In this document: positions 1 through 64,000 of the stretch, piece by piece
Layout: each line of letters opens with the position of its first letter
Position numbering within the stretch: the first letter of the stretch is position 1
NCBI GenBank assembly: GCA_004124295.1
Contig: SCKI01000006.1
Coordinates: forward strand, 1 to 64,000
Direction: 5' to 3'
From: Fidelibacterota bacterium
GTDB taxonomy: Bacteria; Fidelibacterota; Marinisomatia; SCGC-AAA003-L08; TS1B11
Length of the DNA: 64,000 nt
Notes under the pieces: generated by a model
Database searches by the model: none
Seen by the model: the letters and a program-made list of their open reading frames with translations, nothing else
Told to the model about the DNA's origin: nothing
Made by a program: the position numbers and the translations under genes

Positions 1-2
1 AG

Positions 3-191
3 TTGAATGGAAAGGTTGAGAGGTCCCATCGGACTGATCAGCAGGAGTTTTACCAGTTGCTGACCTATACAGATGATGTTGACTTAAATAGAAAACTGGA
101 GGCATGGGAGCAGTTTTACAACTATGACCGCCCCCATGGTGCCTTTGCTGGAAAAACACCTTATGAAGTGCTGAGGTCTCTGTTAAATTAA
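3..191 (+). CDS. IS transposase, C-terminal end (partial)
   Basis: This is the last 62 residues of a DDE integrase-core transposase, cut by the window edge. The piece begins with NGKVERSHRTDQQEFY, where the glutamate is the third acidic residue of the DDE triad. It continues into the conserved FYNYDRPH and TPYEVL tail of IS3/IS481-type transposases. The reading frame is open to the left edge, so the true start lies outside the window. The stop (189-191) is followed with no spacing by a fragment of a secreted-protein gene, so the IS right end must lie at about 180-203. The IS family cannot be fixed from so short a piece. Confidence 0.85.
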   Translation: MNGKVERSHRTDQQEFYQLLTYTDDVDLNRKLEAWEQFYNYDRPHGAFAGKTPYEVLRSLLN

Positions 192-410
192 CTGCGAATC
201 AGTCCGGCAGGGTATGGAGGACTACAGGTCTATGATATAATGGGACGGGAAGTAATTACCATCGTGAATGAGACAATGAACGCGGGATACCACAGGATGA
301 AATGGGATGGCAGAGATGGTCGGGGTCAACAGGTTCCGTCTGGAATTTATATCGCAAGGTTAGTAACCCCTGAGTTCAGTAAGTCGATTAAGATGGTGTT
401 GATGAAATAA
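192..410 (+). pseudogene. FlgD-like / C-terminal sorting domain remnant, cut by IS
   Basis: The 72 codons after the transposase stop encode the C-terminal module of a secreted protein. VYDIMGREV, then WDGRDGRGQQVPSGIY and a final short IKMVLMK are the hallmarks of FlgD-Ig-like / por-type sorting domains found in FCB-group bacteria. No start codon or upstream part is present; the IS lies directly before it. I read this as the 3' end of a large secreted protein gene interrupted by the insertion. The rest would be beyond the left edge if the target was not rearranged. Confidence 0.75.
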
Positions 411-465
411 TTTTCTTCTTGGTCCAAAGTAATCTGAGAATAGAGGCGTATATTACACCGAAAGA

Positions 466-1305
466 TTGCTCGTGGTAAAACGCACTCATATAATCCCTCA
501 ATTATATCTCAAGAACTTTGAAGATCGCGACGGGCACATTCATGTATATGGTCGAACCCGTGATAAATTCGTCACCGGCAAAATAAATGTTGGAGTCAAC
601 AGTGGTTTTTATTCAGATGACCTGGAAGACAAAATAAATCGTCTTATTGAAAGTCCCGTCTCTCCCGTAGTTAGAGGTATTTTAAACGAAGATACTCTTA
701 CACCACAGATGAGAAATACCTTCGCAAATTTTGTAAATAATTTGATAAAGAGAGGGCCTGGTGGGAAAAATCTAGTTCATTCTCGGATAGACAGAGGGAA
801 AAAGGAACTAAAATCAGAGATTGATGAAATGATTTACACTGAAATCAAATTGAATCCTGAGATTAAGTCCGACCTCGTTGAGAAGCATTCAATACTCCTG
901 GATATTCTTGAGAATTACGAGACTGAGTCTGTTTGGAATATATTTACGAACCCAGAGTTTGACTCAAGAATACCTTCCTTGATCCTCAAAATGGATTGGA
1001 CTTTCCTTACTTCTACTAATAATCAATATTTCGTTAGTTCAGACAATCCAGTCTACATGTCTCTCCTGGTAGATAAAGATAGCGATGTGGCGGAAATCTC
1101 ATTCCCAATTAGTAAGAACATGGCATTCCTTGCATCCTTCCACACCAGTAATCAATCTCTTTACCGTGAAGCCACTGCTGGCATCGTGAAGGAAATAAAT
1201 AGGAGAACGATTTCAAATTCCAATCATGATGTATACAGCCCAGCTAAATATGATTGGATTATTGAAGTCATGATAAAAAATCACAGGCCCAAGCGAATTA
1301 TATAA
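466..1305 (+). CDS. DUF4238-family protein
   Basis: This is a 279-residue soluble protein. It opens with HIIPQLYLKNF (residues 8-18), the N-terminal signature of the DUF4238 family, and carries the second family motif SSDNPV near residue 190. The family is common in defence islands and mobile DNA but its biochemical role is unknown. The start could be TTG at 466 or GTG at 472; I see no strong ribosome site for either. Base composition is AT-rich like the island genes around it. It is separated by 58 bp from the next gene and could be co-transcribed with it. Confidence 0.7.
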   Translation: MLVVKRTHIIPQLYLKNFEDRDGHIHVYGRTRDKFVTGKINVGVNSGFYSDDLEDKINRLIESPVSPVVRGILNEDTLTPQMRNTFANFVNNLIKRGPGGKNLVHSRIDRGKKELKSEIDEMIYTEIKLNPEIKSDLVEKHSILLDILENYETESVWNIFTNPEFDSRIPSLILKMDWTFLTSTNNQYFVSSDNPVYMSLLVDKDSDVAEISFPISKNMAFLASFHTSNQSLYREATAGIVKEINRRTISNSNHDVYSPAKYDWIIEVMIKNHRPKRII

Positions 1306-1363
1306 CTAATGATGTAAGAAGGCTAATCGTAATGCGTTTGGAATGATTCTGATTATAGGGTAA

Positions 1364-2185
1364 ATGATGGAAAAACCTAAATTAGACTTCGGCAACTTCA
1401 GGCTTCGAGAACAGACCGTAATAGTTCAAGCCGCTCAAGTGATGGATACTATTCTTGCCAATTTTCACGCACAGAGACACCTGAGAGAGGGTTTCAACCT
1501 ACGATTCCTGATGATGCAGAACGCACGTTTGGAGATACAGCGCCTGATCCAAGATCGCGGGAACGATCCTCTTTCAATCCGTGATTCAGTGTATCTCAAT
1601 ATGAGACTAAATTCATACTACTCTAACCTGTGTGGGGCTTTAGACAATCTTGCCTGGATGATATCCTGGGAACTAGATCTATTGAAGGGACTTGATGAAA
1701 GTGATCCTGCCTCAAGGACCTTTAGTAATCTATTCGGAAGGGATTTTCTTAAATCACTGGATGAGCACTATCCAGAGCTCGCTACATTACTTGAGGAGCA
1801 GAGAGATTGGTACTTGGAGGTAAGATCCCTTCGGGATCCTGGAGCACATAGGATTCCTCTAAGATTTGTGAATAGTATTTTGAAACCAGAGGAGGCAGAT
1901 GCCAGTAACGAGGCGTATCAGAGGCGTGAAGAGTATCTTAGACTAAGTTCCCAGGCGATAGAGAAGGGAGACTTTAAGGCAGCTTCGGAGTATATCGATG
2001 AAGCAGCGACTGAGATGGAAAGACTGGAAGGACTGGGTAAGTTTGTACCAATTATCGCTACTTCAGAGGCATCCGGCAGCAGAGTGATGTCTGCTCCAGA
2101 TCAATTAAGGACAGATCACGAAATCCTTCTCACGATTTCCAATGTGGTACTCAGTGCTTTCACTTCAAATAAACATGGTGAGTGA
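1364..2185 (+). CDS. HEPN-like hypothetical protein
   Basis: This 273-residue, mostly helical protein has no signal peptide. I do not recognise the family. Around residues 153-168 it has RSLRDPGAHRIPLRFV, reminiscent of the R-x(4-6)-H catalytic motif of HEPN-type RNases and of AbiV/Cthe_2314-like proteins. That comparison is weak and rests on motif and helical content only. It follows the DUF4238 gene on the same strand, so the pair may form one accessory cassette. A minus-strand methylase remnant lies 12 bp beyond its stop. Confidence 0.5.
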   Translation: MMEKPKLDFGNFRLREQTVIVQAAQVMDTILANFHAQRHLREGFNLRFLMMQNARLEIQRLIQDRGNDPLSIRDSVYLNMRLNSYYSNLCGALDNLAWMISWELDLLKGLDESDPASRTFSNLFGRDFLKSLDEHYPELATLLEEQRDWYLEVRSLRDPGAHRIPLRFVNSILKPEEADASNEAYQRREEYLRLSSQAIEKGDFKAASEYIDEAATEMERLEGLGKFVPIIATSEASGSRVMSAPDQLRTDHEILLTISNVVLSAFTSNKHGE

Positions 2186-2197
2186 AAAAAGCCAAAT

Positions 2198-2698
2198 TCA
2201 TAGACCTGAGAGTGAAAACTCAACAAATCCAGTGTTGAGGTCATATCCTACAAATTTCCGTTTGTGAGCCCCCGCCACGACACCAGCCGTTCCCAGTCCC
2301 ATGAAAGGGTCAAGGATAATATCACCCTCCCTGGATGTCGCCAGCAGCGGTATTTCAGCAATTTTTCGAGGAAATGGTGCAGGATGTTCCAAACTTAAGT
2401 CGGATTGGCTCACTACCGCCGTTTCAATGTGATCCCAGTGATCACCCAGGTTTTTACCATTTGTTGACGGTATGTAGGGGGAGTAGGATTTCATTCCACC
2501 GTCCAAGTTCCTATGACGAGGTGGATGGCTCGGTTTGGTATTCTCAGAAAGTGGCACTCGAGGAACCTCATAGTAGTAATCCATCGTCTTCACCAGGTGG
2601 AATATGAATTCGTAAGTTGGGGTAAGGTTGGTCTTACTGCTTGAAGGTTTAGGGTTAGTCTTCTTCCATATGATACAGTTACCCGGCGGGCCTCTCCC
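2198..2698 (-). pseudogene. Site-specific DNA methyltransferase (N4/N6), 5'-truncated
   Basis: This is the C-terminal part of an N6_N4-type DNA methylase. It contains KKTNPKPSSSKTN, TYEFIFHLVK, then the S-adenosylmethionine loop DIILDPFMGLGTAGVVA and FVGYDL. In this beta-type arrangement the DPPY motif should lie upstream, but the frame is closed by a stop at 2699-2701. The codons from 2698 to the ATG at 2593 still read as methylase, so the ATG is not a real start. No DPPY-like segment is found between the stop and the next gene. It is a decayed gene, probably a former modification enzyme of the older island. Confidence 0.7.
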
Positions 2699-2794
2699 TT
2701 AGAATGAGGTTCCTGGTAAGTCACATAAAGGAGTTTTTTCCAAAATCCAGGATGAGGTAATGAAGTCGATGGTTGAATAATAACTCCGATGCAG

Positions 2795-3511
2795 TCATTC
2801 TTTCTGCTTTAGCATTTTCGCACGCTGATAAATGTCGCTAGACACTTGCAGCCTGCATTCTCCCGGATCGAACACAATCTCAGGTGTACATGTGGGTAGC
2901 TCTCCAATCCAGTTCTCTATAAACCGATGGTCAACAGGTTCAAATGCAGGATCATCATAATCTATATCCAGCTTAGCATCATCCTCAGATAACCAATCAG
3001 AGAGGTCCGCTTTAAGACGCTCATCCTCCCCTTCGATGAGCTTCTGGATCCATTCTGTAGTTGTATCGCTAACTTCTCTTTGGGTTGATTTATTTTTGCT
3101 ACTATTGCCAGTCTCCACCAATCTCTCAATCCTATGGAAATAGTGGGCAAATTCATGAATTAGGATTCTTCTCAATAAAAGGTCATCGCAATATAGCAAT
3201 GTTGTTATTGGCAACTCAACAGCAAACTCGTAATGATCACCGAGATTGACAGGACCAGTCTTGCCATAGATAGATCCCTCCATATCCGGTCTAACCCATC
3301 CGTATGGCGCAAGATAGACTGGAGGCATACTGAGTTTTGCAGATTTCGAAATACTCTGGTGTATCCGCTTGAGTCGCGGAAGCTTATCTGTTTTTATTGT
3401 CTGACTGATATGCAAAGGAATCGCCTCCCACTCGGCTGTCTCGCCGGCGAGTCGAATCGGGATATCTTTATTTGTCCTTTTTCGAGGATTCTTTTTTTCT
3501 CGTTTTGCCAT
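2795..3511 (-). CDS. Putative HExxH metallopeptidase-like protein
   Basis: This is a 238-residue protein. HEFAHYFHRIER at residues 119-130 fits the HExxH zinc-binding helix of metallopeptidases. The helix is preceded by LLLRRILI, as in SprT/ImmA-like families. No signal peptide is present, and the N-terminus is basic (KREKKNPRKRTNK). The third zinc ligand is not obvious. The C-terminal half is acidic and lacks a recognisable domain. It stands alone between the decayed methylase and an empty stretch. An intracellular protease-like or regulatory role is possible, but no function can be assigned. Confidence 0.55.
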   Translation of the reverse strand: MAKREKKNPRKRTNKDIPIRLAGETAEWEAIPLHISQTIKTDKLPRLKRIHQSISKSAKLSMPPVYLAPYGWVRPDMEGSIYGKTGPVNLGDHYEFAVELPITTLLYCDDLLLRRILIHEFAHYFHRIERLVETGNSSKNKSTQREVSDTTTEWIQKLIEGEDERLKADLSDWLSEDDAKLDIDYDDPAFEPVDHRFIENWIGELPTCTPEIVFDPGECRLQVSSDIYQRAKMLKQKE

Positions 3512-3912
3512 TTCCGTGTCCTAAATTAAATGAGTGACGGCAATTTGCGATGTTTTTTCTAGTGGCATCAATAAGCGATTCACTGAAAATTATATTTTAG
3601 TAACACAATCCAACATGCCAAGAATTAAACATTAAATCTAACAAGAAAGCCCCCTCAACTCATTAAATACTGAGCCCCATGTTCAGGTGTGGCACTCTGC
3701 CTTTTCGATCAGGTTCCTCAATTTAGGATGACACGCCGGGCAGGAATGGGATTCTGGACTATCAAGCTAGCATGACCGCAGAGGCCGGGGATGATCCCAC
3801 TAGGGCCCTCACCGGAAGGTACCTGCAGGACTCAATCCTCCGTCATCACGCCTACCAGATCGACTTCGTGAACTTGAGCGACGCCAAGCAATCCTTGGCT
3901 TCTTAAGTTTGT
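3512..3912. other. Intergenic stretch with possible gene debris
   Basis: About 400 bp without a convincing gene. The left half is AT-rich. At 3771-3905 there is an open 44-codon plus-strand run starting with ATG that has protein-like composition but no family I know. It is in another frame from the SEC-C gene that follows. The stretch may be what remains of a longer gene. Confidence 0.35.
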
Positions 3913-4137
3913 ATGCGGACCAAGTATTGCAGGCAGGTCGCAAACGAACCGGAATGGGTTGCGATTCTGCCTGCCGCGGTGCGGGAGAAATACGAATTCT
4001 GGCTGCCGCTGCGTCGCGCAGAAGCCCAGGTATCTCAGGCTGCGTTTAGCCAGAAGGTCGGCCGGAATGAACCCTGTCCCTGTGGGAGTGGCAAAAAATA
4101 CAAGAAATGCCACGGTGCCCCGGAATCCCAGAGCTGA
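3913..4137 (+). CDS. SEC-C motif protein, small
   Basis: This 74-residue ORF ends in [20 protein letters not shown], a textbook SEC-C zinc-binding motif with the C-x-C...C-H ligands. The motif occurs at the end of SecA and of many small accessory proteins. The 50 residues before it resemble nothing I know. The protein may be the tail of a larger broken gene, because open but out-of-frame sequence lies just upstream. A 470-nt ORF on the opposite strand is judged a shadow because the SEC-C motif is so specific. Confidence 0.6.
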
Positions 4138-4266
4138 GTTCTCAGCCAGAAGAGCCCTGGAGGGCATGAAGTATCGCAAATTAGGATTAAGTTTATCCAA
4201 CGGAAACCACTTCAGCTCTATATTCTTCTCTGAAACCCGCGGGTTTACGGGGCAGCGTCTTGCGGG

Positions 4267-5025
4267 ATGTACAGATTGGGGAACGAATTGAACCCTGACC
4301 ATCTCTTACAACTCCATTTGGAGCTACATACTCTGGGTATCCTCGAAGGTTGCCTAGATCACAACCTATGCTCTGAATTGGACGAGGTATCCGAATACAA
4401 ATTTAATCGCCTCAAAGAGCAGTTTCCGCCACCTCCTAATAGACCGAATTTGCCAACTGAGATCAAAAAGGCTGAGACGGGGAAAAGATTTTATAAAGCA
4501 AATGCCTGGGAGAATTATCATCGGGCCTTGAAGAAATGGCATTTAGCTCCGATCATCAAGAGGCTGCGGAAAAATGAAAAAGAAATGTTGCGACTTAAAA
4601 CAACGATCCGCGATCAGGGAGAAAGCAGACTGCTTACAGAAGATCTGGAATACAACCGACTGTTGGGACAGACTATTGAAGCGTGGTGTCTCAACGAATA
4701 TCGCGAAGTACCGATAATTCAGTTGAAGAAGAGCGGCATTCGTCGGATCGACCAGTATCCTCATCTCCAAAAGCACAAATTGTCCTTCCCAGATTTAGCG
4801 AACGAGTTGATAAAAAAGGGTATCATCGAACGAAGCCGTATATACCCCAATGGAAAAAAACCCGGCGTCGAAGCGGAGGCAGATTACCTATTCCAAGCTT
4901 TTAAGAGGGCAGTTTACAGGCATGAAAACCATATGCGCGGGAAGGCCAGCATTGCTATGCGTCAGATGCCCTCTGATAATTCTGACAAACCCAAAATATT
5001 TTTAGTCTACGAGAAAAAGTCATGA
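4267..5025 (+). CDS. Hypothetical protein of the older island
   Basis: This is a 252-residue, charged, lysine-rich protein with a probable coiled or helical middle (residues 80-130). There is no signal peptide or membrane segment. I do not recognise the family. It precedes the winged-helix protein in the element's plus-strand cluster, separated by about 195 bp. The start is uncertain: ATG 4267 has no clear ribosome site. Its likely role is within the mobile element, not core metabolism, but this is inference from position only. Confidence 0.5.
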   Translation: MYRLGNELNPDHLLQLHLELHTLGILEGCLDHNLCSELDEVSEYKFNRLKEQFPPPPNRPNLPTEIKKAETGKRFYKANAWENYHRALKKWHLAPIIKRLRKNEKEMLRLKTTIRDQGESRLLTEDLEYNRLLGQTIEAWCLNEYREVPIIQLKKSGIRRIDQYPHLQKHKLSFPDLANELIKKGIIERSRIYPNGKKPGVEAEADYLFQAFKRAVYRHENHMRGKASIAMRQMPSDNSDKPKIFLVYEKKS

Positions 5026-5219
5026 GCTGATATTGCTTTTCCCAGCCTTTTCCGAACACTAACTCTCTCGTATCCGACCCTTTCCGATCTCTTTTCCGAG
5101 CATATTCCATATTTAGTATTTTCCCAAATGTCACCAGTCGTTTATTTGATTCCTGTTTGTTCACTACCACTGGATAAAACATACAGTGAGAACACAAACA
5201 AATTTGATCACCGCAAAGG

Positions 5220-6149
5220 ATGCGTATGGTAACTCACAAATTCTACTTCATTTTCCCCTCCGAGTGGCTATCAGCAAAAATCGTGAAGGCGCTTGGCCCG
5301 CGAATCTGGTTACTACTTTATTTTATGAACAAAGTCACTCATACAGCAGATGGGGTCGGCCTAGTCTTAGGTGGCCAACCGATGTCTTTCGAAGATATTT
5401 CAGCGGAACTCCAAGTACATCGCAATACGGTCGCCCGCCAATACGCCCATCTTGAAAAGTTTGGGTTTGTTGGATCAAAAAAAGTGTGGGGAGGGCCTCG
5501 TAAATTTTTCGTTATCGGATATTCAAAGTTTCCCAAAAGGAAGCAGTCGACCCAGGATGAAAAACGATTTGAATTCGCTTACTATATCTTACGAGAGCAA
5601 ATCAATTTATCGACTATTGAAAATGAGGACACCATTATAAATCCGAATTTTCAGGAAGTGTTGACCAATCTCTCATTAGATGATAGCGCGCCACCCCAAA
5701 AGGGTGATGAAGTCTCCAAGATTGAGACGCCGATTACCAATTCTGGTGCATCTATTACAAATAAGAAAGCTCGAGAAGAGTCCAGCATAAGAAAACGAAA
5801 AGGTAAAAAGAGAAAGAGAGAAATCCCCCCCACCTCAGGAAAGCCAAAAGAAGTGCCGGTAGAGGTGGCTCAGGTGTATGACAGGTATATGATATTGATG
5901 GGAAGTCGCAGTGAGAATCCTACTGCTCAGGAGACTCTTCTTATTAGAGAAGCTATAAAGGCTGAGGGGTTAGATAAAATGTTGACTTGCATTGAAAATT
6001 ATCGCAAGCGATTGAATGATAGGAAAACCTGGACAGTCTTGTCGGTGGAAAAATTCTTTCAGATTAAAACATATTCAAGGTTTCTAAGGACCGACCACAC
6101 TCAAACCGCCGAGCGCAAAAAACTAAGGCCGCTAAAGGAGTTTGAATAG
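5220..6149 (+). CDS. Winged-helix replication/regulatory-like protein
   Basis: This is a 309-residue protein. The N-terminal part (about residues 50-100) contains SFEDISAELQVHRNTVARQY followed by LEKFGFV, a good helix-turn-helix or winged-helix unit. The N-terminus resembles replication-initiator or phage-type DNA-binding proteins. A lysine- and arginine-rich linker (residues 180-210) is followed by a C-terminal helical region. ATG at 5220 has an AAAGGA ribosome site just upstream. It lies ahead of the Xis/RHH/integrase module, so a role in element replication or regulation is likely. A precise family is not visible. Confidence 0.55.
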   Translation: MRMVTHKFYFIFPSEWLSAKIVKALGPRIWLLLYFMNKVTHTADGVGLVLGGQPMSFEDISAELQVHRNTVARQYAHLEKFGFVGSKKVWGGPRKFFVIGYSKFPKRKQSTQDEKRFEFAYYILREQINLSTIENEDTIINPNFQEVLTNLSLDDSAPPQKGDEVSKIETPITNSGASITNKKAREESSIRKRKGKKRKREIPPTSGKPKEVPVEVAQVYDRYMILMGSRSENPTAQETLLIREAIKAEGLDKMLTCIENYRKRLNDRKTWTVLSVEKFFQIKTYSRFLRTDHTQTAERKKLRPLKEFE

Positions 6150-6301
6150 TGAGGCATTCCCAAGCGTGGCTACTAGCGCGTACGGGCCATAATTGAATTT
6201 CTTAATATGATGGGTGTTCGATATACTTCAACAGGATTTGCATCACCGGGTCAGGGGATAGTAGCCCGGATGATGATGACCTCGTCTTCTGATCAATTCT
6301 A

Positions 6302-6544
6302 ATGAAGGCCGTTCATAAATATTGCCCCTACTGCAGCCAACCGGGAGAGCGGTACTACTCACCGGAAACCTTGGCCGCCATCCTTGACTGCTCAATTAAG
6401 ACGGTGCGCGGCTGGATCAATGACAAGAGTATCGGCAGCGTGAAGGTTGGCGGTTTGCGGCGCATCTCGGCAGGGCAACTTGAGGCGTTTATTAAGGATG
6501 TGCCGTCATTCGAGCAGTTGGCAGAAGAGGCGATGGAGGGATAA
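6302..6544 (+). CDS. Excisionase-like MerR/HTH protein with zinc knuckle (older island)
   Basis: This 80-residue protein has two parts. Residues 6-14 contain CPYCSQPGE, a small zinc-knuckle-like pair of cysteines. Residues 18-65 form a HTH_17 excisionase-type domain: YYSPETLAAILDCSIKTVRG followed by VGGLRRIS. Such proteins control excision or the expression of tyrosine integrases. It is followed by a ribbon-helix-helix gene and the integrase. The second island carries a sister gene at 16355 with the same layout, so the two islands belong to one element family. Confidence 0.8.
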   Translation: MKAVHKYCPYCSQPGERYYSPETLAAILDCSIKTVRGWINDKSIGSVKVGGLRRISAGQLEAFIKDVPSFEQLAEEAMEG

Positions 6545-6582
6545 GCATTGAATGCGGACTATAAATACATTACATTTACTGT

Positions 6583-6786
6583 ATGCCGAGGCGAAAACTT
6601 GAAAAGGGTAAGAACCGTAGCATTCGACTGCCCGTCCGTCTTTGGGATATGATAGATAATGAAGCTGAGTCAGACGGTGTTTATAGTAACAACCTGATAT
6701 GGCGCATGGTAGAGGAATTTTTAGTTAAGCGCGGGAGACTTAATGAGAAGGACCGCAAGCGCCCACCGATTGATCAAGGGAAATGA
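6583..6786 (+). CDS. Ribbon-helix-helix-like small DNA-binding protein
   Basis: This is a 67-residue basic protein. NRSIRLPVRLWDMIDNEAES (about residues 11-30) reads as the beta-strand and first helix of a ribbon-helix-helix fold, followed by a second helix up to residue 50. Such proteins usually act as repressors or as accessory factors of mobile elements. Its stop overlaps the start of the integrase by 4 bp (ATGA), so the two are probably translationally coupled. The second island has no equivalent gene. Confidence 0.6.
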   Translation: MPRRKLEKGKNRSIRLPVRLWDMIDNEAESDGVYSNNLIWRMVEEFLVKRGRLNEKDRKRPPIDQGK

Positions 6787-7980
6787 TGGAAACGAGGAAA
6801 CGTTACCGATACACCGGCATCCGACCAGGTAAAACACCTGGCACGTGGAACATTGATTTCTACGACTGGAAAGGTGGCAGGCACCAGAAAACCTTCCACG
6901 GCACAGAGACGGATGCGGCCAAAGTGCGGCGCGAAATCCTTGTTAAGCAGGACAAGATCAGGAATGGTCTTGAGGCCCCGCCAGAGCCCAAGATCAAGGT
7001 TATCACATTTAACATGTTAGTGGGTGGCCTTTGAGGCTGATAGACGGCTTAAAATTGATTCTGGCAGCATGAGCGAAGCATCCTTGCGCAGAGTCCGTTA
7101 CACCTATAAGGCTCTACTGGAATACGACAAGCAGATCAAAGCCCGGCAGCTGGACGAGATTGGGTCTGCCGACTTTGAGGCATTCAAAATCTACCGGCAG
7201 GAAAAGGGATTCGCTCCCGAAGGCATCAACACGAATCTGCGCGGCTTGCGGACCTTGTTCAATTTCGCGGTGGCTCAAGGCTTCATTGAAAAGTCGCCGC
7301 TTAAAGGTGTCCTGTTGGTCAAGGTCGCACGCTCAGACGTGCGCTACCTGAATGAGGACGAGCTGCGGAGCCTCTACTTTGCCATTGACCATATTGACAC
7401 ATCGGACAAGTATCAATGCGATGCGAGAGACTTGACGCTATTCTACCTGCTCACCGGCTGCCGGGCCAGCGAGGCTCTATACCCCAACTTCACTTGGGCC
7501 AACAACGGACAGGATGCTCTGCACTTCTACCAGTCAAAGACATCCAGTGCCCGTAGCATCCCCAAGGGTGAACAGATAAAGGAAGTGTTAGAACGGCGAA
7601 AGCATGAAGACGGCGGACCTTTCCACTTCGATAACTTTACAGTCTATAGTAGAGTGACCTGGCTGTTCAAAAAGGCCGGGATAGAGAACGCCTCACCGCA
7701 TACACTCCGTAAGACAGCCGGTAGCCTTTACTACCTGGCCACCCGCGACATTTTCGCCACCAGTCGCTTCCTGGGACACTCCAGCGTGAGTGTAACAGAA
7801 AAGCACTACGCTGGATTGATCCAAAGCCTACAGATTGAAAACTACCAGAAGTTTGAAGAAGTGGTCAAACCCGATTCGCTATATATTCGCTATTCTGCCG
7901 GTAATAGTGGGCAATCACCGGTAATTGGACCGAAAACAGAGAGCCCCGCTTCTCGACGGAAACAAGGGCCTCTCCCTCTC

Positions 7981-8023
7981 GTGACTCGGGTGGGACTCGA
8001 ACCCACGGCCAATGGCTTAAAAG
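7981..8023. repeat. att site: displaced tRNA-Lys 3' part
   Basis: A 43-bp exact copy of 17951-17993, covering the T-arm, variable region and anticodon arm of tRNA-Lys as far as the loop. Sequence after position 8023 departs from the tRNA, so crossover lay in the anticodon arm. Confidence 0.9.
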
Positions 8024-8073
8024 AACAGAGTCTGTTCGTCGGAAAAAAGAAAAGAGAGACAAGAAAGGGTGAC
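8007..8073 (+). repeat. Element-end repeat, inverted copy at 57767-57833
   Basis: This 67-bp block starts with 17 bp of tRNA-Lys anticodon arm and continues into the left end of island 2. Its reverse complement occurs at 57767-57833 with three mismatches by my alignment. It marks the terminus of a family of elements. Confidence 0.85.
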
Positions 8074-8103
8074 AGTTGGGATTATTAAGGCTGAATGTTC
8101 GAT

Positions 8104-8760
8104 TCAGCACTTGCCAAAAATCTGGCCGTTATGATAATCTACGTACTCGCTTCCAATTCCCTCCAACTGTACTTTTTCCAATTTAATGGCCCCATAGTCC
8201 AACAGAACATGATCATTGGGACAGACACATAAAATATTCTCGATGACATCAGGTCCATTGTGTGGCGCACCCAAGGGCTTGATGTGGTGTGCTTCGGCAT
8301 AGGGCTTCCCATCGCCAATCTCGAAGCGAATTCCACAAATCTGACATTGATAACGACGCCTCGCTTTGATCATGCGTGCTAGCCTGGTATCCCTGAGAAT
8401 ACGATAGGTTTCCTGGTTTACTCGTTGGGGGTGATCATGGTCCCGAATATCTGAGGCAATCGGTGTTGGGCCCGGCGAGGAATGATGATCGTCCGCTTCA
8501 TTCTCAATTAGAAGAAAGCTGCCATTTTGAAGTTTCTTGAAATATGTACTCCCACGATATTTCGCAGGATAGTCTGGGCAATGTGTATGGATTACTTGGC
8601 GTGCCGTATTTCGGTAACTCTTCCTGTGCTTGTATGGCGAGTAGTGATTCTTCCGGTTCTTGTCAAGTTGAGCTAGAATCTCTACCCACGGCGCTTCGCC
8701 CCCGAGTTCCCCTAGGGCCTGCTTTACATGTTCTAATGTGACTGGCCCAAGTTTTTCCAT
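8104..8760 (-). CDS. HNH endonuclease
   Basis: This is a 218-residue protein. The C-terminal 85 residues are an HNH nuclease: CQICG (C139/C142), AEAHHIKPLG (H158/H159), then PHNGPD and NILCVCPNDHVLLDYG (C178/C180/H184). These supply the zinc and catalytic ligands. The N-terminal half is a basic alpha-rich region that probably recognises DNA. The layout matches stand-alone HNH restriction enzymes. ATG 8760 is the only sensible start. It sits at the left end of island 2, divergent from the methyltransferase operon about 1 kb away. It may be the restriction partner of that methyltransferase, but this is inference. Confidence 0.85.
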   Translation of the reverse strand: MEKLGPVTLEHVKQALGELGGEAPWVEILAQLDKNRKNHYSPYKHRKSYRNTARQVIHTHCPDYPAKYRGSTYFKKLQNGSFLLIENEADDHHSSPGPTPIASDIRDHDHPQRVNQETYRILRDTRLARMIKARRRYQCQICGIRFEIGDGKPYAEAHHIKPLGAPHNGPDVIENILCVCPNDHVLLDYGAIKLEKVQLEGIGSEYVDYHNGQIFGKC

Positions 8761-8890
8761 AAGATACCTTCCATACCTGCGGTGCCCATTGCCAATGTCA
8801 GAGTGACTCTCAATCCCGATTCGTTTGGAGTACGGGGTAGCATGATACAGAAAAAAAGTTGCCCTTCAAACATGATTCGGCACAAGCACC

Positions 8891-8916
8891 AAGGGCTACG
8901 GTTTCCCGCAGCCCTT
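8891..8916 (-). terminator. Hairpin after the lipoprotein gene
   Basis: AAGGGCT and AGCCCTT arms with a further CGG/CCG pairing form a strong stem just downstream of the lipoprotein stop. No clear U-tract follows on the minus strand. A diverged copy lies at 57118-57145 after the lipoprotein fragment, which supports it as a conserved 3' hairpin. Confidence 0.55.
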
Positions 8917-8943
8917 GACTTAATCGCAATTCAGCATTACACC

Positions 8944-9416
8944 CTATTCAGAAATATCCACCGCCTGATGCACCGGCTCCCCTTGTGCGTCCAGCCAGGA
9001 AAATACCAGCAAATCGCGTTCCTCACCATCAATGCTGACCGTTTGCAGGGTGATTGTGATCGTTTCCGGTTCCAACTTCCAGATAGCACCGGAAACGCCG
9101 TCAATGATCCAGCCGGGAATGCCACCTATCAGCAAATTCCAGAATGTCTTGGGGTTGATGGAGTGTTCAAGATGGATTTGCTTCGGCGTATGTCCATCCA
9201 GGGTAACATAGACTATATACTCATTCTTCCTTTTCAGATGAGCCTGTGCCGGCGTCGTGCCGGTAAATACCTCAATACCACCTGTGGTTTTAATCATCAC
9301 CTGCGCCCCGGCAGGACTCGATGATATGGAGATGTCCTGGCTATCGGTGCTTAGGATGTAGGCGCAGCCGGTTAATAGCACAGCTGCCAGGACGAGCAGT
9401 TTAATGGGTTGTTTCA
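8944..9416 (-). CDS. PEGA-like lipoprotein
   Basis: This is a 157-residue lipoprotein. The chosen start gives MKQPIKLLVLAAVLLTGC, a signal peptide with lipobox LTGC; a longer open frame to 9624 has no signal. The following stretch, ISISSSPAGAQVMI, then TGTTPAQAHLKR and YIVYVTLDGH, reads as a PEGA-type beta domain. A glycine-rich hydrophobic segment (WNLLIGGIPGWIIDGVSG) resembles those in outer-membrane accessory lipoproteins. The C-terminus RDLLVFSWLDAQGEPVHQA is duplicated in a fragment at 56.99-57.09 kb. It lies between the HNH gene and the operon, on the minus strand. Its role in the island is unknown. Confidence 0.7.
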
Positions 9417-9791
9417 TGGTTCCCCCGTTGGTTGGTTGTTTGGATGTCTCCCAAGTCCAACCGGGGTATAAAATCCCCCCTGAAGGACTAGGGCGAAAGT
9501 GCGAACCAACACCGAAGTCATCCTTGCGGACGTATTCAGGGGGGAAATGAATTCCCACCCTAGCGGTCCGCAAAGACCAGAATGACTTTGTAGGTAGATC
9601 ACCATAATCGGTGTTGGTTCGCAAAGGGAACTTAGATTAGAGGGGGCTGGGGGGCAAGAAGCGGCTGATAGAAGTTCACTTCCATCTTGGCCCATCCTTT
9701 AAATAAACGTTAAGTTCTGCCCCTCATTAGAAAAATATCCGCTCACGTGCGGGTGGGATAATTGGCCGGGGGCAAGGGGGAGAACTAATCA
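9417..9791. other. Intergenic region between lipoprotein and methyltransferase operon
   Basis: This 375-bp divergent region must hold promoters for both the minus-strand lipoprotein and the plus-strand operon. Its main visible feature is a nested inverted repeat at 9500-9623. A GGGGGAGA purine run at about 9776-9783 is a likely ribosome site for the TTG start at 9792. Confidence 0.5.
9500..9623. repeat. Nested inverted repeat (MITE-like palindrome)
   Basis: Perfect 16-bp arms at 9500-9515 and 9608-9623 enclose further complementary segments (GTCAT/ATGAC and TTGCGGAC/GTCCGCAA). The whole 124-bp block could fold into one long hairpin. It could be a MITE or a regulatory palindrome. It lies just upstream of the operon. 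Confidence 0.65.
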
Positions 9792-10853
9792 TTGATTGGC
9801 GTTGAACTATTTGCCGGTGCTGGTGGCATGTCGTTGGGTGCCCAGCAAGCTGGGATTGATGTAAAACTGGCTGTGGAGATCGACCCACATGCAGCTGCTA
9901 CCTACCATTGCAATCACCCGGAGGTTCGACTTCTTACGCAGGACATTAGGGATATATCACTTGCCGATCTTCCTACCACCACCGATTCAACTATCTTGTT
10001 TGGCGGACCACCTTGTCAGGGTTTCTCAACGTCCAACCAACGTACCAGGAATAAAGAAAACAGCAACAATTGGCTTTTCGCTGAATTCTTGCGGATTACC
10101 AAAATTTGGAAACCGAATTGGGTGGTTTTTGAAAACGTTAGGGGAATCGTTGATACTGAAGGGGGAATGATTCTTGCCAAGGTCAAAGCGGGCTTTGAGA
10201 AGCATGGCTACACCTTGACGGAATGGATATTGAATGCTGCCGATTATGGAGTCCCCCAAAGACGCTCCAGATATTTCCTCATTGGATCACGCGATGGCAT
10301 TCAGGTACTTAAACCCTTGCCAACCACCGCAAAGCCAATATCGGTTGGAGAGGCAATAGGTGATCTCCCACGCTTGACAAGTGGCACACTCAAGGAACAG
10401 TTGCCCTATCGAAGCAAGGCTGTCTCCTGCTATGCAAGTGAATTGAGAAACGGGAGTAAATACTCCCTGAATAATCTGGTTACAAAAAATTCAGCCCTGG
10501 TATTGGAACGATACAACCATATCCCTCAAGGGGGCAATTGGCAGGACATACCCGCCGAATTAATGAGTTCGTACACAGATGCATCCCGATGCCACACGGG
10601 TATATACCATCGCCTTCAAAATAAAACGGAATCTGTCGTGCTTGGAAACTATCGAAAAAACATGTTAGTACATCCGACTCAAAACAGGGGACTATCAGTT
10701 AGGGAGGCGGCGAGACTACAATCCTTTCCTGACTATTTCGAGTTCAAAGGATCAATTGGATATCAGCAGCAACAGGTAGGAAATGCTGTACCGCCATTAC
10801 TTGCTCATGCGGTTTTTACTTCCATAATAGTCTCTGCCGGATTATCCGACTAA
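9792..10853 (+). CDS. DNA (cytosine-5-)-methyltransferase
   Basis: This 353-residue C5 methyltransferase transfers a methyl group from S-adenosylmethionine to cytosine in a specific DNA sequence. All main motifs are visible: I FAGAGGMSLG (7-16), IV GGPPCQGFS with catalytic C75, VI ENVRG (114-118) and VIII QRRSRYF (156-162). A target-recognition region spans about 190-280. Motif IX is RGLSVREAARLQSFP and motif X is QVGNAVPP. The length is normal and the gene looks intact. It starts at TTG with a purine-rich ribosome site and ends in TAATG, shared with the next gene's ATG. It heads the six-gene operon of island 2. No restriction enzyme is in the operon itself; the divergent HNH gene is a candidate. 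Confidence 0.93.
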   Translation: MIGVELFAGAGGMSLGAQQAGIDVKLAVEIDPHAAATYHCNHPEVRLLTQDIRDISLADLPTTTDSTILFGGPPCQGFSTSNQRTRNKENSNNWLFAEFLRITKIWKPNWVVFENVRGIVDTEGGMILAKVKAGFEKHGYTLTEWILNAADYGVPQRRSRYFLIGSRDGIQVLKPLPTTAKPISVGEAIGDLPRLTSGTLKEQLPYRSKAVSCYASELRNGSKYSLNNLVTKNSALVLERYNHIPQGGNWQDIPAELMSSYTDASRCHTGIYHRLQNKTESVVLGNYRKNMLVHPTQNRGLSVREAARLQSFPDYFEFKGSIGYQQQQVGNAVPPLLAHAVFTSIIVSAGLSD

Positions 10854-11950
10854 TGTGGGGAACACAAAAAATAATTGAAGATAAAGCAGAAGAAAAATTG
10901 GCGACCGATTTTGCCGATGGCAGGGGCAAAACAATATTCGGTTATTATCTGGCTGCACGCGATAAAATAATTAGTGAGATTGCTCCTGAAATCAAGGCCA
11001 GAGAACCAGGACTAACAGATCACGGGCCAGAACATATTGAGGATGTTCTAACCCGGGTAGGGTTATTGCTCGGCGAGACAATGGATGATATGAGTGGTAC
11101 AAACCTTTACTTGTTAATTGTCTCTATATTATTTCATGATGTAGGGAATGTATATGGTCGGGAAGATCATAATCAGGTAGTGGGTCCAATTTATGACCAA
11201 GTTCGAATTCCCTCTAACCCGCCATCCTTAGAGCAACTACAAGAAAGATTACTAGTCTTAAAAATCTGTAGGGCTCACTCTGGGAAAGGAGAGGACAAAA
11301 GCAACAATACCTTAAGGTTCTTAGATAAGACTGAACCGCTATTTAATAATGAACCTGCTAAGGTACAAGAGATCGCGGCGATTCTAAGATTTGCTGATGA
11401 GCTCTCGGAGGGGGAGCAAAGAACATCATCATTTGCTCTTCAAGATAATTTCTATGATGATGCTACCAAAGTGTACCATCAATATGCGCTATTCAGTAAG
11501 GTTACTATTGACAGGGAGTTAAAAAGAATCGCCCTGACATATATAATTCCGATTAGTAAGAAAAAACCTGAGAAACCTGGCAAATTAACAACCGCGGATT
11601 TGTCCCAATTCTTACCCTTTGTTTATCATCGCATCTTAAAACTTGATCAAGAGCGCAGATATGCTCGTCACTATGCGCGAAAATATCTCGAACCATATGA
11701 AAGAACAACCATTACAATAAAATTCGTGGATGAAGAAAATAACGAGATCGCCGGTGTGAGTGATGGAAATGGAGCGACCAATTTGGAATTAACTGATTTG
11801 GTGGTGCCAGGAGATATTGAAAAATCATTCATTCAACACTACCCGAGCTATGACCCAAAATCAATAATAAAACAGCTCAATAAGAGACTTCGGCGCTCCT
11901 CGCAACATAAGCCAACCGTTTTTGAGAAACTGTTTGGGGGAGATAAATGA
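10853..11950 (+). CDS. HD-domain protein (HD-CE-like)
   Basis: This 365-residue cytosolic protein has an HD phosphohydrolase-type metal site: LTDHGPEHI (H57/H61), LFHDVGN (H95 D96), RAHSG (H142) and FADELSEGEQR (D182). The pattern resembles the HD domains found in conflict systems and in Hsp90-linked operons. The C-terminal 150 residues are basic and lack a domain I know. It may cleave a nucleotide or phosphodiester. Its start shares a base with the methyltransferase stop, and its own stop overlaps the ATPase start by 4 bp, so the three are probably translated as a unit. Confidence 0.8.
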   Translation: MWGTQKIIEDKAEEKLATDFADGRGKTIFGYYLAARDKIISEIAPEIKAREPGLTDHGPEHIEDVLTRVGLLLGETMDDMSGTNLYLLIVSILFHDVGNVYGREDHNQVVGPIYDQVRIPSNPPSLEQLQERLLVLKICRAHSGKGEDKSNNTLRFLDKTEPLFNNEPAKVQEIAAILRFADELSEGEQRTSSFALQDNFYDDATKVYHQYALFSKVTIDRELKRIALTYIIPISKKKPEKPGKLTTADLSQFLPFVYHRILKLDQERRYARHYARKYLEPYERTTITIKFVDEENNEIAGVSDGNGATNLELTDLVVPGDIEKSFIQHYPSYDPKSIIKQLNKRLRRSSQHKPTVFEKLFGGDK

Positions 11951-13701
11951 CTGATTATGTGAATCCGTTTGAATATGAAGCTGCGAGCAAATTGTCATCT
12001 AGCCAGATGAATCACTACTACATTGACCAATTCAACTATAGTCGTTTTGTAAAGTCAAAGAGGAATATATTTTTAGTGGGGGAACGTGGCTCAGGAAAGT
12101 CGATGATATTAATGTATTACTCAGTACCTGTGTCGCTGGAACGTGTTTCCGGTGATGCTAAATTGGTTGTGGATGATGGAATTTTACCAATTTATGTTAC
12201 TTGTAATACACCCTTGGCATTTAAAAACGAATATGATTTGTTAGAGGGTATTTTACCTGCGCTTCTTGCTGAGCACTATTTCGTGGTATCAATGATGTAT
12301 GCGCTAGCAGATGAACTAAAGATGATTCGAGAACTTTTTACAGCCGCCGAGATGGAGAAGGTAAAACATGATTATGAATATATTTTTGATAAAAAGCTAC
12401 CAGACAGCGAGGATGTATTTAGTTCAATACAACTAATGCTCCAAAAAGCCAACGTAGAGGTACAGTCTATTATCAACCGCGGTGACGAAGGGAGAGGTCT
12501 AAGTTGGTTGTTCGGATTCAATAGCGGGATGCTGCAGCTTATGGCAATCGCCACAAAAACGAAAGCATTGGAAGGAATCCATTTTTCTCTGATGATAGAT
12601 GATGCGCACTTATTAACTGAGCACCAAATCCGCCTTCTAAATTCTTGGGTTTCCTTCCGGGATAACACTTCATTCAGTTTTAAGGTGGCAAAAACTAAAG
12701 TTGACAGGACCACGGCTGTTACTGCTACGGGTAGTTCTATTCTCGAAGGACATGATTATACCGAGATAGATCTTGAGGCGGCTTATCAAAATAAATCTTC
12801 TGAATTCGGCAAGTACGCCCGATTAATATTGGAAAAGAGATTAGAGACTATTGGTCTCAAGGGCATCGACTTAAATAAATTTTTCCCAGAGCACCCACAA
12901 TTTGTCAAGGATTTGGAAAAGGCGAAATTGAAAGCAAAAAAGGAGGCGGAAGAGAAATATAGCGGGCAGGAAAATAGCGAGAAAAAGATTGATGGCTATA
13001 TCTATAAGATGGCGAGGGCCTTTTATTTTCGAGATCGGGGTGCTACAGCAAATATTCCTCCGGCCTATGCAGGGTTAGAGACTATAATTGAAATGTCTAC
13101 AGGAATAGTGCGGAATTTACTCCACCCGTGTTACTACATGTATGAAAACCAATATTCGATCCTTCAGGGAAAAGGTGGAAATCAATCTCCATTGGTAAAA
13201 TTCATCGAGCCGAAAGTCCAGTATGAGAGCATTAAGAAAAGAAGCAAGAAAGCCTGGGTGGACTTAAAAGAATCTCTCTCTCTCACCGTGGAAGGATGCA
13301 CTATGGATGAGGCTTTGCAGACTTATCAAATGATGGATCATTTGACAAATCTTTTTCAGAAACGGCTGTTGACACATAAATCAGAGCCTCGCGCGATAAG
13401 TTTCACTATCTCTGATACCACTAGTGATGTATACCCAACCGTCATTAGGTGGGTAAATATTGCCCGAAAGGCGCAGCTAATGTACGCGTATCTCAGCTCG
13501 GCGAAGGATAAAGGCCAGAGGGAAATGTATTTCGTACCCAACAGAATACTATGCCTCCAAAAAGGACTTGACCCTAGAGGACAACATGCTCGTGTCTCCT
13601 TAACAGCTAAAGTATTATTTGATGCGGGGATGCTTAACAAAAAAATTCCTTACGATTCAGAACAGGAGGGGGACGGTGGACTCGACTTCTTCTCTGGGTG
13701 A
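11947..13701 (+). CDS. ORC/CDC6-like AAA ATPase
   Basis: This 584-residue P-loop ATPase begins with NPFEYEAASKLSS, typical of ORC-CDC6-family ATPases in bacterial accessory operons. It has Walker A GERGSGKS (45-52) and Walker B FSLMIDDAHLL (about 213-223). A charged, lysine-rich helical segment (about 310-345) and a C-terminal winged or alpha region follow. The protein probably uses ATP to switch or load a nucleic-acid-associated complex. It overlaps the HD gene by 4 bp (ATGA) and the next gene by 26 bp. The pairing of an HD protein with such an ATPase recurs in island operons, which suggests they act together; that is inference from family context. Confidence 0.8.
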   Translation: MTDYVNPFEYEAASKLSSSQMNHYYIDQFNYSRFVKSKRNIFLVGERGSGKSMILMYYSVPVSLERVSGDAKLVVDDGILPIYVTCNTPLAFKNEYDLLEGILPALLAEHYFVVSMMYALADELKMIRELFTAAEMEKVKHDYEYIFDKKLPDSEDVFSSIQLMLQKANVEVQSIINRGDEGRGLSWLFGFNSGMLQLMAIATKTKALEGIHFSLMIDDAHLLTEHQIRLLNSWVSFRDNTSFSFKVAKTKVDRTTAVTATGSSILEGHDYTEIDLEAAYQNKSSEFGKYARLILEKRLETIGLKGIDLNKFFPEHPQFVKDLEKAKLKAKKEAEEKYSGQENSEKKIDGYIYKMARAFYFRDRGATANIPPAYAGLETIIEMSTGIVRNLLHPCYYMYENQYSILQGKGGNQSPLVKFIEPKVQYESIKKRSKKAWVDLKESLSLTVEGCTMDEALQTYQMMDHLTNLFQKRLLTHKSEPRAISFTISDTTSDVYPTVIRWVNIARKAQLMYAYLSSAKDKGQREMYFVPNRILCLQKGLDPRGQHARVSLTAKVLFDAGMLNKKIPYDSEQEGDGGLDFFSG

Positions 13702-14578
13702 GGTGGATGCATTAATTACTGTTGCTAGCTGGGAAGAACGATTCACCAAAGGCTTCAACAATTTAGTGAGATCAAAAAAACCTACTCGTGTACTAGCATT
13801 CTATTTTGAGGAATATTATAAGTGGTCTGAGCAGAATGTGGAGGGAGCAAAGATACTTTGTGAATCATTAGGAGTGGCAATCGAAACAGTTGCTCTATCA
13901 ATGAGCGAGCCTGGTTCTACTTGGAAAAAATTGAATGATTGGGTTATGTCAATTCCAGCAGATACTAAAGAATTATGCCTAGATATTACCACTATGCCGA
14001 GAGAAACTATTTGGGAATTACTGTATATAATAAAGCAACGATTGCGAAATGTGCATGTGACCTATACCTACTATAAGCCTGGAAACTATGGCGATTGGTT
14101 AAGTGCGGAGCCCGGCCGCCCTAGGCTTGTATACAGAATGAGCGGTATTATCAAACTTGGCACACCCACAACGCTTCTCATCTTGACTGGTTTTGACGTA
14201 GATCGAACAAAGCGATTGGTACGAATGTATGAGCCACAGCAGGTCATCTTGGGCCTGCAGATTGGTGAACAATTTGGGAATGAAGTGAAAAATATAAAGA
14301 AACATAAAGAAGCATTTACCCGAGATAAAAAAATAATTATGTTCGAGGGAAATCAATATGATCCAAATGAAATAAAAAGCAAAATAGTGGATGAGCTGAC
14401 GCCATTTAAAAATACCAATATTGTACTGAGTAGCCTCGGGCCAAAACCCGGCGCGATAGGCATCTACAAGGCGTATGTTTCTAATCCAGAACTCGCAATT
14501 TCATATGCACCTTCAGGCCAATACAACAAAGAGTACTCAGAAGGTCTCGGCGATTTATTTGAGGGTGAAGTAACTTGA
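13676..14578 (+). CDS. Unrecognised Rossmann-like protein of the operon
   Basis: This is a 300-residue protein. I choose GTG 13676 because AGGAGG lies seven bases upstream; longer in-frame starts run deep into the ATPase gene. Residues 10-45 give a beta-alpha-beta start (VDALITVASWEERFTKGFNN). CLDITTMPRE (101-110) and the late SLGPKPGAIG followed by ISYAPSGQYNKEY are striking and probably conserved. The layout of alternating strands with a TMPR loop recalls CARF-like ligand-sensing domains, but I cannot assign a family. It overlaps the ATPase by 26 bp and ThyX by 4 bp. A sensor or effector role is an inference. Confidence 0.65.
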   Translation: MDSTSSLGEVDALITVASWEERFTKGFNNLVRSKKPTRVLAFYFEEYYKWSEQNVEGAKILCESLGVAIETVALSMSEPGSTWKKLNDWVMSIPADTKELCLDITTMPRETIWELLYIIKQRLRNVHVTYTYYKPGNYGDWLSAEPGRPRLVYRMSGIIKLGTPTTLLILTGFDVDRTKRLVRMYEPQQVILGLQIGEQFGNEVKNIKKHKEAFTRDKKIIMFEGNQYDPNEIKSKIVDELTPFKNTNIVLSSLGPKPGAIGIYKAYVSNPELAISYAPSGQYNKEYSEGLGDLFEGEVT

Positions 14579-15459
14579 CTCTGCCCGAAAAAGAACTCCG
14601 TGTCTCTACCGCTGGGTATGTCAGAGTTGTCGATGTCATGGGCGATGACTCTTCCATCGTCCAAGCTGCTAGGGTCTCCTACGGTAAAGGTACGAAGAAA
14701 ATCAGCGAGGACCGCGGCCTGATTAGATACCTCATGCGCCATCGGCATACGACCCCTTTCGAGATGTGCGAATTGAAACTGCTTGTACGGGTCCCGATGG
14801 ATACTTGGAGGCAGTGGATAAGACATAGGACCGCAAGCGTGAATGAGTATTCGACTAGATACTCAATCGCTATTGATGATAAGGCAAAAACTGATCCTGA
14901 TAAATGGAGAGAACAGGCAGAAATAATTAAGCAGGGTAGCGGTGGTTACTTGGATAGCGAAGTTGGGGAGAGATTGACTGCGGCAGAGGCAAAACTACAT
15001 CAACACGCGCAAGAGGTTTATGATGAACGGATTGAGGCCGGGGTAGCCAGGGAACAGGCTAGAAAGGATTTGCCACTGTCCACCTATACAGAAGCCTACT
15101 GGAAGATTGACCTCCATAATTTACTGCATTTCCTTGAGCTCCGCATGAACCCTCGCGCCCAATGGGAGATACGGCAGTACGCCAATATAATTGGCCATGA
15201 GATCGTAGCCAATTGGGTACCACTCACTTGGGAAGCTTTCTTAGACTATAGATTGAATGCCACCCATTTAACTGCCATCGACAAAGAGGTTATAACAAGA
15301 ATTAATAGCGGTGAGGAAGGGGCAGCCGAATCGTATCTTCGAGATATTGGTCTCCTTAAAGATGGGAAGACGGGATTCAAGAAGAACCGGGAACGGGACG
15401 AGCTAGAGGAAAAATTGCAAGATTTAGGATATAATATACCCTGGTCAACCCCCGATTAA
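14575..15459 (+). CDS. thyX: Flavin-dependent thymidylate synthase
   Basis: This 294-residue protein contains the ThyX signature RHRTASVNEYSTRY (83-96), which fits the RHRx7S motif that binds FAD and dUMP. The second half has LRMNPRAQWEIRQYA, the usual C-terminal ThyX helix. ThyX methylates dUMP to dTMP using methylene-tetrahydrofolate and NADPH. The protein is about 50 residues longer than many ThyX enzymes because of a basic, acidic-tipped C-terminal tail. It starts at TTG, overlapping the previous stop by 4 bp, and is followed after 2 bp by another gene. A thymidylate synthase coupled to a DNA methyltransferase, HD protein and ATPase in an integrative island is unusual. Confidence 0.9.
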   Translation: MTLPEKELRVSTAGYVRVVDVMGDDSSIVQAARVSYGKGTKKISEDRGLIRYLMRHRHTTPFEMCELKLLVRVPMDTWRQWIRHRTASVNEYSTRYSIAIDDKAKTDPDKWREQAEIIKQGSGGYLDSEVGERLTAAEAKLHQHAQEVYDERIEAGVAREQARKDLPLSTYTEAYWKIDLHNLLHFLELRMNPRAQWEIRQYANIIGHEIVANWVPLTWEAFLDYRLNATHLTAIDKEVITRINSGEEGAAESYLRDIGLLKDGKTGFKKNRERDELEEKLQDLGYNIPWSTPD

Positions 15460-15461
15460 AT

Positions 15462-16271
15462 TTGTTAAAACCCGACTTCTACTTCCTCACCGAATCCGTC
15501 TCCCTTGAATCCCAGCAACTAATCCAGCGCGGGATTAGTCTGGACTTAGACCATCCAATGTTCGAATACAAGGGCGCGTACACTGGTGAAAAGCATTTTG
15601 CCTGGGCAGACCTTCGGCGGCGACGGTGCCGGAAGCGCGGATGGCTGGCGAAAGATATCCACGATTACGGGGCGGATATAAAAATGGCCTTAAAGGAGCA
15701 TTTATCATTTCCACCGGAAATTATGGAAATAGTCTGGGATAAAACCGATTCGCCGACGGGAACACCACTCAATCAAATCGAAATAAATGAGAAACAATCT
15801 GCAATTATATCCCTGGAAATTCAATTACCGGCACTTTCCTGGCTCCACGAAAATGAATTAATTCGAATTGCCGCCCTGCAAAAAGAATTGCACCCGGACA
15901 GAGAGAATCCCGACGGGAAAATATTGTGGGATCATGCTGTGTTCTGTCAGAGAATTATTACCGGGTGGTTTATTCGGAATAAAATCCCCCCGCCGTTAAT
16001 TGATTACCCCGAATTAAAACTAACTGACTGGGATCGCTTCTGTTTACTGGTGGAAGAGGCGGTGAGAATAAAGTCGCCGTCAGACGAGCAGCTGAAAAGG
16101 TGGAGGGACGCTTTCGATGAGTTTCCCCCAAGCTATTTTCCACGGTATGAGAAAAGACTTAAGAAAGAAAAAAAGCCAAGCCTCTTGCAAGGACCTGATT
16201 CCGGGAACGCCTTGGAGTGGCGTAAGAATCCCAAGTTTCGTCTCAAGCGTGGAACAAAATCGAAGCAGTAG
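15462..16271 (+). CDS. Hypothetical protein, last gene of the operon
   Basis: This is a 269-residue soluble protein with no recognised domain. It is rich in tryptophan and charged residues; the C-terminus (about 235-269) is strongly basic. The TTG start at 15462 is 2 bp after the ThyX stop, so it is probably part of the same transcript. Codon and base usage match the operon. Segments such as FAWADLRRRRCRKRGWL may contact nucleic acid. I find no catalytic motif. Its position makes it a candidate component of the system, or simply a passenger. Confidence 0.55.
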   Translation: MLKPDFYFLTESVSLESQQLIQRGISLDLDHPMFEYKGAYTGEKHFAWADLRRRRCRKRGWLAKDIHDYGADIKMALKEHLSFPPEIMEIVWDKTDSPTGTPLNQIEINEKQSAIISLEIQLPALSWLHENELIRIAALQKELHPDRENPDGKILWDHAVFCQRIITGWFIRNKIPPPLIDYPELKLTDWDRFCLLVEEAVRIKSPSDEQLKRWRDAFDEFPPSYFPRYEKRLKKEKKPSLLQGPDSGNALEWRKNPKFRLKRGTKSKQ

Positions 16272-16354
16272 CCTTACCTCACCGTCGATAACCAAGCGAT
16301 AAGGTCTCATAATCTTTCATTAGTGTAAGCTTATAGCATTGCTCAATATAGACC

Positions 16355-16609
16355 ATGCGAAACAATGGTCAAATGGCCTCGATCCCTCAGAAATATTGCC
16401 CAACGTGTGGTAGCGCACAGGAACGCTTTTTAAATATTGCTACTATGGCAAAAGTATTCGATTTCACTGAGGAGGCAGTTAGGGCCATGATCAAACGGAG
16501 ACAAATCCCATTCTTCAAGTTGGGAAGTCGCGTAAGGTTCTGCTATTCAGAGGTACGAGCCTGCCTGGTGCGGTATCCTTCCATTAATGAGGTGTCCCTT
16601 GATTACTGA
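16355..16609 (+). CDS. Excisionase-like HTH protein with zinc knuckle (island 2)
   Basis: This 84-residue protein is a sister of the one at 6302. It has a cysteine pair, KYCPTCGSAQERF (residues 13-25), followed by an HTH_17-type DNA-binding domain: NIATMAKVFDFTEEAVRAMI and FFKLGSRVRF. It probably directs excision or regulates the integrase located 32 bp downstream. ATG 16355 is chosen; an internal ATG at residue 7 is also possible. Confidence 0.8.
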   Translation: MRNNGQMASIPQKYCPTCGSAQERFLNIATMAKVFDFTEEAVRAMIKRRQIPFFKLGSRVRFCYSEVRACLVRYPSINEVSLDY

Positions 16610-16641
16610 CCAGATGGACTCTAGATTGAAAAGCAGGACCC

Positions 16642-18090
16642 ATGCCCAAGCCTAGAGCCATACGACCCCTTTACTCCAAGAAGCCCAACAAGAACGTCTA
16701 CAAGTATTGGGACCCGAAGACCGGCAAACATACCAAAGTTTCTGGATTTCAGTTAGACCTTTGGGACAGCCAATCCCAAACCCGAATACGGAAAGTCATC
16801 AAGGCAGATTTGGAGGCCGCCAAAGCCGCCTATGATCAGCTGGAGGGACTTATTCAAGATGCCAATGTGTCCGTTCCAACACTCATCAAACGAAGTAAGG
16901 TGCGTACTCTGGGCGATCTGTATCGCAAGTATGAGAAGGCCAGCAAGTCGGATGCGCCCCAGGAGCGACGGCGGAAGAGGTCGCCCCTAACGGTTAAGCG
17001 CAAGGGCTATGCCGTAAGAACCTTCCAGACCACCTTGGGGCGGGACCCGGAGCTAAAGTCGCTCCGGCCCGCTGCCATAGAGCGGTTTATTCAGATTCGC
17101 ATTGATGGCGGCTATAAGGAAGGTGGCATCAATACCGACCTTCGCTCGTTGAAGGCCCTTTTTAATTGGGCCTTGAAGCGCGACCTGATTACCGCCAATC
17201 CGTTTGCAAAGATTGATATGTTTCCGGTTGAAAGGGATGAACCAAGGCCCCTATCGCCAACTGAGCTAAAGCGGCTATTCCACCATAACCCGCCCGGAAG
17301 CCGGTGGTATCCCCTGCTAATGACTTACCTCCTGACCGGGGCCAGGTTATCCGAAATCCTGAAACCGAAGTTCTCCTGGTCCGACATTGATTTTGAGAAT
17401 GAGACCTTCACCTTGCCCATGCGGAAAGGCCGGAAGTCTACCGAATTCCCCCTGGACCAGGTCTTGCTTGAAATATTTCGGGATTTGAAACGCAGGCCCA
17501 TTTATAAGGACATCCGGCACCGTAAGGCCGATGACCAAGACTACCCGTTTCCGTTTAACGCTCACTTCATCAGCCACAAGGTAAAGGCGCTCCTGGAGGC
17601 TGCCGGAATAACGGCCACTGCTCATGACCTCCGGGATTCCTTTGTAAGTCACCTGATCGATTTAGGGTACCCTATAGAGGAGGTAAGCAAGCTGGCGGGA
17701 CATACAAATACCAAGATTACCGAACAATATTACTATGGTCTTATAGAGGGAAAACGGAGACAAATGTTGGCCGATTTGGGCAGGCACATTGTTACAGTCT
17801 CGACGGGAGAAACAATCTCGACACCCGTAAAAATAGTGACAGAAACCGATGACATAGACCGCCCAAGTATGACCGATGCTGACCTATTTTTTGAAATGGT
17901 CGAAGAGGCAGAAAAGGCCGCTTCACGACGGAAAAAGCGGCCTTTAGAGGGTGACTCGGGTGGGACTCGAACCCACGGCCAATGGCTTAAAAGGCCACTG
18001 CTCTACCATCTGAGCTACCGAGTCGCTGTGCGCCATGTGGGACTCGAACCTACAACCTTCGGCTTAAGAGGCCGCTGCTCTACCAATTGA
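16642..18090 (+). CDS. Tyrosine recombinase (integrase) of island 2
   Basis: This is a tyrosine-family site-specific recombinase, open for 482 codons. The N-terminal arm-binding part is basic. A core-binding helix region spans about 85-185. The catalytic set is LTGARLSEIL (arginine near 234), KGRKSTEFPL, HDLRDSF (about 328), AGHTNTKI (about 352) and the tyrosine of YYYG (about 363). It integrates and excises the element at tRNA-Lys. The last 45 or so codons read antisense through tRNA-Lys(UUU) and most of tRNA-Lys(CUU). They encode VGLEPTTFGLR, a common artefact of tRNA antisense reading. Whether the protein really uses those codons is uncertain, but no earlier in-frame stop exists. Confidence 0.9.
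   Translation: MPKPRAIRPLYSKKPNKNVYKYWDPKTGKHTKVSGFQLDLWDSQSQTRIRKVIKADLEAAKAAYDQLEGLIQDANVSVPTLIKRSKVRTLGDLYRKYEKASKSDAPQERRRKRSPLTVKRKGYAVRTFQTTLGRDPELKSLRPAAIERFIQIRIDGGYKEGGINTDLRSLKALFNWALKRDLITANPFAKIDMFPVERDEPRPLSPTELKRLFHHNPPGSRWYPLLMTYLLTGARLSEILKPKFSWSDIDFENETFTLPMRKGRKSTEFPLDQVLLEIFRDLKRRPIYKDIRHRKADDQDYPFPFNAHFISHKVKALLEAAGITATAHDLRDSFVSHLIDLGYPIEEVSKLAGHTNTKITEQYYYGLIEGKRRQMLADLGRHIVTVSTGETISTPVKIVTETDDIDRPSMTDADLFFEMVEEAEKAASRRKKRPLEGDSGGTRTHGQWLKRPLLYHLSYRVAVRHVGLEPTTFGLRGRCSTN
17951..17993. repeat. att site: right direct repeat within tRNA-Lys
   Basis: A 43-bp exact copy of 7981-8023. All but the first base lie within the intact tRNA-Lys(UUU) gene, so the element regenerates a full tRNA at its integrase end. 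Confidence 0.9.
17952..18024 (-). tRNA. tRNA-Lys (anticodon UUU)
   Basis: A 73-nt cloverleaf on the minus strand. The acceptor stem pairs GACTCGG with CCGAGTC. The D-arm is GCTC/GAGC. The anticodon stem GTGGC/GCCAT encloses loop CTTTTAA, giving anticodon TTT. The T-arm is GTGGG/CCCAC with a TTCGAGT loop. The discriminator is A, and CCA is not encoded. It is the integration target of the islands to its left and is intact. Confidence 0.95.
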
Positions 18091-18101
18091 GCTAATGGCG
18101 C
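18029..18101 (-). tRNA. tRNA-Lys (anticodon CUU)
   Basis: A 73-nt cloverleaf four bases upstream of the other tRNA-Lys on the minus strand. The acceptor pairs GCGCCAT with ATGGCGC. The D-arm is GCTC/GAGC. The anticodon loop CTCTTAA gives CTT. The T-arm has one mismatch (GTAGG with CCCAC) and the outer anticodon pair is G-A. The two tRNAs are probably one transcript and together read both lysine codons. Confidence 0.93.
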
Positions 18102-18229
18102 CAGGCCCCCCGTAAGGAGCGCGAAAAGTTATTTCGCTGTCTGAGGGAACGCAAAGGGAATGGGGCGGATAATCGCGGCCTCCCGCCTGGGGTCTCTACA
18201 TCCGGTGAACATCTGGCCCGGACCGGTTT

Positions 18230-18249
18230 GCTGCCGTAGCTTCGGCAGC
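18230..18249. promoter_or_regulatory. Short hairpin upstream of the M1 peptidase gene
   Basis: Seven-base arms GCTGCCG and CGGCAGC with a six-base loop, 33 bp before the peptidase ATG. No U-tract is present. It could be a leader hairpin or part of the tRNA promoter region; the function is not visible. Confidence 0.3.
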
Positions 18250-18281
18250 GCAAGCCCACTGATCACTATCCCGGGAGTACC

Positions 18282-21224
18282 ATGTCTCACCAGAAAACCA
18301 GACTTCTAGCATTGGCGTTACTGCTGGCGGCCGTGTCGCTTTCCCTGGCCGACGACTACTGGCAGCAGGATGTTACCTACAGGATGGAGGTTTCCCTCGA
18401 TACCGAAACCCATCAGCTCAGCGGCAGCTCTCACATCACCTACACCAATAATTCCCCCGACGCCCTGAACGTATTTTACATGATCCTCTATCCCAACGCC
18501 TACCGGGTCGGCTCGGTGGTGCACCGCGAGGCCAGCGTTTTCTACAGGGATGCCGGCATCTCCGCCGATAATCCCAGTGGCATCGAAGTGCAGACTTTCA
18601 CCCTGAGCATGCCCGGCGGCGAAGCCACCACCGAGTTCAGGGTGGACGACACCATCCTGGAGGTTCAGCTTCCTGTGGCTCTGGAGCCGGGGCAGTCCAT
18701 GGAGATTGTTCTGGAATGGATCCACACCGTCCGCCGGCACACCCGCCGGGCGGGCTACCGGGGCGAGCAGTACGATTTCGCCCAGTGGTATCCCAAGGTG
18801 GTGGTCTACGATCAGAACGGCTGGAACAACGAGCCGTTCCACATGATGGGCGAGTTCTACGGGGAGTTCAGCACCTTTGATGTCACCATGGACGTGCCCT
18901 ACAGCTACATCATCGGCGCCACCGGCACGGTGACCGACGGCGATCCCGGCTGGGAGGAGGTGCGGGTCGATACGTCGCTCCCCTGGGACGAGTGGCTGGA
19001 GCAGTTCAAGGCAGACCGGAAGACCGCCCTGGAAGGGAAGCAGGAGGACCGCCGGGTGGTCAGTTTCCATGCCGGGCAGGTCCACGACTTTGCCTGGATC
19101 ACCTCGCCGACCTTCGTCTATGAGAGCGGCCAGTGGGGCGGCACCCAGGTCCATGCCTTGTTCAACCAGCGGGTCGGCAGCCGCTGGACCGGGAAAGTTG
19201 TCGCCCGGACGGAGCGGGCCATCGAGTGGCTCACCAACCAGTTCGGCCCCTATCCCTACCCCCAGGTTACCAACACCCACGGCATGCTTGGCGGCGGTAT
19301 GGAATACCCCATGCTGGTCATGGACGGCTCGGAGCGGGAAGGTCTCATTGTCCATGAGGTGGGGCATATCTGGTTCTACGGCATTCTGGGCAATAATGAG
19401 ATGACCGAAGCCTGGCTGGACGAAGGCTTCACATCCTACCAGACCCGCAAGTACATGGTTGACCGCTACGGTGAGCTTGGCATTGATCCCTCCAGCCTGA
19501 GCAATGACAATCCCCGCACGCCCGCTTTGGCCTCCGCCCAGTGGAGCACCGCCCGCTACCAGACCAGCGGCTATAACCAGCCGGTGGCGACCGCCTCCTA
19601 CCGCGCTACCGCCTTCTGGAACTACGGCCAGAACGCCTACACCAAGCCGTCCCTCATGCTCCACCAGCTCGAGTACATCCTGGGCCAGGAGACCTTCTCC
19701 AGGGGGATGCAGGCCTACTATGCCAAGTGGCAGCTTAAGCATACCAACGAATCCCGTTACCGTCAGGCCATGGAGGCGGCCTCCGGGCAGGAACTTGACT
19801 GGTTCTTCGATCAATGGCTGCACACCGCCGGCTACTTCGATGTGGCCCTGGAGGATTGGAGCCAGACCTCCACCGGCGGCAACTACGAGGTCAGCGTTGA
19901 CCTCGCGCTCAAAGGCCCCTGGGAGATGCCGGTAGTGGTGGAAGCGGAGACCGCTTCCGGCACGAAAGTCCGCGCCATCTGGGCCGATTTTCGCCACCGG
20001 CGCAGCGGCACGGTGACTCTCAGCAGTCCGCAGAGAGTGACCGGCATTGTTCTCGATCCCGATGACCGCCTGGGTGATGTGGACCGGCGCAACAACCGCA
20101 GCGGCATGTTGCCCCACGAGTTTGGCTCAACCCGCCGCATGCGCAGATACACGCCCCGGGATGCCTATGTGGTGACCTACGCGCCCGGCATCCGCTACAA
20201 TTTCATCGACCAGCTCACGCCGGTTATCGGTCTGCGCCGGAGGTACGGCGGGAACCTGTCCAACACCCGCCCCGAGCTCGCCGTTGGCTCCGGGTCGGGG
20301 AAGGTCGATTACCACCTGACCCACCAGATGCCCCTGCTGATGCGGGACACCCGCACCCGCCTGGCCTTTGAAGCCTTTGATCGCGATGGCGTGAGTCTGG
20401 CGGCACTGCGGGTCAGTGGACAGTGGAGCAAGCGGGCCTTTACCCGGCCGGTCTACCACGCCTCCTTCGGGATCACCGCCTACACCGTGTACGACACCCG
20501 CTATGCCCCGGCCCTGTTTGAATTGGGCAGCGCCCTCATTGCCAAGACCGAACTGGGGGTCCGGCGGCAGACCATGATCTGGACCTACGAGTACAGCTTC
20601 ACCGCTGAAGGGGCGCCCGCTACCCTGGCCGAGGCCCCCTTCACCCGCTTCAATCTCAATTTCAGCGCCGACCGGGATTTCGGCGGCTGGCATTTTATGT
20701 CCCGGGTTCTGCTGGGCGGCATCTGGTCGACCCAAACCGTTCCGCTGCAGGAACTCTATACGATCAACGGCGCCGGCTCGCTGGATACCCACAGCAAACC
20801 GTACCTGGGAGCCAGAGGGGGCCTGTATGGCCTTGAGGAAATTGCCGCGAACTACCATCTGCCCGGCGACGGTAACCTGCGCGGCTTCTACGATGCCGGC
20901 TTCCGGGGGGTCGAGCAGATTACGGCGGTGACACTGGAGCTCGAGCGCCGGCTGACCCGCTTCAGCGGCGTGGACCTGCGCCTGCGCCTGTTCGCGGACG
21001 CCGGCCTGGTCTGGGGTGACCGCATGATGGCCGGAGACAGCGGATTCGAGGGCAACTTCCTGGCCGATGCCGGTCCCGGATTGCGCTTCTCCCGGCGGCT
21101 GTTCGGCCGCACCCACCATCTGCGCATCGACCTGCCGGTGCTGCGGCTGAGCACCGATAGCGGCGGCCTGGCAACAGACGTCGATTTCAGCCGCTGGCTG
21201 TTCAGCTTCCAGGCCGGGTTCTAG
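18282..21224 (+). CDS. M1-family metallopeptidase with C-terminal barrel-like domain
   Basis: This is a 980-residue exported protein. A signal peptide covers about residues 1-24. The N-terminal 600 residues are an M1 aminopeptidase-type gluzincin. GGGMEYPML is the exopeptidase loop (GAMEN equivalent). HEVGH (358-362) plus the glutamate of WLDEGF (381) bind zinc. From about residue 630 the sequence turns into alternating aromatic/polar strands ending in FSFQAGF, like an outer-membrane beta-barrel. The enzyme may therefore be anchored in the outer membrane with its catalytic part outside or in the periplasm. The fused barrel is unusual for M1 peptidases, which normally end in helical repeats. 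The gene is in the GC-rich core next to the tRNAs. Confidence 0.85.
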   Translation: MSHQKTRLLALALLLAAVSLSLADDYWQQDVTYRMEVSLDTETHQLSGSSHITYTNNSPDALNVFYMILYPNAYRVGSVVHREASVFYRDAGISADNPSGIEVQTFTLSMPGGEATTEFRVDDTILEVQLPVALEPGQSMEIVLEWIHTVRRHTRRAGYRGEQYDFAQWYPKVVVYDQNGWNNEPFHMMGEFYGEFSTFDVTMDVPYSYIIGATGTVTDGDPGWEEVRVDTSLPWDEWLEQFKADRKTALEGKQEDRRVVSFHAGQVHDFAWITSPTFVYESGQWGGTQVHALFNQRVGSRWTGKVVARTERAIEWLTNQFGPYPYPQVTNTHGMLGGGMEYPMLVMDGSEREGLIVHEVGHIWFYGILGNNEMTEAWLDEGFTSYQTRKYMVDRYGELGIDPSSLSNDNPRTPALASAQWSTARYQTSGYNQPVATASYRATAFWNYGQNAYTKPSLMLHQLEYILGQETFSRGMQAYYAKWQLKHTNESRYRQAMEAASGQELDWFFDQWLHTAGYFDVALEDWSQTSTGGNYEVSVDLALKGPWEMPVVVEAETASGTKVRAIWADFRHRRSGTVTLSSPQRVTGIVLDPDDRLGDVDRRNNRSGMLPHEFGSTRRMRRYTPRDAYVVTYAPGIRYNFIDQLTPVIGLRRRYGGNLSNTRPELAVGSGSGKVDYHLTHQMPLLMRDTRTRLAFEAFDRDGVSLAALRVSGQWSKRAFTRPVYHASFGITAYTVYDTRYAPALFELGSALIAKTELGVRRQTMIWTYEYSFTAEGAPATLAEAPFTRFNLNFSADRDFGGWHFMSRVLLGGIWSTQTVPLQELYTINGAGSLDTHSKPYLGARGGLYGLEEIAANYHLPGDGNLRGFYDAGFRGVEQITAVTLELERRLTRFSGVDLRLRLFADAGLVWGDRMMAGDSGFEGNFLADAGPGLRFSRRLFGRTHHLRIDLPVLRLSTDSGGLATDVDFSRWLFSFQAGF

Positions 21225-21281
21225 ACGCCGGCACATTTAACGGACAGGCCCGGACAGACAGGCTCAAACAAAGGAATAGCA

Positions 21282-22286
21282 ATGTTGCATCCATCACGGC
21301 CGACGAAACTCGTCGGTATCGTTCTGCCGCTTGCGTTAATCCTGAGCTGCAGCCAGGCGGGAAATATCTCTTCGATCAGGCTGGACGAATCGTTCACCAA
21401 GGCCAAGGTATTGCCCCAAACCCGCTACGGCCTGGCTGCCGTAAATATGGGTGGGTATATTTACCTTATCGGCGGCTCTGAAACGAGGAAGACTTTGTCG
21501 AATATTGATCGATTTGATCATCATGCCGGCACGTTAACGACGCTGACAACATCCATAATGCCGCGCAGGTATCACGCCGCAGAAGCTGCCGGTGATGTTA
21601 TCTATATCATCAGCGGCATGACCCCGGTCATGACCTCCGAGGGACGCAGGCTCACCTGGACCCACTCGGTGGAAGCCTACGACATAAGCACCGGGCAGGT
21701 CCGCGCATTGAGTCCCATTCCGGCGGCGCGGCGGTATATCGGCTCTGCAATCCACGAGGGCAAAATTTACGTGATGGGGGGCAGCGCATCCCGGCCGAGG
21801 GAACCCAAAATGCGCTACTTCGACAATGTCCAGATTTATGACATCGCCAAAGACAGGTGGTCCAGGGGTCAGAGAATGCCCACGGCCAGGGAGTGCAAAG
21901 TGGTGCTTTGGGAGGGAAAAATATATGCCGCCGGCGGCTATAACGGCCAGGCTCTCTCCGCATTTGAAGTCTACGATATTGCGACCGACACCTGGGAAGT
22001 GTATCCCGATGTTCCATTCCGGGCCAGCGCCTACAGTTGCGCCGTCCTCAATGGCAAACTGTACCTCTTTGGGGACTACCTGAACATGAAGCGAGTGGCG
22101 CAATACGATATTGCGACCGGACAGTGGACCCTGCTGAGGACCAACTTCACCGCCAGCCGGCACACCGCTGCTTCCGTCCTGGATGATCAGATCGTGGTGA
22201 TTGGCGGAAATTATTCCAGTTCAGGCGCCGGCTACCGGTATATCCAGACCTTCACGCCGCCGCCGGGTCTGGAGCCGTTCCGCTGA
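21282..22286 (+). CDS. Kelch-repeat lipoprotein
   Basis: A 334-residue lipoprotein. The signal ends in lipobox LSCS (about residues 21-24). Five to six kelch blades follow, for example YLIGGSETRKT, IYVMGGSASRP, IYAAGGYNGQ, LYLFGDY and IVVIGGNYSSS, each preceded by a W- or Y-containing strand. The protein should form a beta-propeller at the periplasmic or cell surface. Kelch propellers bind protein or sugar ligands; some are sialate mutarotases, but I see nothing specific to that enzyme. It follows the M1 peptidase by 57 bp, possibly as an operon. Confidence 0.85.
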   Translation: MLHPSRPTKLVGIVLPLALILSCSQAGNISSIRLDESFTKAKVLPQTRYGLAAVNMGGYIYLIGGSETRKTLSNIDRFDHHAGTLTTLTTSIMPRRYHAAEAAGDVIYIISGMTPVMTSEGRRLTWTHSVEAYDISTGQVRALSPIPAARRYIGSAIHEGKIYVMGGSASRPREPKMRYFDNVQIYDIAKDRWSRGQRMPTARECKVVLWEGKIYAAGGYNGQALSAFEVYDIATDTWEVYPDVPFRASAYSCAVLNGKLYLFGDYLNMKRVAQYDIATGQWTLLRTNFTASRHTAASVLDDQIVVIGGNYSSSGAGYRYIQTFTPPPGLEPFR

Positions 22287-22375
22287 GCCGGGGGCCGTTG
22301 GAAACCGAGTCCATCTTGGCTGCCACAACTCTCAGGTAGCGTTGGGCCGTCGGACTTGCCTGCTACCCTGAGGGC

Positions 22376-23626
22376 TCAGGGAACCGCCAGCATGACACGC
22401 ACAGAATCTAGGCTGCCATCGTTGGGAGCAGCCTGCAGGTTCAGGATATGTGTCAGCAGCTCATAGATGTGGATATTTTCGAACTTGGGTACGGTCAGTC
22501 CCTTTTTGAAATGCGGTCCAGCCGCCAGAAAAATTGCCTGCATGGAACTGATCAGCGGGTCATAACCGTGTGTGGCAAGACGGCCTCCCAATCCGAAATT
22601 CTGGAAGTAGCTCCGGGTCAACACGTACCAACCCTCATCCGGTATGCCCACGATAGCCGGAATCCGGCGATGATTGCCGTAATGGTGATGCGCAGGGAGC
22701 GCATCCTTGAGGTACACGTTGAAGTTCGGGTGCGCATTGTGCAGGGCATTATAGATAGCCTCAACATCGCTTACCGGCGGCGAGATGAATGAGAGCGGTC
22801 CGAGACTGTAATATTCCAGATTCTGAAGGGTGATGTAATCATCCAGGAATATCACCTGCTGCTCGTCCAGGTCGACCATGCCATGATCTGCCACGACAAT
22901 GATATTGACGCCGTCGACGATGCCGCGCTGTTCCAGGCCCGCCAACAGTTGCCCAATATCGTCATCCAGCCCCTGAATGACACTGTCCAGGGCGTTGCCC
23001 TGAACACCGAGCAGATGGCCATAATAATTTGCATCGTTGAAGTAAATGGCGATGAATGCGGGCCGCTCGGCGGCGGGCAGGTCGAGCCACTCCAGCACTT
23101 TATCCACCTTCGTGGTGTTGGTCACCGCAGGATCGAAGAGATAATAATGGCTGGGCCGGTAACCCATGATCTCGGCCTCGCTGCCGGGCCAGTGGTAGAT
23201 AGCCGCAATCAGGCCGGCTTTTTCGACCGTCACCCAGAACGGTTCGGCCTCATACCATTTGCCGTCGGCTACCGGCGCGGACCCGGCTCCGATGGTGTAC
23301 CATTCCTGGAATACGCCATCCCACATCCTGTTGTGGACGATGCCGTGGTTCTCGGGATAGCGGCCGGTGATGATCGAAAGGTGGTTGGGAAAGGTTAAGC
23401 TGGGGAAGACCGGGATCATGGCTGTGGCAGTCACACCCATCTCTGAAAGATAGTCGAGATTCGGCGTCGCCACCCGATCCAAATAGTCCCAGCGGAATCC
23501 ATCCATCGAGATGAGGATGATGGGCGCGGGATCAACCGCGATATCCTGGGCTTCCTCAGTATCGCAGCCCCAGGCGAGTAACAACGCCAGCGACAGTTGG
23601 GCCACCTTGGTGTGGTTGCGCTGCAT
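22376..23626 (-). CDS. Nucleotide pyrophosphatase/phosphodiesterase-like lipoprotein
   Basis: A 416-residue secreted enzyme of the alkaline-phosphatase superfamily, ENPP group. The signal peptide has a lipobox-like LAWGC (17-21). The metal and nucleophile motifs are MDGFRWDYL (D42) and SLTFPNHLSIITGRYPENHG (nucleophile T78). NDANYYGHLLG and VVADHGMVDL supply further ligands, with HYGNHRRIP near the end. Such enzymes cleave phosphodiester bonds in nucleotides or nucleotide sugars at the cell surface. The length is normal for bacterial NPP. It is followed on the same strand by its downstream neighbour's promoter region; the M24 gene is upstream. Confidence 0.88.
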   Translation of the reverse strand: MQRNHTKVAQLSLALLLAWGCDTEEAQDIAVDPAPIILISMDGFRWDYLDRVATPNLDYLSEMGVTATAMIPVFPSLTFPNHLSIITGRYPENHGIVHNRMWDGVFQEWYTIGAGSAPVADGKWYEAEPFWVTVEKAGLIAAIYHWPGSEAEIMGYRPSHYYLFDPAVTNTTKVDKVLEWLDLPAAERPAFIAIYFNDANYYGHLLGVQGNALDSVIQGLDDDIGQLLAGLEQRGIVDGVNIIVVADHGMVDLDEQQVIFLDDYITLQNLEYYSLGPLSFISPPVSDVEAIYNALHNAHPNFNVYLKDALPAHHHYGNHRRIPAIVGIPDEGWYVLTRSYFQNFGLGGRLATHGYDPLISSMQAIFLAAGPHFKKGLTVPKFENIHIYELLTHILNLQAAPNDGSLDSVRVMLAVP

Positions 23627-23645
23627 AATCTATTGTCGTTTCGCC

Positions 23646-24854
23646 TTAGCCAAATAAGGCCAGCAACGGCAACACCTCCTCCTGTGACGGCGCCGTGGTT
23701 ACTTCGATCCCGCCGGGACCGATATAAGCGTCGATCTCGCTGCGGATGCCGAACTCTCCCGGCAGATAGATCCCCGGCTCGATGCTGAAGCCGACGCCCT
23801 CGATAAGCTGGCGGTCATCGCGGACCTCCAGGTGATCGATGTTCACGCCGGCCCCGTGGACCTTTTGATCGATGCTGTGGCCGGTGCGATGGGTGAAATA
23901 CTTGCCATAGCCGGCCTTTTCGATGACCGCCCGGCAGGCTTCGTCCACTTCCCAGCCGGCCAACGGCTCGCCCTTGTCCAGCCGTCCGGCCACAAAGTCC
24001 ACCGCCGCGTCCCGGGCCGTCCGCACGATCTGAAAGACGGCGTCGATTTTCTCCGGCACGCTGTCGCCGGTATAGCCGGTCCAGGTAATGTCGACGTAGG
24101 TGGCCTCGGGATCATCCTTTTTCCGGGCCCACATGTCAATGAGGATCAGGTCGCCGGCCTTGATGAGGGTCGGCTTATCGGCCGAGGGGGCATAGTGGGG
24201 CAGGGCGGCGTGGGCATTGGCCGCGACGATGGGCGGGTGGTCGAACTCCAAACCGGCGTCAGTGAAGGCCTCGGCCATACGGCCCTGCACCTCGTGCTCG
24301 GCAATCGTGCCGCCCCCGGCCACCGCCTCGGCAATGGAGCGGAAGGCCTCCTCGCGGATGCGGTGCATCACCGGCACCGTCGCCATATGGGCCGCGTAAC
24401 CTGCGGCGGACCAGCGGGAGAGGAAGCGCTGAATGATGTCGCCACTGGAGACCACCTCCACCCCCAGGCTGCGGATCAGCTCCACCGTGCCGGCATCCAC
24501 CGTGCTCACGTAGGGCAGGGCGTTCATGGGCGAGTACTCCATGGCGACCCGGCCCCCTTTGGGCAGCATGTCAGCCAAGGCCCCCTCCATTTCCTGCCAG
24601 CCGCTGTAAGGGATAATCGTGCCGGGGAGGTGCTCGAAGAAGTTCTGTTCGATGCGGTGAACCAGGGCCTGGGGCTGGCCTGATGCCGGCATATAGAAGT
24701 AGTAGCGCCGGGTGAACTGGCCCTCGTCCAGAGGCAGAAACTGCCGGGCGAAGGGGTTCAGCCCGTGGAAGTCGTACAGCAGCCAGCCGTCGAGACCGTC
24801 GTCCCGCAAAAAGCGCTGGAACTCGGGCAGCGTTTGGGCATTGATTCTAAGCAT
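23646..24854 (-). CDS. M24 metallopeptidase (Xaa-Pro aminopeptidase-like)
   Basis: A 402-residue cytosolic peptidase. The N-terminal 170 residues form the creatinase/prolidase N-domain (WLLYDFHGLNPFARQF). The catalytic M24 pita-bread domain follows. Metal ligands are visible in IDMWARK, TYVDITWTG, THRTGHSIDQKVHG, FSIEPGIYLPG and GIRSEIDAYI. It probably removes an N-terminal residue preceding proline, or acts as a dipeptidase. The phosphodiesterase gene begins 20 bp downstream on the same strand. The start at 24854 fits the usual N-terminus. Confidence 0.88.
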   Translation of the reverse strand: MLRINAQTLPEFQRFLRDDGLDGWLLYDFHGLNPFARQFLPLDEGQFTRRYYFYMPASGQPQALVHRIEQNFFEHLPGTIIPYSGWQEMEGALADMLPKGGRVAMEYSPMNALPYVSTVDAGTVELIRSLGVEVVSSGDIIQRFLSRWSAAGYAAHMATVPVMHRIREEAFRSIAEAVAGGGTIAEHEVQGRMAEAFTDAGLEFDHPPIVAANAHAALPHYAPSADKPTLIKAGDLILIDMWARKKDDPEATYVDITWTGYTGDSVPEKIDAVFQIVRTARDAAVDFVAGRLDKGEPLAGWEVDEACRAVIEKAGYGKYFTHRTGHSIDQKVHGAGVNIDHLEVRDDRQLIEGVGFSIEPGIYLPGEFGIRSEIDAYIGPGGIEVTTAPSQEEVLPLLALFG

Positions 24855-25001
24855 ACAAAAGTCCTTGGCGGATGAACCGATAACCGGTATTGGGCTTGGG
24901 AATGATGTCCCGGCAAATTATATTAGCCAGGCTCCAAAAGCACGGCTCATTACCTGGGGCAACCGGGGACGGCCAGGCCGGCCAGGAGCGCTATTTGACA
25001 T

Positions 25002-25358
25002 GGGGGCGTAACGGCATCGACGGATTGGACGATGCGGATGGTTGCGTGCCGAGGATGTCTGGTCACCTCGTTAATCATCTGGGCAAACAAAGATAAATGC
25101 CGATAACTACGGCTACGCTCTCGCTGCTTAGGCAGTGACGGCGCGTCGTCCTGAGGGTTGTCTATCCCCCCAGGGTACGGCGTCATACAGATAGGCTGGT
25201 TCCTGCGCCTGCCCGGGTTGCAGGAACGAGAAATACCGGGCTGGCTGCCGCCAAGGTGGTGCGCTGACGAAGCGGCAGTAAGAACTCCCAGCGGACTACG
25301 CATGTAGAGATCGTCTGGATTCCCTTTTCGGACGTGGGTTCGACTCCCACCGCCTCCA
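25002..25358 (+). ncRNA. ssrA: tmRNA (ssrA)
   Basis: A one-piece transfer-messenger RNA of about 357 nt. The 5' end GGGGGCGTAACGGCATCGAC and the 3' end with TTCGACTCCCACCGCCTCCA form the tRNA-like acceptor and T-arm. Within, a tag reading frame from GCC at 25099 to TAG at 25131 encodes ADNYGYALAA, a typical degradation tag ending in ALAA. The RNA rescues stalled ribosomes with SmpB. It lies between the M24 gene and an accessory patch. A 17-bp copy of its 3' end occurs at 25469-25485. Confidence 0.95.
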
Positions 25359-25359
25359 C
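25343..25359 (+). repeat. Direct repeat at the tmRNA 3' end (left copy)
   Basis: A 17-bp sequence of the tmRNA 3' end, found again at 25469-25485. The arrangement is typical of an old integration scar at ssrA. Confidence 0.6.
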
Positions 25360-25440
25360 TAACTTTTTCTCTCAGGTTGGACTATCCCCCGACCGCTGAC
25401 TATTGCTCCTGCCAATGGGGAGGAGAAGTTTATCCCGAGA

Positions 25441-25460
25441 GTCCCGAAGCAATCGGGACG
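25441..25460. repeat. Short hairpin repeat (GTCCCGA/TCGGGAC)
   Basis: A perfect seven-base stem with a small loop. Related hairpins (TCCCGA, AGTA, TCGGGA) lie at about 56262 and 58042. It may belong to a REP-like family of this genome. Confidence 0.5.
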
Positions 25461-25468
25461 ATTCGGGA

Positions 25469-25485
25469 ACTCCCACCGCCTCCAC
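25469..25485 (+). repeat. Direct repeat of the tmRNA 3' end (right copy)
   Basis: An exact 17-bp copy of 25343-25359, 126 bp downstream. A shorter related piece (CTCCACGAATT) occurs again near 26500. Confidence 0.6.
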
Positions 25486-25630
25486 GAATTTCCATTTCTT
25501 GAAGAACTTGCCGTCACCCTGAGCTTGTCGAAGGGTCGAAGGGGCTGGGACTGGGTCGGTAGTGACAGTGGCAGTTGGCCATGGCAACACTCACCCCCCG
25601 CCCTGACTCGCTACGGGCTGCGCCTCACTA

Positions 25631-26239
25631 TCACGCCAAAACCAGGTAGATATCAAAGTTGACCAGCAGCTCCCCGCTATCCAGTTCGGTGACGGTGAGA
25701 ATGCGTGCCTCGGCGGCCGCGCTGGAGGCCCAGGGATCGGCAGCGATGTCTGGGTCGCCCTCGAAATAGACCTGCGAGACAAGCGTCCGGTGCCCTTCTG
25801 CCGTCACCTGGAAATGGATATGGCTGGGCCGGAACTGGCTCCCATTGAGGTACTTCCCCGGCAGGTTCGTATTGAAGGCATAGGCGCCATCTTCCCCGGA
25901 TACCAGGCTCGCCCGGTAGCGGAAGTCGCTGCTCGCGGTATCATAGGCCCCTGTGCCGTCGGCCTGCCACACCTCAACCAGTGCCCCGGACAGGGGCGTA
26001 ACGCAATCGTCGGAGTAGACGGTTCCCTCCACGATGAGTACTGCCCCCAGGTCTCCTGCCACGCGCATATCGGTGCGGATCGGGGCATCGGCCCGGTAGA
26101 ACGGTCCCAATATATCGTCAGTGGTCTGGCACTCGGGGGTATGGCCCGACACGACGGGATGGCGGCACCCGAGCAGCGCAACGGATACGGCGAAAACGGA
26201 ACCTTTCCTGATGAAAGCGGCACGGGTGATAGTGTTCAT
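25631..26239 (-). CDS. Intradiol ring-cleavage dioxygenase-like protein
   Basis: A 202-residue exported protein of the intradiol (protocatechuate/catechol) dioxygenase superfamily. I start at ATG 26239, which has GGAGGAGGC upstream. Its signal ends in a lipobox-like LLGC. The core is LGPFYR, then LVEVWQADGTGAYD, FRYRASL, the ligand block PSHIHFQV and a late SQVYFEGD. These supply two tyrosine and two histidine ligands for iron. Lipoprotein versions of this family are widespread and mostly of unknown substrate; aromatic or lignin-like compounds are possible. It sits in the ssrA-distal patch and could have been acquired. Confidence 0.85.
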   Translation of the reverse strand: MNTITRAAFIRKGSVFAVSVALLGCRHPVVSGHTPECQTTDDILGPFYRADAPIRTDMRVAGDLGAVLIVEGTVYSDDCVTPLSGALVEVWQADGTGAYDTASSDFRYRASLVSGEDGAYAFNTNLPGKYLNGSQFRPSHIHFQVTAEGHRTLVSQVYFEGDPDIAADPWASSAAAEARILTVTELDSGELLVNFDIYLVLA

Positions 26240-26686
26240 GAAGCCTCCTCCTCTGATCATCAGCGGTTTAATTCGTTAATGCACAAACTTCCGGGGGGGT
26301 TCCCGGCCGGCCATCGAGGCATCAATCAGCGCTACAGGAAGAGCCTGACGGCTGTGGCAACGGCGCGGGTCCAGAGTCCAGAGTCCTTGGTACTTAGCCG
26401 TCACCCTGAACCTGCCTGCCCTGAGCAAGTCTGTCGGTAGACCGAGGAATCGGGGAATCCCCCAAGTTTATTCCTACTGACCGAAGGGAAGGTCGGGACC
26501 TCCACGAATTATCCTATGACCCCTCACCCCGGCCCTCTCCCTGGCCTGTCCCGATCCTAGGTGTCGGGGGGAGAGGGAACCTTGGAACTCCCCCGACATG
26601 GAGGACATTTTGTTAGTGCGAGGTATGGCCGCTTGAATATTGCGCTGGCGGCAGAGTGGGAATGGTAGAGTTGTCTAGGCGTTGAG
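26240..26686. other. Non-coding patch with degraded repeats
   Basis: About 450 bp without a supportable gene. It holds pieces of the widespread environmental repeat type CACCCTGA...AAGTCTGTCGG and a CTCCACGAATT fragment also seen after ssrA. It also has a GC-rich run, CCCTCACCCCGGCCCTCTCC, typical of repeat debris. Nothing codes convincingly. Confidence 0.5.
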
Positions 26687-27469
26687 CTATGACACCCACA
26701 ACTGGTCTGTCCTGAGCACAGCACCATCCAACACATCAATATAGAGATACCAGCCGAACGCCACATAGAATCGCCAGGCGAGACGAAGTTCCTTTTTTTC
26801 ATCCTTAATTACTGGAACAACTACCATCGTGGCGCCCACCTGAAGATTTTCTAAAGAAACGATGATTGTACTTGGCTCGCCCCAGCTCCAATATTTTATT
26901 TCTGTTCCGAGTGCCGCATACTTTGCGTCTTCTTCTGTTATGAATGCGCAATCTGGAATTATGATTTCGGCTTCCCAGCCTCCATGTATCGCTCTGGCCC
27001 CATCCGCATACAGCCAAACACTAATTTCAGTATCCTCAACCTCTAGCCCTTGGTACATCTGGTTTTTAAATACTACGAGCATCCTTTCCGTCGTTATTCC
27101 GATCCCTGCCCTTCGCTCGACAACCAGCATTGAAGTATCACTCGCATTCGTGAAAATGCCCAGTCTCACAACGAATTCCTTGGCGAGCACAACCATCGAG
27201 TCCTCAGATCCCCGAGTCATGATTCCCGCCAGACGACAAATTCCTGCCTGCTCAATTACGCCATATGAGTTAAATTTATGAGCGCAAAGCTGACCATTGC
27301 TTAATGCGTCAAATCTAGTTTGGAGATTCTGCTTATCTGTTGCTGAAAGGATTGCAAGGCTAGTGGGATATTGATTCTCGGCCGCACAATTATCAGGCTC
27401 GGTTACGTCGCAACTTGTAACTGACAGGAGGCACAAAAATAAACTGTATTGTGCAATTGTAGATCGCAT
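26687..27469 (-). CDS. FTP/PepSY-like lipoprotein
   Basis: A 260-residue lipoprotein. I start at ATG 27469 so that a signal peptide ends in lipobox VTSC; an earlier ATG only adds residues upstream. The body has no catalytic motif. QGLEVEDTEISVWLYADG and the end ELRLAWRFYVAF with YIDVLDGAVL resemble the FTP and PepSY propeptides of thermolysin-type proteases, here without a protease. It may be a stand-alone inhibitor-like or envelope protein. The gene is AT-rich against its GC-rich neighbours, which suggests recent arrival. Confidence 0.55.
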   Translation of the reverse strand: MRSTIAQYSLFLCLLSVTSCDVTEPDNCAAENQYPTSLAILSATDKQNLQTRFDALSNGQLCAHKFNSYGVIEQAGICRLAGIMTRGSEDSMVVLAKEFVVRLGIFTNASDTSMLVVERRAGIGITTERMLVVFKNQMYQGLEVEDTEISVWLYADGARAIHGGWEAEIIIPDCAFITEEDAKYAALGTEIKYWSWGEPSTIIVSLENLQVGATMVVVPVIKDEKKELRLAWRFYVAFGWYLYIDVLDGAVLRTDQLWVS

Positions 27470-27626
27470 TTGATAGATGACTTTCGATGCCATTTCTATC
27501 AAAATAATACACTATGCTGATAGGGTCAACTTTTATTTGCCAAGCACTTTCGGCGGCACCTCCCCGCCCTTGCGCCCCCTCCCCGCCTCGGGCTACTTTC
27601 GGCCACCGCCAACGGAAGGACATCGC

Positions 27627-28313
27627 ATGGCCAACTATTTCTCCGCGGACCTCTACCGCTTCTTCGATGAGCTCAGCGCCCACAATACGCGCCTCTGGTT
27701 CAACGCCAACAAGGCCCGCTACATCGAGGTGGTCAGGGATCCGCTGAGCCGTTTCATCGCCGATATGCAGGCGCCGCTGCGGGACATATCCAGCAACATT
27801 GTCGCCGATCCGAGGCCGGTGGGGGGCTCCATGTTCCGCATCTACCGCGACACCCGCTTCTCCAAGGACAAGACCCCTTACAAGACCCACGCTGCGGCCC
27901 ATTTCCGCCACATCGTTGGGCGTGATGTGCACGGTCCCGGCTTCTACTTCGGCATCGGGCCCAATGAGAACACGGTAGGCGGCGGCATCTGGCGTCCCGA
28001 GACGGCGGCGGCCCGGCAGATTCGCCAGCGCATCGATGACCGGCCCGGTGAGTGGGGGAAAATCGTCGGCGGCAAGGCCTTCAAGGACCGCTTCGGCGAC
28101 CTGCAGGGGGAATCGCTCAAGCGGGTGCCCCGGGAGTATGATCCCGATCACCCCTTCGGGAACGATCTGCGCCGGAAGGATTTCATCGCTGCGATCGCCC
28201 TGACCCGGAAACAGGTCACTGGCGCTGACCTGGTCGAGGAAATGATCGGCATCTACGCCGCCATGTCGCCGCTCATGGCCTTCATCGCAAAGGCGGTGGG
28301 GCTGCCCTGGTAG
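27627..28313 (+). CDS. DUF2461 family protein
   Basis: A 228-residue cytosolic protein of the DUF2461 (TIGR02453) family. The start is ATG 27627, with GGAAGGA upstream; the longer open frame has no family match. Family marks are FFDELSAHNTRLWFNANKAR near the start, MFRIYRDTRFSKDKTPYKTH in the middle and GPGFYFGIGP. No enzymatic activity is established for the family. It is divergent from the lipoprotein upstream. Confidence 0.88.
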   Translation: MANYFSADLYRFFDELSAHNTRLWFNANKARYIEVVRDPLSRFIADMQAPLRDISSNIVADPRPVGGSMFRIYRDTRFSKDKTPYKTHAAAHFRHIVGRDVHGPGFYFGIGPNENTVGGGIWRPETAAARQIRQRIDDRPGEWGKIVGGKAFKDRFGDLQGESLKRVPREYDPDHPFGNDLRRKDFIAAIALTRKQVTGADLVEEMIGIYAAMSPLMAFIAKAVGLPW

Positions 28314-28724
28314 GGGGGTAGCAACCTGCTATTATCCCCCTGAAAATCTTAAGGTCACCCTGAGCCTGTCGAAGGGTCCAGGGACTCGGGGCCGGGGTTT
28401 CGGGTTTCAGGTTACGGGTTTCGGGTTGCCAGTCCTCATATCGCGACGGTCATTCCGAGCACATCGAGGTATCTCATTCCGGCCACCCCGCCGGACGAAG
28501 AATCTGCCTGCACCGCCGCCTTCCACGGGACCCCGCACGCTGTTCGGGGTGACAGCGGTCATTTGGCTTGGCTGCGTAACCCAGCCCTTCATGGTGCTGC
28601 TGACCGCTCACCGCTCATGGCCGAACGCTGAACGAGCCTGCCCTGGGCACCTTCGTTCGCTTGCCAGCGGCCTCCGCACAGGCTCCGCCGGTGTGGGGCG
28701 AGTGCATTGGCCCGCGCCGGGCAG
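28314..28724. other. Intergenic region with dispersed repeat
   Basis: About 410 bp with no gene. At 28352-28375 lies CACCCTGAGCCTGTCGAAGG, a dispersed repeat also present near 25511. It is followed by a run of GGGTTTCGGGTTTCAGG tandem-like units and CGCTCACCGCTCATGG debris. Only repeat remnants are visible. Confidence 0.5.
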
Positions 28725-29363
28725 CTAGATCGCCCGCAGAATCTCCGTCAGCACTGGCGCGAGGCCGTCGATAATAAATTGCACGGCAATGACCATGATC
28801 AGCAGACCCATCAGCCGTTGGATGATCCGTGAGCCGGTGGTGCCGATGCGTTTAAGGAGGTGGTCGGCGCCGCGCAGGATCAGGTAGGTGAGCAGCATGA
28901 CCGTCAGCAGGGCCACCAGAAAGGATATCACCCGGGTAATATCGTGCGTCTGGCTGGCCAGAATCATGGACGAGGTAATGGCCCCCGGCCCGGCGATGAG
29001 GGGGATAGCGATGGGGCTCACCGCCACATCGTTGCGGGTGAGGGCCTCCGCCTGCTCCTTCGGAGTGGAGCGGGTCCGGGAGGGGATGGACTCGAGCATC
29101 TTCAGGCCGGAGCGGAAGAAAAGGATACCCCCGGTGATGCGGAAAGCATGGATCGTGATGCCGTAGAAGGAAAAAATCAGATCCCCGATAAGGGCAAACA
29201 CAAGCAGGATAACTGTCGCCGCAAAGGTGCCCCGGGCGGCGATGCCCGGCACTTCACTGCTGGGGAAGCGCTGGGTCAGGCTGACAAAAGCGGGGCTGAT
29301 GCCGATGGGATTCACCAGGGCGAAGAGGGAAGAAAACGCAAAAATAAAGAATCCCACGTCCAC
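28725..29363 (-). CDS. MarC family integral membrane protein
   Basis: A 212-residue inner-membrane protein with six predicted hydrophobic helices. Family marks are FALVNPIGISPAFVSLTQ near the start and the second-half repeat AIPLIAGPGAITSSMIL. MarC proteins (UPF0056) are widespread; their transport substrate is not established. It is the last gene of a minus-strand operon, 2 bp after argS. Confidence 0.9.
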   Translation of the reverse strand: MDVGFFIFAFSSLFALVNPIGISPAFVSLTQRFPSSEVPGIAARGTFAATVILLVFALIGDLIFSFYGITIHAFRITGGILFFRSGLKMLESIPSRTRSTPKEQAEALTRNDVAVSPIAIPLIAGPGAITSSMILASQTHDITRVISFLVALLTVMLLTYLILRGADHLLKRIGTTGSRIIQRLMGLLIMVIAVQFIIDGLAPVLTEILRAI

Positions 29364-29365
29364 GG

Positions 29366-31069
29366 CTACATCCGCTCCGGCGCCTCGATGCCCAGGATGG
29401 CCAGCCCGTTGGCCAGGGTCTGCCGGCAGGCATCGGTGAGCACCAGCCGGGCCGTGCTCATGGCCGTGTCATCGGTAACCACCCGGGCCACGGTATAATA
29501 GCGGTGGAACACTTTGGCGAACTCCTCCAGGGCCACGATGATATGATGGGGCTCGAGGGTCACGCCGGCCCGGCGGACCACCTCCGGAAACCACCAGATC
29601 AGGTGCAGCAGGGTCCGTTCCTCCGGCAGTGCCAGCAGGGACAGGTCGGCGGCGGACAGGTCCGGACCCAGGTCGGCCACGGCTCCCCGCTTGATGATAT
29701 TGACCATCCGGGCATGGGCATACTTCAGGTAGTAGACCGGGTTGTCGTCCGAGGTTTTCCGGGCCAGCTCCAGGTCGAATTTCAGCGGCGTGTCCATCAC
29801 CTTGCTGAGGAAGAAATAACGCACCACGTCTGCGCCCACATCTTCAATGAGCTCGTCCAGGGTCACGAAAGCGGCCTTGCGGGTGGACATCTTCACCTTT
29901 TTACCCTCCTCGATCAGGGAGACAAACTGGTGGATCAGCACCCGGATATGGTCAATGGGCAGGTCCAGGCCCCTGAGCGCTGCCAGCACATCGGGGTAGG
30001 TGTCGCTATGGTCGGCGCCGAAGACATCGACGATGAGGTCAAATTTCCGCTCGATTTTGTCCTTGTGGTAGGCGATGTCGGGCAGCCGGTAGGTCGGTTC
30101 GCCGCTGCTTTTCACCAGCACCCGGTCCTCCTCGCCATCCAGTGCGGCCGCCTTGATCCAGATGGCATCGTCCCGATCCTCGATGAGGCCCCGGCTGCGC
30201 AAATCGTCCAGCACAATACCGATTTTGCTTTCTGCGCCGTTGCCGCTGCCGTGAAAATCCATCTCGTTGACGAAGTTCTGGAACTTTATCCCCAGGCCGT
30301 CTGCCAGGGTCCGGGATATGCTGGCGAACATGACCTCCTTGGCGTGGCCGCTGAAGTATTCGAGTTTTGCCTGGCCATCCTTCCGGTCCGCCAGCAGCTC
30401 CTCATTGGCCTCTCCGGCCAGGTTGCGGGCGATTTCCGCCGCTTCCTGCCGGGGTAGCGATTCGGCTATCTGGCTGATATAGTCGCCCTGGTAGAGGGCC
30501 TCGGGGAAAGGCACCGTTTCGCCCAGCATTTGCAGGGTGCGCCGCCAGACCGATTCGCCCAGCATGCGGATCTGCCGGCCGGCGTCGTTGTAGTAGTACT
30601 CCCGCTCCACCTCGTAGCCGTTCCAGGCCAGGATTGAGCTGACCGTATCGCCCAGCACAGCGCCCCGGCCATGGCCCACTGTCAGGGGACCGGTGGGATT
30701 GGCGCTGACGAATTCCACCAGCGCCCGTTTGCCTGCGCCGGCGTAGGACCGGCCGTAATTGCCGCCCTGGCCCATGACCGCCCGGAGCTGGTTGTGCAGA
30801 AAGGGATCGGCCAGCGTAAAGTTGAGGAAGCCCGGCGCTGCGGCCGAAACCTTCAGAACGATGCTGGTATCGACCTGCATGGTCTGGCGGATGTTTTCAG
30901 CCAGTTCCATAGGCTTGGCGCCGGCCTGTTTGGCGTACACCATGGGGGCGTTGCAGCCCAGGTCGCCGAAGGCCAGGTCCCGGGTGCGCTCGAGCTGCAC
31001 CGGTTTGTCTATAGCTATGCCCAGACGCTCCAGCGCGGCCTCAATTTCCTGGCGCAGCTGGTCTATCAT
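29366..31069 (-). CDS. argS: Arginyl-tRNA synthetase
   Basis: A 567-residue class I aminoacyl-tRNA synthetase that charges tRNA-Arg. The N-terminal Add-1 domain comes first. The HIGH-type motif is GHGR (132-135), preceded by ANPTGPLTV. The KMSK-type loop is KKVKMSTRKA. The C-terminal anticodon-binding helices end in the typical ANGLAILGIEAPERM. The length is normal. It overlaps rsfS by 4 bp, so the two are coupled. Confidence 0.96.
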   Translation of the reverse strand: MIDQLRQEIEAALERLGIAIDKPVQLERTRDLAFGDLGCNAPMVYAKQAGAKPMELAENIRQTMQVDTSIVLKVSAAAPGFLNFTLADPFLHNQLRAVMGQGGNYGRSYAGAGKRALVEFVSANPTGPLTVGHGRGAVLGDTVSSILAWNGYEVEREYYYNDAGRQIRMLGESVWRRTLQMLGETVPFPEALYQGDYISQIAESLPRQEAAEIARNLAGEANEELLADRKDGQAKLEYFSGHAKEVMFASISRTLADGLGIKFQNFVNEMDFHGSGNGAESKIGIVLDDLRSRGLIEDRDDAIWIKAAALDGEEDRVLVKSSGEPTYRLPDIAYHKDKIERKFDLIVDVFGADHSDTYPDVLAALRGLDLPIDHIRVLIHQFVSLIEEGKKVKMSTRKAAFVTLDELIEDVGADVVRYFFLSKVMDTPLKFDLELARKTSDDNPVYYLKYAHARMVNIIKRGAVADLGPDLSAADLSLLALPEERTLLHLIWWFPEVVRRAGVTLEPHHIIVALEEFAKVFHRYYTVARVVTDDTAMSTARLVLTDACRQTLANGLAILGIEAPERM

Positions 31070-31497
31070 GGGGCCTCATCTTCCCGTATGGCGATTTTGG
31101 CATCGGCCCATAACCGCTCCAGTCCATAATATTTCCGCTGGGTGGGCAGAAACACGTGGACCACCAGGTACAGATAGTCCAGCACAACCCAGGCCAGCCC
31201 CTGATAACCCTCGATATGGTTTGGCTTCAGGCCGCGCTTGCGCAGCATATCGTCAATATGGTCAACGATGGCCTTCACCTGCACAGCGCTGGCGCCGGTG
31301 CCCAGCACGAAGCCGTCGGTCATGGAGGTAATACCCCGCAGGTCCATGATAGTGACGTCGAGGGCGTTCTTCTGCAGCATCAACTCAGCCACGGCGTCGG
31401 CCAGCTCTTCCGGGCTGAGCGATTCTGCATCCCGCAGCTGAGAGCTGGATGGGGAGGGGATGCCGCTGCCGGCACGCTGGGTACGGGTTGCATTCAA
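31066..31497 (-). CDS. rsfS: Ribosome silencing factor
   Basis: A 143-residue RsfS/RsfA protein, which binds L14 and blocks subunit joining when nutrients are scarce. The core runs from LSPEELADAV to the end and includes DVTIMDLRGITSMTDGFVLG and GYQGLAWVVLDY. The start at 31497 adds a 28-residue serine-rich N-terminal extension, so a shorter start is possible but not visible. It sits between the LytR_C gene and argS in the operon. Confidence 0.93.
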   Translation of the reverse strand: MNATRTQRAGSGIPSPSSSQLRDAESLSPEELADAVAELMLQKNALDVTIMDLRGITSMTDGFVLGTGASAVQVKAIVDHIDDMLRKRGLKPNHIEGYQGLAWVVLDYLYLVVHVFLPTQRKYYGLERLWADAKIAIREDEAP

Positions 31498-31522
31498 GAT
31501 GGGTTGAATGGCGGCAGGTTGA

Positions 31523-32116
31523 TCAGCGGCGGCCGGACTGCATCAGCCGGTAGGCTGAGAGAGTGCCATAGTCCCGGCCCAGCACAATGGTTACGTCGAT
31601 CTGGACCCCGGGATCGGGGATATTTTCCACATCGGCCGGGTCGAGTCCCAGGGCCTGGGCCACCAGCTGGGCCCGCTCCAGGTCGGCGCCCCGGCTGATG
31701 ACCAGGGTCTGGGGATAGTCATAGCGTTGCGCGTTGGTGTAACGCAGCACATCGAAGCCGGCCTCCCGCAGGTAGTCGCCGAACTCGCCGGCCAGACCGG
31801 GAATGCCCACGCCGTTCAGGATTTCCAGGACGGTGCGGTCCTCGCTTTCAGGGGAGCGTTCCAGTTCGGCGGACATGGCCAGTAGCCGGGCCCGCTGGGC
31901 CGCATCCTCCCGGTCGATGGTGATCAACATGCCGGAGCGGGTGGTAAGGGCGGACAGGATAAAGCCGCCCACCAGGAAGGCCATCACCAGCAGCGTCAGG
32001 TTAAAGAGCGATTGCTGAAAGCCGCGCTTGCGCTTACTCCAAATATTGGTTGAGGAAGGGGGTGCTGAGCTGGGTCTGGAAAGCCGCGTAGAGAGCCGAT
32101 TACGGGGCAGGGGCAA
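31523..32116 (-). CDS. LytR C-terminal domain protein
   Basis: A 197-residue protein. A basic N-terminus is followed by one membrane span (LFNLTLLVMAFLVGGFIL). A C-terminal LytR_C domain begins at VLEILNGVGIPGLAG and includes VENIPDPGVQIDVTIVLG. It is therefore a membrane-anchored periplasmic protein; in other bacteria such domains are linked to cell-wall or envelope assembly. It lies 3 bp after the outer-membrane-like gene upstream and 25 bp ahead of rsfS. Confidence 0.85.
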   Translation of the reverse strand: MPLPRNRLSTRLSRPSSAPPSSTNIWSKRKRGFQQSLFNLTLLVMAFLVGGFILSALTTRSGMLITIDREDAAQRARLLAMSAELERSPESEDRTVLEILNGVGIPGLAGEFGDYLREAGFDVLRYTNAQRYDYPQTLVISRGADLERAQLVAQALGLDPADVENIPDPGVQIDVTIVLGRDYGTLSAYRLMQSGRR

Positions 32117-32119
32117 GGC

Positions 32120-32605
32120 CTACTGATCCATAGGAGACAGACCGAGGGCTCGGGCGGTCTGATACCGCCGGCCCATGCCATACCCGTAGTTGCGGTAGGA
32201 AGGTGTGTTCGAGAGACCGAGACTCAGGTTGACGTTCCGCGAAATCTGCCAGTTCAGCGCAGCCCGGTAATACAGCGAAACCCCCTCTCCGGCGGCGCCG
32301 GGAAACGGATTGGTGGTCGGCTGGACCAGGTTAATCTGGCTCGATAGAGTGATATTGGGGGACAGCAGGTAGTTCATCCGGTTGGAATAGACGCCCACGC
32401 CGTAGCCGAGGCCCCCGGACATGACCGAGAATGAGAAGCTGTGTTCCATGCTGAAACGAATCGGATCGAGCAAGGCGCTGCCGGCTACGGAGCGCAACTG
32501 TTCGGTCCCGGTAGCGGGCAACGGCTGGTTGAGCAGCTGGCCATGGACCGCCCCAGCGGAGATAAACATCAACAATACACCGGCGCTAAGCAAAGACTTC
32601 TGCAT
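32120..32605 (-). CDS. Hypothetical exported protein
   Basis: A 161-residue protein with a clear signal peptide (about 1-22, ending VHGQ). The body is beta-rich with glycine and aromatic alternation (FSFSVMSGGLGYGVGVYS), like a small outer-membrane or surface protein. I know no family. It overlaps the GlmU-like gene by 20 bp, so the start at 32605 is coupled to that gene. Confidence 0.7.
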   Translation of the reverse strand: MQKSLLSAGVLLMFISAGAVHGQLLNQPLPATGTEQLRSVAGSALLDPIRFSMEHSFSFSVMSGGLGYGVGVYSNRMNYLLSPNITLSSQINLVQPTTNPFPGAAGEGVSLYYRAALNWQISRNVNLSLGLSNTPSYRNYGYGMGRRYQTARALGLSPMDQ

Positions 32606-33326
32606 GGAGTTTCCTCAATTCGTCTTTAGTGTTCACCCCAAATACCCGTCGGTAGTCGGCTGTTTTTTCTACGGCCACAGTCCGATTTCGTTCCTGTAGA
32701 ATATACAACGTATCAGGCAGATAATACTCGTTTTGTTTATTGTCGTTGTTTACCAGCGCCAAGCTGGAAAGGAGCGCTTCCGCTTTGAAAACATAGACGC
32801 CGGTATTCACAAGTTTGACCGCCTGCTCCTGAGGCGTGGCGTCCCGGTCCTCCACCACCTTCAACAGGTGGCCCCCCGCAGAGGTGATCACCCGGCCGTA
32901 GCCTGCGGGGTCGGGCGTCTCCGCGGCCAGGAGGGTCGCAGCGGCGCCGGTCGCCCGGTGCTTTGCCACCAGCCCGGTCAGTGTCTCCAGTGCGATGGCC
33001 GGCACGTCGCCCGAGAGGACGGCCACATCCCCTGCGAAGCCCTCCAGCAGTGGCGCCGCCTGCCTGACGGCGTGCGCGGTCCCCTGGGGATCGGCTTGCA
33101 GCACATACTGCAGATCGTGCCCGGCCAGGGCCGCCTTGATACGGTCCGCCTGATATCCCACCACCAAAATGACCGGCTTGGCCTGCAACGCCTCGGCCAG
33201 AGAGACCACCCAGAGGATCATCGGTTTGCCGCCGAACTCGTGGAGCACTTTGGGCAGGTCGTCCCGCATGCGCTTGCCCTTGCCCGCTGCCATGATCACC
33301 ACCGCCAGTTGCCGCCCGCCGGTCAT
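32586..33326 (-). CDS. GlmU-type nucleotidyltransferase, stand-alone
   Basis: A 246-residue sugar-nucleotide transferase. The start has AVVIMAAGKGKRMRDDLPKV, the GXGXRM nucleotide-binding loop of GlmU N-terminal domains. VLSGDVPAI, EDRDATPQEQ and VNTGVYVF are also typical. It lacks the beta-helix acetyltransferase half of full GlmU, so only the uridylyl transfer to GlcNAc-1-phosphate is expected, or a related NDP-sugar reaction. The acetyltransferase would have to be elsewhere. It overlaps mnmA by 4 bp. Confidence 0.82.
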   Translation of the reverse strand: MTGGRQLAVVIMAAGKGKRMRDDLPKVLHEFGGKPMILWVVSLAEALQAKPVILVVGYQADRIKAALAGHDLQYVLQADPQGTAHAVRQAAPLLEGFAGDVAVLSGDVPAIALETLTGLVAKHRATGAAATLLAAETPDPAGYGRVITSAGGHLLKVVEDRDATPQEQAVKLVNTGVYVFKAEALLSSLALVNNDNKQNEYYLPDTLYILQERNRTVAVEKTADYRRVFGVNTKDELRKLHAEVFA

Positions 33327-34414
33327 GCCGCCAATCTCCTGCTGATCACCCCGCCGCCCAGCAAAACATCGCCATCGTAAAAGACGGCCGACTGTCCGGC
33401 AGTGATGGCCAGTTGCGGTTCGGTAAAGGTCAAAATGGCCTGCTCACCGTTGAGTGAGAGCTCCGCCGCCGCCCCGCTGGAGTTGTAGCGGATCCGGGCC
33501 TGCACCTGCAACGTGCCCTCCGGCGGGTCGCAGAGCCAATTGAGATTGCGTACTTCGCAGCGGCTGCCATACAGGCTCTGCTGCGCCGCCACGGTGATAG
33601 TGTTGTGTGCCGGATCGAGGGCTTTGACGTAGAGCGGTTCCGGACTGGAGAGGCCCAGGCCCCGGCGCTGCCCGACAGTGTAGTGGGCGTACCCGGGATG
33701 AGAACCCAGGACCACACCGGCTTCGTCCAGAATATCGCCGCTACCGATCCGTTCCAGCTGGGGCCCGGCCTGCTCCTGCAGGAAACGCCGGTAATCGCCG
33801 TCAGCCACGAAGCAAATGTCCTGGCTGTCGGGCACATGGGCGGTGGCCAGGCCGTTTTCCTCCGCCAACCGGCGCACCTCCTGCTTGGTCAGGTCCCCGA
33901 GGGGCAGAACGGTCCGCTGCAGGGTTTCCCGGGGGATGCCCCACAGCACATAGGACTGATCCTTGTGCAGGTCCCGGCCCTTCAGCAGCCGGGGTTGGCC
34001 GTTGGCCGTGGAGATGCGGGCGTAGTGGCCGGTGGCGATTTTAGCCTGGCCGAGCTGGTCGGCATAGTCAATGAGGGCGTCCCACTTCAGGTAGCTGTTG
34101 CAGCGCACGCAGGGGTTGGGCGTCCGTCCGGCCAGATATTCGCTGATAAAATCGTCCACTACCAGGCGCTTGAAGGTGTCCCGGAAATCGAGGGTGTAAT
34201 GGGGCACCCCGAGGCTGACGCAGACATCCCGGGCCAGATTCACCGCCTCCACCGGGCAGCAGTTGCTCTCCGCCAACAGGTTGCCGCCCATATCCCGGTA
34301 TTCCCACAGCTTCATGGTGACGCCGATTGGTTCGTAGCCTGCCTCGAGCACCTTCAGCAGGGCCACGGAGCTGTCCACGCCACCGGACATGGCCACCACG
34401 ATCCGCTCAGCCAC
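33323..34414 (-). CDS. mnmA: tRNA-specific 2-thiouridylase
   Basis: A 363-residue enzyme that thiolates U34 of tRNA-Lys, -Glu and -Gln. The PP-loop SGGVDSS lies at 9-15. The first catalytic cysteine is in GRTPNPCVRCNSYLKW and the second in SQDICFVADGDY. The C-terminal beta domain has HYTVGQRRGLGL. The length is normal. It lies 39 bp after a cysteine desulfurase gene, which could supply the sulfur, and next to the tRNA-Lys system functionally. Confidence 0.95.
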   Translation of the reverse strand: MAERIVVAMSGGVDSSVALLKVLEAGYEPIGVTMKLWEYRDMGGNLLAESNCCPVEAVNLARDVCVSLGVPHYTLDFRDTFKRLVVDDFISEYLAGRTPNPCVRCNSYLKWDALIDYADQLGQAKIATGHYARISTANGQPRLLKGRDLHKDQSYVLWGIPRETLQRTVLPLGDLTKQEVRRLAEENGLATAHVPDSQDICFVADGDYRRFLQEQAGPQLERIGSGDILDEAGVVLGSHPGYAHYTVGQRRGLGLSSPEPLYVKALDPAHNTITVAAQQSLYGSRCEVRNLNWLCDPPEGTLQVQARIRYNSSGAAAELSLNGEQAILTFTEPQLAITAGQSAVFYDGDVLLGGGVISRRLAA

Positions 34415-34453
34415 GGCGGACCGCCTGGGGGGCGCAAGTTTGGGGGGCGCTTA

Positions 34454-35599
34454 TCATGACACGGCCGGTTCGGCGGCCGGCTGGCCCATGCGGGCCACTA
34501 CCCGGCTCACCGCGGCGGCGGCGCCCTCTGCCTGCGCCTCGCTGCTGCCGTAACCGAATGAAAAACGGATCGATTCCGCCGCCGCCTGCTCCGTGAGACC
34601 CATGGCCAGCAACACGTGCGAAGGTTCGGCGGTCCCGGAGGCGCAGGATGAGCCGTAGGAGATCGCAAAGCCCTCGGCATCCATGTTCATCACCATAGCC
34701 TGGCCGCCGATGCCGGGCAGCTGGATGTTGATGATACCGGGATAGGCGCCCGCGCCGTTCAGCCGGTAGTGGACCCGGTTCCGGTCCAGGGTAGCGAGGA
34801 AGGTTTTGCGGATGGCGGCCTGCCGTTTGTGTAACTCCTCCTGCTCGGCCAGGGCCAGTTCCAGCGCCTTGGCAAAGCCGATGATCCCGGCCAGATTCTC
34901 GGTGCCGCCCCGGTGGCTGTTCTCCTGCGAACCTCCGGCGAGCAGCGGCATGAACGGCGTGCCGGAGCGGGCCAGTAACAGACCCATCCCTTTGGGTCCA
35001 CCGATCTTATGGGCTGAGGCGGCCAGAAAGTGCAGGCCCAGCTGGGCGGCGTTGAGGGGGATTTTCCCCAAGGCCTGGACGGCGTCGGTATGGAATAAAA
35101 TGTTGTGCTGAGCTGCCATCTCGCCGGCGGCAGCCAGGTCGTTGATAACCCCGGTCTCGTTGTTGACGGCCATCAGGCTGATGAGCCGGGTCTCGGGCCG
35201 CAGAGCTTGCTCCAGGTCGCCTGCCTGGACAGCGCCGGTAGCATCCGGGGCCACCGTACTGAAGGTGACGCCCCATTTGGCGAGGCGCTCCAGGGGCCGC
35301 TGGACACAGGGATGCTCGATGGCGCTGGTCACCACATGATCACCGGGCTGCAGCAGGCCGGCGAAGACCGTATTGTTGGCTTCGGTGCCGCCGGAGGTGA
35401 AGATGATCTCCCTGGGCTCGACGCCCAGCGCCGCGGCGACAGAGGACCGGGCCCGCTCCAGGTGGACCTTGGCGGTCTGCCCGGCCCAGTGGATGCTGGA
35501 GGGGTTCCCTTCCAATCGGCCGGCTTCGGCCAGCGCCGCCTGAACTTCAGGACGCAGCGGCGCCGTGGCGGCATAGTCGCAGTAGACTTGCTCGTTCAC
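34454..35599 (-). CDS. Cysteine desulfurase (NifS/IscS family)
   Basis: A 381-residue PLP enzyme that moves sulfur from cysteine to an acceptor. The N-terminal signature is CDYAATAPLRPEV. The PLP lysine is in SAHKIGGPKG, preceded by FHTDAVQALGKIP. The cysteine loop is SSCASGTAEPSH. The RGGTEN motif is also present. It is upstream of mnmA in the same operon, so its likely acceptor is the thiouridylase. Other iron-sulfur cluster roles are possible. Confidence 0.92.
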   Translation of the reverse strand: MNEQVYCDYAATAPLRPEVQAALAEAGRLEGNPSSIHWAGQTAKVHLERARSSVAAALGVEPREIIFTSGGTEANNTVFAGLLQPGDHVVTSAIEHPCVQRPLERLAKWGVTFSTVAPDATGAVQAGDLEQALRPETRLISLMAVNNETGVINDLAAAGEMAAQHNILFHTDAVQALGKIPLNAAQLGLHFLAASAHKIGGPKGMGLLLARSGTPFMPLLAGGSQENSHRGGTENLAGIIGFAKALELALAEQEELHKRQAAIRKTFLATLDRNRVHYRLNGAGAYPGIINIQLPGIGGQAMVMNMDAEGFAISYGSSCASGTAEPSHVLLAMGLTEQAAAESIRFSFGYGSSEAQAEGAAAAVSRVVARMGQPAAEPAVS

Positions 35600-35704
35600 C
35601 GCCGTATTGCCGGTCTGGGCGCGAGGGTTTGGTCGGCACTGTTCATGAGGGTGAATTTAGAGCGCGACGATGGGCGGCTCAAGGGGTCTTGAGTAACGGC
35701 CACA

Positions 35705-36547
35705 TCAGGCCGGCGTCAATTCTTCGGTCAGGCCCTGGTAGGCAGCGACGGTGTTGGGGAATTCCTGTCGAGCCAGCTTCTCCATGGCATAGACGTCATC
35801 ATCCGAGTAGTTGGGGCTGAAATGGAACAGGAACAGCTTCTTCGCGCCGGACCGGGAGGCCACAGCGGTGGCTTCCTGCCAGGAGCTATGCCCCCAGGAA
35901 TGATGCTCGGGAAGGTCCTCCGGCGTGAAATGGCTGTCGTGGATCAGAATATCCACGTCTTTGCAAATTTCCACCACTGCCGGGACCAGATGATCCTTGG
36001 TGTGCTCAATATCGGTGATGAAGGCCAGGCTCCGTTCACCCAGATTCAGCCGGTAGCTCAGCGCGCCGTTGGGATGGGGATGGGGGCTCGAGGCGACCGT
36101 GTAGGTATCGGTGATGGACTGCACTCCCGTATTCAGTTCCGTAAAGGTGATACTGGCCTCGATATCATCAGGAGCCAGCGGGAAATAGGGTGATTGAAAC
36201 AATCCCCAGACCGATTTCTCCAGGGAAACGCCGGCCCGTTCGGGTCCGAAAATGCGGATGGTGGCAAAAGACTGGTGAATCGGCGCAAAAAATGGCAAGC
36301 CCAGTATATGATCCCAGTGGGTGTGGGACAGAAAAAGGAAGATCTCGTAGGCGGAATCATGCTGCGCGGCGATTTGGTTGCCCACCGCGCGGATGCCGGT
36401 GCCCGAGTCGAAGATGATGTGGCTGCCGTCCGCAGCCTTCACCTCCACGCATGAGGTGTTGCCCCCGAAGTGCGTTTTGTCGGGATCATCGGTGGGAATG
36501 GAGCCGCGGACCCCGCGAAAGGTAACGATATGCTTGGTATTGCTCAC
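35705..36547 (-). CDS. MBL-fold metallo-hydrolase
   Basis: A 280-residue cytosolic hydrolase. The metallo-beta-lactamase motif is LSHTHWDHILGLPFF, with later HDSHFTPEDLPEHHSWGHS. The N-terminus FRGVRGSIPTDDPDKTHFGG recalls the class II cAMP phosphodiesterase and RNase Z-like group. The zinc histidines are in place. The substrate is unknown: cyclic nucleotide or RNA ends are possible. It is a single gene, 105 bp from the cysteine desulfurase start region. Confidence 0.85.
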   Translation of the reverse strand: MSNTKHIVTFRGVRGSIPTDDPDKTHFGGNTSCVEVKAADGSHIIFDSGTGIRAVGNQIAAQHDSAYEIFLFLSHTHWDHILGLPFFAPIHQSFATIRIFGPERAGVSLEKSVWGLFQSPYFPLAPDDIEASITFTELNTGVQSITDTYTVASSPHPHPNGALSYRLNLGERSLAFITDIEHTKDHLVPAVVEICKDVDILIHDSHFTPEDLPEHHSWGHSSWQEATAVASRSGAKKLFLFHFSPNYSDDDVYAMEKLARQEFPNTVAAYQGLTEELTPA

Positions 36548-36877
36548 TTGACTGGCATAAATCTGCAGAAATGGGATTGCAGGAATGTTCCGGTGTGCTG
36601 AGGTTCGTTACCCAAATGCCTACTCCCGATAGTAAAATACGAAATTAAGTTTGCCGTTGTAAACGTCTTTATCGGAAGTTGCTGATTAGGATGAAAACGC
36701 CATATAGGGCCGGCAGACCGGGCGGCTTGAGCGGCTCGGGCCTGCAATCGGCTCCGTTGCCCCGCTGCGGAACGGGGCTCCAGTCCACAGCCTGGGAACG
36801 GCAGAAAAGGGATCAATTGACTTGGTGACCGGTATAACCATGCGTCGGAAAGGTAAATTTAGGAAGCACAATTCACT
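36548..36877. other. Intergenic region with divergent promoters
   Basis: A 330-bp region between the MBL gene (minus) and the FG-GAP gene (plus). It must hold both promoters. A TTGACT at 36818 is the only -35-like element, without a well-spaced -10. TAGGAAG at about 36860 is the ribosome site of the next gene. Nothing else is visible. Confidence 0.4.
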
Positions 36878-38782
36878 TTGAATGTGATCTGGAACATATC
36901 GGCGCTTGTGCTGGCCGCGGGAGTCGTTGCCGGTGGGCAGGACCGGTTTGTAGACCGGAGCGCCGCGTTCGGCCTGGACTATCCGTTCCACGTTCCGGCG
37001 GAGCGGCCGAACCGGCTGCCGGAGACCTTCACCGGCCGGGCCATTCCCTTCGACTTTGACCGTGACGGCGATCAGGACCTGCTGCTGACCTACGGTCCCC
37101 GCCGGGCCGATACTACCGGAATGGCCCTGAACCGCCTGTACCGCAATACAGGACATTCCTGGGAGGACATCACCTACCTGACGGGCCTGCACCTGGTCCC
37201 GCCGGCGGTCAATGCCGCCATAGGCGATTACGATGGCGACGGCTTTCTCGACATCTACCTGACCCGGCTGGGACCCGATATCCTGCTACGCAATGAGGGT
37301 GGCCAGGCCCTGCTGGATGTGACCGCCGATTCCGGCATCGACAATCCCGCCTGGTCATCGGCGGCCCTGTTTCTGGATGCCAATCTGGACGGCGCCCTGG
37401 ATATCTACGTGGCCAATTACCTCGCTTTTCCGGTGGCCGATACGATCGTCTGCCAGGCTGCGAATGGCGAAGAAGAAATCGTCTGCGATCCGGAAATGTA
37501 CCCGCCGGCCCGGGACCGGCTGTACCTCAATGACGGCTCCGGCCGGTTCTCGGACCATTACCAGGCGCTGGGTCTGGCCGATACGGCCACCCGCTCCATC
37601 GCCGTACAGTTGCTGGATGCCAATGCGGATGACCGGCTCGATATCCTGGTGCTGTCCTATCGGGCCCCGAACCGGCTCTTTCTGTTCAACGCCGATACCA
37701 CCTACCGCGACGCCGGCTGGGCCTCCGGCCTGGCGGTTGCCCCGGATGGGTCGGAGCCGGCCTGGAAACAGGCCCTGGCCTGGGACGCCGATGCCGCCGG
37801 GGGCACAGATTTGCTCTTCATCACGGAGGAGGGCGGCCTGGAGATTCTGCTCAACCACGGCTCGGGCCTCTACTTTCCAGGTCTCCGGGAGGCCGGCCTC
37901 TATCGCCCGGGTACCCCTTTCAGCGCCACGGCCGGCGTGCTGCTGAGTCCGGGGCTGGGCGGAGGCACTGACCTGCTGTTGGCCGTGGCCGGCAACGACT
38001 CCGTGCCGCCGTACCAATATCTGCTCAGCGCGCCCCCCGAGGAGGCCTTCCTGCCCGAGCCTCTGCTGGTCGATCTGACGGTCGATTCCCTGTTGGCCGT
38101 CCCGCTGGCGGAAAGCCTTTCCGATTCAGTCTATGACGAGTTTCTGGGCGACGTTACCGGCCCTGATTTCAGCCCCCTTTCACCCCTTGAACTGGCCCGG
38201 ATCCTTCCGCCGGCCGATACGCTCAGCGCCATCAGCCTGGAGGACGATGGTTTGCCGGGGGCGTTCTTCCCATCTGATTCCACGCTGTCCGACGCGTTCC
38301 GGCCCGATTCCCTGGCCGCCGATAGCAGCGCCATGCCCGATTCGGCCGCCAGCGGACCCCGGCACTTCGATCCTGCCCAAAGCTGGACCACCTGGGACAC
38401 GCTGGATATACGCCAGGGACCTGCGGAAATGGTAATGGCCGATCTGGACAATGACGGGGTGCCTGAACTGCTGGCCACTTACCCGGCCAGGTTGTTGAAA
38501 ATCTGGGGTCAGGCGGGCCCCGCCAGGCCGAGATACCTGGGCCTGATTCTGCGGACGGACCGGCCCGGCAGCACCATCATCGGCGCGCGCGTGGATGTCG
38601 TGACCCGCCTGGGCATCCAGCAGTTCCTGGTGACCGGCCCAAACCCGCTGCTGTTCTATCTGCCGCCGCGCACCCGGCTGGTGGAGCTGCATGTGACCTG
38701 GCCCGATGGGCTGGCGAACACCTATCGGGTCACGGCGCTGAACCGCTACTATACGCTGACCCGGCAGGACGAGATCCCATGA
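36878..38782 (+). CDS. FG-GAP/ASPIC (CRTAC1-like) exported protein
   Basis: A 634-residue exported protein. A signal sequence is followed by FVDRSAAFGLDYPF and repeated calcium-type FG-GAP loops: DFDRDGDQDLLL, GDYDGDGFLDIYL, DANLDGALDIYV, DANADDRLDILV and DLDNDGVPELLA. The C-terminal 65 residues are the ASPIC/UnbV domain (LGIQQFLVTG, WPDGLANTYRV). The fold is an integrin-like propeller on the cell surface. A serine-, aspartate- and proline-rich spacer (about 420-500) separates the two parts. The start is TTG 36878, with GTG 36884 as an alternative. It overlaps the TPR gene by 4 bp. Confidence 0.88.
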   Translation: MNVIWNISALVLAAGVVAGGQDRFVDRSAAFGLDYPFHVPAERPNRLPETFTGRAIPFDFDRDGDQDLLLTYGPRRADTTGMALNRLYRNTGHSWEDITYLTGLHLVPPAVNAAIGDYDGDGFLDIYLTRLGPDILLRNEGGQALLDVTADSGIDNPAWSSAALFLDANLDGALDIYVANYLAFPVADTIVCQAANGEEEIVCDPEMYPPARDRLYLNDGSGRFSDHYQALGLADTATRSIAVQLLDANADDRLDILVLSYRAPNRLFLFNADTTYRDAGWASGLAVAPDGSEPAWKQALAWDADAAGGTDLLFITEEGGLEILLNHGSGLYFPGLREAGLYRPGTPFSATAGVLLSPGLGGGTDLLLAVAGNDSVPPYQYLLSAPPEEAFLPEPLLVDLTVDSLLAVPLAESLSDSVYDEFLGDVTGPDFSPLSPLELARILPPADTLSAISLEDDGLPGAFFPSDSTLSDAFRPDSLAADSSAMPDSAASGPRHFDPAQSWTTWDTLDIRQGPAEMVMADLDNDGVPELLATYPARLLKIWGQAGPARPRYLGLILRTDRPGSTIIGARVDVVTRLGIQQFLVTGPNPLLFYLPPRTRLVELHVTWPDGLANTYRVTALNRYYTLTRQDEIP

Positions 38783-40476
38783 GCGGCGCGGCCTTGCGTA
38801 TGGGGGGCTTGCTGACCCTGCTGGCGCTGGCTCTGCCGGCCGTGGGGCAGGGGCAAATCGGTGATCCGTACGCCGAGGCTCTGCGCTACTATAATCTGGG
38901 GCGCTACAGCCGGGCCCAGGATCGGCTGGAGAGGATGCTCGAGAGAGACCGCCAGTGCATCGAATGCTACGAGCTGCTGGCCCGTATTGCCACCGCCGGC
39001 AAACAGGACAGCCTGGCCACCGACTGGTACCGGCAGGCGCTGCAGGTGGAGCCGGAGCATCCCGGCCTCCTGTTGCAGCTGGGTCTGGCCCAGCAGCGGG
39101 TCGGTGAACTCGACTCCGCCCTGGCAAGTATCGGCCACGCCCTGATGCTTAATCCTACCAGCGGGGAGGCCCATTTTTCATTGGGCAATATCTGGTTTGA
39201 TTTGGACAGCCTGACCCAGGCCGAGAGCGCCTACGGCCAAGCCATGTTTCTCGATAGCTCCGTGGCCAAGGTCCATTTTCAGATGGGTAGTGTCTATCTG
39301 CGGACAACGCGCCCGGATTCAGCTCTGGTGGAGTTCCGGCAGGCCTACACCCTCTATCCCAAGTATGCCATGGCCTACGAGGAATCGGCCGCCATCTTGC
39401 GTCGCCAAGGGCGCTGGCCGGAGATGGTGGCTGTGCTGGAGCGGGGTCTGGCCCAGGCTCCCGAAACCCGCAACACCCGTTATTGGCTGGGCAGCGCCTA
39501 TATCGAGGTGCGCGCCTATGACCGGGCGGCAGAGATTCTGGGCGGTTTTGTGGTGCGCAACCAGGCGCATCTCGGGGCCCGCTTCAAATATGGCGTCGCC
39601 CTGCATGAAATCGGCGAGCACCAGCTGGCCACCGAGCACCTGGCGCTGGTAACCCAACGTCTGCCCAACCTGATCGAGGGCCGGCTGTACCTCGGCATGG
39701 CCTACGCCGCCCTGGATAGGGACACCCTCGCCTTGGCCGCTTTCGACACCCTGCTCATGGCTGATCCCGGGTACTATGCCGCCTGGATACAGAAGGGTGA
39801 CCTGCACCTCAAGCGCCGGCGCTACGCCGAAGCCGAGGGCCTCTACCGGCAGGCGGCCTCGTTGGCGCCCGGCCGCTGGGAGGCCTACCATCGTCAGGGC
39901 CGTCTGCACTACCTGCAGAGCGCCTACCTCGAAGCGGAACTGCTGCTGTTCCAGGCCCTGATCCGCAACGACAGCGTTGCCTCTGTGCAGATCGCCCTGG
40001 GAGATGTGGCGGCAGCGCTGGGGGAGGACGATTTCGCGGCCTATTATTATGGCAAGGTGCTCTCCGCCGACCCGCAGCACGAGGAAGCCCGCTACGACCT
40101 GGTGGATGCCCTCACCCGGCGCAAGCTCTATCGCACCGCCCGGCGCGAACTGGGTTGGTTACTGGACCGGGACCAGGATTCCGAAAGACTCCTCTACCGG
40201 ATGGGGCTGCTCTCCCATGCCGCCAGGGATACCTTGGCCGCGGACCGGTACCTGGGGCGGTATGCGGAAATCCACCAGGCCCGGCGCCGGCTCGAGCAGC
40301 TGGAGTTCAGAATCAGCCTGGCGCCGCGCAATCCCCGCCACTACCGGAATTTGGGCCAATACCACCTCGAGAACGGGGCCGACAGGTTGGCCCGGGAGGC
40401 TTTCAGGCAGGCCGTAGCCCTGGGGGATACCAGCCTGTCGGCCAGTGACTATATGGAAAAGGGGGTTGGGCCCTAG
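38779..40476 (+). CDS. TPR-repeat exported protein
   Basis: A 565-residue exported protein. After the signal peptide (about 1-23) come about twelve tetratricopeptide units, for example AQDRLERMLERDRQCIECYE and AEGLYRQAASLAPGRWEAYH. It should form a protein-binding superhelix in the periplasm. CRTAC-like and TPR proteins often lie side by side, and here they overlap by 4 bp, so they probably act together, for example in surface assembly. No enzymatic motif is seen. Confidence 0.88.
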   Translation: MSGAALRMGGLLTLLALALPAVGQGQIGDPYAEALRYYNLGRYSRAQDRLERMLERDRQCIECYELLARIATAGKQDSLATDWYRQALQVEPEHPGLLLQLGLAQQRVGELDSALASIGHALMLNPTSGEAHFSLGNIWFDLDSLTQAESAYGQAMFLDSSVAKVHFQMGSVYLRTTRPDSALVEFRQAYTLYPKYAMAYEESAAILRRQGRWPEMVAVLERGLAQAPETRNTRYWLGSAYIEVRAYDRAAEILGGFVVRNQAHLGARFKYGVALHEIGEHQLATEHLALVTQRLPNLIEGRLYLGMAYAALDRDTLALAAFDTLLMADPGYYAAWIQKGDLHLKRRRYAEAEGLYRQAASLAPGRWEAYHRQGRLHYLQSAYLEAELLLFQALIRNDSVASVQIALGDVAAALGEDDFAAYYYGKVLSADPQHEEARYDLVDALTRRKLYRTARRELGWLLDRDQDSERLLYRMGLLSHAARDTLAADRYLGRYAEIHQARRRLEQLEFRISLAPRNPRHYRNLGQYHLENGADRLAREAFRQAVALGDTSLSASDYMEKGVGP

Positions 40477-40480
40477 GCTG

Positions 40481-42193
40481 CTATCCGGCCGCTACGGAGC
40501 GGCCCTTGCGGGCCAGCAGAAGTGCCAGCGCCACTGCCAGCAGTAGCCCGGCAGCCAGCAGCCGCGGCAGGACCAGGTTCCCCGCATCGGCGCTGGCCGC
40601 CAACGCGCCGAAAAATCCGACGATACCTTCCCCCCCCATGATCCCGGCAGCCACCACGATGCCGGCATGCAGCCAATCGGGCCGGCTCCGCCGCACCCCC
40701 ACGTAGATCAGTCCCCCCAGGGCGATGGTGAAGCTCAGGGCCCAGCCCAGAAAGATACCGATGCCCAACGGTATCAGCAGGATAACCGGCTGCCGGCCGC
40801 AACGCTTTATGCCCAGGTGCTGCAGGCTGTCAATCAGCAGGGCCGCGCCCATTGCAGCGAAGAACGCCCGGTAATCAATGAGGCCCGAGAGGGTGTTGTA
40901 GACCATTTTGGCCTGGGGCGCGGGCAGAGTGGCGCTGAACAGGTCCCGGGCAAATGTGCCCTGCAACAGCCACAGCATAACCGGGATGGCGGGCAGCAGG
41001 GCCAGCACAGCTACCAGATCGACATTGACGATGTGCCGGGGGTTCGTTCCCACCACCTGGGCCGACTTGAAATCATGTCCGATATCTCCGGCCACGGCAG
41101 TGGCGACGGCCGCGAAAAAGGCGATTCCATACCGGGAGGCCATGGAGAGGGGCAGATTAAAAAGGGCGTAAAGGCCCAGAATCAGGAACGTGGCCAGCAG
41201 GCCGAATTGCTCCAAGGGATCGAGATTGGTGGACCCGGTTAGCTGCGCCGCCACCGGCACCAGGACCCACACCGCCGCCACCACCAGCAGGGCGGCCCAC
41301 CAGGTGAGGCCGAACCAGCCGGCCAGAATAACGATGCCACCCAGGGATACTGCCAGTGGCCAAGCCGGCGAAACGCGGTTTCGCAGCAGGATTTTGAGCC
41401 CCTGCAGGCGGCCGTAGATAAACAGATATGCCAAGCCCGAGCCGAGCACCAGCCCCATGCCGATATTCTGGACCCAGAGGCCCGGCGGCACCAGGTTGCC
41501 GGGGCTGCGCAGTGCCGGCAGCGCTTCTGCCAGCGGGGTCAGCACAAAGATGCCCAGGATGGCGCCGGCCAGCCAGTTCGCGCCTGTGGCCGGTCCCAGC
41601 AGGTATCCGGCCGCCACCCCCATCGGTGCGATGAGGAAGGGCAGAACGGTGGCCCCGATGGCCAACGGCACAACATAAAAATCGAGGGCATCCCGCAACA
41701 GGACAAAGGCGCCGGTGAGCAGTCCGGCCATCAGGACCAGACCAAACAGGCGGCTCTGGTCAAAGCCCTCCCGGATGAGTTCCCCTCCGGCCTGCCCGGC
41801 GGGATAAGGGAGGTTGCCGCTGTCAATGTAGAGCGGTCTGATGCGGTCCGAGAGAAGCACCCCCAGGAGACCTCCGGCCGTTGCCAGGATAGCCAGATGC
41901 CAGGGCGAGGGCAGGCTCTCCGCCGGCACCGCCAGGTAGAGGCCGGGCAGGACAAAGGCGACGGCGGCCGCCGTCAACCCGCCAATGGAGCCCCCGGCCT
42001 GGGCCATATTTACATCGTGCCGGTTCACTCCCCGGCCGGTGATTCTGAGCAGACCCGCGCTCACCACTATGGAGAAAATGATGGGCCAGGGGAGAGCGCC
42101 CAGCCGGAGCGATATGTAGGCGCTGGTGAAAAAGAGAAACAGGGTGACCAGGATCGTCACCAAAAAGATGCGCGGATAACTCGCTACGGGCAC
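40481..42193 (-). CDS. OPT-family oligopeptide transporter
   Basis: A 570-residue inner-membrane protein with about fifteen hydrophobic helices. GDIGHDFKSAQVVGTNPR is the OPT/YSL family signature loop. NMAQAGGSIGG and DSGNLPYPAGQAGGEL are the N-terminal family motifs. It should import small peptides or metal chelates by proton symport. The gene is convergent with the TPR gene and stands alone. Confidence 0.85.
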   Translation of the reverse strand: MPVASYPRIFLVTILVTLFLFFTSAYISLRLGALPWPIIFSIVVSAGLLRITGRGVNRHDVNMAQAGGSIGGLTAAAVAFVLPGLYLAVPAESLPSPWHLAILATAGGLLGVLLSDRIRPLYIDSGNLPYPAGQAGGELIREGFDQSRLFGLVLMAGLLTGAFVLLRDALDFYVVPLAIGATVLPFLIAPMGVAAGYLLGPATGANWLAGAILGIFVLTPLAEALPALRSPGNLVPPGLWVQNIGMGLVLGSGLAYLFIYGRLQGLKILLRNRVSPAWPLAVSLGGIVILAGWFGLTWWAALLVVAAVWVLVPVAAQLTGSTNLDPLEQFGLLATFLILGLYALFNLPLSMASRYGIAFFAAVATAVAGDIGHDFKSAQVVGTNPRHIVNVDLVAVLALLPAIPVMLWLLQGTFARDLFSATLPAPQAKMVYNTLSGLIDYRAFFAAMGAALLIDSLQHLGIKRCGRQPVILLIPLGIGIFLGWALSFTIALGGLIYVGVRRSRPDWLHAGIVVAAGIMGGEGIVGFFGALAASADAGNLVLPRLLAAGLLLAVALALLLARKGRSVAAG

Positions 42194-42328
42194 AGAATGG
42201 ACCTGGGCGGTGCTGATCGTCGTGGGGGCGGAATAGAGCCTGTGGGCTGATCCGGCCCAGCGGCAGCCAACGTCGCAAGACGCCGCACTGCCGGCCGGCC
42301 TGGCATGGAGGGCCGGAATGTGCCGGAA

Positions 42329-42799
42329 CTAGTCGCTGTCTGCCTTGTTGCTCATATCATCCAGCTTGTCCTTGGCGGCCTCGATAGTGTCCTGAGCTTT
42401 GGCCTTGGCAGACTCCACTGCGCTCCCGGCGGCAGTTTTGGCCGCGTCAACGGCATCTTTGGCCTCTTCCTTTACGTGCTGGGCGGCGTCGGCCAACTGT
42501 GCTTTGCCTTCCTGGAAAGCGGCCTGCGATTTCTCTTTGGCCTTTTCCAGAGTCTCGGCGGCCCCTTCCTTGATGGTCTCGGCTTTATCCTCCAGACGGG
42601 CCTTGCCTTCGTCCATGGCGGCCTGGGCCTTCTCCTTGGCGCTGTCCATGGCACTGCCGGCCTTCTCCTTGGCGCTGTCCATGGCGCTGCCGGCCTTCTG
42701 CTTCAATTCATCGGCTTTCCCGGCCAGCTTCTCCCGGCTGTCTGCCGTGGCATCCTTGGCCCTGCCGAATAACGATCCCAAACGGTCCTTAAAACCCAT
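42329..42799 (-). CDS. LEA-like amphipathic repeat protein
   Basis: A 156-residue, alanine/lysine/glutamate-rich helical protein. It contains repeated 11-residue-like units such as DELKQKAGSAMDSAKEKAGS and KAKAQDTIEAAKDKL. It resembles group 3 LEA and YtxH-like stress proteins, which protect membranes or proteins during drying or cold. The start is MGFKDRLGSLFGR at 42799; the longer open frame has no support. Two of the repeats (SAMDSAKEKA) are exact. No signal peptide is present. Confidence 0.75.
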   Translation of the reverse strand: MGFKDRLGSLFGRAKDATADSREKLAGKADELKQKAGSAMDSAKEKAGSAMDSAKEKAQAAMDEGKARLEDKAETIKEGAAETLEKAKEKSQAAFQEGKAQLADAAQHVKEEAKDAVDAAKTAAGSAVESAKAKAQDTIEAAKDKLDDMSNKADSD

Positions 42800-42897
42800 G
42801 AGTGCTTCTCCAGGTATGGGGTGAGCTTGCAATCCGACTTCAGGCGCCAAAGCTACAGGGGCCAAGGCGTGAGGGCAAGGGGCAGCGCGCCTTTGCC

Positions 42898-43536
42898 TCA
42901 GCCAAACAGCTGCCCCAGCGAGTCAATGACCCGGGCGCCGTGCCCCTGCAGGCGTTGGATGTTCTGGTGCCCACTGAAGATCAGCACGCAATCGACGCCA
43001 ATGGCCTGGGCCACCTCGAGGTCGTGCAGAGTGTCTCCGATCAGCAACGCTGCCGCGGGATCGACGGACTGCTGCGCCATCCATCTCCGGGCCACAGCGG
43101 TTTTGCCCGCTGCATGGTGATTATCCAGCCCATACAGACCGGCGAACAGATGGCGGATGCCGAACGGCTCCACCGCCGCCTCCAGGTAGGGCTGCTTGCT
43201 GCTGGAGATGACGGTCTGCGTCAAACCCATTTCTGCCGCCCGCTGCAAGGCCGCAAGGGCATCGTCGCGCAGCCGGCACTCGGCCCGCGCATCCTCATAG
43301 CCAAGGATGAACTCGGTGCTGACCTCCGCGAAGGGATCACGCTGCTCATCGAAAGGCAACTGCCGGTAGTAGTCGATCACCGGGAAGCCGAATATCTCCT
43401 GGTAGCGCTGCGCAGTCAGGTCCGGAAGGTTTCGGCGGGCCAGCATCCGGTTCATGGTGCGGATACAGAGCCAGGCATCATCAAGAAGGGTGCCGTTCCA
43501 ATCCCAGATGAGGTGCCGGTGTTGGGTAGTGATCAT
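42898..43536 (-). CDS. HAD-family phosphatase
   Basis: A 212-residue haloacid-dehalogenase-type phosphatase. Motif I is IWDWNGTLLDD (a DxD variant, nucleophile in DWN). Motif II is VISSSKQ. Motif IV is LLIGDTLHDLEVA. The cap is of the phosphoglycolate phosphatase type. The start at 43536 gives MITTQHRHLIWDWN; a longer frame is less likely. The small-molecule substrate is unknown. It lies 98 bp from the LEA-like gene on the same strand. Confidence 0.85.
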   Translation of the reverse strand: MITTQHRHLIWDWNGTLLDDAWLCIRTMNRMLARRNLPDLTAQRYQEIFGFPVIDYYRQLPFDEQRDPFAEVSTEFILGYEDARAECRLRDDALAALQRAAEMGLTQTVISSSKQPYLEAAVEPFGIRHLFAGLYGLDNHHAAGKTAVARRWMAQQSVDPAAALLIGDTLHDLEVAQAIGVDCVLIFSGHQNIQRLQGHGARVIDSLGQLFG

Positions 43537-43646
43537 GGGCAGGGCCTCGGAGACGCGCAAAATTAGGGCCTCCCTGCCGGCCAAGCTGTTTCTTTCCGGC
43601 GCCGGGAGAACTTGTGCCCGGCCCGCCCCCTGGCTACCTTCGCCGT

Positions 43647-43970
43647 ATGCGTGATCGTAAGGCGCCAGCAGTCCCTGCGGTACCCCAGGAAGCCCGGACC
43701 GGCCCGCCAGGCGCGAGGCCCATCAGGCCCGGAAAAGGGCGCCCCGTTACGGGCGCCGGAGCACCTGCAGCCAGCGATTATATTCCCCGGCTGACACCCG
43801 AGGAGCAAGCCCGGCAGCTGGCCGCGGAGGAACAGACCCGCAAGGTCCGGGAACTGGCAAAAACCGATCCCCAGGCCATGAGCCGGCTGCTGCGGGTTTG
43901 GCTGGCCCAAGGCAAGTCAGATTCCGGCGCTGCCGAGGGGTCCACACCTGATAAATCCGGCCACACTTAG
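43647..43970 (+). CDS. Small protein, FliF-tail-like
   Basis: A 107-residue protein. The N-terminal half is proline- and arginine-rich and disordered. The C-terminus has VRELAKTDPQAMSRLLRVWL, which resembles the short C-terminal helix of the flagellar M-ring protein FliF. No other flagellar gene is in the window. It may be a genuine small protein or an orphan tail. The start ATG 43647 is chosen; upstream codons are in frame but without a ribosome site. Confidence 0.5.
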   Translation: MRDRKAPAVPAVPQEARTGPPGARPIRPGKGRPVTGAGAPAASDYIPRLTPEEQARQLAAEEQTRKVRELAKTDPQAMSRLLRVWLAQGKSDSGAAEGSTPDKSGHT

Positions 43971-44444
43971 CCTGTCTGGGTAGAACCCCGGCCAAGCCCC
44001 GGAAGCCAAAGCGTGATGATCCGTAGCTCAAGGTTGCCGCGTGGGCGGATCAAAGCTTGCCAAAACCCCGATTACCCCCTAATTTGTCGTATGCAACACG
44101 TCATATAGTAATTGCGCCGGACATTCCGGTGCTTTGCCATATGATCTTTCTGGGGGGCAGCTTCTCCATCATACCCCACAAGCGACTGGCCCAGTAAGTT
44201 GCCCCCGCTTCTTTCACGGCGTTGCATCCGGCGCCGGATTTATTTCACTGAATTATGCCAACCGCTCAGGCCGGCCAGGCAACCCTGACATGCCCCGCGC
44301 CGTCCAATTCGTTTCCGGGCAGCAGCATCACAGCGCATATATTGGGGCAACCGGCCAGTGGATCGGTGCTGCAGACTTCCGGTGGGGGTCTCACCCGCTA
44401 TCGCGCTGAGGACCTGATGCTTGATATGGATGCCGGGGCCGGGG
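43971..44444. other. Intergenic region, nothing clear
   Basis: A 474-bp stretch between convergent genes. A 91-codon open frame (44134-44409) has no protein-like features. The segment at 44400-44430 has vague resemblance to a TPP-type P1/P3 block but lacks the required CTGAGA. I see no gene or RNA I can support. Confidence 0.4.
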
Positions 44445-45299
44445 TCAGAACAGACCGTTGAACAGGGCCGTGCCAGACTGGTAGTCGGCGTCAACGCGTT
44501 CGAAAATTTCCTCGGCATTTTCACCGGACAGGCCCGCGCTGCTCCAATCGGCGTCCGAAAGATTGGGCCGGAAAGCCACTCCGCTGTGGCCCAGCTGCAT
44601 TTCATGGGCGATGAGGTTGGCCAGGTGCAGAATGTTCACCTCACCGGCGCCCGGGGGAGCTTTGGCGGGCTCGTGGTGATAGCGCACCGAATAAATGATC
44701 GACGCCGGCAGTTGCCACTCCTCCAGCAGCGCCGCACCCACCATGCCGTGATCATAGCTCAGGATTTCGCGCTCCACTTCAAACTGATAGCGCTCGGACT
44801 TGTGTGCCTCCTCAAGGATGCGTTTCCCGTCATCGGGCTGATAGAGGTAGATCGCCAACCGGCCCACGTCATGGAGGAGCCCGGTCAGAAAGAAGCCCTG
44901 CAAATCTTCCAGGCCCAATTGCCGGGCGATCAGGCGGGCCGACACAGCGCAGGCGATGCTGTGCCGCCAGAACGCTTCCACATTGATAAGCTCGCCGCTG
45001 ATGCCGGGAAAGAGGGTCATGGCGTTGGTTGCCAGGGCCAGATTGCGTACATTTTGTACTCCGATCATCTCTACTGCCTCGGTAACCGAGTCCACTTCGC
45101 CCGAAACCCCGTAAAAAGAGCTGTTGGCGTCCCGCAGGGTGCGGGCCGTAAGATCGGTATCACTGCCGATTATCTCCGCTATGGCGGCGACGGAACTGTT
45201 GGCATTCAGGGCTAAATTCAAACGCACCAGCACCGGCGGGAACGTGGTCAGTGTACGGATATTCCTCAATAACTCGGCTAGAGTTGCATGAGCAGACAT
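44445..45299 (-). CDS. HDOD-domain signalling protein
   Basis: A 284-residue cytosolic protein with an HDOD domain (about 10-205): FPPVLVRLNLALN, VEMIGVQNVRNLALA and TGLLHDVGRLAIYL. HDOD proteins are regulatory relatives of HD-GYP phosphodiesterases and act in motility, stress and second-messenger signalling. The HD residues are partly present (LHDVG), so hydrolase activity cannot be excluded. I start at ATG 45299 (MSAHATLAELL); the longer frame lacks support. Confidence 0.88.
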   Translation of the reverse strand: MSAHATLAELLRNIRTLTTFPPVLVRLNLALNANSSVAAIAEIIGSDTDLTARTLRDANSSFYGVSGEVDSVTEAVEMIGVQNVRNLALATNAMTLFPGISGELINVEAFWRHSIACAVSARLIARQLGLEDLQGFFLTGLLHDVGRLAIYLYQPDDGKRILEEAHKSERYQFEVEREILSYDHGMVGAALLEEWQLPASIIYSVRYHHEPAKAPPGAGEVNILHLANLIAHEMQLGHSGVAFRPNLSDADWSSAGLSGENAEEIFERVDADYQSGTALFNGLF

Positions 45300-45535
45300 A
45301 AAATCTTTCCATATATCAGGTTGATCCGACACGGCGCGCCCCCGAGCACTATCTCGGCATGAGCAGGTATTGTACCTATTTAAGTGTAGAAATACTAATA
45401 GAAAATGCCTCATATAAAACATACGGGTCTTCTTTCGGTTTGCGGGCGGTGGGGGAATCCTGGCCGGGCCGGGCACAGCAAAGCTTAGATTCGGGCATGC
45501 GCAGCAAACCGGGAATAACAGGGCGGGGGTCCCGA

Positions 45536-46306
45536 ATGTTCGGGCCATCGTTGGCCTATAAAACAGGACTGCTGCTGGCGTTGGCGGCAGTCCCGATTTT
45601 GCTCCGGTCGCAGCAGAATCCCCAGCGTAGCGAGTATTTCCGGTCCGAGAACGCCTTTAAACGGGGTATCGAGCTGTTTCCGTTTGAAGTGCACGAGGAT
45701 GATTACCTGAAAGTGGAGTATAACGAGCGGGGTTTTGTCAGCGCCATGCATTGGTACAGCCGGGCAGATTCCCTGCAGCGCAGCCGCACCTATACCTATT
45801 GGCCCGATGATATGTCGGTGCAGCGGATGCTCGATTTCACGCCTGACAGCCTCATCCAGCGTGAGCTGCTTTTCGGCGATGAGCCCAAATCCAGGGAGGT
45901 CATCAGGTACATCTACGGGGTCGAGTACGTCAGCGATTTCCGTGACCGGTTTACCGAGGTGATCTACGACTCCAATCAGGCCATCGTGGCCTACAAGATC
46001 ATGGCCACCCAGGGCCAGCTTATCGCCGCCGTCTTCCTCGATTACGACAGCCTGGGTTTCCTGATCAATGAGTCGTGGTTCCACAGCGACCAAATGCAGC
46101 GGGTCCGGGAGTTCCGCTACATCTTCCACCGGGATACGGGGCAGCAGGAGGTCATCGAGCGGGGCCGGGATGGGCAGGTGGTGAGCCATGTGCGGATCGA
46201 GCTCGATCCCCACCGCAGATCCGGCTTCGGCCTGGGGGACTTCATAGAGAACATCCTCGATTCTACCGCCGTGCCGGCGGATACCAGCTCCGGGAACGAC
46301 CCCTGA
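45536..46306 (+). CDS. Hypothetical exported protein
   Basis: A 256-residue exported protein. ATG 45536 has GGGCGGGGG upstream, and the first 20 residues form a signal (TGLLLALAAVPILLRSQ). The body is rich in strands of alternating charge and aromatics (EVIYDSNQAIVAYKIM), resembling repeats of the DKNYY / YD type that read out as beta-hairpins. I know no family. It lies 89 bp ahead of an outer-membrane-like gene. Confidence 0.65.
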   Translation: MFGPSLAYKTGLLLALAAVPILLRSQQNPQRSEYFRSENAFKRGIELFPFEVHEDDYLKVEYNERGFVSAMHWYSRADSLQRSRTYTYWPDDMSVQRMLDFTPDSLIQRELLFGDEPKSREVIRYIYGVEYVSDFRDRFTEVIYDSNQAIVAYKIMATQGQLIAAVFLDYDSLGFLINESWFHSDQMQRVREFRYIFHRDTGQQEVIERGRDGQVVSHVRIELDPHRRSGFGLGDFIENILDSTAVPADTSSGNDP

Positions 46307-46395
46307 CCCGGCGGCCGCTCTACGGGGCACTGGACTTGTCCCCACCGGGACTGTAGATTCTCCCTTCGACGGCAAGCTTCAAGTTGAGGTACATT

Positions 46396-47226
46396 ATGAA
46401 TGAAGGCCGACACCTGTGGCGGCAGTTCGGGAGTATGGCACTGCTGCTGGTGGCAGCGCCCCTGGCCGCACAGATGCCGCCCCCTGTCATGCTGGTTACC
46501 ATTCCAACCGCCGGCACACTGGCCCGGGGCGAATATGAGGTCGAACTGCTGATGCAGACCAACGGTGGTGTGTTGGGCCGCTTGGCGGTCGGTTTTACCG
46601 ACCGTTTCACCATCGGCATGAGCTATGGCGTCAGCGAGTTCATCGGCGATGGACAACCACGGCTGAACCGGCTGGTTCCCGAGGCGCAGATCAAATACCG
46701 CCTGTATGACGAAACCCTCACCCTGCCGGCCATCTCCCTGGGCATCGACAGCCAGGGCCGGGGGACGTTCTGGGAGCAGGAAGTCGGCCTGGACAGCGCC
46801 GGCGCCCCGCGCATCATCATGGAGCGGTACGATGTGAAAGCCATCGGCGCTTACCTGGTGGCCAGCAAGAACTGGAAAGTGCTGGGCAACCTCGGCAGCC
46901 ATATCGGCATCAGCAAGAATTTCATGGAGCAGGATTCTGACGATGATCTGAACCTCTTTTTCGGTTTCGACATGGAGATCAGTCCCACCATCACCGCCTT
47001 CCTCGAGTACAACGCCGCGCTGGATGACAACAACAATAATGATGATGACATACGCGACCTCAAGCTCACCGTGGGCGACGGGATCGGCTACTTGAATGGG
47101 GGTCTGCGCTTGGCCATGGCCCCGGGCCTCTACATGGAGTTCGATTTCGTCGATATTCTGCTCAACAAGGGCCAGGTGAAGAATTTCAGCCGGGAGTTAA
47201 AGGTTAACTTTCTCACGTTCTTTTGA
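46396..47226 (+). CDS. Outer-membrane-like exported protein
   Basis: A 276-residue exported protein with a signal peptide (MNEGRHLWRQF...APLAAQ). The body has the alternating pattern of a small beta-barrel: FTIGMSYGVSEFIGDG, AIGAYLVASKNWKVLGN, IGISKNFMEQ and a late FDMEISPTITAFLEYNA. It may be a porin-like protein or surface barrel. The start at 46396 is ATG; TTG 46384 is less likely. It is adjacent to the next TPR-like gene, suggesting a shared transcript. Confidence 0.7.
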   Translation: MNEGRHLWRQFGSMALLLVAAPLAAQMPPPVMLVTIPTAGTLARGEYEVELLMQTNGGVLGRLAVGFTDRFTIGMSYGVSEFIGDGQPRLNRLVPEAQIKYRLYDETLTLPAISLGIDSQGRGTFWEQEVGLDSAGAPRIIMERYDVKAIGAYLVASKNWKVLGNLGSHIGISKNFMEQDSDDDLNLFFGFDMEISPTITAFLEYNAALDDNNNNDDDIRDLKLTVGDGIGYLNGGLRLAMAPGLYMEFDFVDILLNKGQVKNFSRELKVNFLTFF

Positions 47227-47240
47227 TCTGCTTAAGGGGG

Positions 47241-47993
47241 ATGAAGATGCGCTATTTGAAGACCATTCCGGCCTTGCTGGCCCTGCTGGTACTGCCTGCC
47301 GCCGGTCAGGACAATATGTGGAGCGATATTGATGCGCTCAACGATGCCAAGGATTTTGCCGCCAGCGGCCGGCTGCTGCTGGAGATCGCCGAGCAGCAGG
47401 AAGGGAACGCCGACTACCAGTGGCGCATGGCCAGGTACCATTTCAACCTGTCCGACAACGCCAGCGACGATGCGGTCATTGCTGAAAACATCTATGCCGG
47501 CCTGGAATTCGCCCGGCAATCCCTGGCCGCGGATTCTAACTCGGCCGGCGCCCACGGCTATTACGGTATCCTCATCGGCCGGGCCGGAGAGATCGAGGGC
47601 ACGAAACAGAAAATTATCAACTCCTACGAGGTGGGTGACCACACCCTGAAAGCCATCGAGCTCGCTCCGCAGGATGATGCCTGGCAGCACGTTATGGGGC
47701 GCTGGAATTATACCCTGGCCGATTTGAGCTGGCTCGAGCGCACCATCGCCTCCATTATTTATGCTTCACCGCCCAAGGCATCATTTGCCGAGGCCGAGCG
47801 CTATTTCAGCGCCGCTGCCCGCCTGGACCCCGATGATGTGCGCCACCCCGTCTGGCTGGCCAAGACGCTGCTGGAACTGGACCAGGATGGGCAGGCCAAG
47901 TCTGCCCTGGAAGCCGCCCTGGCGCTGCCGGCAGAGTCCGAGAGCGACAGAATGCTCCAGGCCGAGGCCAGGGAGCTGCTCGAAAACCTCTAA
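47241..47993 (+). CDS. TPR-like exported protein (RMDN-like)
   Basis: A 250-residue exported protein. The signal peptide ends in AAGQ. The body is helical with TPR-like units; AIELAPQDDAWQHVMGRWNY and TLADLSWLERTIASI resemble the regulator-of-microtubule-dynamics family of bacteria and eukaryotes. It has ATG 47241 with AAGGGGG upstream. It may act as a periplasmic adaptor. It lies 5 bp ahead of the NUDIX gene. Confidence 0.7.
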   Translation: MKMRYLKTIPALLALLVLPAAGQDNMWSDIDALNDAKDFAASGRLLLEIAEQQEGNADYQWRMARYHFNLSDNASDDAVIAENIYAGLEFARQSLAADSNSAGAHGYYGILIGRAGEIEGTKQKIINSYEVGDHTLKAIELAPQDDAWQHVMGRWNYTLADLSWLERTIASIIYASPPKASFAEAERYFSAAARLDPDDVRHPVWLAKTLLELDQDGQAKSALEAALALPAESESDRMLQAEARELLENL

Positions 47994-47998
47994 TTCCC

Positions 47999-48559
47999 AT
48001 GCCCGGCCATGACCTGCGGGAAACCCGCCTGACGACCACCCAGGTATACCGGGGCGTGCTGCTGGATGTCCGCCGGGACGAGGTGCAGTTGCCCAACGGC
48101 CGGCAGTCGCTGCGGGAATACATCCGCCATCCCGGGGCCGCGGCGGTGGTCCCTGTGCCGGCGCCGGGCAGGGTCGTTCTGGTGCGCCAATACCGCTATG
48201 CCCTGGGGGCCGAGACCATCGAGGTGCCCGCAGGCAAGCGGGATGCGGGAGAGGCGCTATCCGTGACGGCCCGGCGGGAACTGGCCGAGGAAACAGGTTA
48301 TGACTGCAGCGACCTGCTGCGCCTGGGCCTGATCCATCCCAGCGTCGGCTACAGCGACGAAAGCATCGAGATTTACCTGGCCAGAGGCCTGCGCAGGACG
48401 GAGGGTAGCACCGATCCGGACGAGTTCATCGAACCGCTGGAGTGCCCCCTGCAGGAGGCCCTTGAGTGGGTCCGCCAGGGGAAGATCACTGACGTGAAGA
48501 CCATCATCGCACTGGACTGGGCCGACCGCTACCTGTCCGGCGCCTGGACGGCCCCCTGA
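47999..48559 (+). CDS. NUDIX hydrolase (ADP-ribose pyrophosphatase-like)
   Basis: A 186-residue hydrolase. The Nudix box is present: GKRDAGEALSVTARRELAEE, continuing into TGY. It fits ADP-ribose pyrophosphatases that break NDP-sugars or ADP-ribose. The upstream substrate strand has VLVRQYRYALGAETIEVPAG. The stop TGA overlaps the ATG of queG in TGATG. Confidence 0.92.
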   Translation: MPGHDLRETRLTTTQVYRGVLLDVRRDEVQLPNGRQSLREYIRHPGAAAVVPVPAPGRVVLVRQYRYALGAETIEVPAGKRDAGEALSVTARRELAEETGYDCSDLLRLGLIHPSVGYSDESIEIYLARGLRRTEGSTDPDEFIEPLECPLQEALEWVRQGKITDVKTIIALDWADRYLSGAWTAP

Positions 48560-49524
48560 TGGCCGGCGCTGCCGAGCCCGGCACGGCCCTGAAAAAATTC
48601 ATAACCGGCCGGGCCCGGAAGCTCGGTTTCGACAAGGTCGGCTTTGCCGCTCCGGCAGCGCTGACTCGCGAAGGGGCACATCTGGCGGGCTTTCTGGCCG
48701 AACAGCGCCACGGAAACATGGCCTGGCTGGCCAGCCGCAGCGCCGAACGGAGCGACCTGCAGACCTACTGGCCACCCGTCCAAACGGTGGTTGCGCTGGC
48801 CATGAATTACCACACGCCGGCGCCGGCAACGGCTGCCGGGAGCCTGCGCTGGTCCAACTATGCCTGGGGCGACGATTACCACAGGCTCATCAAAAAGCGG
48901 CTGAAAGCGCTGCTGCTGGCGCTGCAGGAAGCCTATCCGAATGTGAGCGGCCGGGTCTGCGTGGACACCTCCCCGGTGATGGAAAAGGTCTGGGCCCAGC
49001 GGGCCGGGCTGGGCTGGCAGGGCAAGCACACCAACCTTATCAGCCGGGACTACGGCTCCTGGCTTTTTCTGAGTGAACTGCTGCTGGATGTGGCCCTGCC
49101 ACCGGATCCGCCCTTCGAGGAAGACCTCTGCGGCTCCTGCACTGCCTGCCTGGAGGCCTGTCCCACCGGCGCATTGGACGAGGCCTACCGCATCGACGCG
49201 CGGAAGTGCATTTCCTACCTGACCATTGAGCACCGGGAACCGTTTTCGGCCGCCCAGGCGGACATGCTGGGAGGCTGGCTGTACGGCTGCGACATCTGCC
49301 AGGAGGTCTGTCCCTGGAACGAACGCTTCGGCCGGCCAACAGCCGAAGCCGCCTTCCAGCCCAGGCCATTCGTGAACTGGAGCCGGCAGCAGTGGGCCGC
49401 CCTGACTGAGGAGGCCTGGGACCATCTGTTGCGGGGCAGCGCCGCCCGGCGGCCCGGCTACCGGGGGCTGATGCGTAATGTGGCCGCAGCCAAACAGGTT
49501 GACACTCCCGAGGGAACGGTCTAA
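48559..49524 (+). CDS. queG: Epoxyqueuosine reductase
   Basis: A 321-residue cobalamin- and iron-sulfur enzyme for the last step of queuosine synthesis in tRNA. Two 4Fe-4S motifs are visible: CGSCTACLEACPTGAL and CDICQEVCPWN. The N-terminal cobalamin domain includes NYHTPAPAT and VDTSPVMEK. It lacks the HEAT extension of longer homologues, which is normal for many. It is translationally coupled to the NUDIX gene by TGATG. Confidence 0.95.
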   Translation: MAGAAEPGTALKKFITGRARKLGFDKVGFAAPAALTREGAHLAGFLAEQRHGNMAWLASRSAERSDLQTYWPPVQTVVALAMNYHTPAPATAAGSLRWSNYAWGDDYHRLIKKRLKALLLALQEAYPNVSGRVCVDTSPVMEKVWAQRAGLGWQGKHTNLISRDYGSWLFLSELLLDVALPPDPPFEEDLCGSCTACLEACPTGALDEAYRIDARKCISYLTIEHREPFSAAQADMLGGWLYGCDICQEVCPWNERFGRPTAEAAFQPRPFVNWSRQQWAALTEEAWDHLLRGSAARRPGYRGLMRNVAAAKQVDTPEGTV

Positions 49525-49620
49525 GTTTGTTTGAGGGCCTATGATTGAGGGCCGTTGAACGGGGGCCGCTGAACAATGGCCGGGCAGGGCGCTCCGCCCC
49601 TCGATCCGGCGCCATAAGCC

Positions 49621-49959
49621 ATGGGTGATGTAACCACAGATACCGGTCCTTATACCGCGCTGCTTCCGGATACGCAGTTGCCCGAAGGAGGCCGGCGTAT
49701 CTGCTTGCGGGAGAATGGCGAGGCGGTGGCCCTGTTTCGCTGGGAAGGACGGGTCTATGCCCTCAGCAACCGTTGTGTGCATCGCGGCGGTTCCATCGGC
49801 GATGGGGCGCTGGCCAACGGAGTGATTACCTGTCCCATGCATGATTGGGAATTCCGAATCAGCGATGGACGGTGCGTGGATAACCCTGAATTTGCCTTGA
49901 AAACCTACCCTCTTGTGGTTCAGGATAACATGATAAAGGTGCGCTTTGAAGACACTTAA
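49621..49959 (+). CDS. Rieske 2Fe-2S protein
   Basis: A 112-residue protein with both Rieske ligand pairs: CVHRGG (C-x-H) and CPMHDWEF (C-x2-H). It resembles the small subunit of nitrite reductase NirD and other soluble ferredoxin-like Rieske proteins. No partner reductase is adjacent. It overlaps the next gene by 14 bp, so the pair may be co-translated. Confidence 0.9.
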   Translation: MGDVTTDTGPYTALLPDTQLPEGGRRICLRENGEAVALFRWEGRVYALSNRCVHRGGSIGDGALANGVITCPMHDWEFRISDGRCVDNPEFALKTYPLVVQDNMIKVRFEDT

Positions 49960-50623
49960 AACTTTACTGGACGAATTTTCCGGTGTAACTCCGCTGTTTC
50001 CCCTGCCCGATTTTGTCTTTTTCCCCAAGACGGTGCAGCCGTTCCATATTTTCGAGCCCCGCTACGTGGAAATGATCCGGGACGTGCACGCGGGTGAAGG
50101 CCTGCTCACCATCCCGCTGATCAAACCGGGGACGGAGGCGGACGAGCGGCCGGAATTTTTCGAGATTGCCACCCTTGGGCATCTCCATCAGGTCCAGTCA
50201 CTGGAGGACGGCAGCCGAAATATCCTGGTGACGGGGCTGGTGAAGGCCAGCATCGCCGAGGTCGATTCGGACCATGCCTATCGCCGGGGGGCCATCACGC
50301 CGCTGGCCGAATTTGGGCAGGTGGCCGATGCGGAAGGGAAAACCCAGTCGCTCCTGCGCATGTTCCAGGCCGTGCTTGAGCGCAGCTCCGCCACCCATAA
50401 TCTGGAGATCCTCAGCGATGGACATATGCCGGTGGAGATGGTGGCCCACATGATCATTGCCGCCCTGCCCATCGAAGTAGCGGAAAAGCAGAAAATGTTG
50501 GAGCTGCAATCCCTGGACCTGCGCATCAATATTCTGAACAACTTTCTGGAGAGCGGCCTGAGTACCTTGGCCGATATTGGCAAGTTCGACCCCATCATTC
50601 CGTCCAATCCGCTATGGAACTGA
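49946..50623 (+). CDS. Lon N-terminal (substrate-binding) domain protein
   Basis: A 225-residue protein made only of the Lon substrate-recognition domain. Family marks are LFPLPDFVFFPKTVQPFHIF and EPRYVEMIRD near the start, then GHLHQVQSLEDGSRNILV. The ATPase and protease of Lon are absent, as in many bacterial stand-alone LON-domain proteins. Its role is unknown, possibly protein quality control. The start overlaps the Rieske gene. Confidence 0.9.
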   Translation: MKTLKTLLDEFSGVTPLFPLPDFVFFPKTVQPFHIFEPRYVEMIRDVHAGEGLLTIPLIKPGTEADERPEFFEIATLGHLHQVQSLEDGSRNILVTGLVKASIAEVDSDHAYRRGAITPLAEFGQVADAEGKTQSLLRMFQAVLERSSATHNLEILSDGHMPVEMVAHMIIAALPIEVAEKQKMLELQSLDLRINILNNFLESGLSTLADIGKFDPIIPSNPLWN

Positions 50624-50685
50624 CCCAACGCTTCAGCGCACACCGTCCGGTGCCGGAACCCTCGCCGGAGTGGCGCTAGCGGACC

Positions 50686-50934
50686 ATGGCCGGCAAACGG
50701 CTGCGCAGGCTCTGCATCATCCGCACGACGGCCGGCCGTGAGTACCACTTTCCCCTGGCCGAGGCAGATGATGAAGACGGTTACCGTCTACAACGCCGCA
50801 GCGATGCCCTGCACCTGATTCGCATAGGCGGCGCCGAAAAAATGGTATTTTACAAGGAGAACGTGGAAGTTGTCCGCTTCGAGGAAGGGCTGGACGACGG
50901 CCGCCTCACGCCCTGGACCGATCCCATTATGTAA
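50686..50934 (+). CDS. Small hypothetical protein
   Basis: An 82-residue charged protein with no family I know. It has an ATG start preceded by GCGGACC, with no strong ribosome site. It is composed of short strands (RRLCIIRTTAGREYHFPL). It lies 62 bp after the Lon-N gene and convergent with the sigma operon. Confidence 0.55.
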   Translation: MAGKRLRRLCIIRTTAGREYHFPLAEADDEDGYRLQRRSDALHLIRIGGAEKMVFYKENVEVVRFEEGLDDGRLTPWTDPIM

Positions 50935-50951
50935 CCTGCCGAGTGGGCTGA

Positions 50952-51824
50952 TCAGTCGATTCTGACCAGCTCGATGCTGCCCAGGCCCACCGAAGCCCTG
51001 ATAAAGATAGTCGGTTTGGAAGCGTCGTAATCATTGCTGCGATACAGACCCCTGCGGATCTGCACCAGTCCCGGGGTGTTGATGGTGGAGAGGAAATTAT
51101 CCTCGGCATCGAGTTCAACATTGTAATCCCGTGGTATCCTGAACTGCATGCTGCCCAAGCCAATATTGGCGGTTACCTCCATATCCCTGCGGATCTCGCC
51201 GCCGAAATCGAGGGTGGCCTCTCCCAGGCCACTGTCGAAACGTAGCCGCCGGGTGTTGGCATTGCTCAAGTTGCGGGCCGTCAATTCGCCCAGGCCGTTT
51301 TTCACCTCAAGGCGGCGCAGCTCGACCGGATTGGGCGTTGAAAAGTCGAGGATGGTTTCTCCCAACCCGTTCTCCAGCCGCAAATCGGAGATTTGCAAGT
51401 CCCCAAGTTCCAGCTCCGCAGAGCCCAACCCGCAGGTGAAGTGAATATCAATCGGCACCCGGGTGGTGAAGTAGAGTTCGCTTTCCGGCAAATTATCACC
51501 GTCAAAATCGTGGAGCCGGGTAAAGCTCAACCCTCCCCGGCGGCTCTTGGTTTCCAGCCTGAAGATGCCGGTTCGGCCACGGACCTCGTAGGTAAACTCG
51601 GGCCGGATCATTTCCTCATTATACTCGATAAAGCCGGTTATTGCCTTCCTGGGATTGCCCCGCTCGATCTTGATTTCGCCCATGGAGAACTCGATACGAA
51701 CCTCCAAGCGGAGAACGTCATCATCCAGGGCCTCGTCGATAGTGATGATAGCCTGGTCCTGCGCCTGCGCGGCACCGGCGAGCAGCAGGAGAGTCCCGAA
51801 AATAACCTTTAGATAGCGCTGCAT
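50952..51824 (-). CDS. Toast-rack/LiaF-like envelope protein
   Basis: A 290-residue exported protein with a signal peptide (1-22, ending QAQ). The body is a series of beta repeats: LGDLQISDLRLENGLGE, LEVKNGLGELTARNL, LRFDSGLGEATLDFGG and ANIGLGSMQF. This matches the DUF2154/LiaF-like C-terminal or toast-rack fold. It may sense or modulate envelope stress. It is the last gene of the sigma operon, 8 bp after the barrel gene. Confidence 0.8.
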   Translation of the reverse strand: MQRYLKVIFGTLLLLAGAAQAQDQAIITIDEALDDDVLRLEVRIEFSMGEIKIERGNPRKAITGFIEYNEEMIRPEFTYEVRGRTGIFRLETKSRRGGLSFTRLHDFDGDNLPESELYFTTRVPIDIHFTCGLGSAELELGDLQISDLRLENGLGETILDFSTPNPVELRRLEVKNGLGELTARNLSNANTRRLRFDSGLGEATLDFGGEIRRDMEVTANIGLGSMQFRIPRDYNVELDAEDNFLSTINTPGLVQIRRGLYRSNDYDASKPTIFIRASVGLGSIELVRID

Positions 51825-51832
51825 AAGGGCTC

Positions 51833-53416
51833 CTAAAAGTCTATCAATCGGAAGTAAAGCACAAATTCATTTTTACTCCCGGAGAGTGGCCGGAACAGCT
51901 CCAGGCGTCCATCGTTGTCCCCCAGGCGCAGACCGACACTGTGGCGGCCGGATTGGGATACGGTGTTAAAATAGTCACCCTGTAACAGACCGTAGCCGGC
52001 GTCCCAGGCACTGCCGTACTGCCAGAGGATGGCGGCCAGATCAGTGCGCCTGCGAAGGGTGAAGGCCATCTCGAGGAGGGCGTAATGGCTGCCTGCCTGG
52101 TCCTTGTACGCATACCCTCCGATGGAGCCGAGGCCCCCGATGGGTACCATATGCTGCAGGCCGAATCCAGTGCCAGTGCTCAGGGTGGCGCCGGTTTTCA
52201 CCATGGCGCGGATACCGATCCGGCGATGGAGCGGAAGGAAAATATCGGCTGCCACCTCTTCCCGGGTGTACTCGAAAAAGCTGCCCGGCAAGGTGCTGGT
52301 ATAGGAGGCCGCCAGACCCAGTGCGAAGCGGCGGTGGAACAGGCCCACATCGCTGCCCAGCTGGAACTGGTAGGTCAGATTGATGTCCTTCCCGTTGGTC
52401 ACCGGATAGCCGGGCCGGAAGTTTTTCTCGCCACCGAACATGCTCCAGGAAACGGTGCGCGGCATGAGGCGATGGGTTTCGTTGCGGTACCGGGCCATCA
52501 GCCTGACGCCGGCGAGGGGGTAGACCACCAGCGACCCGCCGTAGCCCTCGGCCGCGTAATAGTCGTGCCAGTCTTCCTTCAGGAAGAATGCGCCGATGAA
52601 ATTTTCTGCCGGTGAAACCCGCCAACCGTCATCCTGGCGGGTCTCGGAATGGCCCTCAATGATCAATCCGAGGCGGTGTTTGAAAAAATACTGGGCGATG
52701 GCCAGGCGGCCATACCATTTTCCGGGACCGAAAGCATAGCCACCGAAGCCATCCACATAGAAGCCGGAGATATCATCCGTATCAATGTCCAGGGGTACGT
52801 AAAAGGCTGCCCCCTCGGCCCGGTTATAGCGGAACACGACATCGCCAGGGACCCCCAGATCGTTACGGACCCTGCTGCGGTAGCTCCGCCGCAGATGCCT
52901 CGTCCGATAGTGGCCGGCCGGCCGGCGGACGCCGTAGTTGTCATAGCCGGCGCGGTCAGCGTCAGCTTCCCAGCGGCTGCTGAGGGCCTGATCATCTGCT
53001 GGGTTGCGCAGAAAAATGGCGTCTGCCTTTTCCCTGGTGAGGCTCACCTTGCCCAGGTTCACTTCCAGAATATCGCCCGTTACCTTGGCGGCCGGATCCC
53101 GGGTGATGCTGCCGCCCAGGGCCACCAGGACCCCTTCGATCACCGCCGTGGACTCGATAATGACATTGCCGCCCAGGACGGTGATTCGGCCTGTGACGGT
53201 GCCGGCCACGGTCAGCGTGCCACCGACGACCCGCAGATTGCCGTGTCTGATCTCATCCGCGGGGATGGTCAGGTCGCTGAATATTTTTATCTCGCCCGAC
53301 TCATCCACCCGGTAGTCCTGGAGACCCTCCGCTGCCTGACCTTCCTGGCCGGCGAGAGGGGCCGTAAGGGCCAGGAAAATCCCGGCCATAACGAGGGTTA
53401 TATTGATCTTTTGCAT
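51833..53416 (-). CDS. Bactofilin-like plus outer-membrane barrel protein
   Basis: A 527-residue exported protein with a signal peptide. Residues about 45-115 form a bactofilin-like or polymer-forming beta repeat: NLRVVGGTLTVAGTVTGRIT and VLGGNVIIESTAVIEGVLVA. From about residue 190 the sequence shows alternating aromatic and small residues ending in LYFRLIDF, typical of an outer-membrane barrel (surface antigen-like). The combination is unusual. It lies between the toast-rack gene and the DUF4097 gene in the operon. Confidence 0.75.
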   Translation of the reverse strand: MQKINITLVMAGIFLALTAPLAGQEGQAAEGLQDYRVDESGEIKIFSDLTIPADEIRHGNLRVVGGTLTVAGTVTGRITVLGGNVIIESTAVIEGVLVALGGSITRDPAAKVTGDILEVNLGKVSLTREKADAIFLRNPADDQALSSRWEADADRAGYDNYGVRRPAGHYRTRHLRRSYRSRVRNDLGVPGDVVFRYNRAEGAAFYVPLDIDTDDISGFYVDGFGGYAFGPGKWYGRLAIAQYFFKHRLGLIIEGHSETRQDDGWRVSPAENFIGAFFLKEDWHDYYAAEGYGGSLVVYPLAGVRLMARYRNETHRLMPRTVSWSMFGGEKNFRPGYPVTNGKDINLTYQFQLGSDVGLFHRRFALGLAASYTSTLPGSFFEYTREEVAADIFLPLHRRIGIRAMVKTGATLSTGTGFGLQHMVPIGGLGSIGGYAYKDQAGSHYALLEMAFTLRRRTDLAAILWQYGSAWDAGYGLLQGDYFNTVSQSGRHSVGLRLGDNDGRLELFRPLSGSKNEFVLYFRLIDF

Positions 53417-53419
53417 GGC

Positions 53420-54679
53420 TCAATCCTTGGGTTGCATAATGCTGATGGATCCTTCGCGAGTTTCCAACTCGATGGTATGCAGGGGGCTTTCAGGCTTATA
53501 CCATCCGATGGTGTTGCCCCCTTCGCGGGATATGCTGAAGTCCACATTGCCGTAGATCTGTTTCATCCCGTAACGGGGCGGGGTATCCAGAACAGTCAGG
53601 GTGAATTCCACGGCCATATTATTGGCCAGCTCCAGGCGGATGTCGCCGTTGCGGGTCTCCAGCAGCGACGCCTTCTTGGACGTTGCGCCGATATTCCAGC
53701 CGGTTACGATGATATCACCCGAGCCCGATCGCGCTCTGAGGGCGCCGTGGACATGGCGGGCGATGATGTCGCCGTGGTTGGTAAACAAGACCATATCGCC
53801 GGTGGTCCGGCGCAGGCTGATATCGCCGCCGCCGCTGGCCACTTCCAGTTCGCCAATCAGGTCGGCCACATCAACATCGCCGCCCCCGGTCATCAGGTTG
53901 ACCGTGGCCGTAATTTGGGACAGTTCGATATCACCGCCGCCCGTGCGGGCACGGATTTTCTCGCCGCTGAAGCCGCGCAGTTCGATGTCGCCCCCGCCGG
54001 TTTCGGAATTCAGTTTTCCCTTGCTGTCGATCAGTTCGATATCGCCCCCGCCGGTCTTCACATAAATATTGCCTTCCAGTTTCCGGCCCTCGATATCGCC
54101 GCCACTGGTCACCAGATCCAAGGTGCCGCTGGCCTTGAACACATCGATATCGCCGCCTGAGGTTTTGATCATGATGCGGCCCATGGTGCCGGCTATGGAA
54201 ATATCGCCCCCGCCGGTTTTCAGATTCAACTCGCCGCGCAGTTCCGACAGGTCGATATCACCGCCAAAGGAGCGGATATAGACATTGAATACTTTGGGAA
54301 TCCTGATGGAGTAGGAGAGGGAGATATCCCGCCTCCGGTTTCTATCGGTCCGGAAGGTATAGACCGCGGGATCAGCGGGGATCCGCTCCAGCCAGCCGCT
54401 GATCTCAATGGCCACCTGCTCGCTGCGTCCCCCGGAAAAGACAGGCAGGCGGATGCGCTCGACGATCACCATCTGTTTGCCATCGACACCGGTAATAACC
54501 ACATCGCCGCGCAGGTCGCGCAGCTCCAACTGGCCGTTGGGCTCCGCTACAATAGTATGCGTAAAGATCACCTGGTACCGGCCGCGAACCTCCCTGGAGG
54601 TGGTGATTTCCTTGGTCGCCTCCTGTCCCGCCAGAGGGGCGATGGCCAGCAATAGCGCCAGGCTGGGCGCCAGTCTCAT
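53420..54679 (-). CDS. DUF4097 beta-repeat protein
   Basis: A 419-residue exported protein with a signal peptide. Its core is a regular repeat of about 17-19 residues built on the motif TGGGDIELxxxxG (for example KTGGGDIELIDSKGKLNSE and RTGGGDIELSQITATVNLM). More than ten units form a right-handed beta-solenoid of the DUF4097/DUF4098 type. Such proteins are linked to envelope stress operons. The stop overlaps the upstream gene's frame by 4 bp. Confidence 0.9.
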   Translation of the reverse strand: MRLAPSLALLLAIAPLAGQEATKEITTSREVRGRYQVIFTHTIVAEPNGQLELRDLRGDVVITGVDGKQMVIVERIRLPVFSGGRSEQVAIEISGWLERIPADPAVYTFRTDRNRRRDISLSYSIRIPKVFNVYIRSFGGDIDLSELRGELNLKTGGGDISIAGTMGRIMIKTSGGDIDVFKASGTLDLVTSGGDIEGRKLEGNIYVKTGGGDIELIDSKGKLNSETGGGDIELRGFSGEKIRARTGGGDIELSQITATVNLMTGGGDVDVADLIGELEVASGGGDISLRRTTGDMVLFTNHGDIIARHVHGALRARSGSGDIIVTGWNIGATSKKASLLETRNGDIRLELANNMAVEFTLTVLDTPPRYGMKQIYGNVDFSISREGGNTIGWYKPESPLHTIELETREGSISIMQPKD

Positions 54680-55578
54680 GGCTGAGTATCCAGACCTTCT
54701 TCAGTTGACTGGAACCGGGCTTCAGAGAGGAGCTGGTAAGCCCTGTAGCGGACACTCTCGTCCTCATCCATGCGTGAAGCCAGCAGCAGTGCCGAGCGGA
54801 CCGACAGGTCCCCCAGGAACATCCCCAGTGCCTCAACCGACGCCAGCCGGACCCCTTCATTGGTGTCCTCCAGGGTGGTCTTGATAAAGGCATTCTTTAC
54901 CAGCGGGCTGTGGACGCCTTGCAAACTGCGCACGATCGACAGGCGGACACCGGGGTTCTCATCGGTGAGCAGGGCGGACACCAGGGCCATGATCGTTGAT
55001 TCCTTGCTCTCCAGGCCGCTTGCGCTACCAAGGATGCGGGCCGAGCGGAGCCGCTGGCCGGGGTTGGGGTCCCTCACCAGAACGTATTCCAGCGCGGCGA
55101 GGATGTCGTCCCGGTCGGTGGAGCCGGTCACCTGCATTTCCCGGCCTGTGGTCAGGTTGAGTACGATGGGATTGTCCACATCATCGACGACACCGATATC
55201 GATTTTCTTGATCTGTCCGGAGCGGATCATCTCGGCCAGGTCGATGGGCGCCGATCCTTCGCCGCCGGGGAGTGCCAGGCCAGGGCCGGAAAGGAGAGAG
55301 CGACCGATAAAGATGCCGATGACCAGTGCGGCGCTGCCCACCAACACTGGTCTGGCGGAGCCGAGCAGGAACGGCAGTTCAGCCCACCACAACTGCACCT
55401 GCTCCACGAAGCGCGTCCACCAGGAACCGGCTGCCGCCACCTGGATAGCGCCTTCAAGGCGGGCCCGCTGCTCATCGAGCCAGGCTTCCTCAATCCGGTA
55501 GGAAGGCTTGATCCCGCCGAAGATATCCCGAATCTGACTATCGGTCAGCTGGGAACTGTTGTAGTTTTCGTTACGCAT
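54676..55578 (-). CDS. Putative anti-sigma factor with HEAT repeats
   Basis: A 300-residue membrane protein. The N-terminal 75 residues are cytosolic and helical. A membrane span follows (PVLVGSAALVIGIFIGRSLL). The C-terminal half has HEAT-like helical pairs (DENPGVRLSIVRSLQGVHS, DTNEGVRLASVEALGMFLG). It overlaps the sigma gene by 8 bp, which is the usual place for an anti-sigma factor. The zinc-binding anti-sigma signature is missing, so the regulator role is inferred from position and topology. Confidence 0.75.
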   Translation of the reverse strand: MRNENYNSSQLTDSQIRDIFGGIKPSYRIEEAWLDEQRARLEGAIQVAAAGSWWTRFVEQVQLWWAELPFLLGSARPVLVGSAALVIGIFIGRSLLSGPGLALPGGEGSAPIDLAEMIRSGQIKKIDIGVVDDVDNPIVLNLTTGREMQVTGSTDRDDILAALEYVLVRDPNPGQRLRSARILGSASGLESKESTIMALVSALLTDENPGVRLSIVRSLQGVHSPLVKNAFIKTTLEDTNEGVRLASVEALGMFLGDLSVRSALLLASRMDEDESVRYRAYQLLSEARFQSTEEGLDTQP

Positions 55579-56110
55579 AGCCGGCCAAATCCCTTCTCAA
55601 TTTATGGGTCGCACGGTGGAGGTAGCGCTTAACGGTACCGGCCGTGCAACCCAGAAGATTGGCAATGTCCTGAATCTTGTGTCCCTGGTAGTAGCGCAGG
55701 ACGAAGACGGTTTTCTGTTTCGGGGGAAGCTCTTCCACAGCGCTGATGATGCTCTGCTGCTGTTCATCCCGTTTGTCGTTATGTTCGTCTTCGTAAAAAT
55801 CGTGGTAGCCCTCCTCCAGGCTGATGTTGTCCATATGATGGCGCTGCTTGCCGGTGCGGTAACTGTAGCAGGCGTTAACCGTAATCCGGTAGAGCCAGGT
55901 GTAGAAGTCGCTCTTGAATTCAAAAGCGTCGAGGCTGCGCCAGGCTTTGAGAAATACTTCCTGATAAATGTCTTCTGCATCTTCCTTGTTTTTCAATATC
56001 TGCAACGCCAATGACATGATCCTGGAATCATAATTCGCGACAAGCTGGTGAAAGGCGTTCTGATTGCCATTCTGCGCCGCCCGGATGAGTGTGACCGTCT
56101 GTTTATCCAC
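55571..56110 (-). CDS. ECF RNA polymerase sigma factor
   Basis: A 179-residue sigma-70 family factor of the extracytoplasmic-function type. Region 2 is present: IMSLALQILKNKEDAEDIYQ followed by EVFLKAW. Region 4 is LPPKQKTVFVLRYYQGHKIQ with the helix-turn-helix ending TVKRYLHRATHKLR. Only regions 2 and 4 are present, as expected. It heads the five-gene minus-strand envelope operon and probably directs its own transcription. Confidence 0.95.
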   Translation of the reverse strand: MDKQTVTLIRAAQNGNQNAFHQLVANYDSRIMSLALQILKNKEDAEDIYQEVFLKAWRSLDAFEFKSDFYTWLYRITVNACYSYRTGKQRHHMDNISLEEGYHDFYEDEHNDKRDEQQQSIISAVEELPPKQKTVFVLRYYQGHKIQDIANLLGCTAGTVKRYLHRATHKLRRDLAGYA

Positions 56111-56429
56111 GTTCCGCCTATCACACCCCTTTGACCTGACCGGCGCAGGAAAGGTTGTCTCGATAACCGGGTAGATACGATGATGGATAACCGGCCATAA
56201 CAGGGCAATTTTAAGGCCGGGCCAGCAAAATTGCAGCTAAGGAATCAATTGGCCCGTCTACTCCCGAAGTATCGGGATACGCCGGGTAAACAGTAGCGGT
56301 GAGCAGAGACTCCGCTGATGGGGCTGGGGGCAGTGAAGAAGTGATCAGTAGTCAGTAGTGAGCAATGGGCGGTGAGCGGGGAGTCCGTCGAGGGGACTGG
56401 CTGGGCGGTGGGTGCTGATCTCGACTGAA
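56111..56429. other. Sigma-operon upstream region and islet left boundary
   Basis: This 319-bp region holds the promoter of the sigma operon. It also has the left 38-bp inverted repeat (56257-56294) of the islet and a second matching block around 56326-56349. After that it runs into CAGTAGTCAGTAGTGAGC-type direct repeats. No gene is visible. Confidence 0.5.
56257..56294 (+). repeat. Islet flanking inverted repeat, left arm
   Basis: A 38-bp arm, identical to the reverse complement of 58025-58062. It contains the hairpin TCCCGAAGTATCGGGA. A second block (56326-56349) matches the reverse of 57991-58015 with one mismatch. Confidence 0.85.
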
Positions 56430-56918
56430 CTAGTCCCTCAAGTGCTCCATTATTTGAAGCATTCTGAAAAATTGGTTCCCTGTGTTGTGAGTAGTCTTTT
56501 TAGCCAACATCTGTAATTCCTTAATACGCCGTTTATACTCCCCAGTAATTATTAACTCAAGGCCCTCAATTTCGTCCAAGTGCTTTGTCAAGTAGCCCCG
56601 CGGTACAACGGGGGACCAAAACATAAAATGGTGTTGAGAGAATTGGCCTAAATATTCCGAGGCGTATTTTCTCTGCCTTTTATGTTTCTTTCTAATGCGT
56701 GCTATTGTTTCTGAGTTACTGACATAAAGTAATCCAGTGATATGAGTTGTCACCTCACAGATATGGACAGTACTGTCATTGAGGTTTATGCCGATTACAT
56801 TGAGTTCCTCAAGTCCCTGTAGTCCACCGCCTGGCGGTCGAACATTGTAGTCGATGATATCGCAACCCAAAATGAGTTTCAGGTAGGCACCGACAATATA
56901 TTCTCCTGGCTCAGGCAT
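56430..56918 (-). CDS. Hypothetical protein, nuclease-like core
   Basis: A 162-residue protein if started at ATG 56918. An upstream ATG at 57005 would overlap the lipoprotein fragment, so I prefer the inner one. The middle has ELNVIGINLNDSTVHICEVT, which looks like the D/N...E-x-T core of a PD-(D/E)xK nuclease, followed by a basic helix KKHKRQRKYASEYL. The first catalytic acid is uncertain. The gene is AT-rich compared with flanking core genes and lies inside the islet. Confidence 0.5.
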   Translation of the reverse strand: MPEPGEYIVGAYLKLILGCDIIDYNVRPPGGGLQGLEELNVIGINLNDSTVHICEVTTHITGLLYVSNSETIARIRKKHKRQRKYASEYLGQFSQHHFMFWSPVVPRGYLTKHLDEIEGLELIITGEYKRRIKELQMLAKKTTHNTGNQFFRMLQIMEHLRD

Positions 56919-56995
56919 GTTGGAATATAAGGATTCCAGACACAAGGCTATCAGTCCATCCGGGCACTCAGATGAGGAGTCAAATACCCTGCAAA

Positions 56996-57093
56996 CGGTA
57001 AGCATTGATGGAGAGAACCGCGAATTGCTGGTATTCTCATGGTTGGATGAATCTGGGAAGCCGGTCCATCAGGCAGTGGATGTTTCGGACTAG
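56996..57093 (+). pseudogene. Fragment of the island-2 lipoprotein
   Basis: The 33 codons before the TAG at 57091 encode RELLVFSWLDESGKPVHQAV, a diverged copy of the C-terminus of the lipoprotein at 8944. No start or signal is present. The downstream hairpin (57118-57145) is also shared. It is a relic of an element related to island 2. Confidence 0.75.
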
Positions 57094-57117
57094 AATATCA
57101 ACTAGGGGGTAATGAAG

Positions 57118-57145
57118 CAAGGGCTGCGGCTGACCGTGGCCCTTG
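57118..57145 (+). terminator. Hairpin after the lipoprotein fragment
   Basis: CAAGGGC and GCCCTTG arms pair through an inner GCGG/CCGT stem. It is a diverged copy of the hairpin at 8891-8916 and is followed by GCTTATTATA. Confidence 0.55.
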
Positions 57146-57256
57146 GCTTATTATAGGAGCAACGTTCTTTTACCGGAAATAAGCATGGCAGGTTTGATTA
57201 CCCGGGTTTACCTTGCTCTTGTTTATTTCAATATGACTGGTAATTACCCTTGAACA

Positions 57257-57712
57257 ATGAAGCTATTCGATAAACTGTTTAATCGCCTCATTGAGGAGCG
57301 GCATATCAGGAAATTGCTGGTAAAAGAAGATTATAATTCACTTCGCCATACCTTGGAAGATGCAAAGCGTTTGGTGAGGCGAATGAATAGACTAGAGGTC
57401 TATAGTACTCCTATTGCTTCTGTCTATTTGATGGTCAAAAACTATTTGGGCCATAAAGAATCCTTTTCTGATGACACTAAGGTTTTTAGGATGATGGATA
57501 ATGATAGGCAAAAAGCAGGGTTCAATCTCACATTTCAGGGCAAAACCAATAATATTTATGGTTACATAACTGAACATTTATTGGCAGCACACCCTGCCTT
57601 GGTCACTCTTCCAGATTATGACGTCCAAATTAAACTATGGGTAGATATGGCTGCGATCCAATTGTTTGATTTTTACAAACATCTAAGAAAACATTCTCTC
57701 AGTTTTAGTTGA
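57257..57712 (+). CDS. Hypothetical protein of the islet
   Basis: A 151-residue, basic and helical protein without a signal or a recognised domain. It occupies the place that the HNH gene holds in island 2, relative to the shared element end, but has no HNH motif. The ribosome site is weak. It is AT-rich like the rest of the islet. Confidence 0.5.
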   Translation: MKLFDKLFNRLIEERHIRKLLVKEDYNSLRHTLEDAKRLVRRMNRLEVYSTPIASVYLMVKNYLGHKESFSDDTKVFRMMDNDRQKAGFNLTFQGKTNNIYGYITEHLLAAHPALVTLPDYDVQIKLWVDMAAIQLFDFYKHLRKHSLSFS

Positions 57713-57766
57713 TCGCATCCAGTTTTGATCAATCAACATATAAAGAAAAATTCTCCAATTCCCCTC

Positions 57767-57833
57767 GTCACCCTTTCTTGTCTCTTTTTTCCTTCTTCCG
57801 ACGAACAGACTCTGTTCTTTTAAGCCATTGGCC
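57767..57833 (-). repeat. Element-end repeat, inverted copy of 8007-8073
   Basis: A 67-bp block matching the reverse complement of 8007-8073 at 64 positions. Its right end is the 17-bp tRNA-Lys anticodon-arm core, here outside any tRNA. Confidence 0.85.
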
Positions 57834-58024
57834 TTCCAAGGTGGCACTATTTCCTGGGTACAAAAATAGCCCTTGGAATGAAGGGGCTATTCCGGTTTCT
57901 GGTTTCCCCTCTATCCAGAGAGAGGGGAACGACGTAGTCGAGGGGTGAGTTTCTTATCTCATTCCTCGCCACTATTACTGATTACTGACAACTGATCCCT
58001 TCTTCACTGCCCCCTGCCACTGCC

Positions 58025-58062
58025 ACTGTTTACCCGGCGTATCCCGATACTTCGGGAGTAGA
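58025..58062 (-). repeat. Islet flanking inverted repeat, right arm
   Basis: A 38-bp arm, the reverse complement of 56257-56294. It ends 12 bp before the malate dehydrogenase stop, so the islet abuts core DNA here. Confidence 0.85.
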
Positions 58063-58073
58063 TGGGCTACTGC

Positions 58074-59006
<933 letters not shown>

Positions 59007-59096
59007 TTATTATTGCGGAAACAAAACAGCCCCCAAGGCCGGATCATTTGCGCAGCTCCGGGCCTGTGGGGGGTCATAATTCTATCGTCGTGATAA

Positions 59097-59354
59097 TCAG
59101 TTAACGGGATACACAGAAACCTGTTTCTTGTCCCTTCCCTTGCGCTCGAATTTAACATGCCCATCTATTTTGGCGAAAATAGTATAATTGCCGCCCAAGC
59201 CGACATTTCGGCCCGGATGAAATTTGGTGCCGTTCTGGCGGACGATGATGGACCCGGCCGAAACCAGCTCTCCATCGAACCGCTTCACACCCAGCCGTTT
59301 GGATTTGCTGTCGCGGCCGTTTTTGGAGCTGCCGACTCCTTTTTTATGAGCCAT
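59097..59354 (-). CDS. rpmA: 50S ribosomal protein L27
   Basis: An 85-residue L27. The start [20 protein letters not shown] and the following KRFDGE and [10 protein letters not shown] are canonical. It forms part of the peptidyl-transferase region. No N-terminal cleavage extension is present. It follows rplU by 2 bp. Confidence 0.97.
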
Positions 59355-59356
59355 TG

Positions 59357-59791
59357 CTAATCTTCCTTCCGGGGATTGGTTTCGGATTTGGCCTTTGCGG
59401 CGCTCTTTGGGGCCGTTTTGCTTTCGGCGGCGGCGGCGGTTTTCTCTGCCGCCGGGTCCTTTTTGGCCGCCTTCGGCTTGCTCAGCTTGATGTCGTTGAT
59501 CCGCAGCACCGTGTAGTCCTGGCGGTGGCCTTTGGTCCGCTTGTAGCCTTTGCGGCGCTTGAATTTGAATACCGTTACCTTGCGGTCCCGGCCGTGGTTG
59601 AGAATGGTGGCGTCCACACTGGCGCCGGCCACCAGCGGCTGCCCGATGTGGATCCGGGTCTCCTCTTCCACCAGTAGAACCCGCTCCAGCAGCAGGTTGG
59701 TGCCGGCCTCACCGGGGGAAAGGGGCACCTTGATCTCCTGACCCTTGACCACCCGGAACTGGCTGCCTGATATATCAACAATAGCGTACAT
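59357..59791 (-). CDS. rplU: 50S ribosomal protein L21 with C-terminal tail
   Basis: A 144-residue L21. The core starts at [20 protein letters not shown] and includes [20 protein letters not shown]. About 40 extra residues, rich in lysine and alanine, follow the normal end. I start at ATG 59791; the longer frame upstream has no support. The tail is common in some phyla and may reach the ribosome surface. Confidence 0.95.
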
Positions 59792-59877
59792 CTGATCGTT
59801 TCCGTCTTGCCCGTTAAGGCTGGTTAAAGCCGCCAATCTTACGCCGCCTGCCGCACCAAGTCAAGGATAGGAGACCC

Positions 59878-61458
59878 TCAGACCACATCGGTGACGTCAG
59901 ATTTCCGGCGCTTCGAGTAGACCCGGAACTCATCGGGATTAAGCCCATCGTCGGCCTTGATCTCCAGCCACACCCAGTGCTGCCACATGAAGTTGGTCAC
60001 CACCTTCGATTTCACGTCCGTCAGGTACTCCGCCAGGTCGGGGACGACCGATATGATCAGCCGCCGGTCCTTGTGGACGGTGCGGAAACGGACCAGCCAG
60101 CTGTCGATCTTGGTGATCATGGCATCCTTGGAGGGCACCCAGCCCAGTCCCTTGCAGGTGGGGCATTCCTCGCTCACCGAGTGCAGCAGCGACAGCCGGA
60201 CACGCTCGCGGGTCATCTCCAGCAGCCCGAATTCGGATATGGGGGAGACGGCCACCTTGGCCCGGTCCTTTTTCAGTTCCTTGACCAGTTCGGCATAAAT
60301 TTTCTTTTTGTTGGCGGCCTCATGCATATCAATGTAGTCGATGATGATGAGTCCGCCGATGTCCCGCAGGCGGAGTTGCAGAGCGATTTCCCGGGCCGCC
60401 TCCAGGTTGATTTTCAGGGAGTTCTGCTCATGATCGCGCTTGCCGATGTAGCGGCCAGAGTTCACATCCACCACCATCATCGCTTCGGTATGCTCCATCA
60501 CCAGGTGGCCCCCGCTTTTCAGCCAGACCTTGCGCTGGAGCGACTTTTCGATCTGGGTCTCGATGTCGTGGTTGGTGAAGATAGGGCCCTTGCCCCGGTA
60601 GTATTCCACCAGGTTTGCCTGTGATGGGGAGACATCCCTCAGATAGGCCCCCAGCCGCTTGTAGATGTCCTTGGAGTCGATGATGACCTTGTCGATGTCG
60701 TGGGTCAGCAGATCGCGGATGACACTGTCGGTGGTGGTCAGGTCCCGATAGAGGGGCGCCGGGGCAGTGGCGGTCCTGGCCGCCGCCTCAAGCTCCTTCC
60801 AGGCGGTCCACAGCCGGGCGAAATCCTTCTCCAGGACCTTCTGGCTTTTCGATTCGGCGACCGTGCGGACGATGACGCCGAAACCGTCGGGCTTGAGCCC
60901 CTCCACGATCTTGCGCAGGCGCCGGGCCTCGTATTTGTCGGAGATTTTCTTCGAGATACCGATGAAGTTGGCATTTTGCACCAGCACCATCAGCCGTCCC
61001 GGAATGGCGATATCGGTGGTGACCCGGGGACCTTTGCCGGAGAATGGCTCCTTGATGACCTGGACCATGATTTCCTGGCCCCCCTTGAGGTCCGGACCCG
61101 ACTTGTTGGCGTTGCTGGTACGTCCCCGGCGGCGAGGTTTGCCGTTGGTCATGGGCTGGTCATCGGCGGAGACTTCATCGCCGAGCAGCTTGACATAATC
61201 GAGATTTTCAGGCTTGCCGATCTCCGCAAACGGGAGGAAGGCGTTCACATGGTAGCCGATATCGACAAATGCCGCCTGCATGCCGGGGATGACGTTTTCC
61301 ACGACACCCTTGTAGATACTGCCCACCATGCGCTGGTGGTCCGGCCGCTCGATATAGAGTTCAACCAGGCGGCCATTATCAACGATAGCCAGCCGGGTAT
61401 GGCCAGCAGACTCGCTGATGTACATTTCCTTGACGATGTTTTCTGCCATCCGCGACAT
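59878..61458 (-). CDS. Ribonuclease E/G family protein
   Basis: A 526-residue endoribonuclease of the Rne/Rng family. The S1 domain is near the start (GSIYKGVVENVIPGMQAAFV). The catalytic acids are in MVVDVNSGRYIG and IIIDYIDM. The zinc link is CPTCKGLG. The long non-catalytic C-terminus of RNase E is absent, so the enzyme is RNase G-like. It processes rRNA and degrades mRNA. A short basic insert with NKSGPD is also present. Confidence 0.93.
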   Translation of the reverse strand: MSRMAENIVKEMYISESAGHTRLAIVDNGRLVELYIERPDHQRMVGSIYKGVVENVIPGMQAAFVDIGYHVNAFLPFAEIGKPENLDYVKLLGDEVSADDQPMTNGKPRRRGRTSNANKSGPDLKGGQEIMVQVIKEPFSGKGPRVTTDIAIPGRLMVLVQNANFIGISKKISDKYEARRLRKIVEGLKPDGFGVIVRTVAESKSQKVLEKDFARLWTAWKELEAAARTATAPAPLYRDLTTTDSVIRDLLTHDIDKVIIDSKDIYKRLGAYLRDVSPSQANLVEYYRGKGPIFTNHDIETQIEKSLQRKVWLKSGGHLVMEHTEAMMVVDVNSGRYIGKRDHEQNSLKINLEAAREIALQLRLRDIGGLIIIDYIDMHEAANKKKIYAELVKELKKDRAKVAVSPISEFGLLEMTRERVRLSLLHSVSEECPTCKGLGWVPSKDAMITKIDSWLVRFRTVHKDRRLIISVVPDLAEYLTDVKSKVVTNFMWQHWVWLEIKADDGLNPDEFRVYSKRRKSDVTDVV

Positions 61459-61778
61459 CCTTTCGGGGCCGTCGCAGGCCGGCGGGGCTTATGCAGGTAG
61501 GCGGAGGAGTTCAGGAAGACGGAATGGGGCGCTTGGACGGATCAGAAAAGGTGTATATTTAATATTTGCTGCCTGCAAAAAAACTTGTTTTGTCCGCCGT
61601 TAGAAATTTTATCGCTGCATTCCGCTGCCGTCATTAAGACTGCCTCGACTCACCCCTGCATCATGGTAAATAGCGCCGGCCGCAACTCGGCCTGCCTTTA
61701 ATAATCAATACTTGCAAAAGAGCTGCTGGCAGAATATTAATCTCCAGCGGCTAAATGTACGGAAACAGGCTGTTCCCT
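61459..61778. other. Intergenic region
   Basis: About 320 bp upstream of the RNase gene and downstream of the HD gene. It probably contains the RNase promoter (an AT-rich run near 61550-61600). I see no gene or RNA in it. Confidence 0.4.
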
Positions 61779-62363
61779 TCAAAGGGATAAATCCACGTCG
61801 CCCCGGAGGCCCAATTCCTCGTCTATTACCCGCAGCGCGTCAATGATAAACTGGATGTGGGCGTCCCGGTCCACGCCCAGCTCGGCAATGCCCTGTTCGA
61901 TGTCGGCCCGATTCACCGAAGCGGCGAAGCTGGCCTGCTTGAGTTTCTTTTTCACCGATTTGGGCTTCACCTCATGGATCGACCGGGAGGGCCGCACATA
62001 GGTGACCGCGAAAATGAAGCCGGTCAGTTCGTCGCAGGCAAACAGAACCTTGGCGGCCAGGCTCTCCCGGGGGATATTCAGGTAGGGGGCGTGGCCCAGG
62101 ATGGCGGTGATCACCTCCTCGGGGTAGCCCCTCTCCCGCAGGATTTTCGAGCCCACCATGGGGTGCTCCTCCATGGAGGGATACTTCTCGTAGTCGAAAT
62201 CGTGGAGCATCCCGATGATGCCGAAAAGCTCCTCGTCGGCTCCCTGGCTGGCGGCATAGGTGCGCATAACATGTTCCACCGCCCGGGCGTGCCGGCGCAG
62301 TGAATCAGATTCGGTGTACTCGCACAGCAGGTCCCAGGCGTCATCGCGGCTTGGCAAATTCAT
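61779..62363 (-). CDS. HD-domain phosphohydrolase
   Basis: A 194-residue HDIG-type protein. The motifs are LRRHARAVEHVM, IGMLHDFDYEKYP, EEHPMVGSKIL and ILGHAPYL, which carry the metal ligands. It is close to the putative HD hydrolases of about 190 residues found widely in bacteria. The substrate is unknown, but a nucleotide is likely. The gene stands alone. Confidence 0.85.
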   Translation of the reverse strand: MNLPSRDDAWDLLCEYTESDSLRRHARAVEHVMRTYAASQGADEELFGIIGMLHDFDYEKYPSMEEHPMVGSKILRERGYPEEVITAILGHAPYLNIPRESLAAKVLFACDELTGFIFAVTYVRPSRSIHEVKPKSVKKKLKQASFAASVNRADIEQGIAELGVDRDAHIQFIIDALRVIDEELGLRGDVDLSL

Positions 62364-62442
62364 CTGCTCTCCTCTCCGGCCGGTTGGAGGAATTTAGGTT
62401 GCACGGCGACACCGTCAAACGGTTGATCCGGCCGGGCGGGTC

Positions 62443-63921
62443 TCAGCGCCCCAACGCTATATCCACGGCAGACTTCCAGCGCCGGCGGTGCCCGGTCCGG
62501 TCCTGAGCCGTCATAGCCGGGGTGTAGCGGGTGCCGCCGGCGGGGCTGCCGGCGGCGAAATCGTTCCAGCCGAGGCTCCGGGCCAGGCGCAGGGCCACGC
62601 CCCGGGCCGTCGCTTCACGGATCCGGTGCCGGTGCAGGGGGCGCTCCAGCAGATCGGCCTGCAGCTGCAGCAGAGGGGGCTGGGCCATGCCGCCGCCGCA
62701 GTGGATGTGGGTCAGCGGGTGATCCGCAAGGGCACCTTCCATGCGCTCCACGATGTCGGTGGTGAGGTGGGCGATGGAGGCGATCCCGGCCCGCAGCCGG
62801 TCCCCCAGGGAATGCTCCCCATCGGGCGGCTGGAAGGTGGTCTGCACATCGGGCCGCCAATAGGGGGCCGCCAGCCCGTTGATGCCCGGCACCAGCACCA
62901 GGTCCGTGTCCGCCGCGGCGAGCCGGGACCAGCGGCGCACCAGCTCGGGCCGCTTTTCCTCACCGGCGAACCAACTGAACAGGGCCCCCACCGCGTTCAC
63001 GGTCCCTTCCAGCAGATATTCCGCCCGCCCGGCCGTGGACCAGGCCACATTGGACAGGAGACCCTCCACCGGCGCGGGCCGGTCGCCGGTGTGCAGCAGC
63101 ACCGATCCCGAAGTGCCGTAGTTGATGGCCAGCTCTCCGGCGCCGGTGGCCCCAAGGCCCGTCATGGCCGCCTGCTGATCGCCGAGACAGAGGCGCAACG
63201 GCACCTCAAAACCGGCCCGGCGCATGGTTCCGTAGTCGCCGTCAGAAGGGACCAGCTCAGGCAGGGCGGCCCGGGGCCAACCGAAAATATCCAGCAGGCC
63301 GTCATCCCATTTCCGCCGGTGGATGTCGTAGACCAGGGAGCGGCCGGCAATGGTCTCGTCGACCAGCAGGTTGCCGGTGAGGTGCTCGATCAACAGGCTG
63401 GAGAGGGGCACGAACTTTAAGTCCCCTCGGCTCAGCCGTGGCTTCAAGGTCGGGTCGCCCGCGACCAGCCAGGCCAGCTTGGGGCCGCCGAAGTGGGGCG
63501 ACAGGGGCAGGCCCGTCCGGGCGGTGATCTCCCCGGCCCCGGACCTGAAGCGGTCGATGACCGAGGCGGCGCGGGTGTCCTGCCAACTGATGACGGGCCC
63601 GGCAGCTTTGTGCCCACCGGCGGCGCGCCCACTGGCGTCCCAGAGCAGGAAGCTGCTGCGCTGCACCGACAGCCCGAGGCTGACAGGGGTCAGTTCGCCG
63701 CGTCTGCAATCCTTAAGGCAGCGGCCGATGACCTGATCGGTGGCGGCCAGTAGGGCGGCGGGATCGAGCTCGGCGTGGCCCGGCTGGGGCCGCTGGGTGG
63801 TGATGGATCGGCGATGGAGTTTGAGCAGGCGCCCGGCTTCGTCGAACAGGACCGCCCGGATGGAGGCACTGCCGGCGTCGAGGACGAGCAGGACGGGACG
63901 CCAGTGGGCGTGAAGGGGCAT
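62443..63921 (-). CDS. FGGY-family carbohydrate kinase
   Basis: A 492-residue sugar kinase. The N-terminal ATP/sugar fold starts with VLDAGSASIRAVLFDEAGRL. The second half has LAINYGTSGSVLLHTGD and LEGTVNAVGALFSWF, typical of the FGGY fold. The glycerol-kinase signature DQGTTSSR is replaced by DAGSASIR, so the sugar is uncertain; glycerol, xylulose or gluconate are all possible. The start at 63921 is the first ATG. Confidence 0.85.
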   Translation of the reverse strand: MPLHAHWRPVLLVLDAGSASIRAVLFDEAGRLLKLHRRSITTQRPQPGHAELDPAALLAATDQVIGRCLKDCRRGELTPVSLGLSVQRSSFLLWDASGRAAGGHKAAGPVISWQDTRAASVIDRFRSGAGEITARTGLPLSPHFGGPKLAWLVAGDPTLKPRLSRGDLKFVPLSSLLIEHLTGNLLVDETIAGRSLVYDIHRRKWDDGLLDIFGWPRAALPELVPSDGDYGTMRRAGFEVPLRLCLGDQQAAMTGLGATGAGELAINYGTSGSVLLHTGDRPAPVEGLLSNVAWSTAGRAEYLLEGTVNAVGALFSWFAGEEKRPELVRRWSRLAAADTDLVLVPGINGLAAPYWRPDVQTTFQPPDGEHSLGDRLRAGIASIAHLTTDIVERMEGALADHPLTHIHCGGGMAQPPLLQLQADLLERPLHRHRIREATARGVALRLARSLGWNDFAAGSPAGGTRYTPAMTAQDRTGHRRRWKSAVDIALGR

Positions 63922-63978
63922 GTCTGTTAGAGAAAGTTATCCAGCGAATTCGATGCCGCTGTGGTGTCGCAATGCGAC

Positions 63979-64000
63979 CTAGTCGATGGTGATGCCGTAG
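63979..64000 (-). CDS. Possible gene end at the right edge (partial)
   Basis: On the minus strand the last bases read YGITID and a TAG stop at 63979-63981, 57 bp before the kinase start. This may be the C-terminus of a gene that begins outside the window. Too little is visible for a family. Confidence 0.3.

What the first reader, a model, noticed from the sequence alone, without database searches (positions are those of the whole stretch)
9792..16271. Six-gene overlapping operon: C5 methyltransferase, HD protein, ORC/CDC6 ATPase, unknown, ThyX, unknown
Seen: the junctions are 1-bp, 4-bp, 26-bp and 4-bp overlaps and a 2-bp gap, so the genes are almost certainly one translated unit, and the unit is the main cargo of a tRNA-borne island. 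Known: C5 methyltransferases, HD-CE-type proteins and ORC/CDC6 ATPases are each found in bacterial conflict systems. Inference: this set with a thymidylate synthase does not match a restriction-modification, BREX, DISARM or CBASS layout I know. It may be a new anti-phage or DNA-modification system.
Basis: partly seen in the sequence, partly recalled or inferred. Interest (0 to 1): 0.9.

Follow-up and report, generated by a model that had tools for sequence, protein, structure and literature searches.

The report
CARF-HD-ATPase defence cassette with ThyX
A mobile island carries a recurring set of genes that looks like a bacterial anti-virus system which attacks nucleotides, and it is repeatedly accompanied by an enzyme that makes a DNA building block, so a metabolic enzyme may be a working part of an immune system.

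Summary
In detail: six same-strand genes at 9792-16271 with 1-, 4-, 26- and 4-bp overlaps and a 2-bp gap, the main cargo of a 10-kb tRNA-Lys island bounded by an exact 43-bp repeat. The first "unknown" is a tandem CARF-domain protein of the CARF6 group (PADLOC E 1e-38; confident model). The core order C5 methyltransferase, HD-CE, ORC-CDC6-like ATPase, CARF6 recurs in all five relatives of this type found. It belongs to a wider modular family whose second gene is HD, PRTase, kinase or metallophosphoesterase. ThyX accompanies the cassette in 12 of 25 loci (11 of 24 without a near-identical copy), in three ThyX lineages and with all four effector types, which argues against simple hitchhiking. 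The last gene is lineage-specific and probably a passenger. HD-CE, PRTase-CE and ORC-CDC6-like are existing Pfam families and CARF6 exists in PADLOC, so the core is probably already catalogued computationally; the searches I made showed no account of the ThyX link, but the likeliest source papers were not readable. Most likely function: modification-guided, CARF-gated nucleotide-depletion defence, with ThyX protecting or tuning the dTMP pool. Defence activity is inferred, not shown.

The parts
7981..8023 (.). attL-like 43-bp direct repeat, left end of the island
   Evidence: Exact copy of 17951-17993
9792..10853 (+). Gene 1: DNA cytosine-5 methyltransferase, 353 aa, TTG start behind GGGGGAGAA
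   Evidence: PF00145 1.1e-66, TIGR00675 6.3e-61; GPPCQ, ENV and QRRSR motifs present (motif names recalled)
10853..11950 (+). Gene 2: HD-CE protein, predicted nucleotide-attacking effector, 365 aa
   Evidence: PF24391 80.9 bits, cut-off 27; H57, H61, H95, D96, H106, H142, D182 invariant in the 6 aligned HD proteins
11947..13701 (+). Gene 3: ORC-CDC6-like AAA+ ATPase, 584 aa
   Evidence: PF24389 283 bits, cut-off 27; Walker A GERGSGKS, Walker B LMIDDAH
13676..14578 (+). Gene 4: CARF6-like protein with two CARF-like halves, about 300 aa from GTG 13676
   Evidence: PDLC01917 9.6e-39; model pLDDT 82, pTM 0.84; fold matches to Can1, Cam1, Csm6, Csa3
14575..15459 (+). Gene 5: ThyX, FAD-dependent thymidylate synthase, 294 aa, motif RHRTASVNEYSTRY
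   Evidence: PF02511 2.5e-51, TIGR02170 5.2e-55; motif; beside the cassette in 12 of 25 loci
15462..16271 (+). Gene 6: lineage-specific protein of unknown function, 269 aa; probably a passenger
   Evidence: No family over cut-off; matched in 5 of 245 genomes of the phylum, this one included, with a second copy in this genome behind a Fic gene; not in the other cassettes
16355..16609 (+). Excisionase-like HTH_17 protein of the island
   Evidence: PF12728 6.7e-6, 0.3 bit under the cut-off
16642..18090 (+). Tyrosine integrase of the island; its 3' end overlaps the tRNA-Lys genes on the other strand
   Evidence: PF00589 6.9e-20; tRNA positions
17951..17993 (.). attR-like 43-bp repeat inside tRNA-Lys(TTT) 17950-18024
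   Evidence: Exact copy of 7981-8023

Best explanation
This is a mobile, modular nucleotide-targeting defence cassette. The methyltransferase marks host DNA (inferred from intact motifs). The ORC-CDC6-like ATPase and the tandem-CARF protein form the surveillance and switching unit: the ATPase assembles on unmodified or replicating foreign DNA, and the CARF pair gates activation, either by binding a nucleotide ligand or as a protein adaptor (inferred; the operon has no cyclase). When released, the HD enzyme hydrolyses nucleotides and stops phage replication, at a cost to the cell (inferred from the HD-CE family and from its swap for PRTase, kinase or metallophosphoesterase at the same place). 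ThyX supplies extra dTMP, most likely as an accessory that offsets or tunes the nucleotide depletion so that the host recovers before the phage. Shown: gene content, order, recurrence, effector swapping, repeated ThyX linkage, intact catalytic motifs, CARF-like fold of a model. Not shown: any activity.
For: Core order kept in 6 of 6 HD-type loci including the window. Of 13 relatives found by an ATPase query alone, 13 have CARF6 directly downstream and HD or PRTase directly upstream (85, 94). Effector slot over 25 loci: HD 6, PRTase-CE 17, kinase 1, metallophosphoesterase 1 (the HD of L026 and L027 by my own HMM only). PADLOC model PDLC01925, one chain of kinase, AAA and CARF6, matches L037's three separate proteins, so these three probably work together. 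ThyX accompanies 12 of 25; the ATPase tree needs 6 changes of ThyX state, at least 5 forced by well supported branches. The window ThyX groups with that of Bradyrhizobium quebecense (100/100, 98/100) although its ATPase groups with L001 (100/100). Carriers: an island, plasmids, and 8 contigs filed as viral.
Against: No phage or enzyme data. ThyX is missing from the closest core relative L001 and from 13 of 25 loci, so it is optional. CARF proteins are best known as sensors of cyclic oligoadenylate, yet no cyclase is in the operon and no Csm1/Cmr2-type Cas10 in the genome. The lowest Foldseek E-values for gene 4 went to transporter domains (TM about 0.3), not to CARF proteins. The HD model is weak (pLDDT 64) with no significant match. 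In some rhizobial plasmids ThyX sits in an integration hot spot near a RHE_PE00001 gene (L026, L039, L048, L050), which could explain part of the linkage. ThyX also sits by a different candidate defence pair, PDC-M65, in three plasmids, so it is not specific to this cassette. Gains and losses of ThyX cannot be told apart on the tree.
Confidence: 0.5

Rival explanations
1. Core as above, but ThyX is part of the trigger rather than an antidote: it raises or drains dTMP/dUMP so that the switch reads thymidine nucleotides, in the way that Clover's dGTPase is activated by dTTP.
For: Clover abstract and passages: CloA is an HD-superfamily dGTPase switched on by raised dTTP (PMC12265719). ThyX accompanies four chemically different effectors, fitting a role on the sensing side.
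Against: No CloB-like nucleotidyltransferase among the six proteins; 13 of 25 cassettes lack ThyX and cannot depend on it.
Confidence: 0.2
2. ThyX is a passenger of integration hot spots: mobile elements of ThyX-using hosts collect thyX and defence genes side by side with no functional link.
For: ThyX also lies by PDC-M65 in L048, L049, L051; RHE_PE00001 and an integrase or recombinase nearby in L026, L039, L048, L050; in L040 a 98-aa gene lies between ThyX and CARF6; 4 of 4 fetched ThyX of plasmids outside Hyphomicrobiales have no cassette.
Against: Next to the cassette with nothing between in 11 of 12 loci, in varying positions and orientations; in the window overlapped with the CARF gene; three ThyX lineages, L058's being at most 26% identical to the others.
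Confidence: 0.2
3. A type II restriction-modification relative in which a nuclease is supplied elsewhere (for example the HNH protein at 8104-8760) and the rest are accessories.
For: C5 methyltransferase with intact motifs; HNH protein in the same island with a weak match to a phosphorothioate-DNA endonuclease, 41.5 bits against a cut-off of 180.
Against: HNH lies apart on the other strand; effector, ATPase and CARF are the constant part while the methyltransferase class changes and is not found upstream in some loci.
Confidence: 0.08

Closest known systems
Nucleotide-targeting conflict-effector (CE) systems: HD-CE, PRTase-CE, Calcineurin-CE (Nicastro et al. 2023, gkad879; seen only as a citation, content recalled)
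   Same: Pfam HD-CE (window) and PRTase-CE (17 loci) occupy the same slot beside the Pfam ORC-CDC6-like ATPase; L050 has a calcineurin-like phosphoesterase (PF00149) there.
   Different: I could not read the paper, so whether this layout or the ThyX link is described there is unknown.
CARF6 proteins of PADLOC (models seen between PDLC01910 and PDLC01925), incl. CARF6--CARF_STK_AAA
   Same: Gene 4 matches PDLC01917 at 9.6e-39; CARF6 models match 20 of the 25 downstream proteins, the other 5 were not scanned; the fusion model joins kinase, ORC-like AAA and CARF6 in one chain.
   Different: Here three separate genes, HD in place of kinase, plus methyltransferase and ThyX.
Can1 (type III CRISPR CARF nuclease, PDB 6sce)
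   Same: Highest query TM-score (0.52) of the 50 Foldseek rows shown; two CARF domains in one chain (recalled).
   Different: Gene 4 has no nuclease domain; no Csm1/Cmr2 in the genome.
Clover (CloA/CloB)
   Same: HD-superfamily nucleotide effector under control of thymidine nucleotides.
   Different: No CloB nucleotidyltransferase; extra ATPase, CARF and methyltransferase.
BREX and BREX-related systems
   Same: Methyltransferase plus an ORC/Cdc6-clade ATPase.
   Different: No PglZ, BrxA, BrxB or BrxX among the six proteins; small C5 methyltransferase; CARF and HD instead.
DefensePredictor system with a thymidylate synthase (PMC13092281; section 5 and passages read)
   Same: A thymidylate synthase in a validated anti-phage operon.
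   Different: The main text holds no 'CARF', 'ORC' or 'HD domain' by word search; supplementary tables were not seen, so overlap is not excluded.

Membership tests
HD-CE effector | Pfam PF24391 over its cut-off | tested here: met
   80.9 bits against 27
HD-CE effector | Metal-binding HD residues kept | tested here: met
   H57, H61, H95-D96, H106, H142, D182 invariant in the 6 aligned proteins
HD-CE effector | Hydrolyses nucleotides | not testable with these tools
   Needs an enzyme assay
ORC-CDC6-like ATPase | PF24389 over cut-off and Walker A | tested here: met
   283 bits against 27; Walker A in 13 of 13 ATPases checked, Walker B found by my pattern in 6 of 13, the window among them
CARF superfamily (CARF6) | Profile match and CARF Rossmann-like fold | tested here: met
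   PDLC01917 9.6e-39; model pTM 0.84; Can1 TMq 0.52, Cam1 TMt 0.58-0.60, Csa3, Csm6; the lowest E-values went to transporter domains with TM about 0.3
CARF superfamily (CARF6) | Binds a cyclic oligonucleotide | not testable with these tools
   No cyclase among the six proteins
Type III CRISPR signalling | Cas10 in the genome | tested here: not met
   Csm1 and Cmr2 models: 0 matches in this genome, 92.6% complete
CBASS | CD-NTase gene in the operon | tested here: not met
   No such family in the six proteins
Type II restriction-modification | Cognate restriction endonuclease in the operon | tested here: not met
   None of the six; only an HNH gene on the other strand of the island
BREX / DISARM | PglZ, BrxC-type ATPase, or DrmA/DrmB helicase set in the operon | tested here: not met
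   Not among the six proteins; DrmMII and DruM models match gene 1 as cytosine methylases
Clover | CloB nucleotidyltransferase partner | tested here: not met
   No nucleotidyltransferase among the six
ThyX | PF02511/TIGR02170 and RHRxxSxNExSxRY motif | tested here: met
   174.6 and 186.2 bits; RHRTASVNEYSTRY
Nicastro CE systems | The published operon layouts | not testable with these tools
   Paper not held

The most novel reading that the evidence does not exclude
ThyX is a recurrently recruited component of nucleotide-targeting bacterial immunity: a de novo dTMP synthase that works as a metabolic antidote or set-point control for HD, PRTase, kinase and phosphoesterase effectors gated by a CARF-ATPase switch, in a system with no cyclase, so that the CARF pair senses a nucleotide other than cyclic oligoadenylate, possibly a thymidine nucleotide.
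Probability: 0.27. Interest if true: 0.85.

Novelty: new variant of a known kind. Interest (0 to 1): 0.62.

Why it matters
If right, it links a housekeeping route (dTMP synthesis) to a CARF-gated immune switch, and gives a testable case of CARF sensing without a cyclase. It also shows one switch (ORC-CDC6-like ATPase plus CARF6) with four interchangeable effectors, on plasmids of rhizobia and enterobacteria as well as in an unnamed lineage, so the family is broad and tractable in laboratory strains.

Tried and rejected
Relatives in the window's own phylum: PF24389 passed its cut-off in 2 of 150 relatives, the window and a P-loop-only match of 27.1 bits; the ATPase alignment matched 1 of 245 genomes at E 1e-8, the window itself. 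Phage records: window ATPase 0 matches; L041 ATPase 2 partial, weak ones; gene 6 none. Viral contigs: the HD-type ATPase alignment gave none, the PRTase-type gave 8 loci, two single-protein repeats gave only the queries back. E. coli genomes: the Klebsiella-type cassette in 4 of 5426, strains named C600 and J53. Solved structures by sequence: none for the ATPase or HD alignments at E 0.01. HD fold search: nothing at E 0.001. Empty island site: the gene right of the tRNA was found in G003, but the 15 kb fetched there hold no tRNA-Lys, so no empty site is shown. Considered and dropped: gene 6 as a system part; CBASS, type III CRISPR, BREX, plain RM (see membership test). Literature; I saw listings (15 of 37 papers) and passages or sections of PMC12839542, PMC10853773, PMC12265719, PMC13092281 and PMC12548924 only. 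None of what I saw puts ORC-CDC6-like, CARF6 and ThyX together, but the two papers most likely to describe the core (CARF classification 2020, Nicastro 2023) are not held, so absence from print is not shown.
Full report
What is there. They encode a C5 DNA methyltransferase (PF00145 1.1e-66), an HD-CE protein (PF24391 1.6e-22), an ORC-CDC6-like ATPase (PF24389 5.3e-84), a protein with no Pfam family, ThyX (PF02511 2.5e-51) and a second protein with no family. Gene 4 starts at GTG 13676 behind AGGAGGGGG. PADLOC places gene 4 in the CARF6 group (PDLC01917, 9.6e-39; the 9 models matched are all CARF6). A ten-sequence alignment gave a good model (pLDDT 82, pTM 0.84) with two Rossmann-like halves. 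In Foldseek the lowest E-values went to transporter cytoplasmic domains at TM about 0.3. Of the 50 rows shown the best whole-model fit was Can1 (6sce, TMq 0.52), and single halves fit Cam1 (TMt 0.58-0.60), Csa3 and Csm6 CARF domains.

The island. An exact 43-bp repeat, 7981-8023 and 17951-17993, the second copy inside tRNA-Lys(TTT), bounds 10.0 kb. Inside are an HNH gene, a lipoprotein-like ORF (by eye), the operon, an HTH_17 excisionase-like gene and a tyrosine integrase whose end runs over the tRNA pair. GC is 40-48% over the operon and mostly about 60% to the right of the tRNA genes. The ATPase alignment matches 1 of 245 genomes of the phylum, the window's own. An empty site was not found.

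Recurrence of the core. Searches with ATPases found five HD-type relatives: L001 (gammaproteobacterial MAG), L025 (Yoonia plasmid), L026 (Agrobacterium salinitolerans plasmid), L027 (Rhizobium leguminosarum WSM2304 plasmid) and a 19-kb Spirosoma plasmid (L028 plus L030). All five have methyltransferase, HD, ATPase, CARF6 in that order and on one strand. HD is confirmed by Pfam in 4 of the 6 (L026 and L027 by my own HMM and alignment), CARF6 by PADLOC in 6 of 6. Identity to the window ATPase is 42% (L001) and 22-24% (others), so the order is kept over great divergence.

A modular family. A search with the window ThyX, then with a PRTase-type CARF6 and ATPases, led to a wider set. My own HMM annotation, Pfam and PADLOC give 25 loci with ATPase followed by CARF6: window, L001, L025-L027, L028/30, L037, L039-L047, L050, L055-L062. 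L039 and L047 are 99.9% identical over 6.5 kb, so 24 are distinct. The gene before the ATPase is HD in 6, PRTase-CE in 17 (16 by Pfam PF24390, L047 as the copy of L039), a kinase in 1 (L037, PF00069 8.5e-7, under its cut-off) and a metallophosphoesterase in 1 (L050, PF00149 4.2e-11). CARF6 is confirmed by PADLOC in 20 of 25; L047, L055-L057 and L062 rest on my HMM. HD goes with C5 methyltransferases (6 of 6); 13 of 17 PRTase cassettes have an N4/N6-type gene upstream. Selection: 13 of the 25 were found by an ATPase query alone (L001, L025-L027, L028/30, L055-L062); in those, CARF6 follows in 13 and HD or PRTase precedes in 13. The rest, besides the window, were reached through CARF6 or ThyX. 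PADLOC's PDLC01925, a kinase-AAA-CARF6 fusion, matches the three separate L037 proteins.

ThyX. ThyX accompanies the cassette in 12 of 25 loci (11 of 24 distinct): window, L026, L027, L037, L039-L041, L045-L047, L050, L058. In 11 it is the next gene; in L040 a 98-aa gene lies between. Five of these (L037, L039-L041, L050) were fetched from ThyX hits. Counting only ATPase-found relatives it is 3 of 13. For one search (CARF6 query from L041) it is 6 of 8 among the first nine rows, L041 itself included and one row not fetched, and 0 of 1 enterobacterial record examined of 139. Read the other way, 14 of the rows listed are Hyphomicrobiales plasmid ThyX; 13 were fetched: 10 adjoin this cassette and 3 (L048, L049, L051) adjoin a pair that PADLOC calls PDC-M65A/B (L048 tested; the other two by my HMM). 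Four other plasmid ThyX (L038, L052-L054) have no cassette. One search listed 60 of 236 records; the rest were not examined. The position varies: after CARF6 on the same strand (window, L037, L050, L058), convergent with it (L026, L027, L040), or before the methyltransferase (L039, L041, L045-L047). The window and L037 ThyX are sisters (62% identity; 100/100 with a long-branch warning, 98/100), although their ATPases are not sisters. L058 has a shorter ThyX (207 aa, PF02511 3.2e-54, RHRIASYSQESTRY) at most 26% identical to the others and on a very long branch, a third lineage whose exact place is unsure. On the ATPase tree (22 rows; L039, L046, L047 dropped) ThyX needs 6 changes, 5 forced by strong branches; the label is not clustered (108 of 500 shuffles as low), which fits repeated recruitment or loss. 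In the 17 ThyX the motif region reads RHR..(S/N).NE.S.RY.

The host. The genome (92.6% complete) has no ThyA match; its only other Thy1-family protein is a 534-aa double-domain one without the canonical motif. So the island brings a second, classical ThyX. No Csm1 or Cmr2 match.

How it may work. Recalled: CE domains are predicted to degrade nucleotides; a BREX paper says that such effectors deplete NTP pools (PMC12839542, passages). ORC/Cdc6 ATPases are predicted to form rings on DNA in conflict systems (PMC10853773, passages). Inference: methyltransferase marks self, ATPase plus CARF form the switch, HD stops replication, ThyX restores or sets dTMP. Clover offers a precedent for HD effectors controlled by thymidine nucleotides (PMC12265719, abstract and passages). 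A thymidylate synthase has been validated in another anti-phage operon (PMC13092281, section 5 and passages). Against: ThyX is optional; hot-spot sharing (RHE_PE00001 near an integrase or recombinase in L026, L039, L048, L050) may explain part of it; no cyclase is known for the CARF.

Novelty. The family names in Pfam and PADLOC show that the parts, and probably the core, were catalogued before; the likely source papers are not held. In the listings and passages that I saw the repeated ThyX link does not appear. I file it as a new variant of a known kind.

Gene 6. It matches in 5 of 245 genomes of the phylum, this one included and some matches weak, with a second copy in this genome just behind a Fic gene, and in none of the other cassettes by HMM. 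I treat it as a passenger.

Noticed in passing
window 1-8088: A second, tandem island seems to lie to the left: integrase in two frames (6783-7034, 7024-8088), an HTH-like ORF at 6302 (by eye) and cargo further left.
   Followed up: partly
window 8104-8760 (-): HNH endonuclease in the island (PF01844 2.3e-7), weakly like the phosphorothioate-DNA restriction enzyme model (41.5 bits, cut-off 180).
   Followed up: partly
window 2198-2593 (-): ORF that reads like the C-terminal piece of an N4/N6 DNA methyltransferase (LDPFMGLGT), apparently a remnant; by eye, no family search.
   Followed up: no
L048, L049, L051: ThyX followed by a PDC-M65A/B-like pair, a different candidate defence system, on three Rhizobiaceae plasmids.
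   Followed up: partly
L001 1007-15900: The cassette sits inside a locus with a helicase-like ORF (by eye), a DUF1156 methyltransferase (PF06634 2.8e-22) and AAA-like ORFs, and is flanked by two similar DUF1156-gene stretches (ORFs 4948-5766 and 10746-13790, by eye), as if inserted with a duplication.
   Followed up: no
L044: A methyltransferase-PRTase-ORC-CARF6 cassette on a Klebsiella plasmid; 128 Klebsiella records match by CARF6, one examined. Three of its genes are annotated as hypothetical or not at all.
   Followed up: partly
G000:C7:75346-76719 (L023, L024): Host Thy1-family protein is a 534-aa double-domain protein lacking the canonical ThyX motif, in a genome without a ThyA match.
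   Followed up: partly
G000:C1:379718-380443 (L036): Gene 6 paralogue directly behind a SoFic-like Fic adenylyltransferase gene.
   Followed up: partly
L046 5214-9005; L039 and L047: The ATPase gene is in three pieces with gaps in L046 and in two ORFs in L039 and L047, so these copies may be inactive.
   Followed up: no
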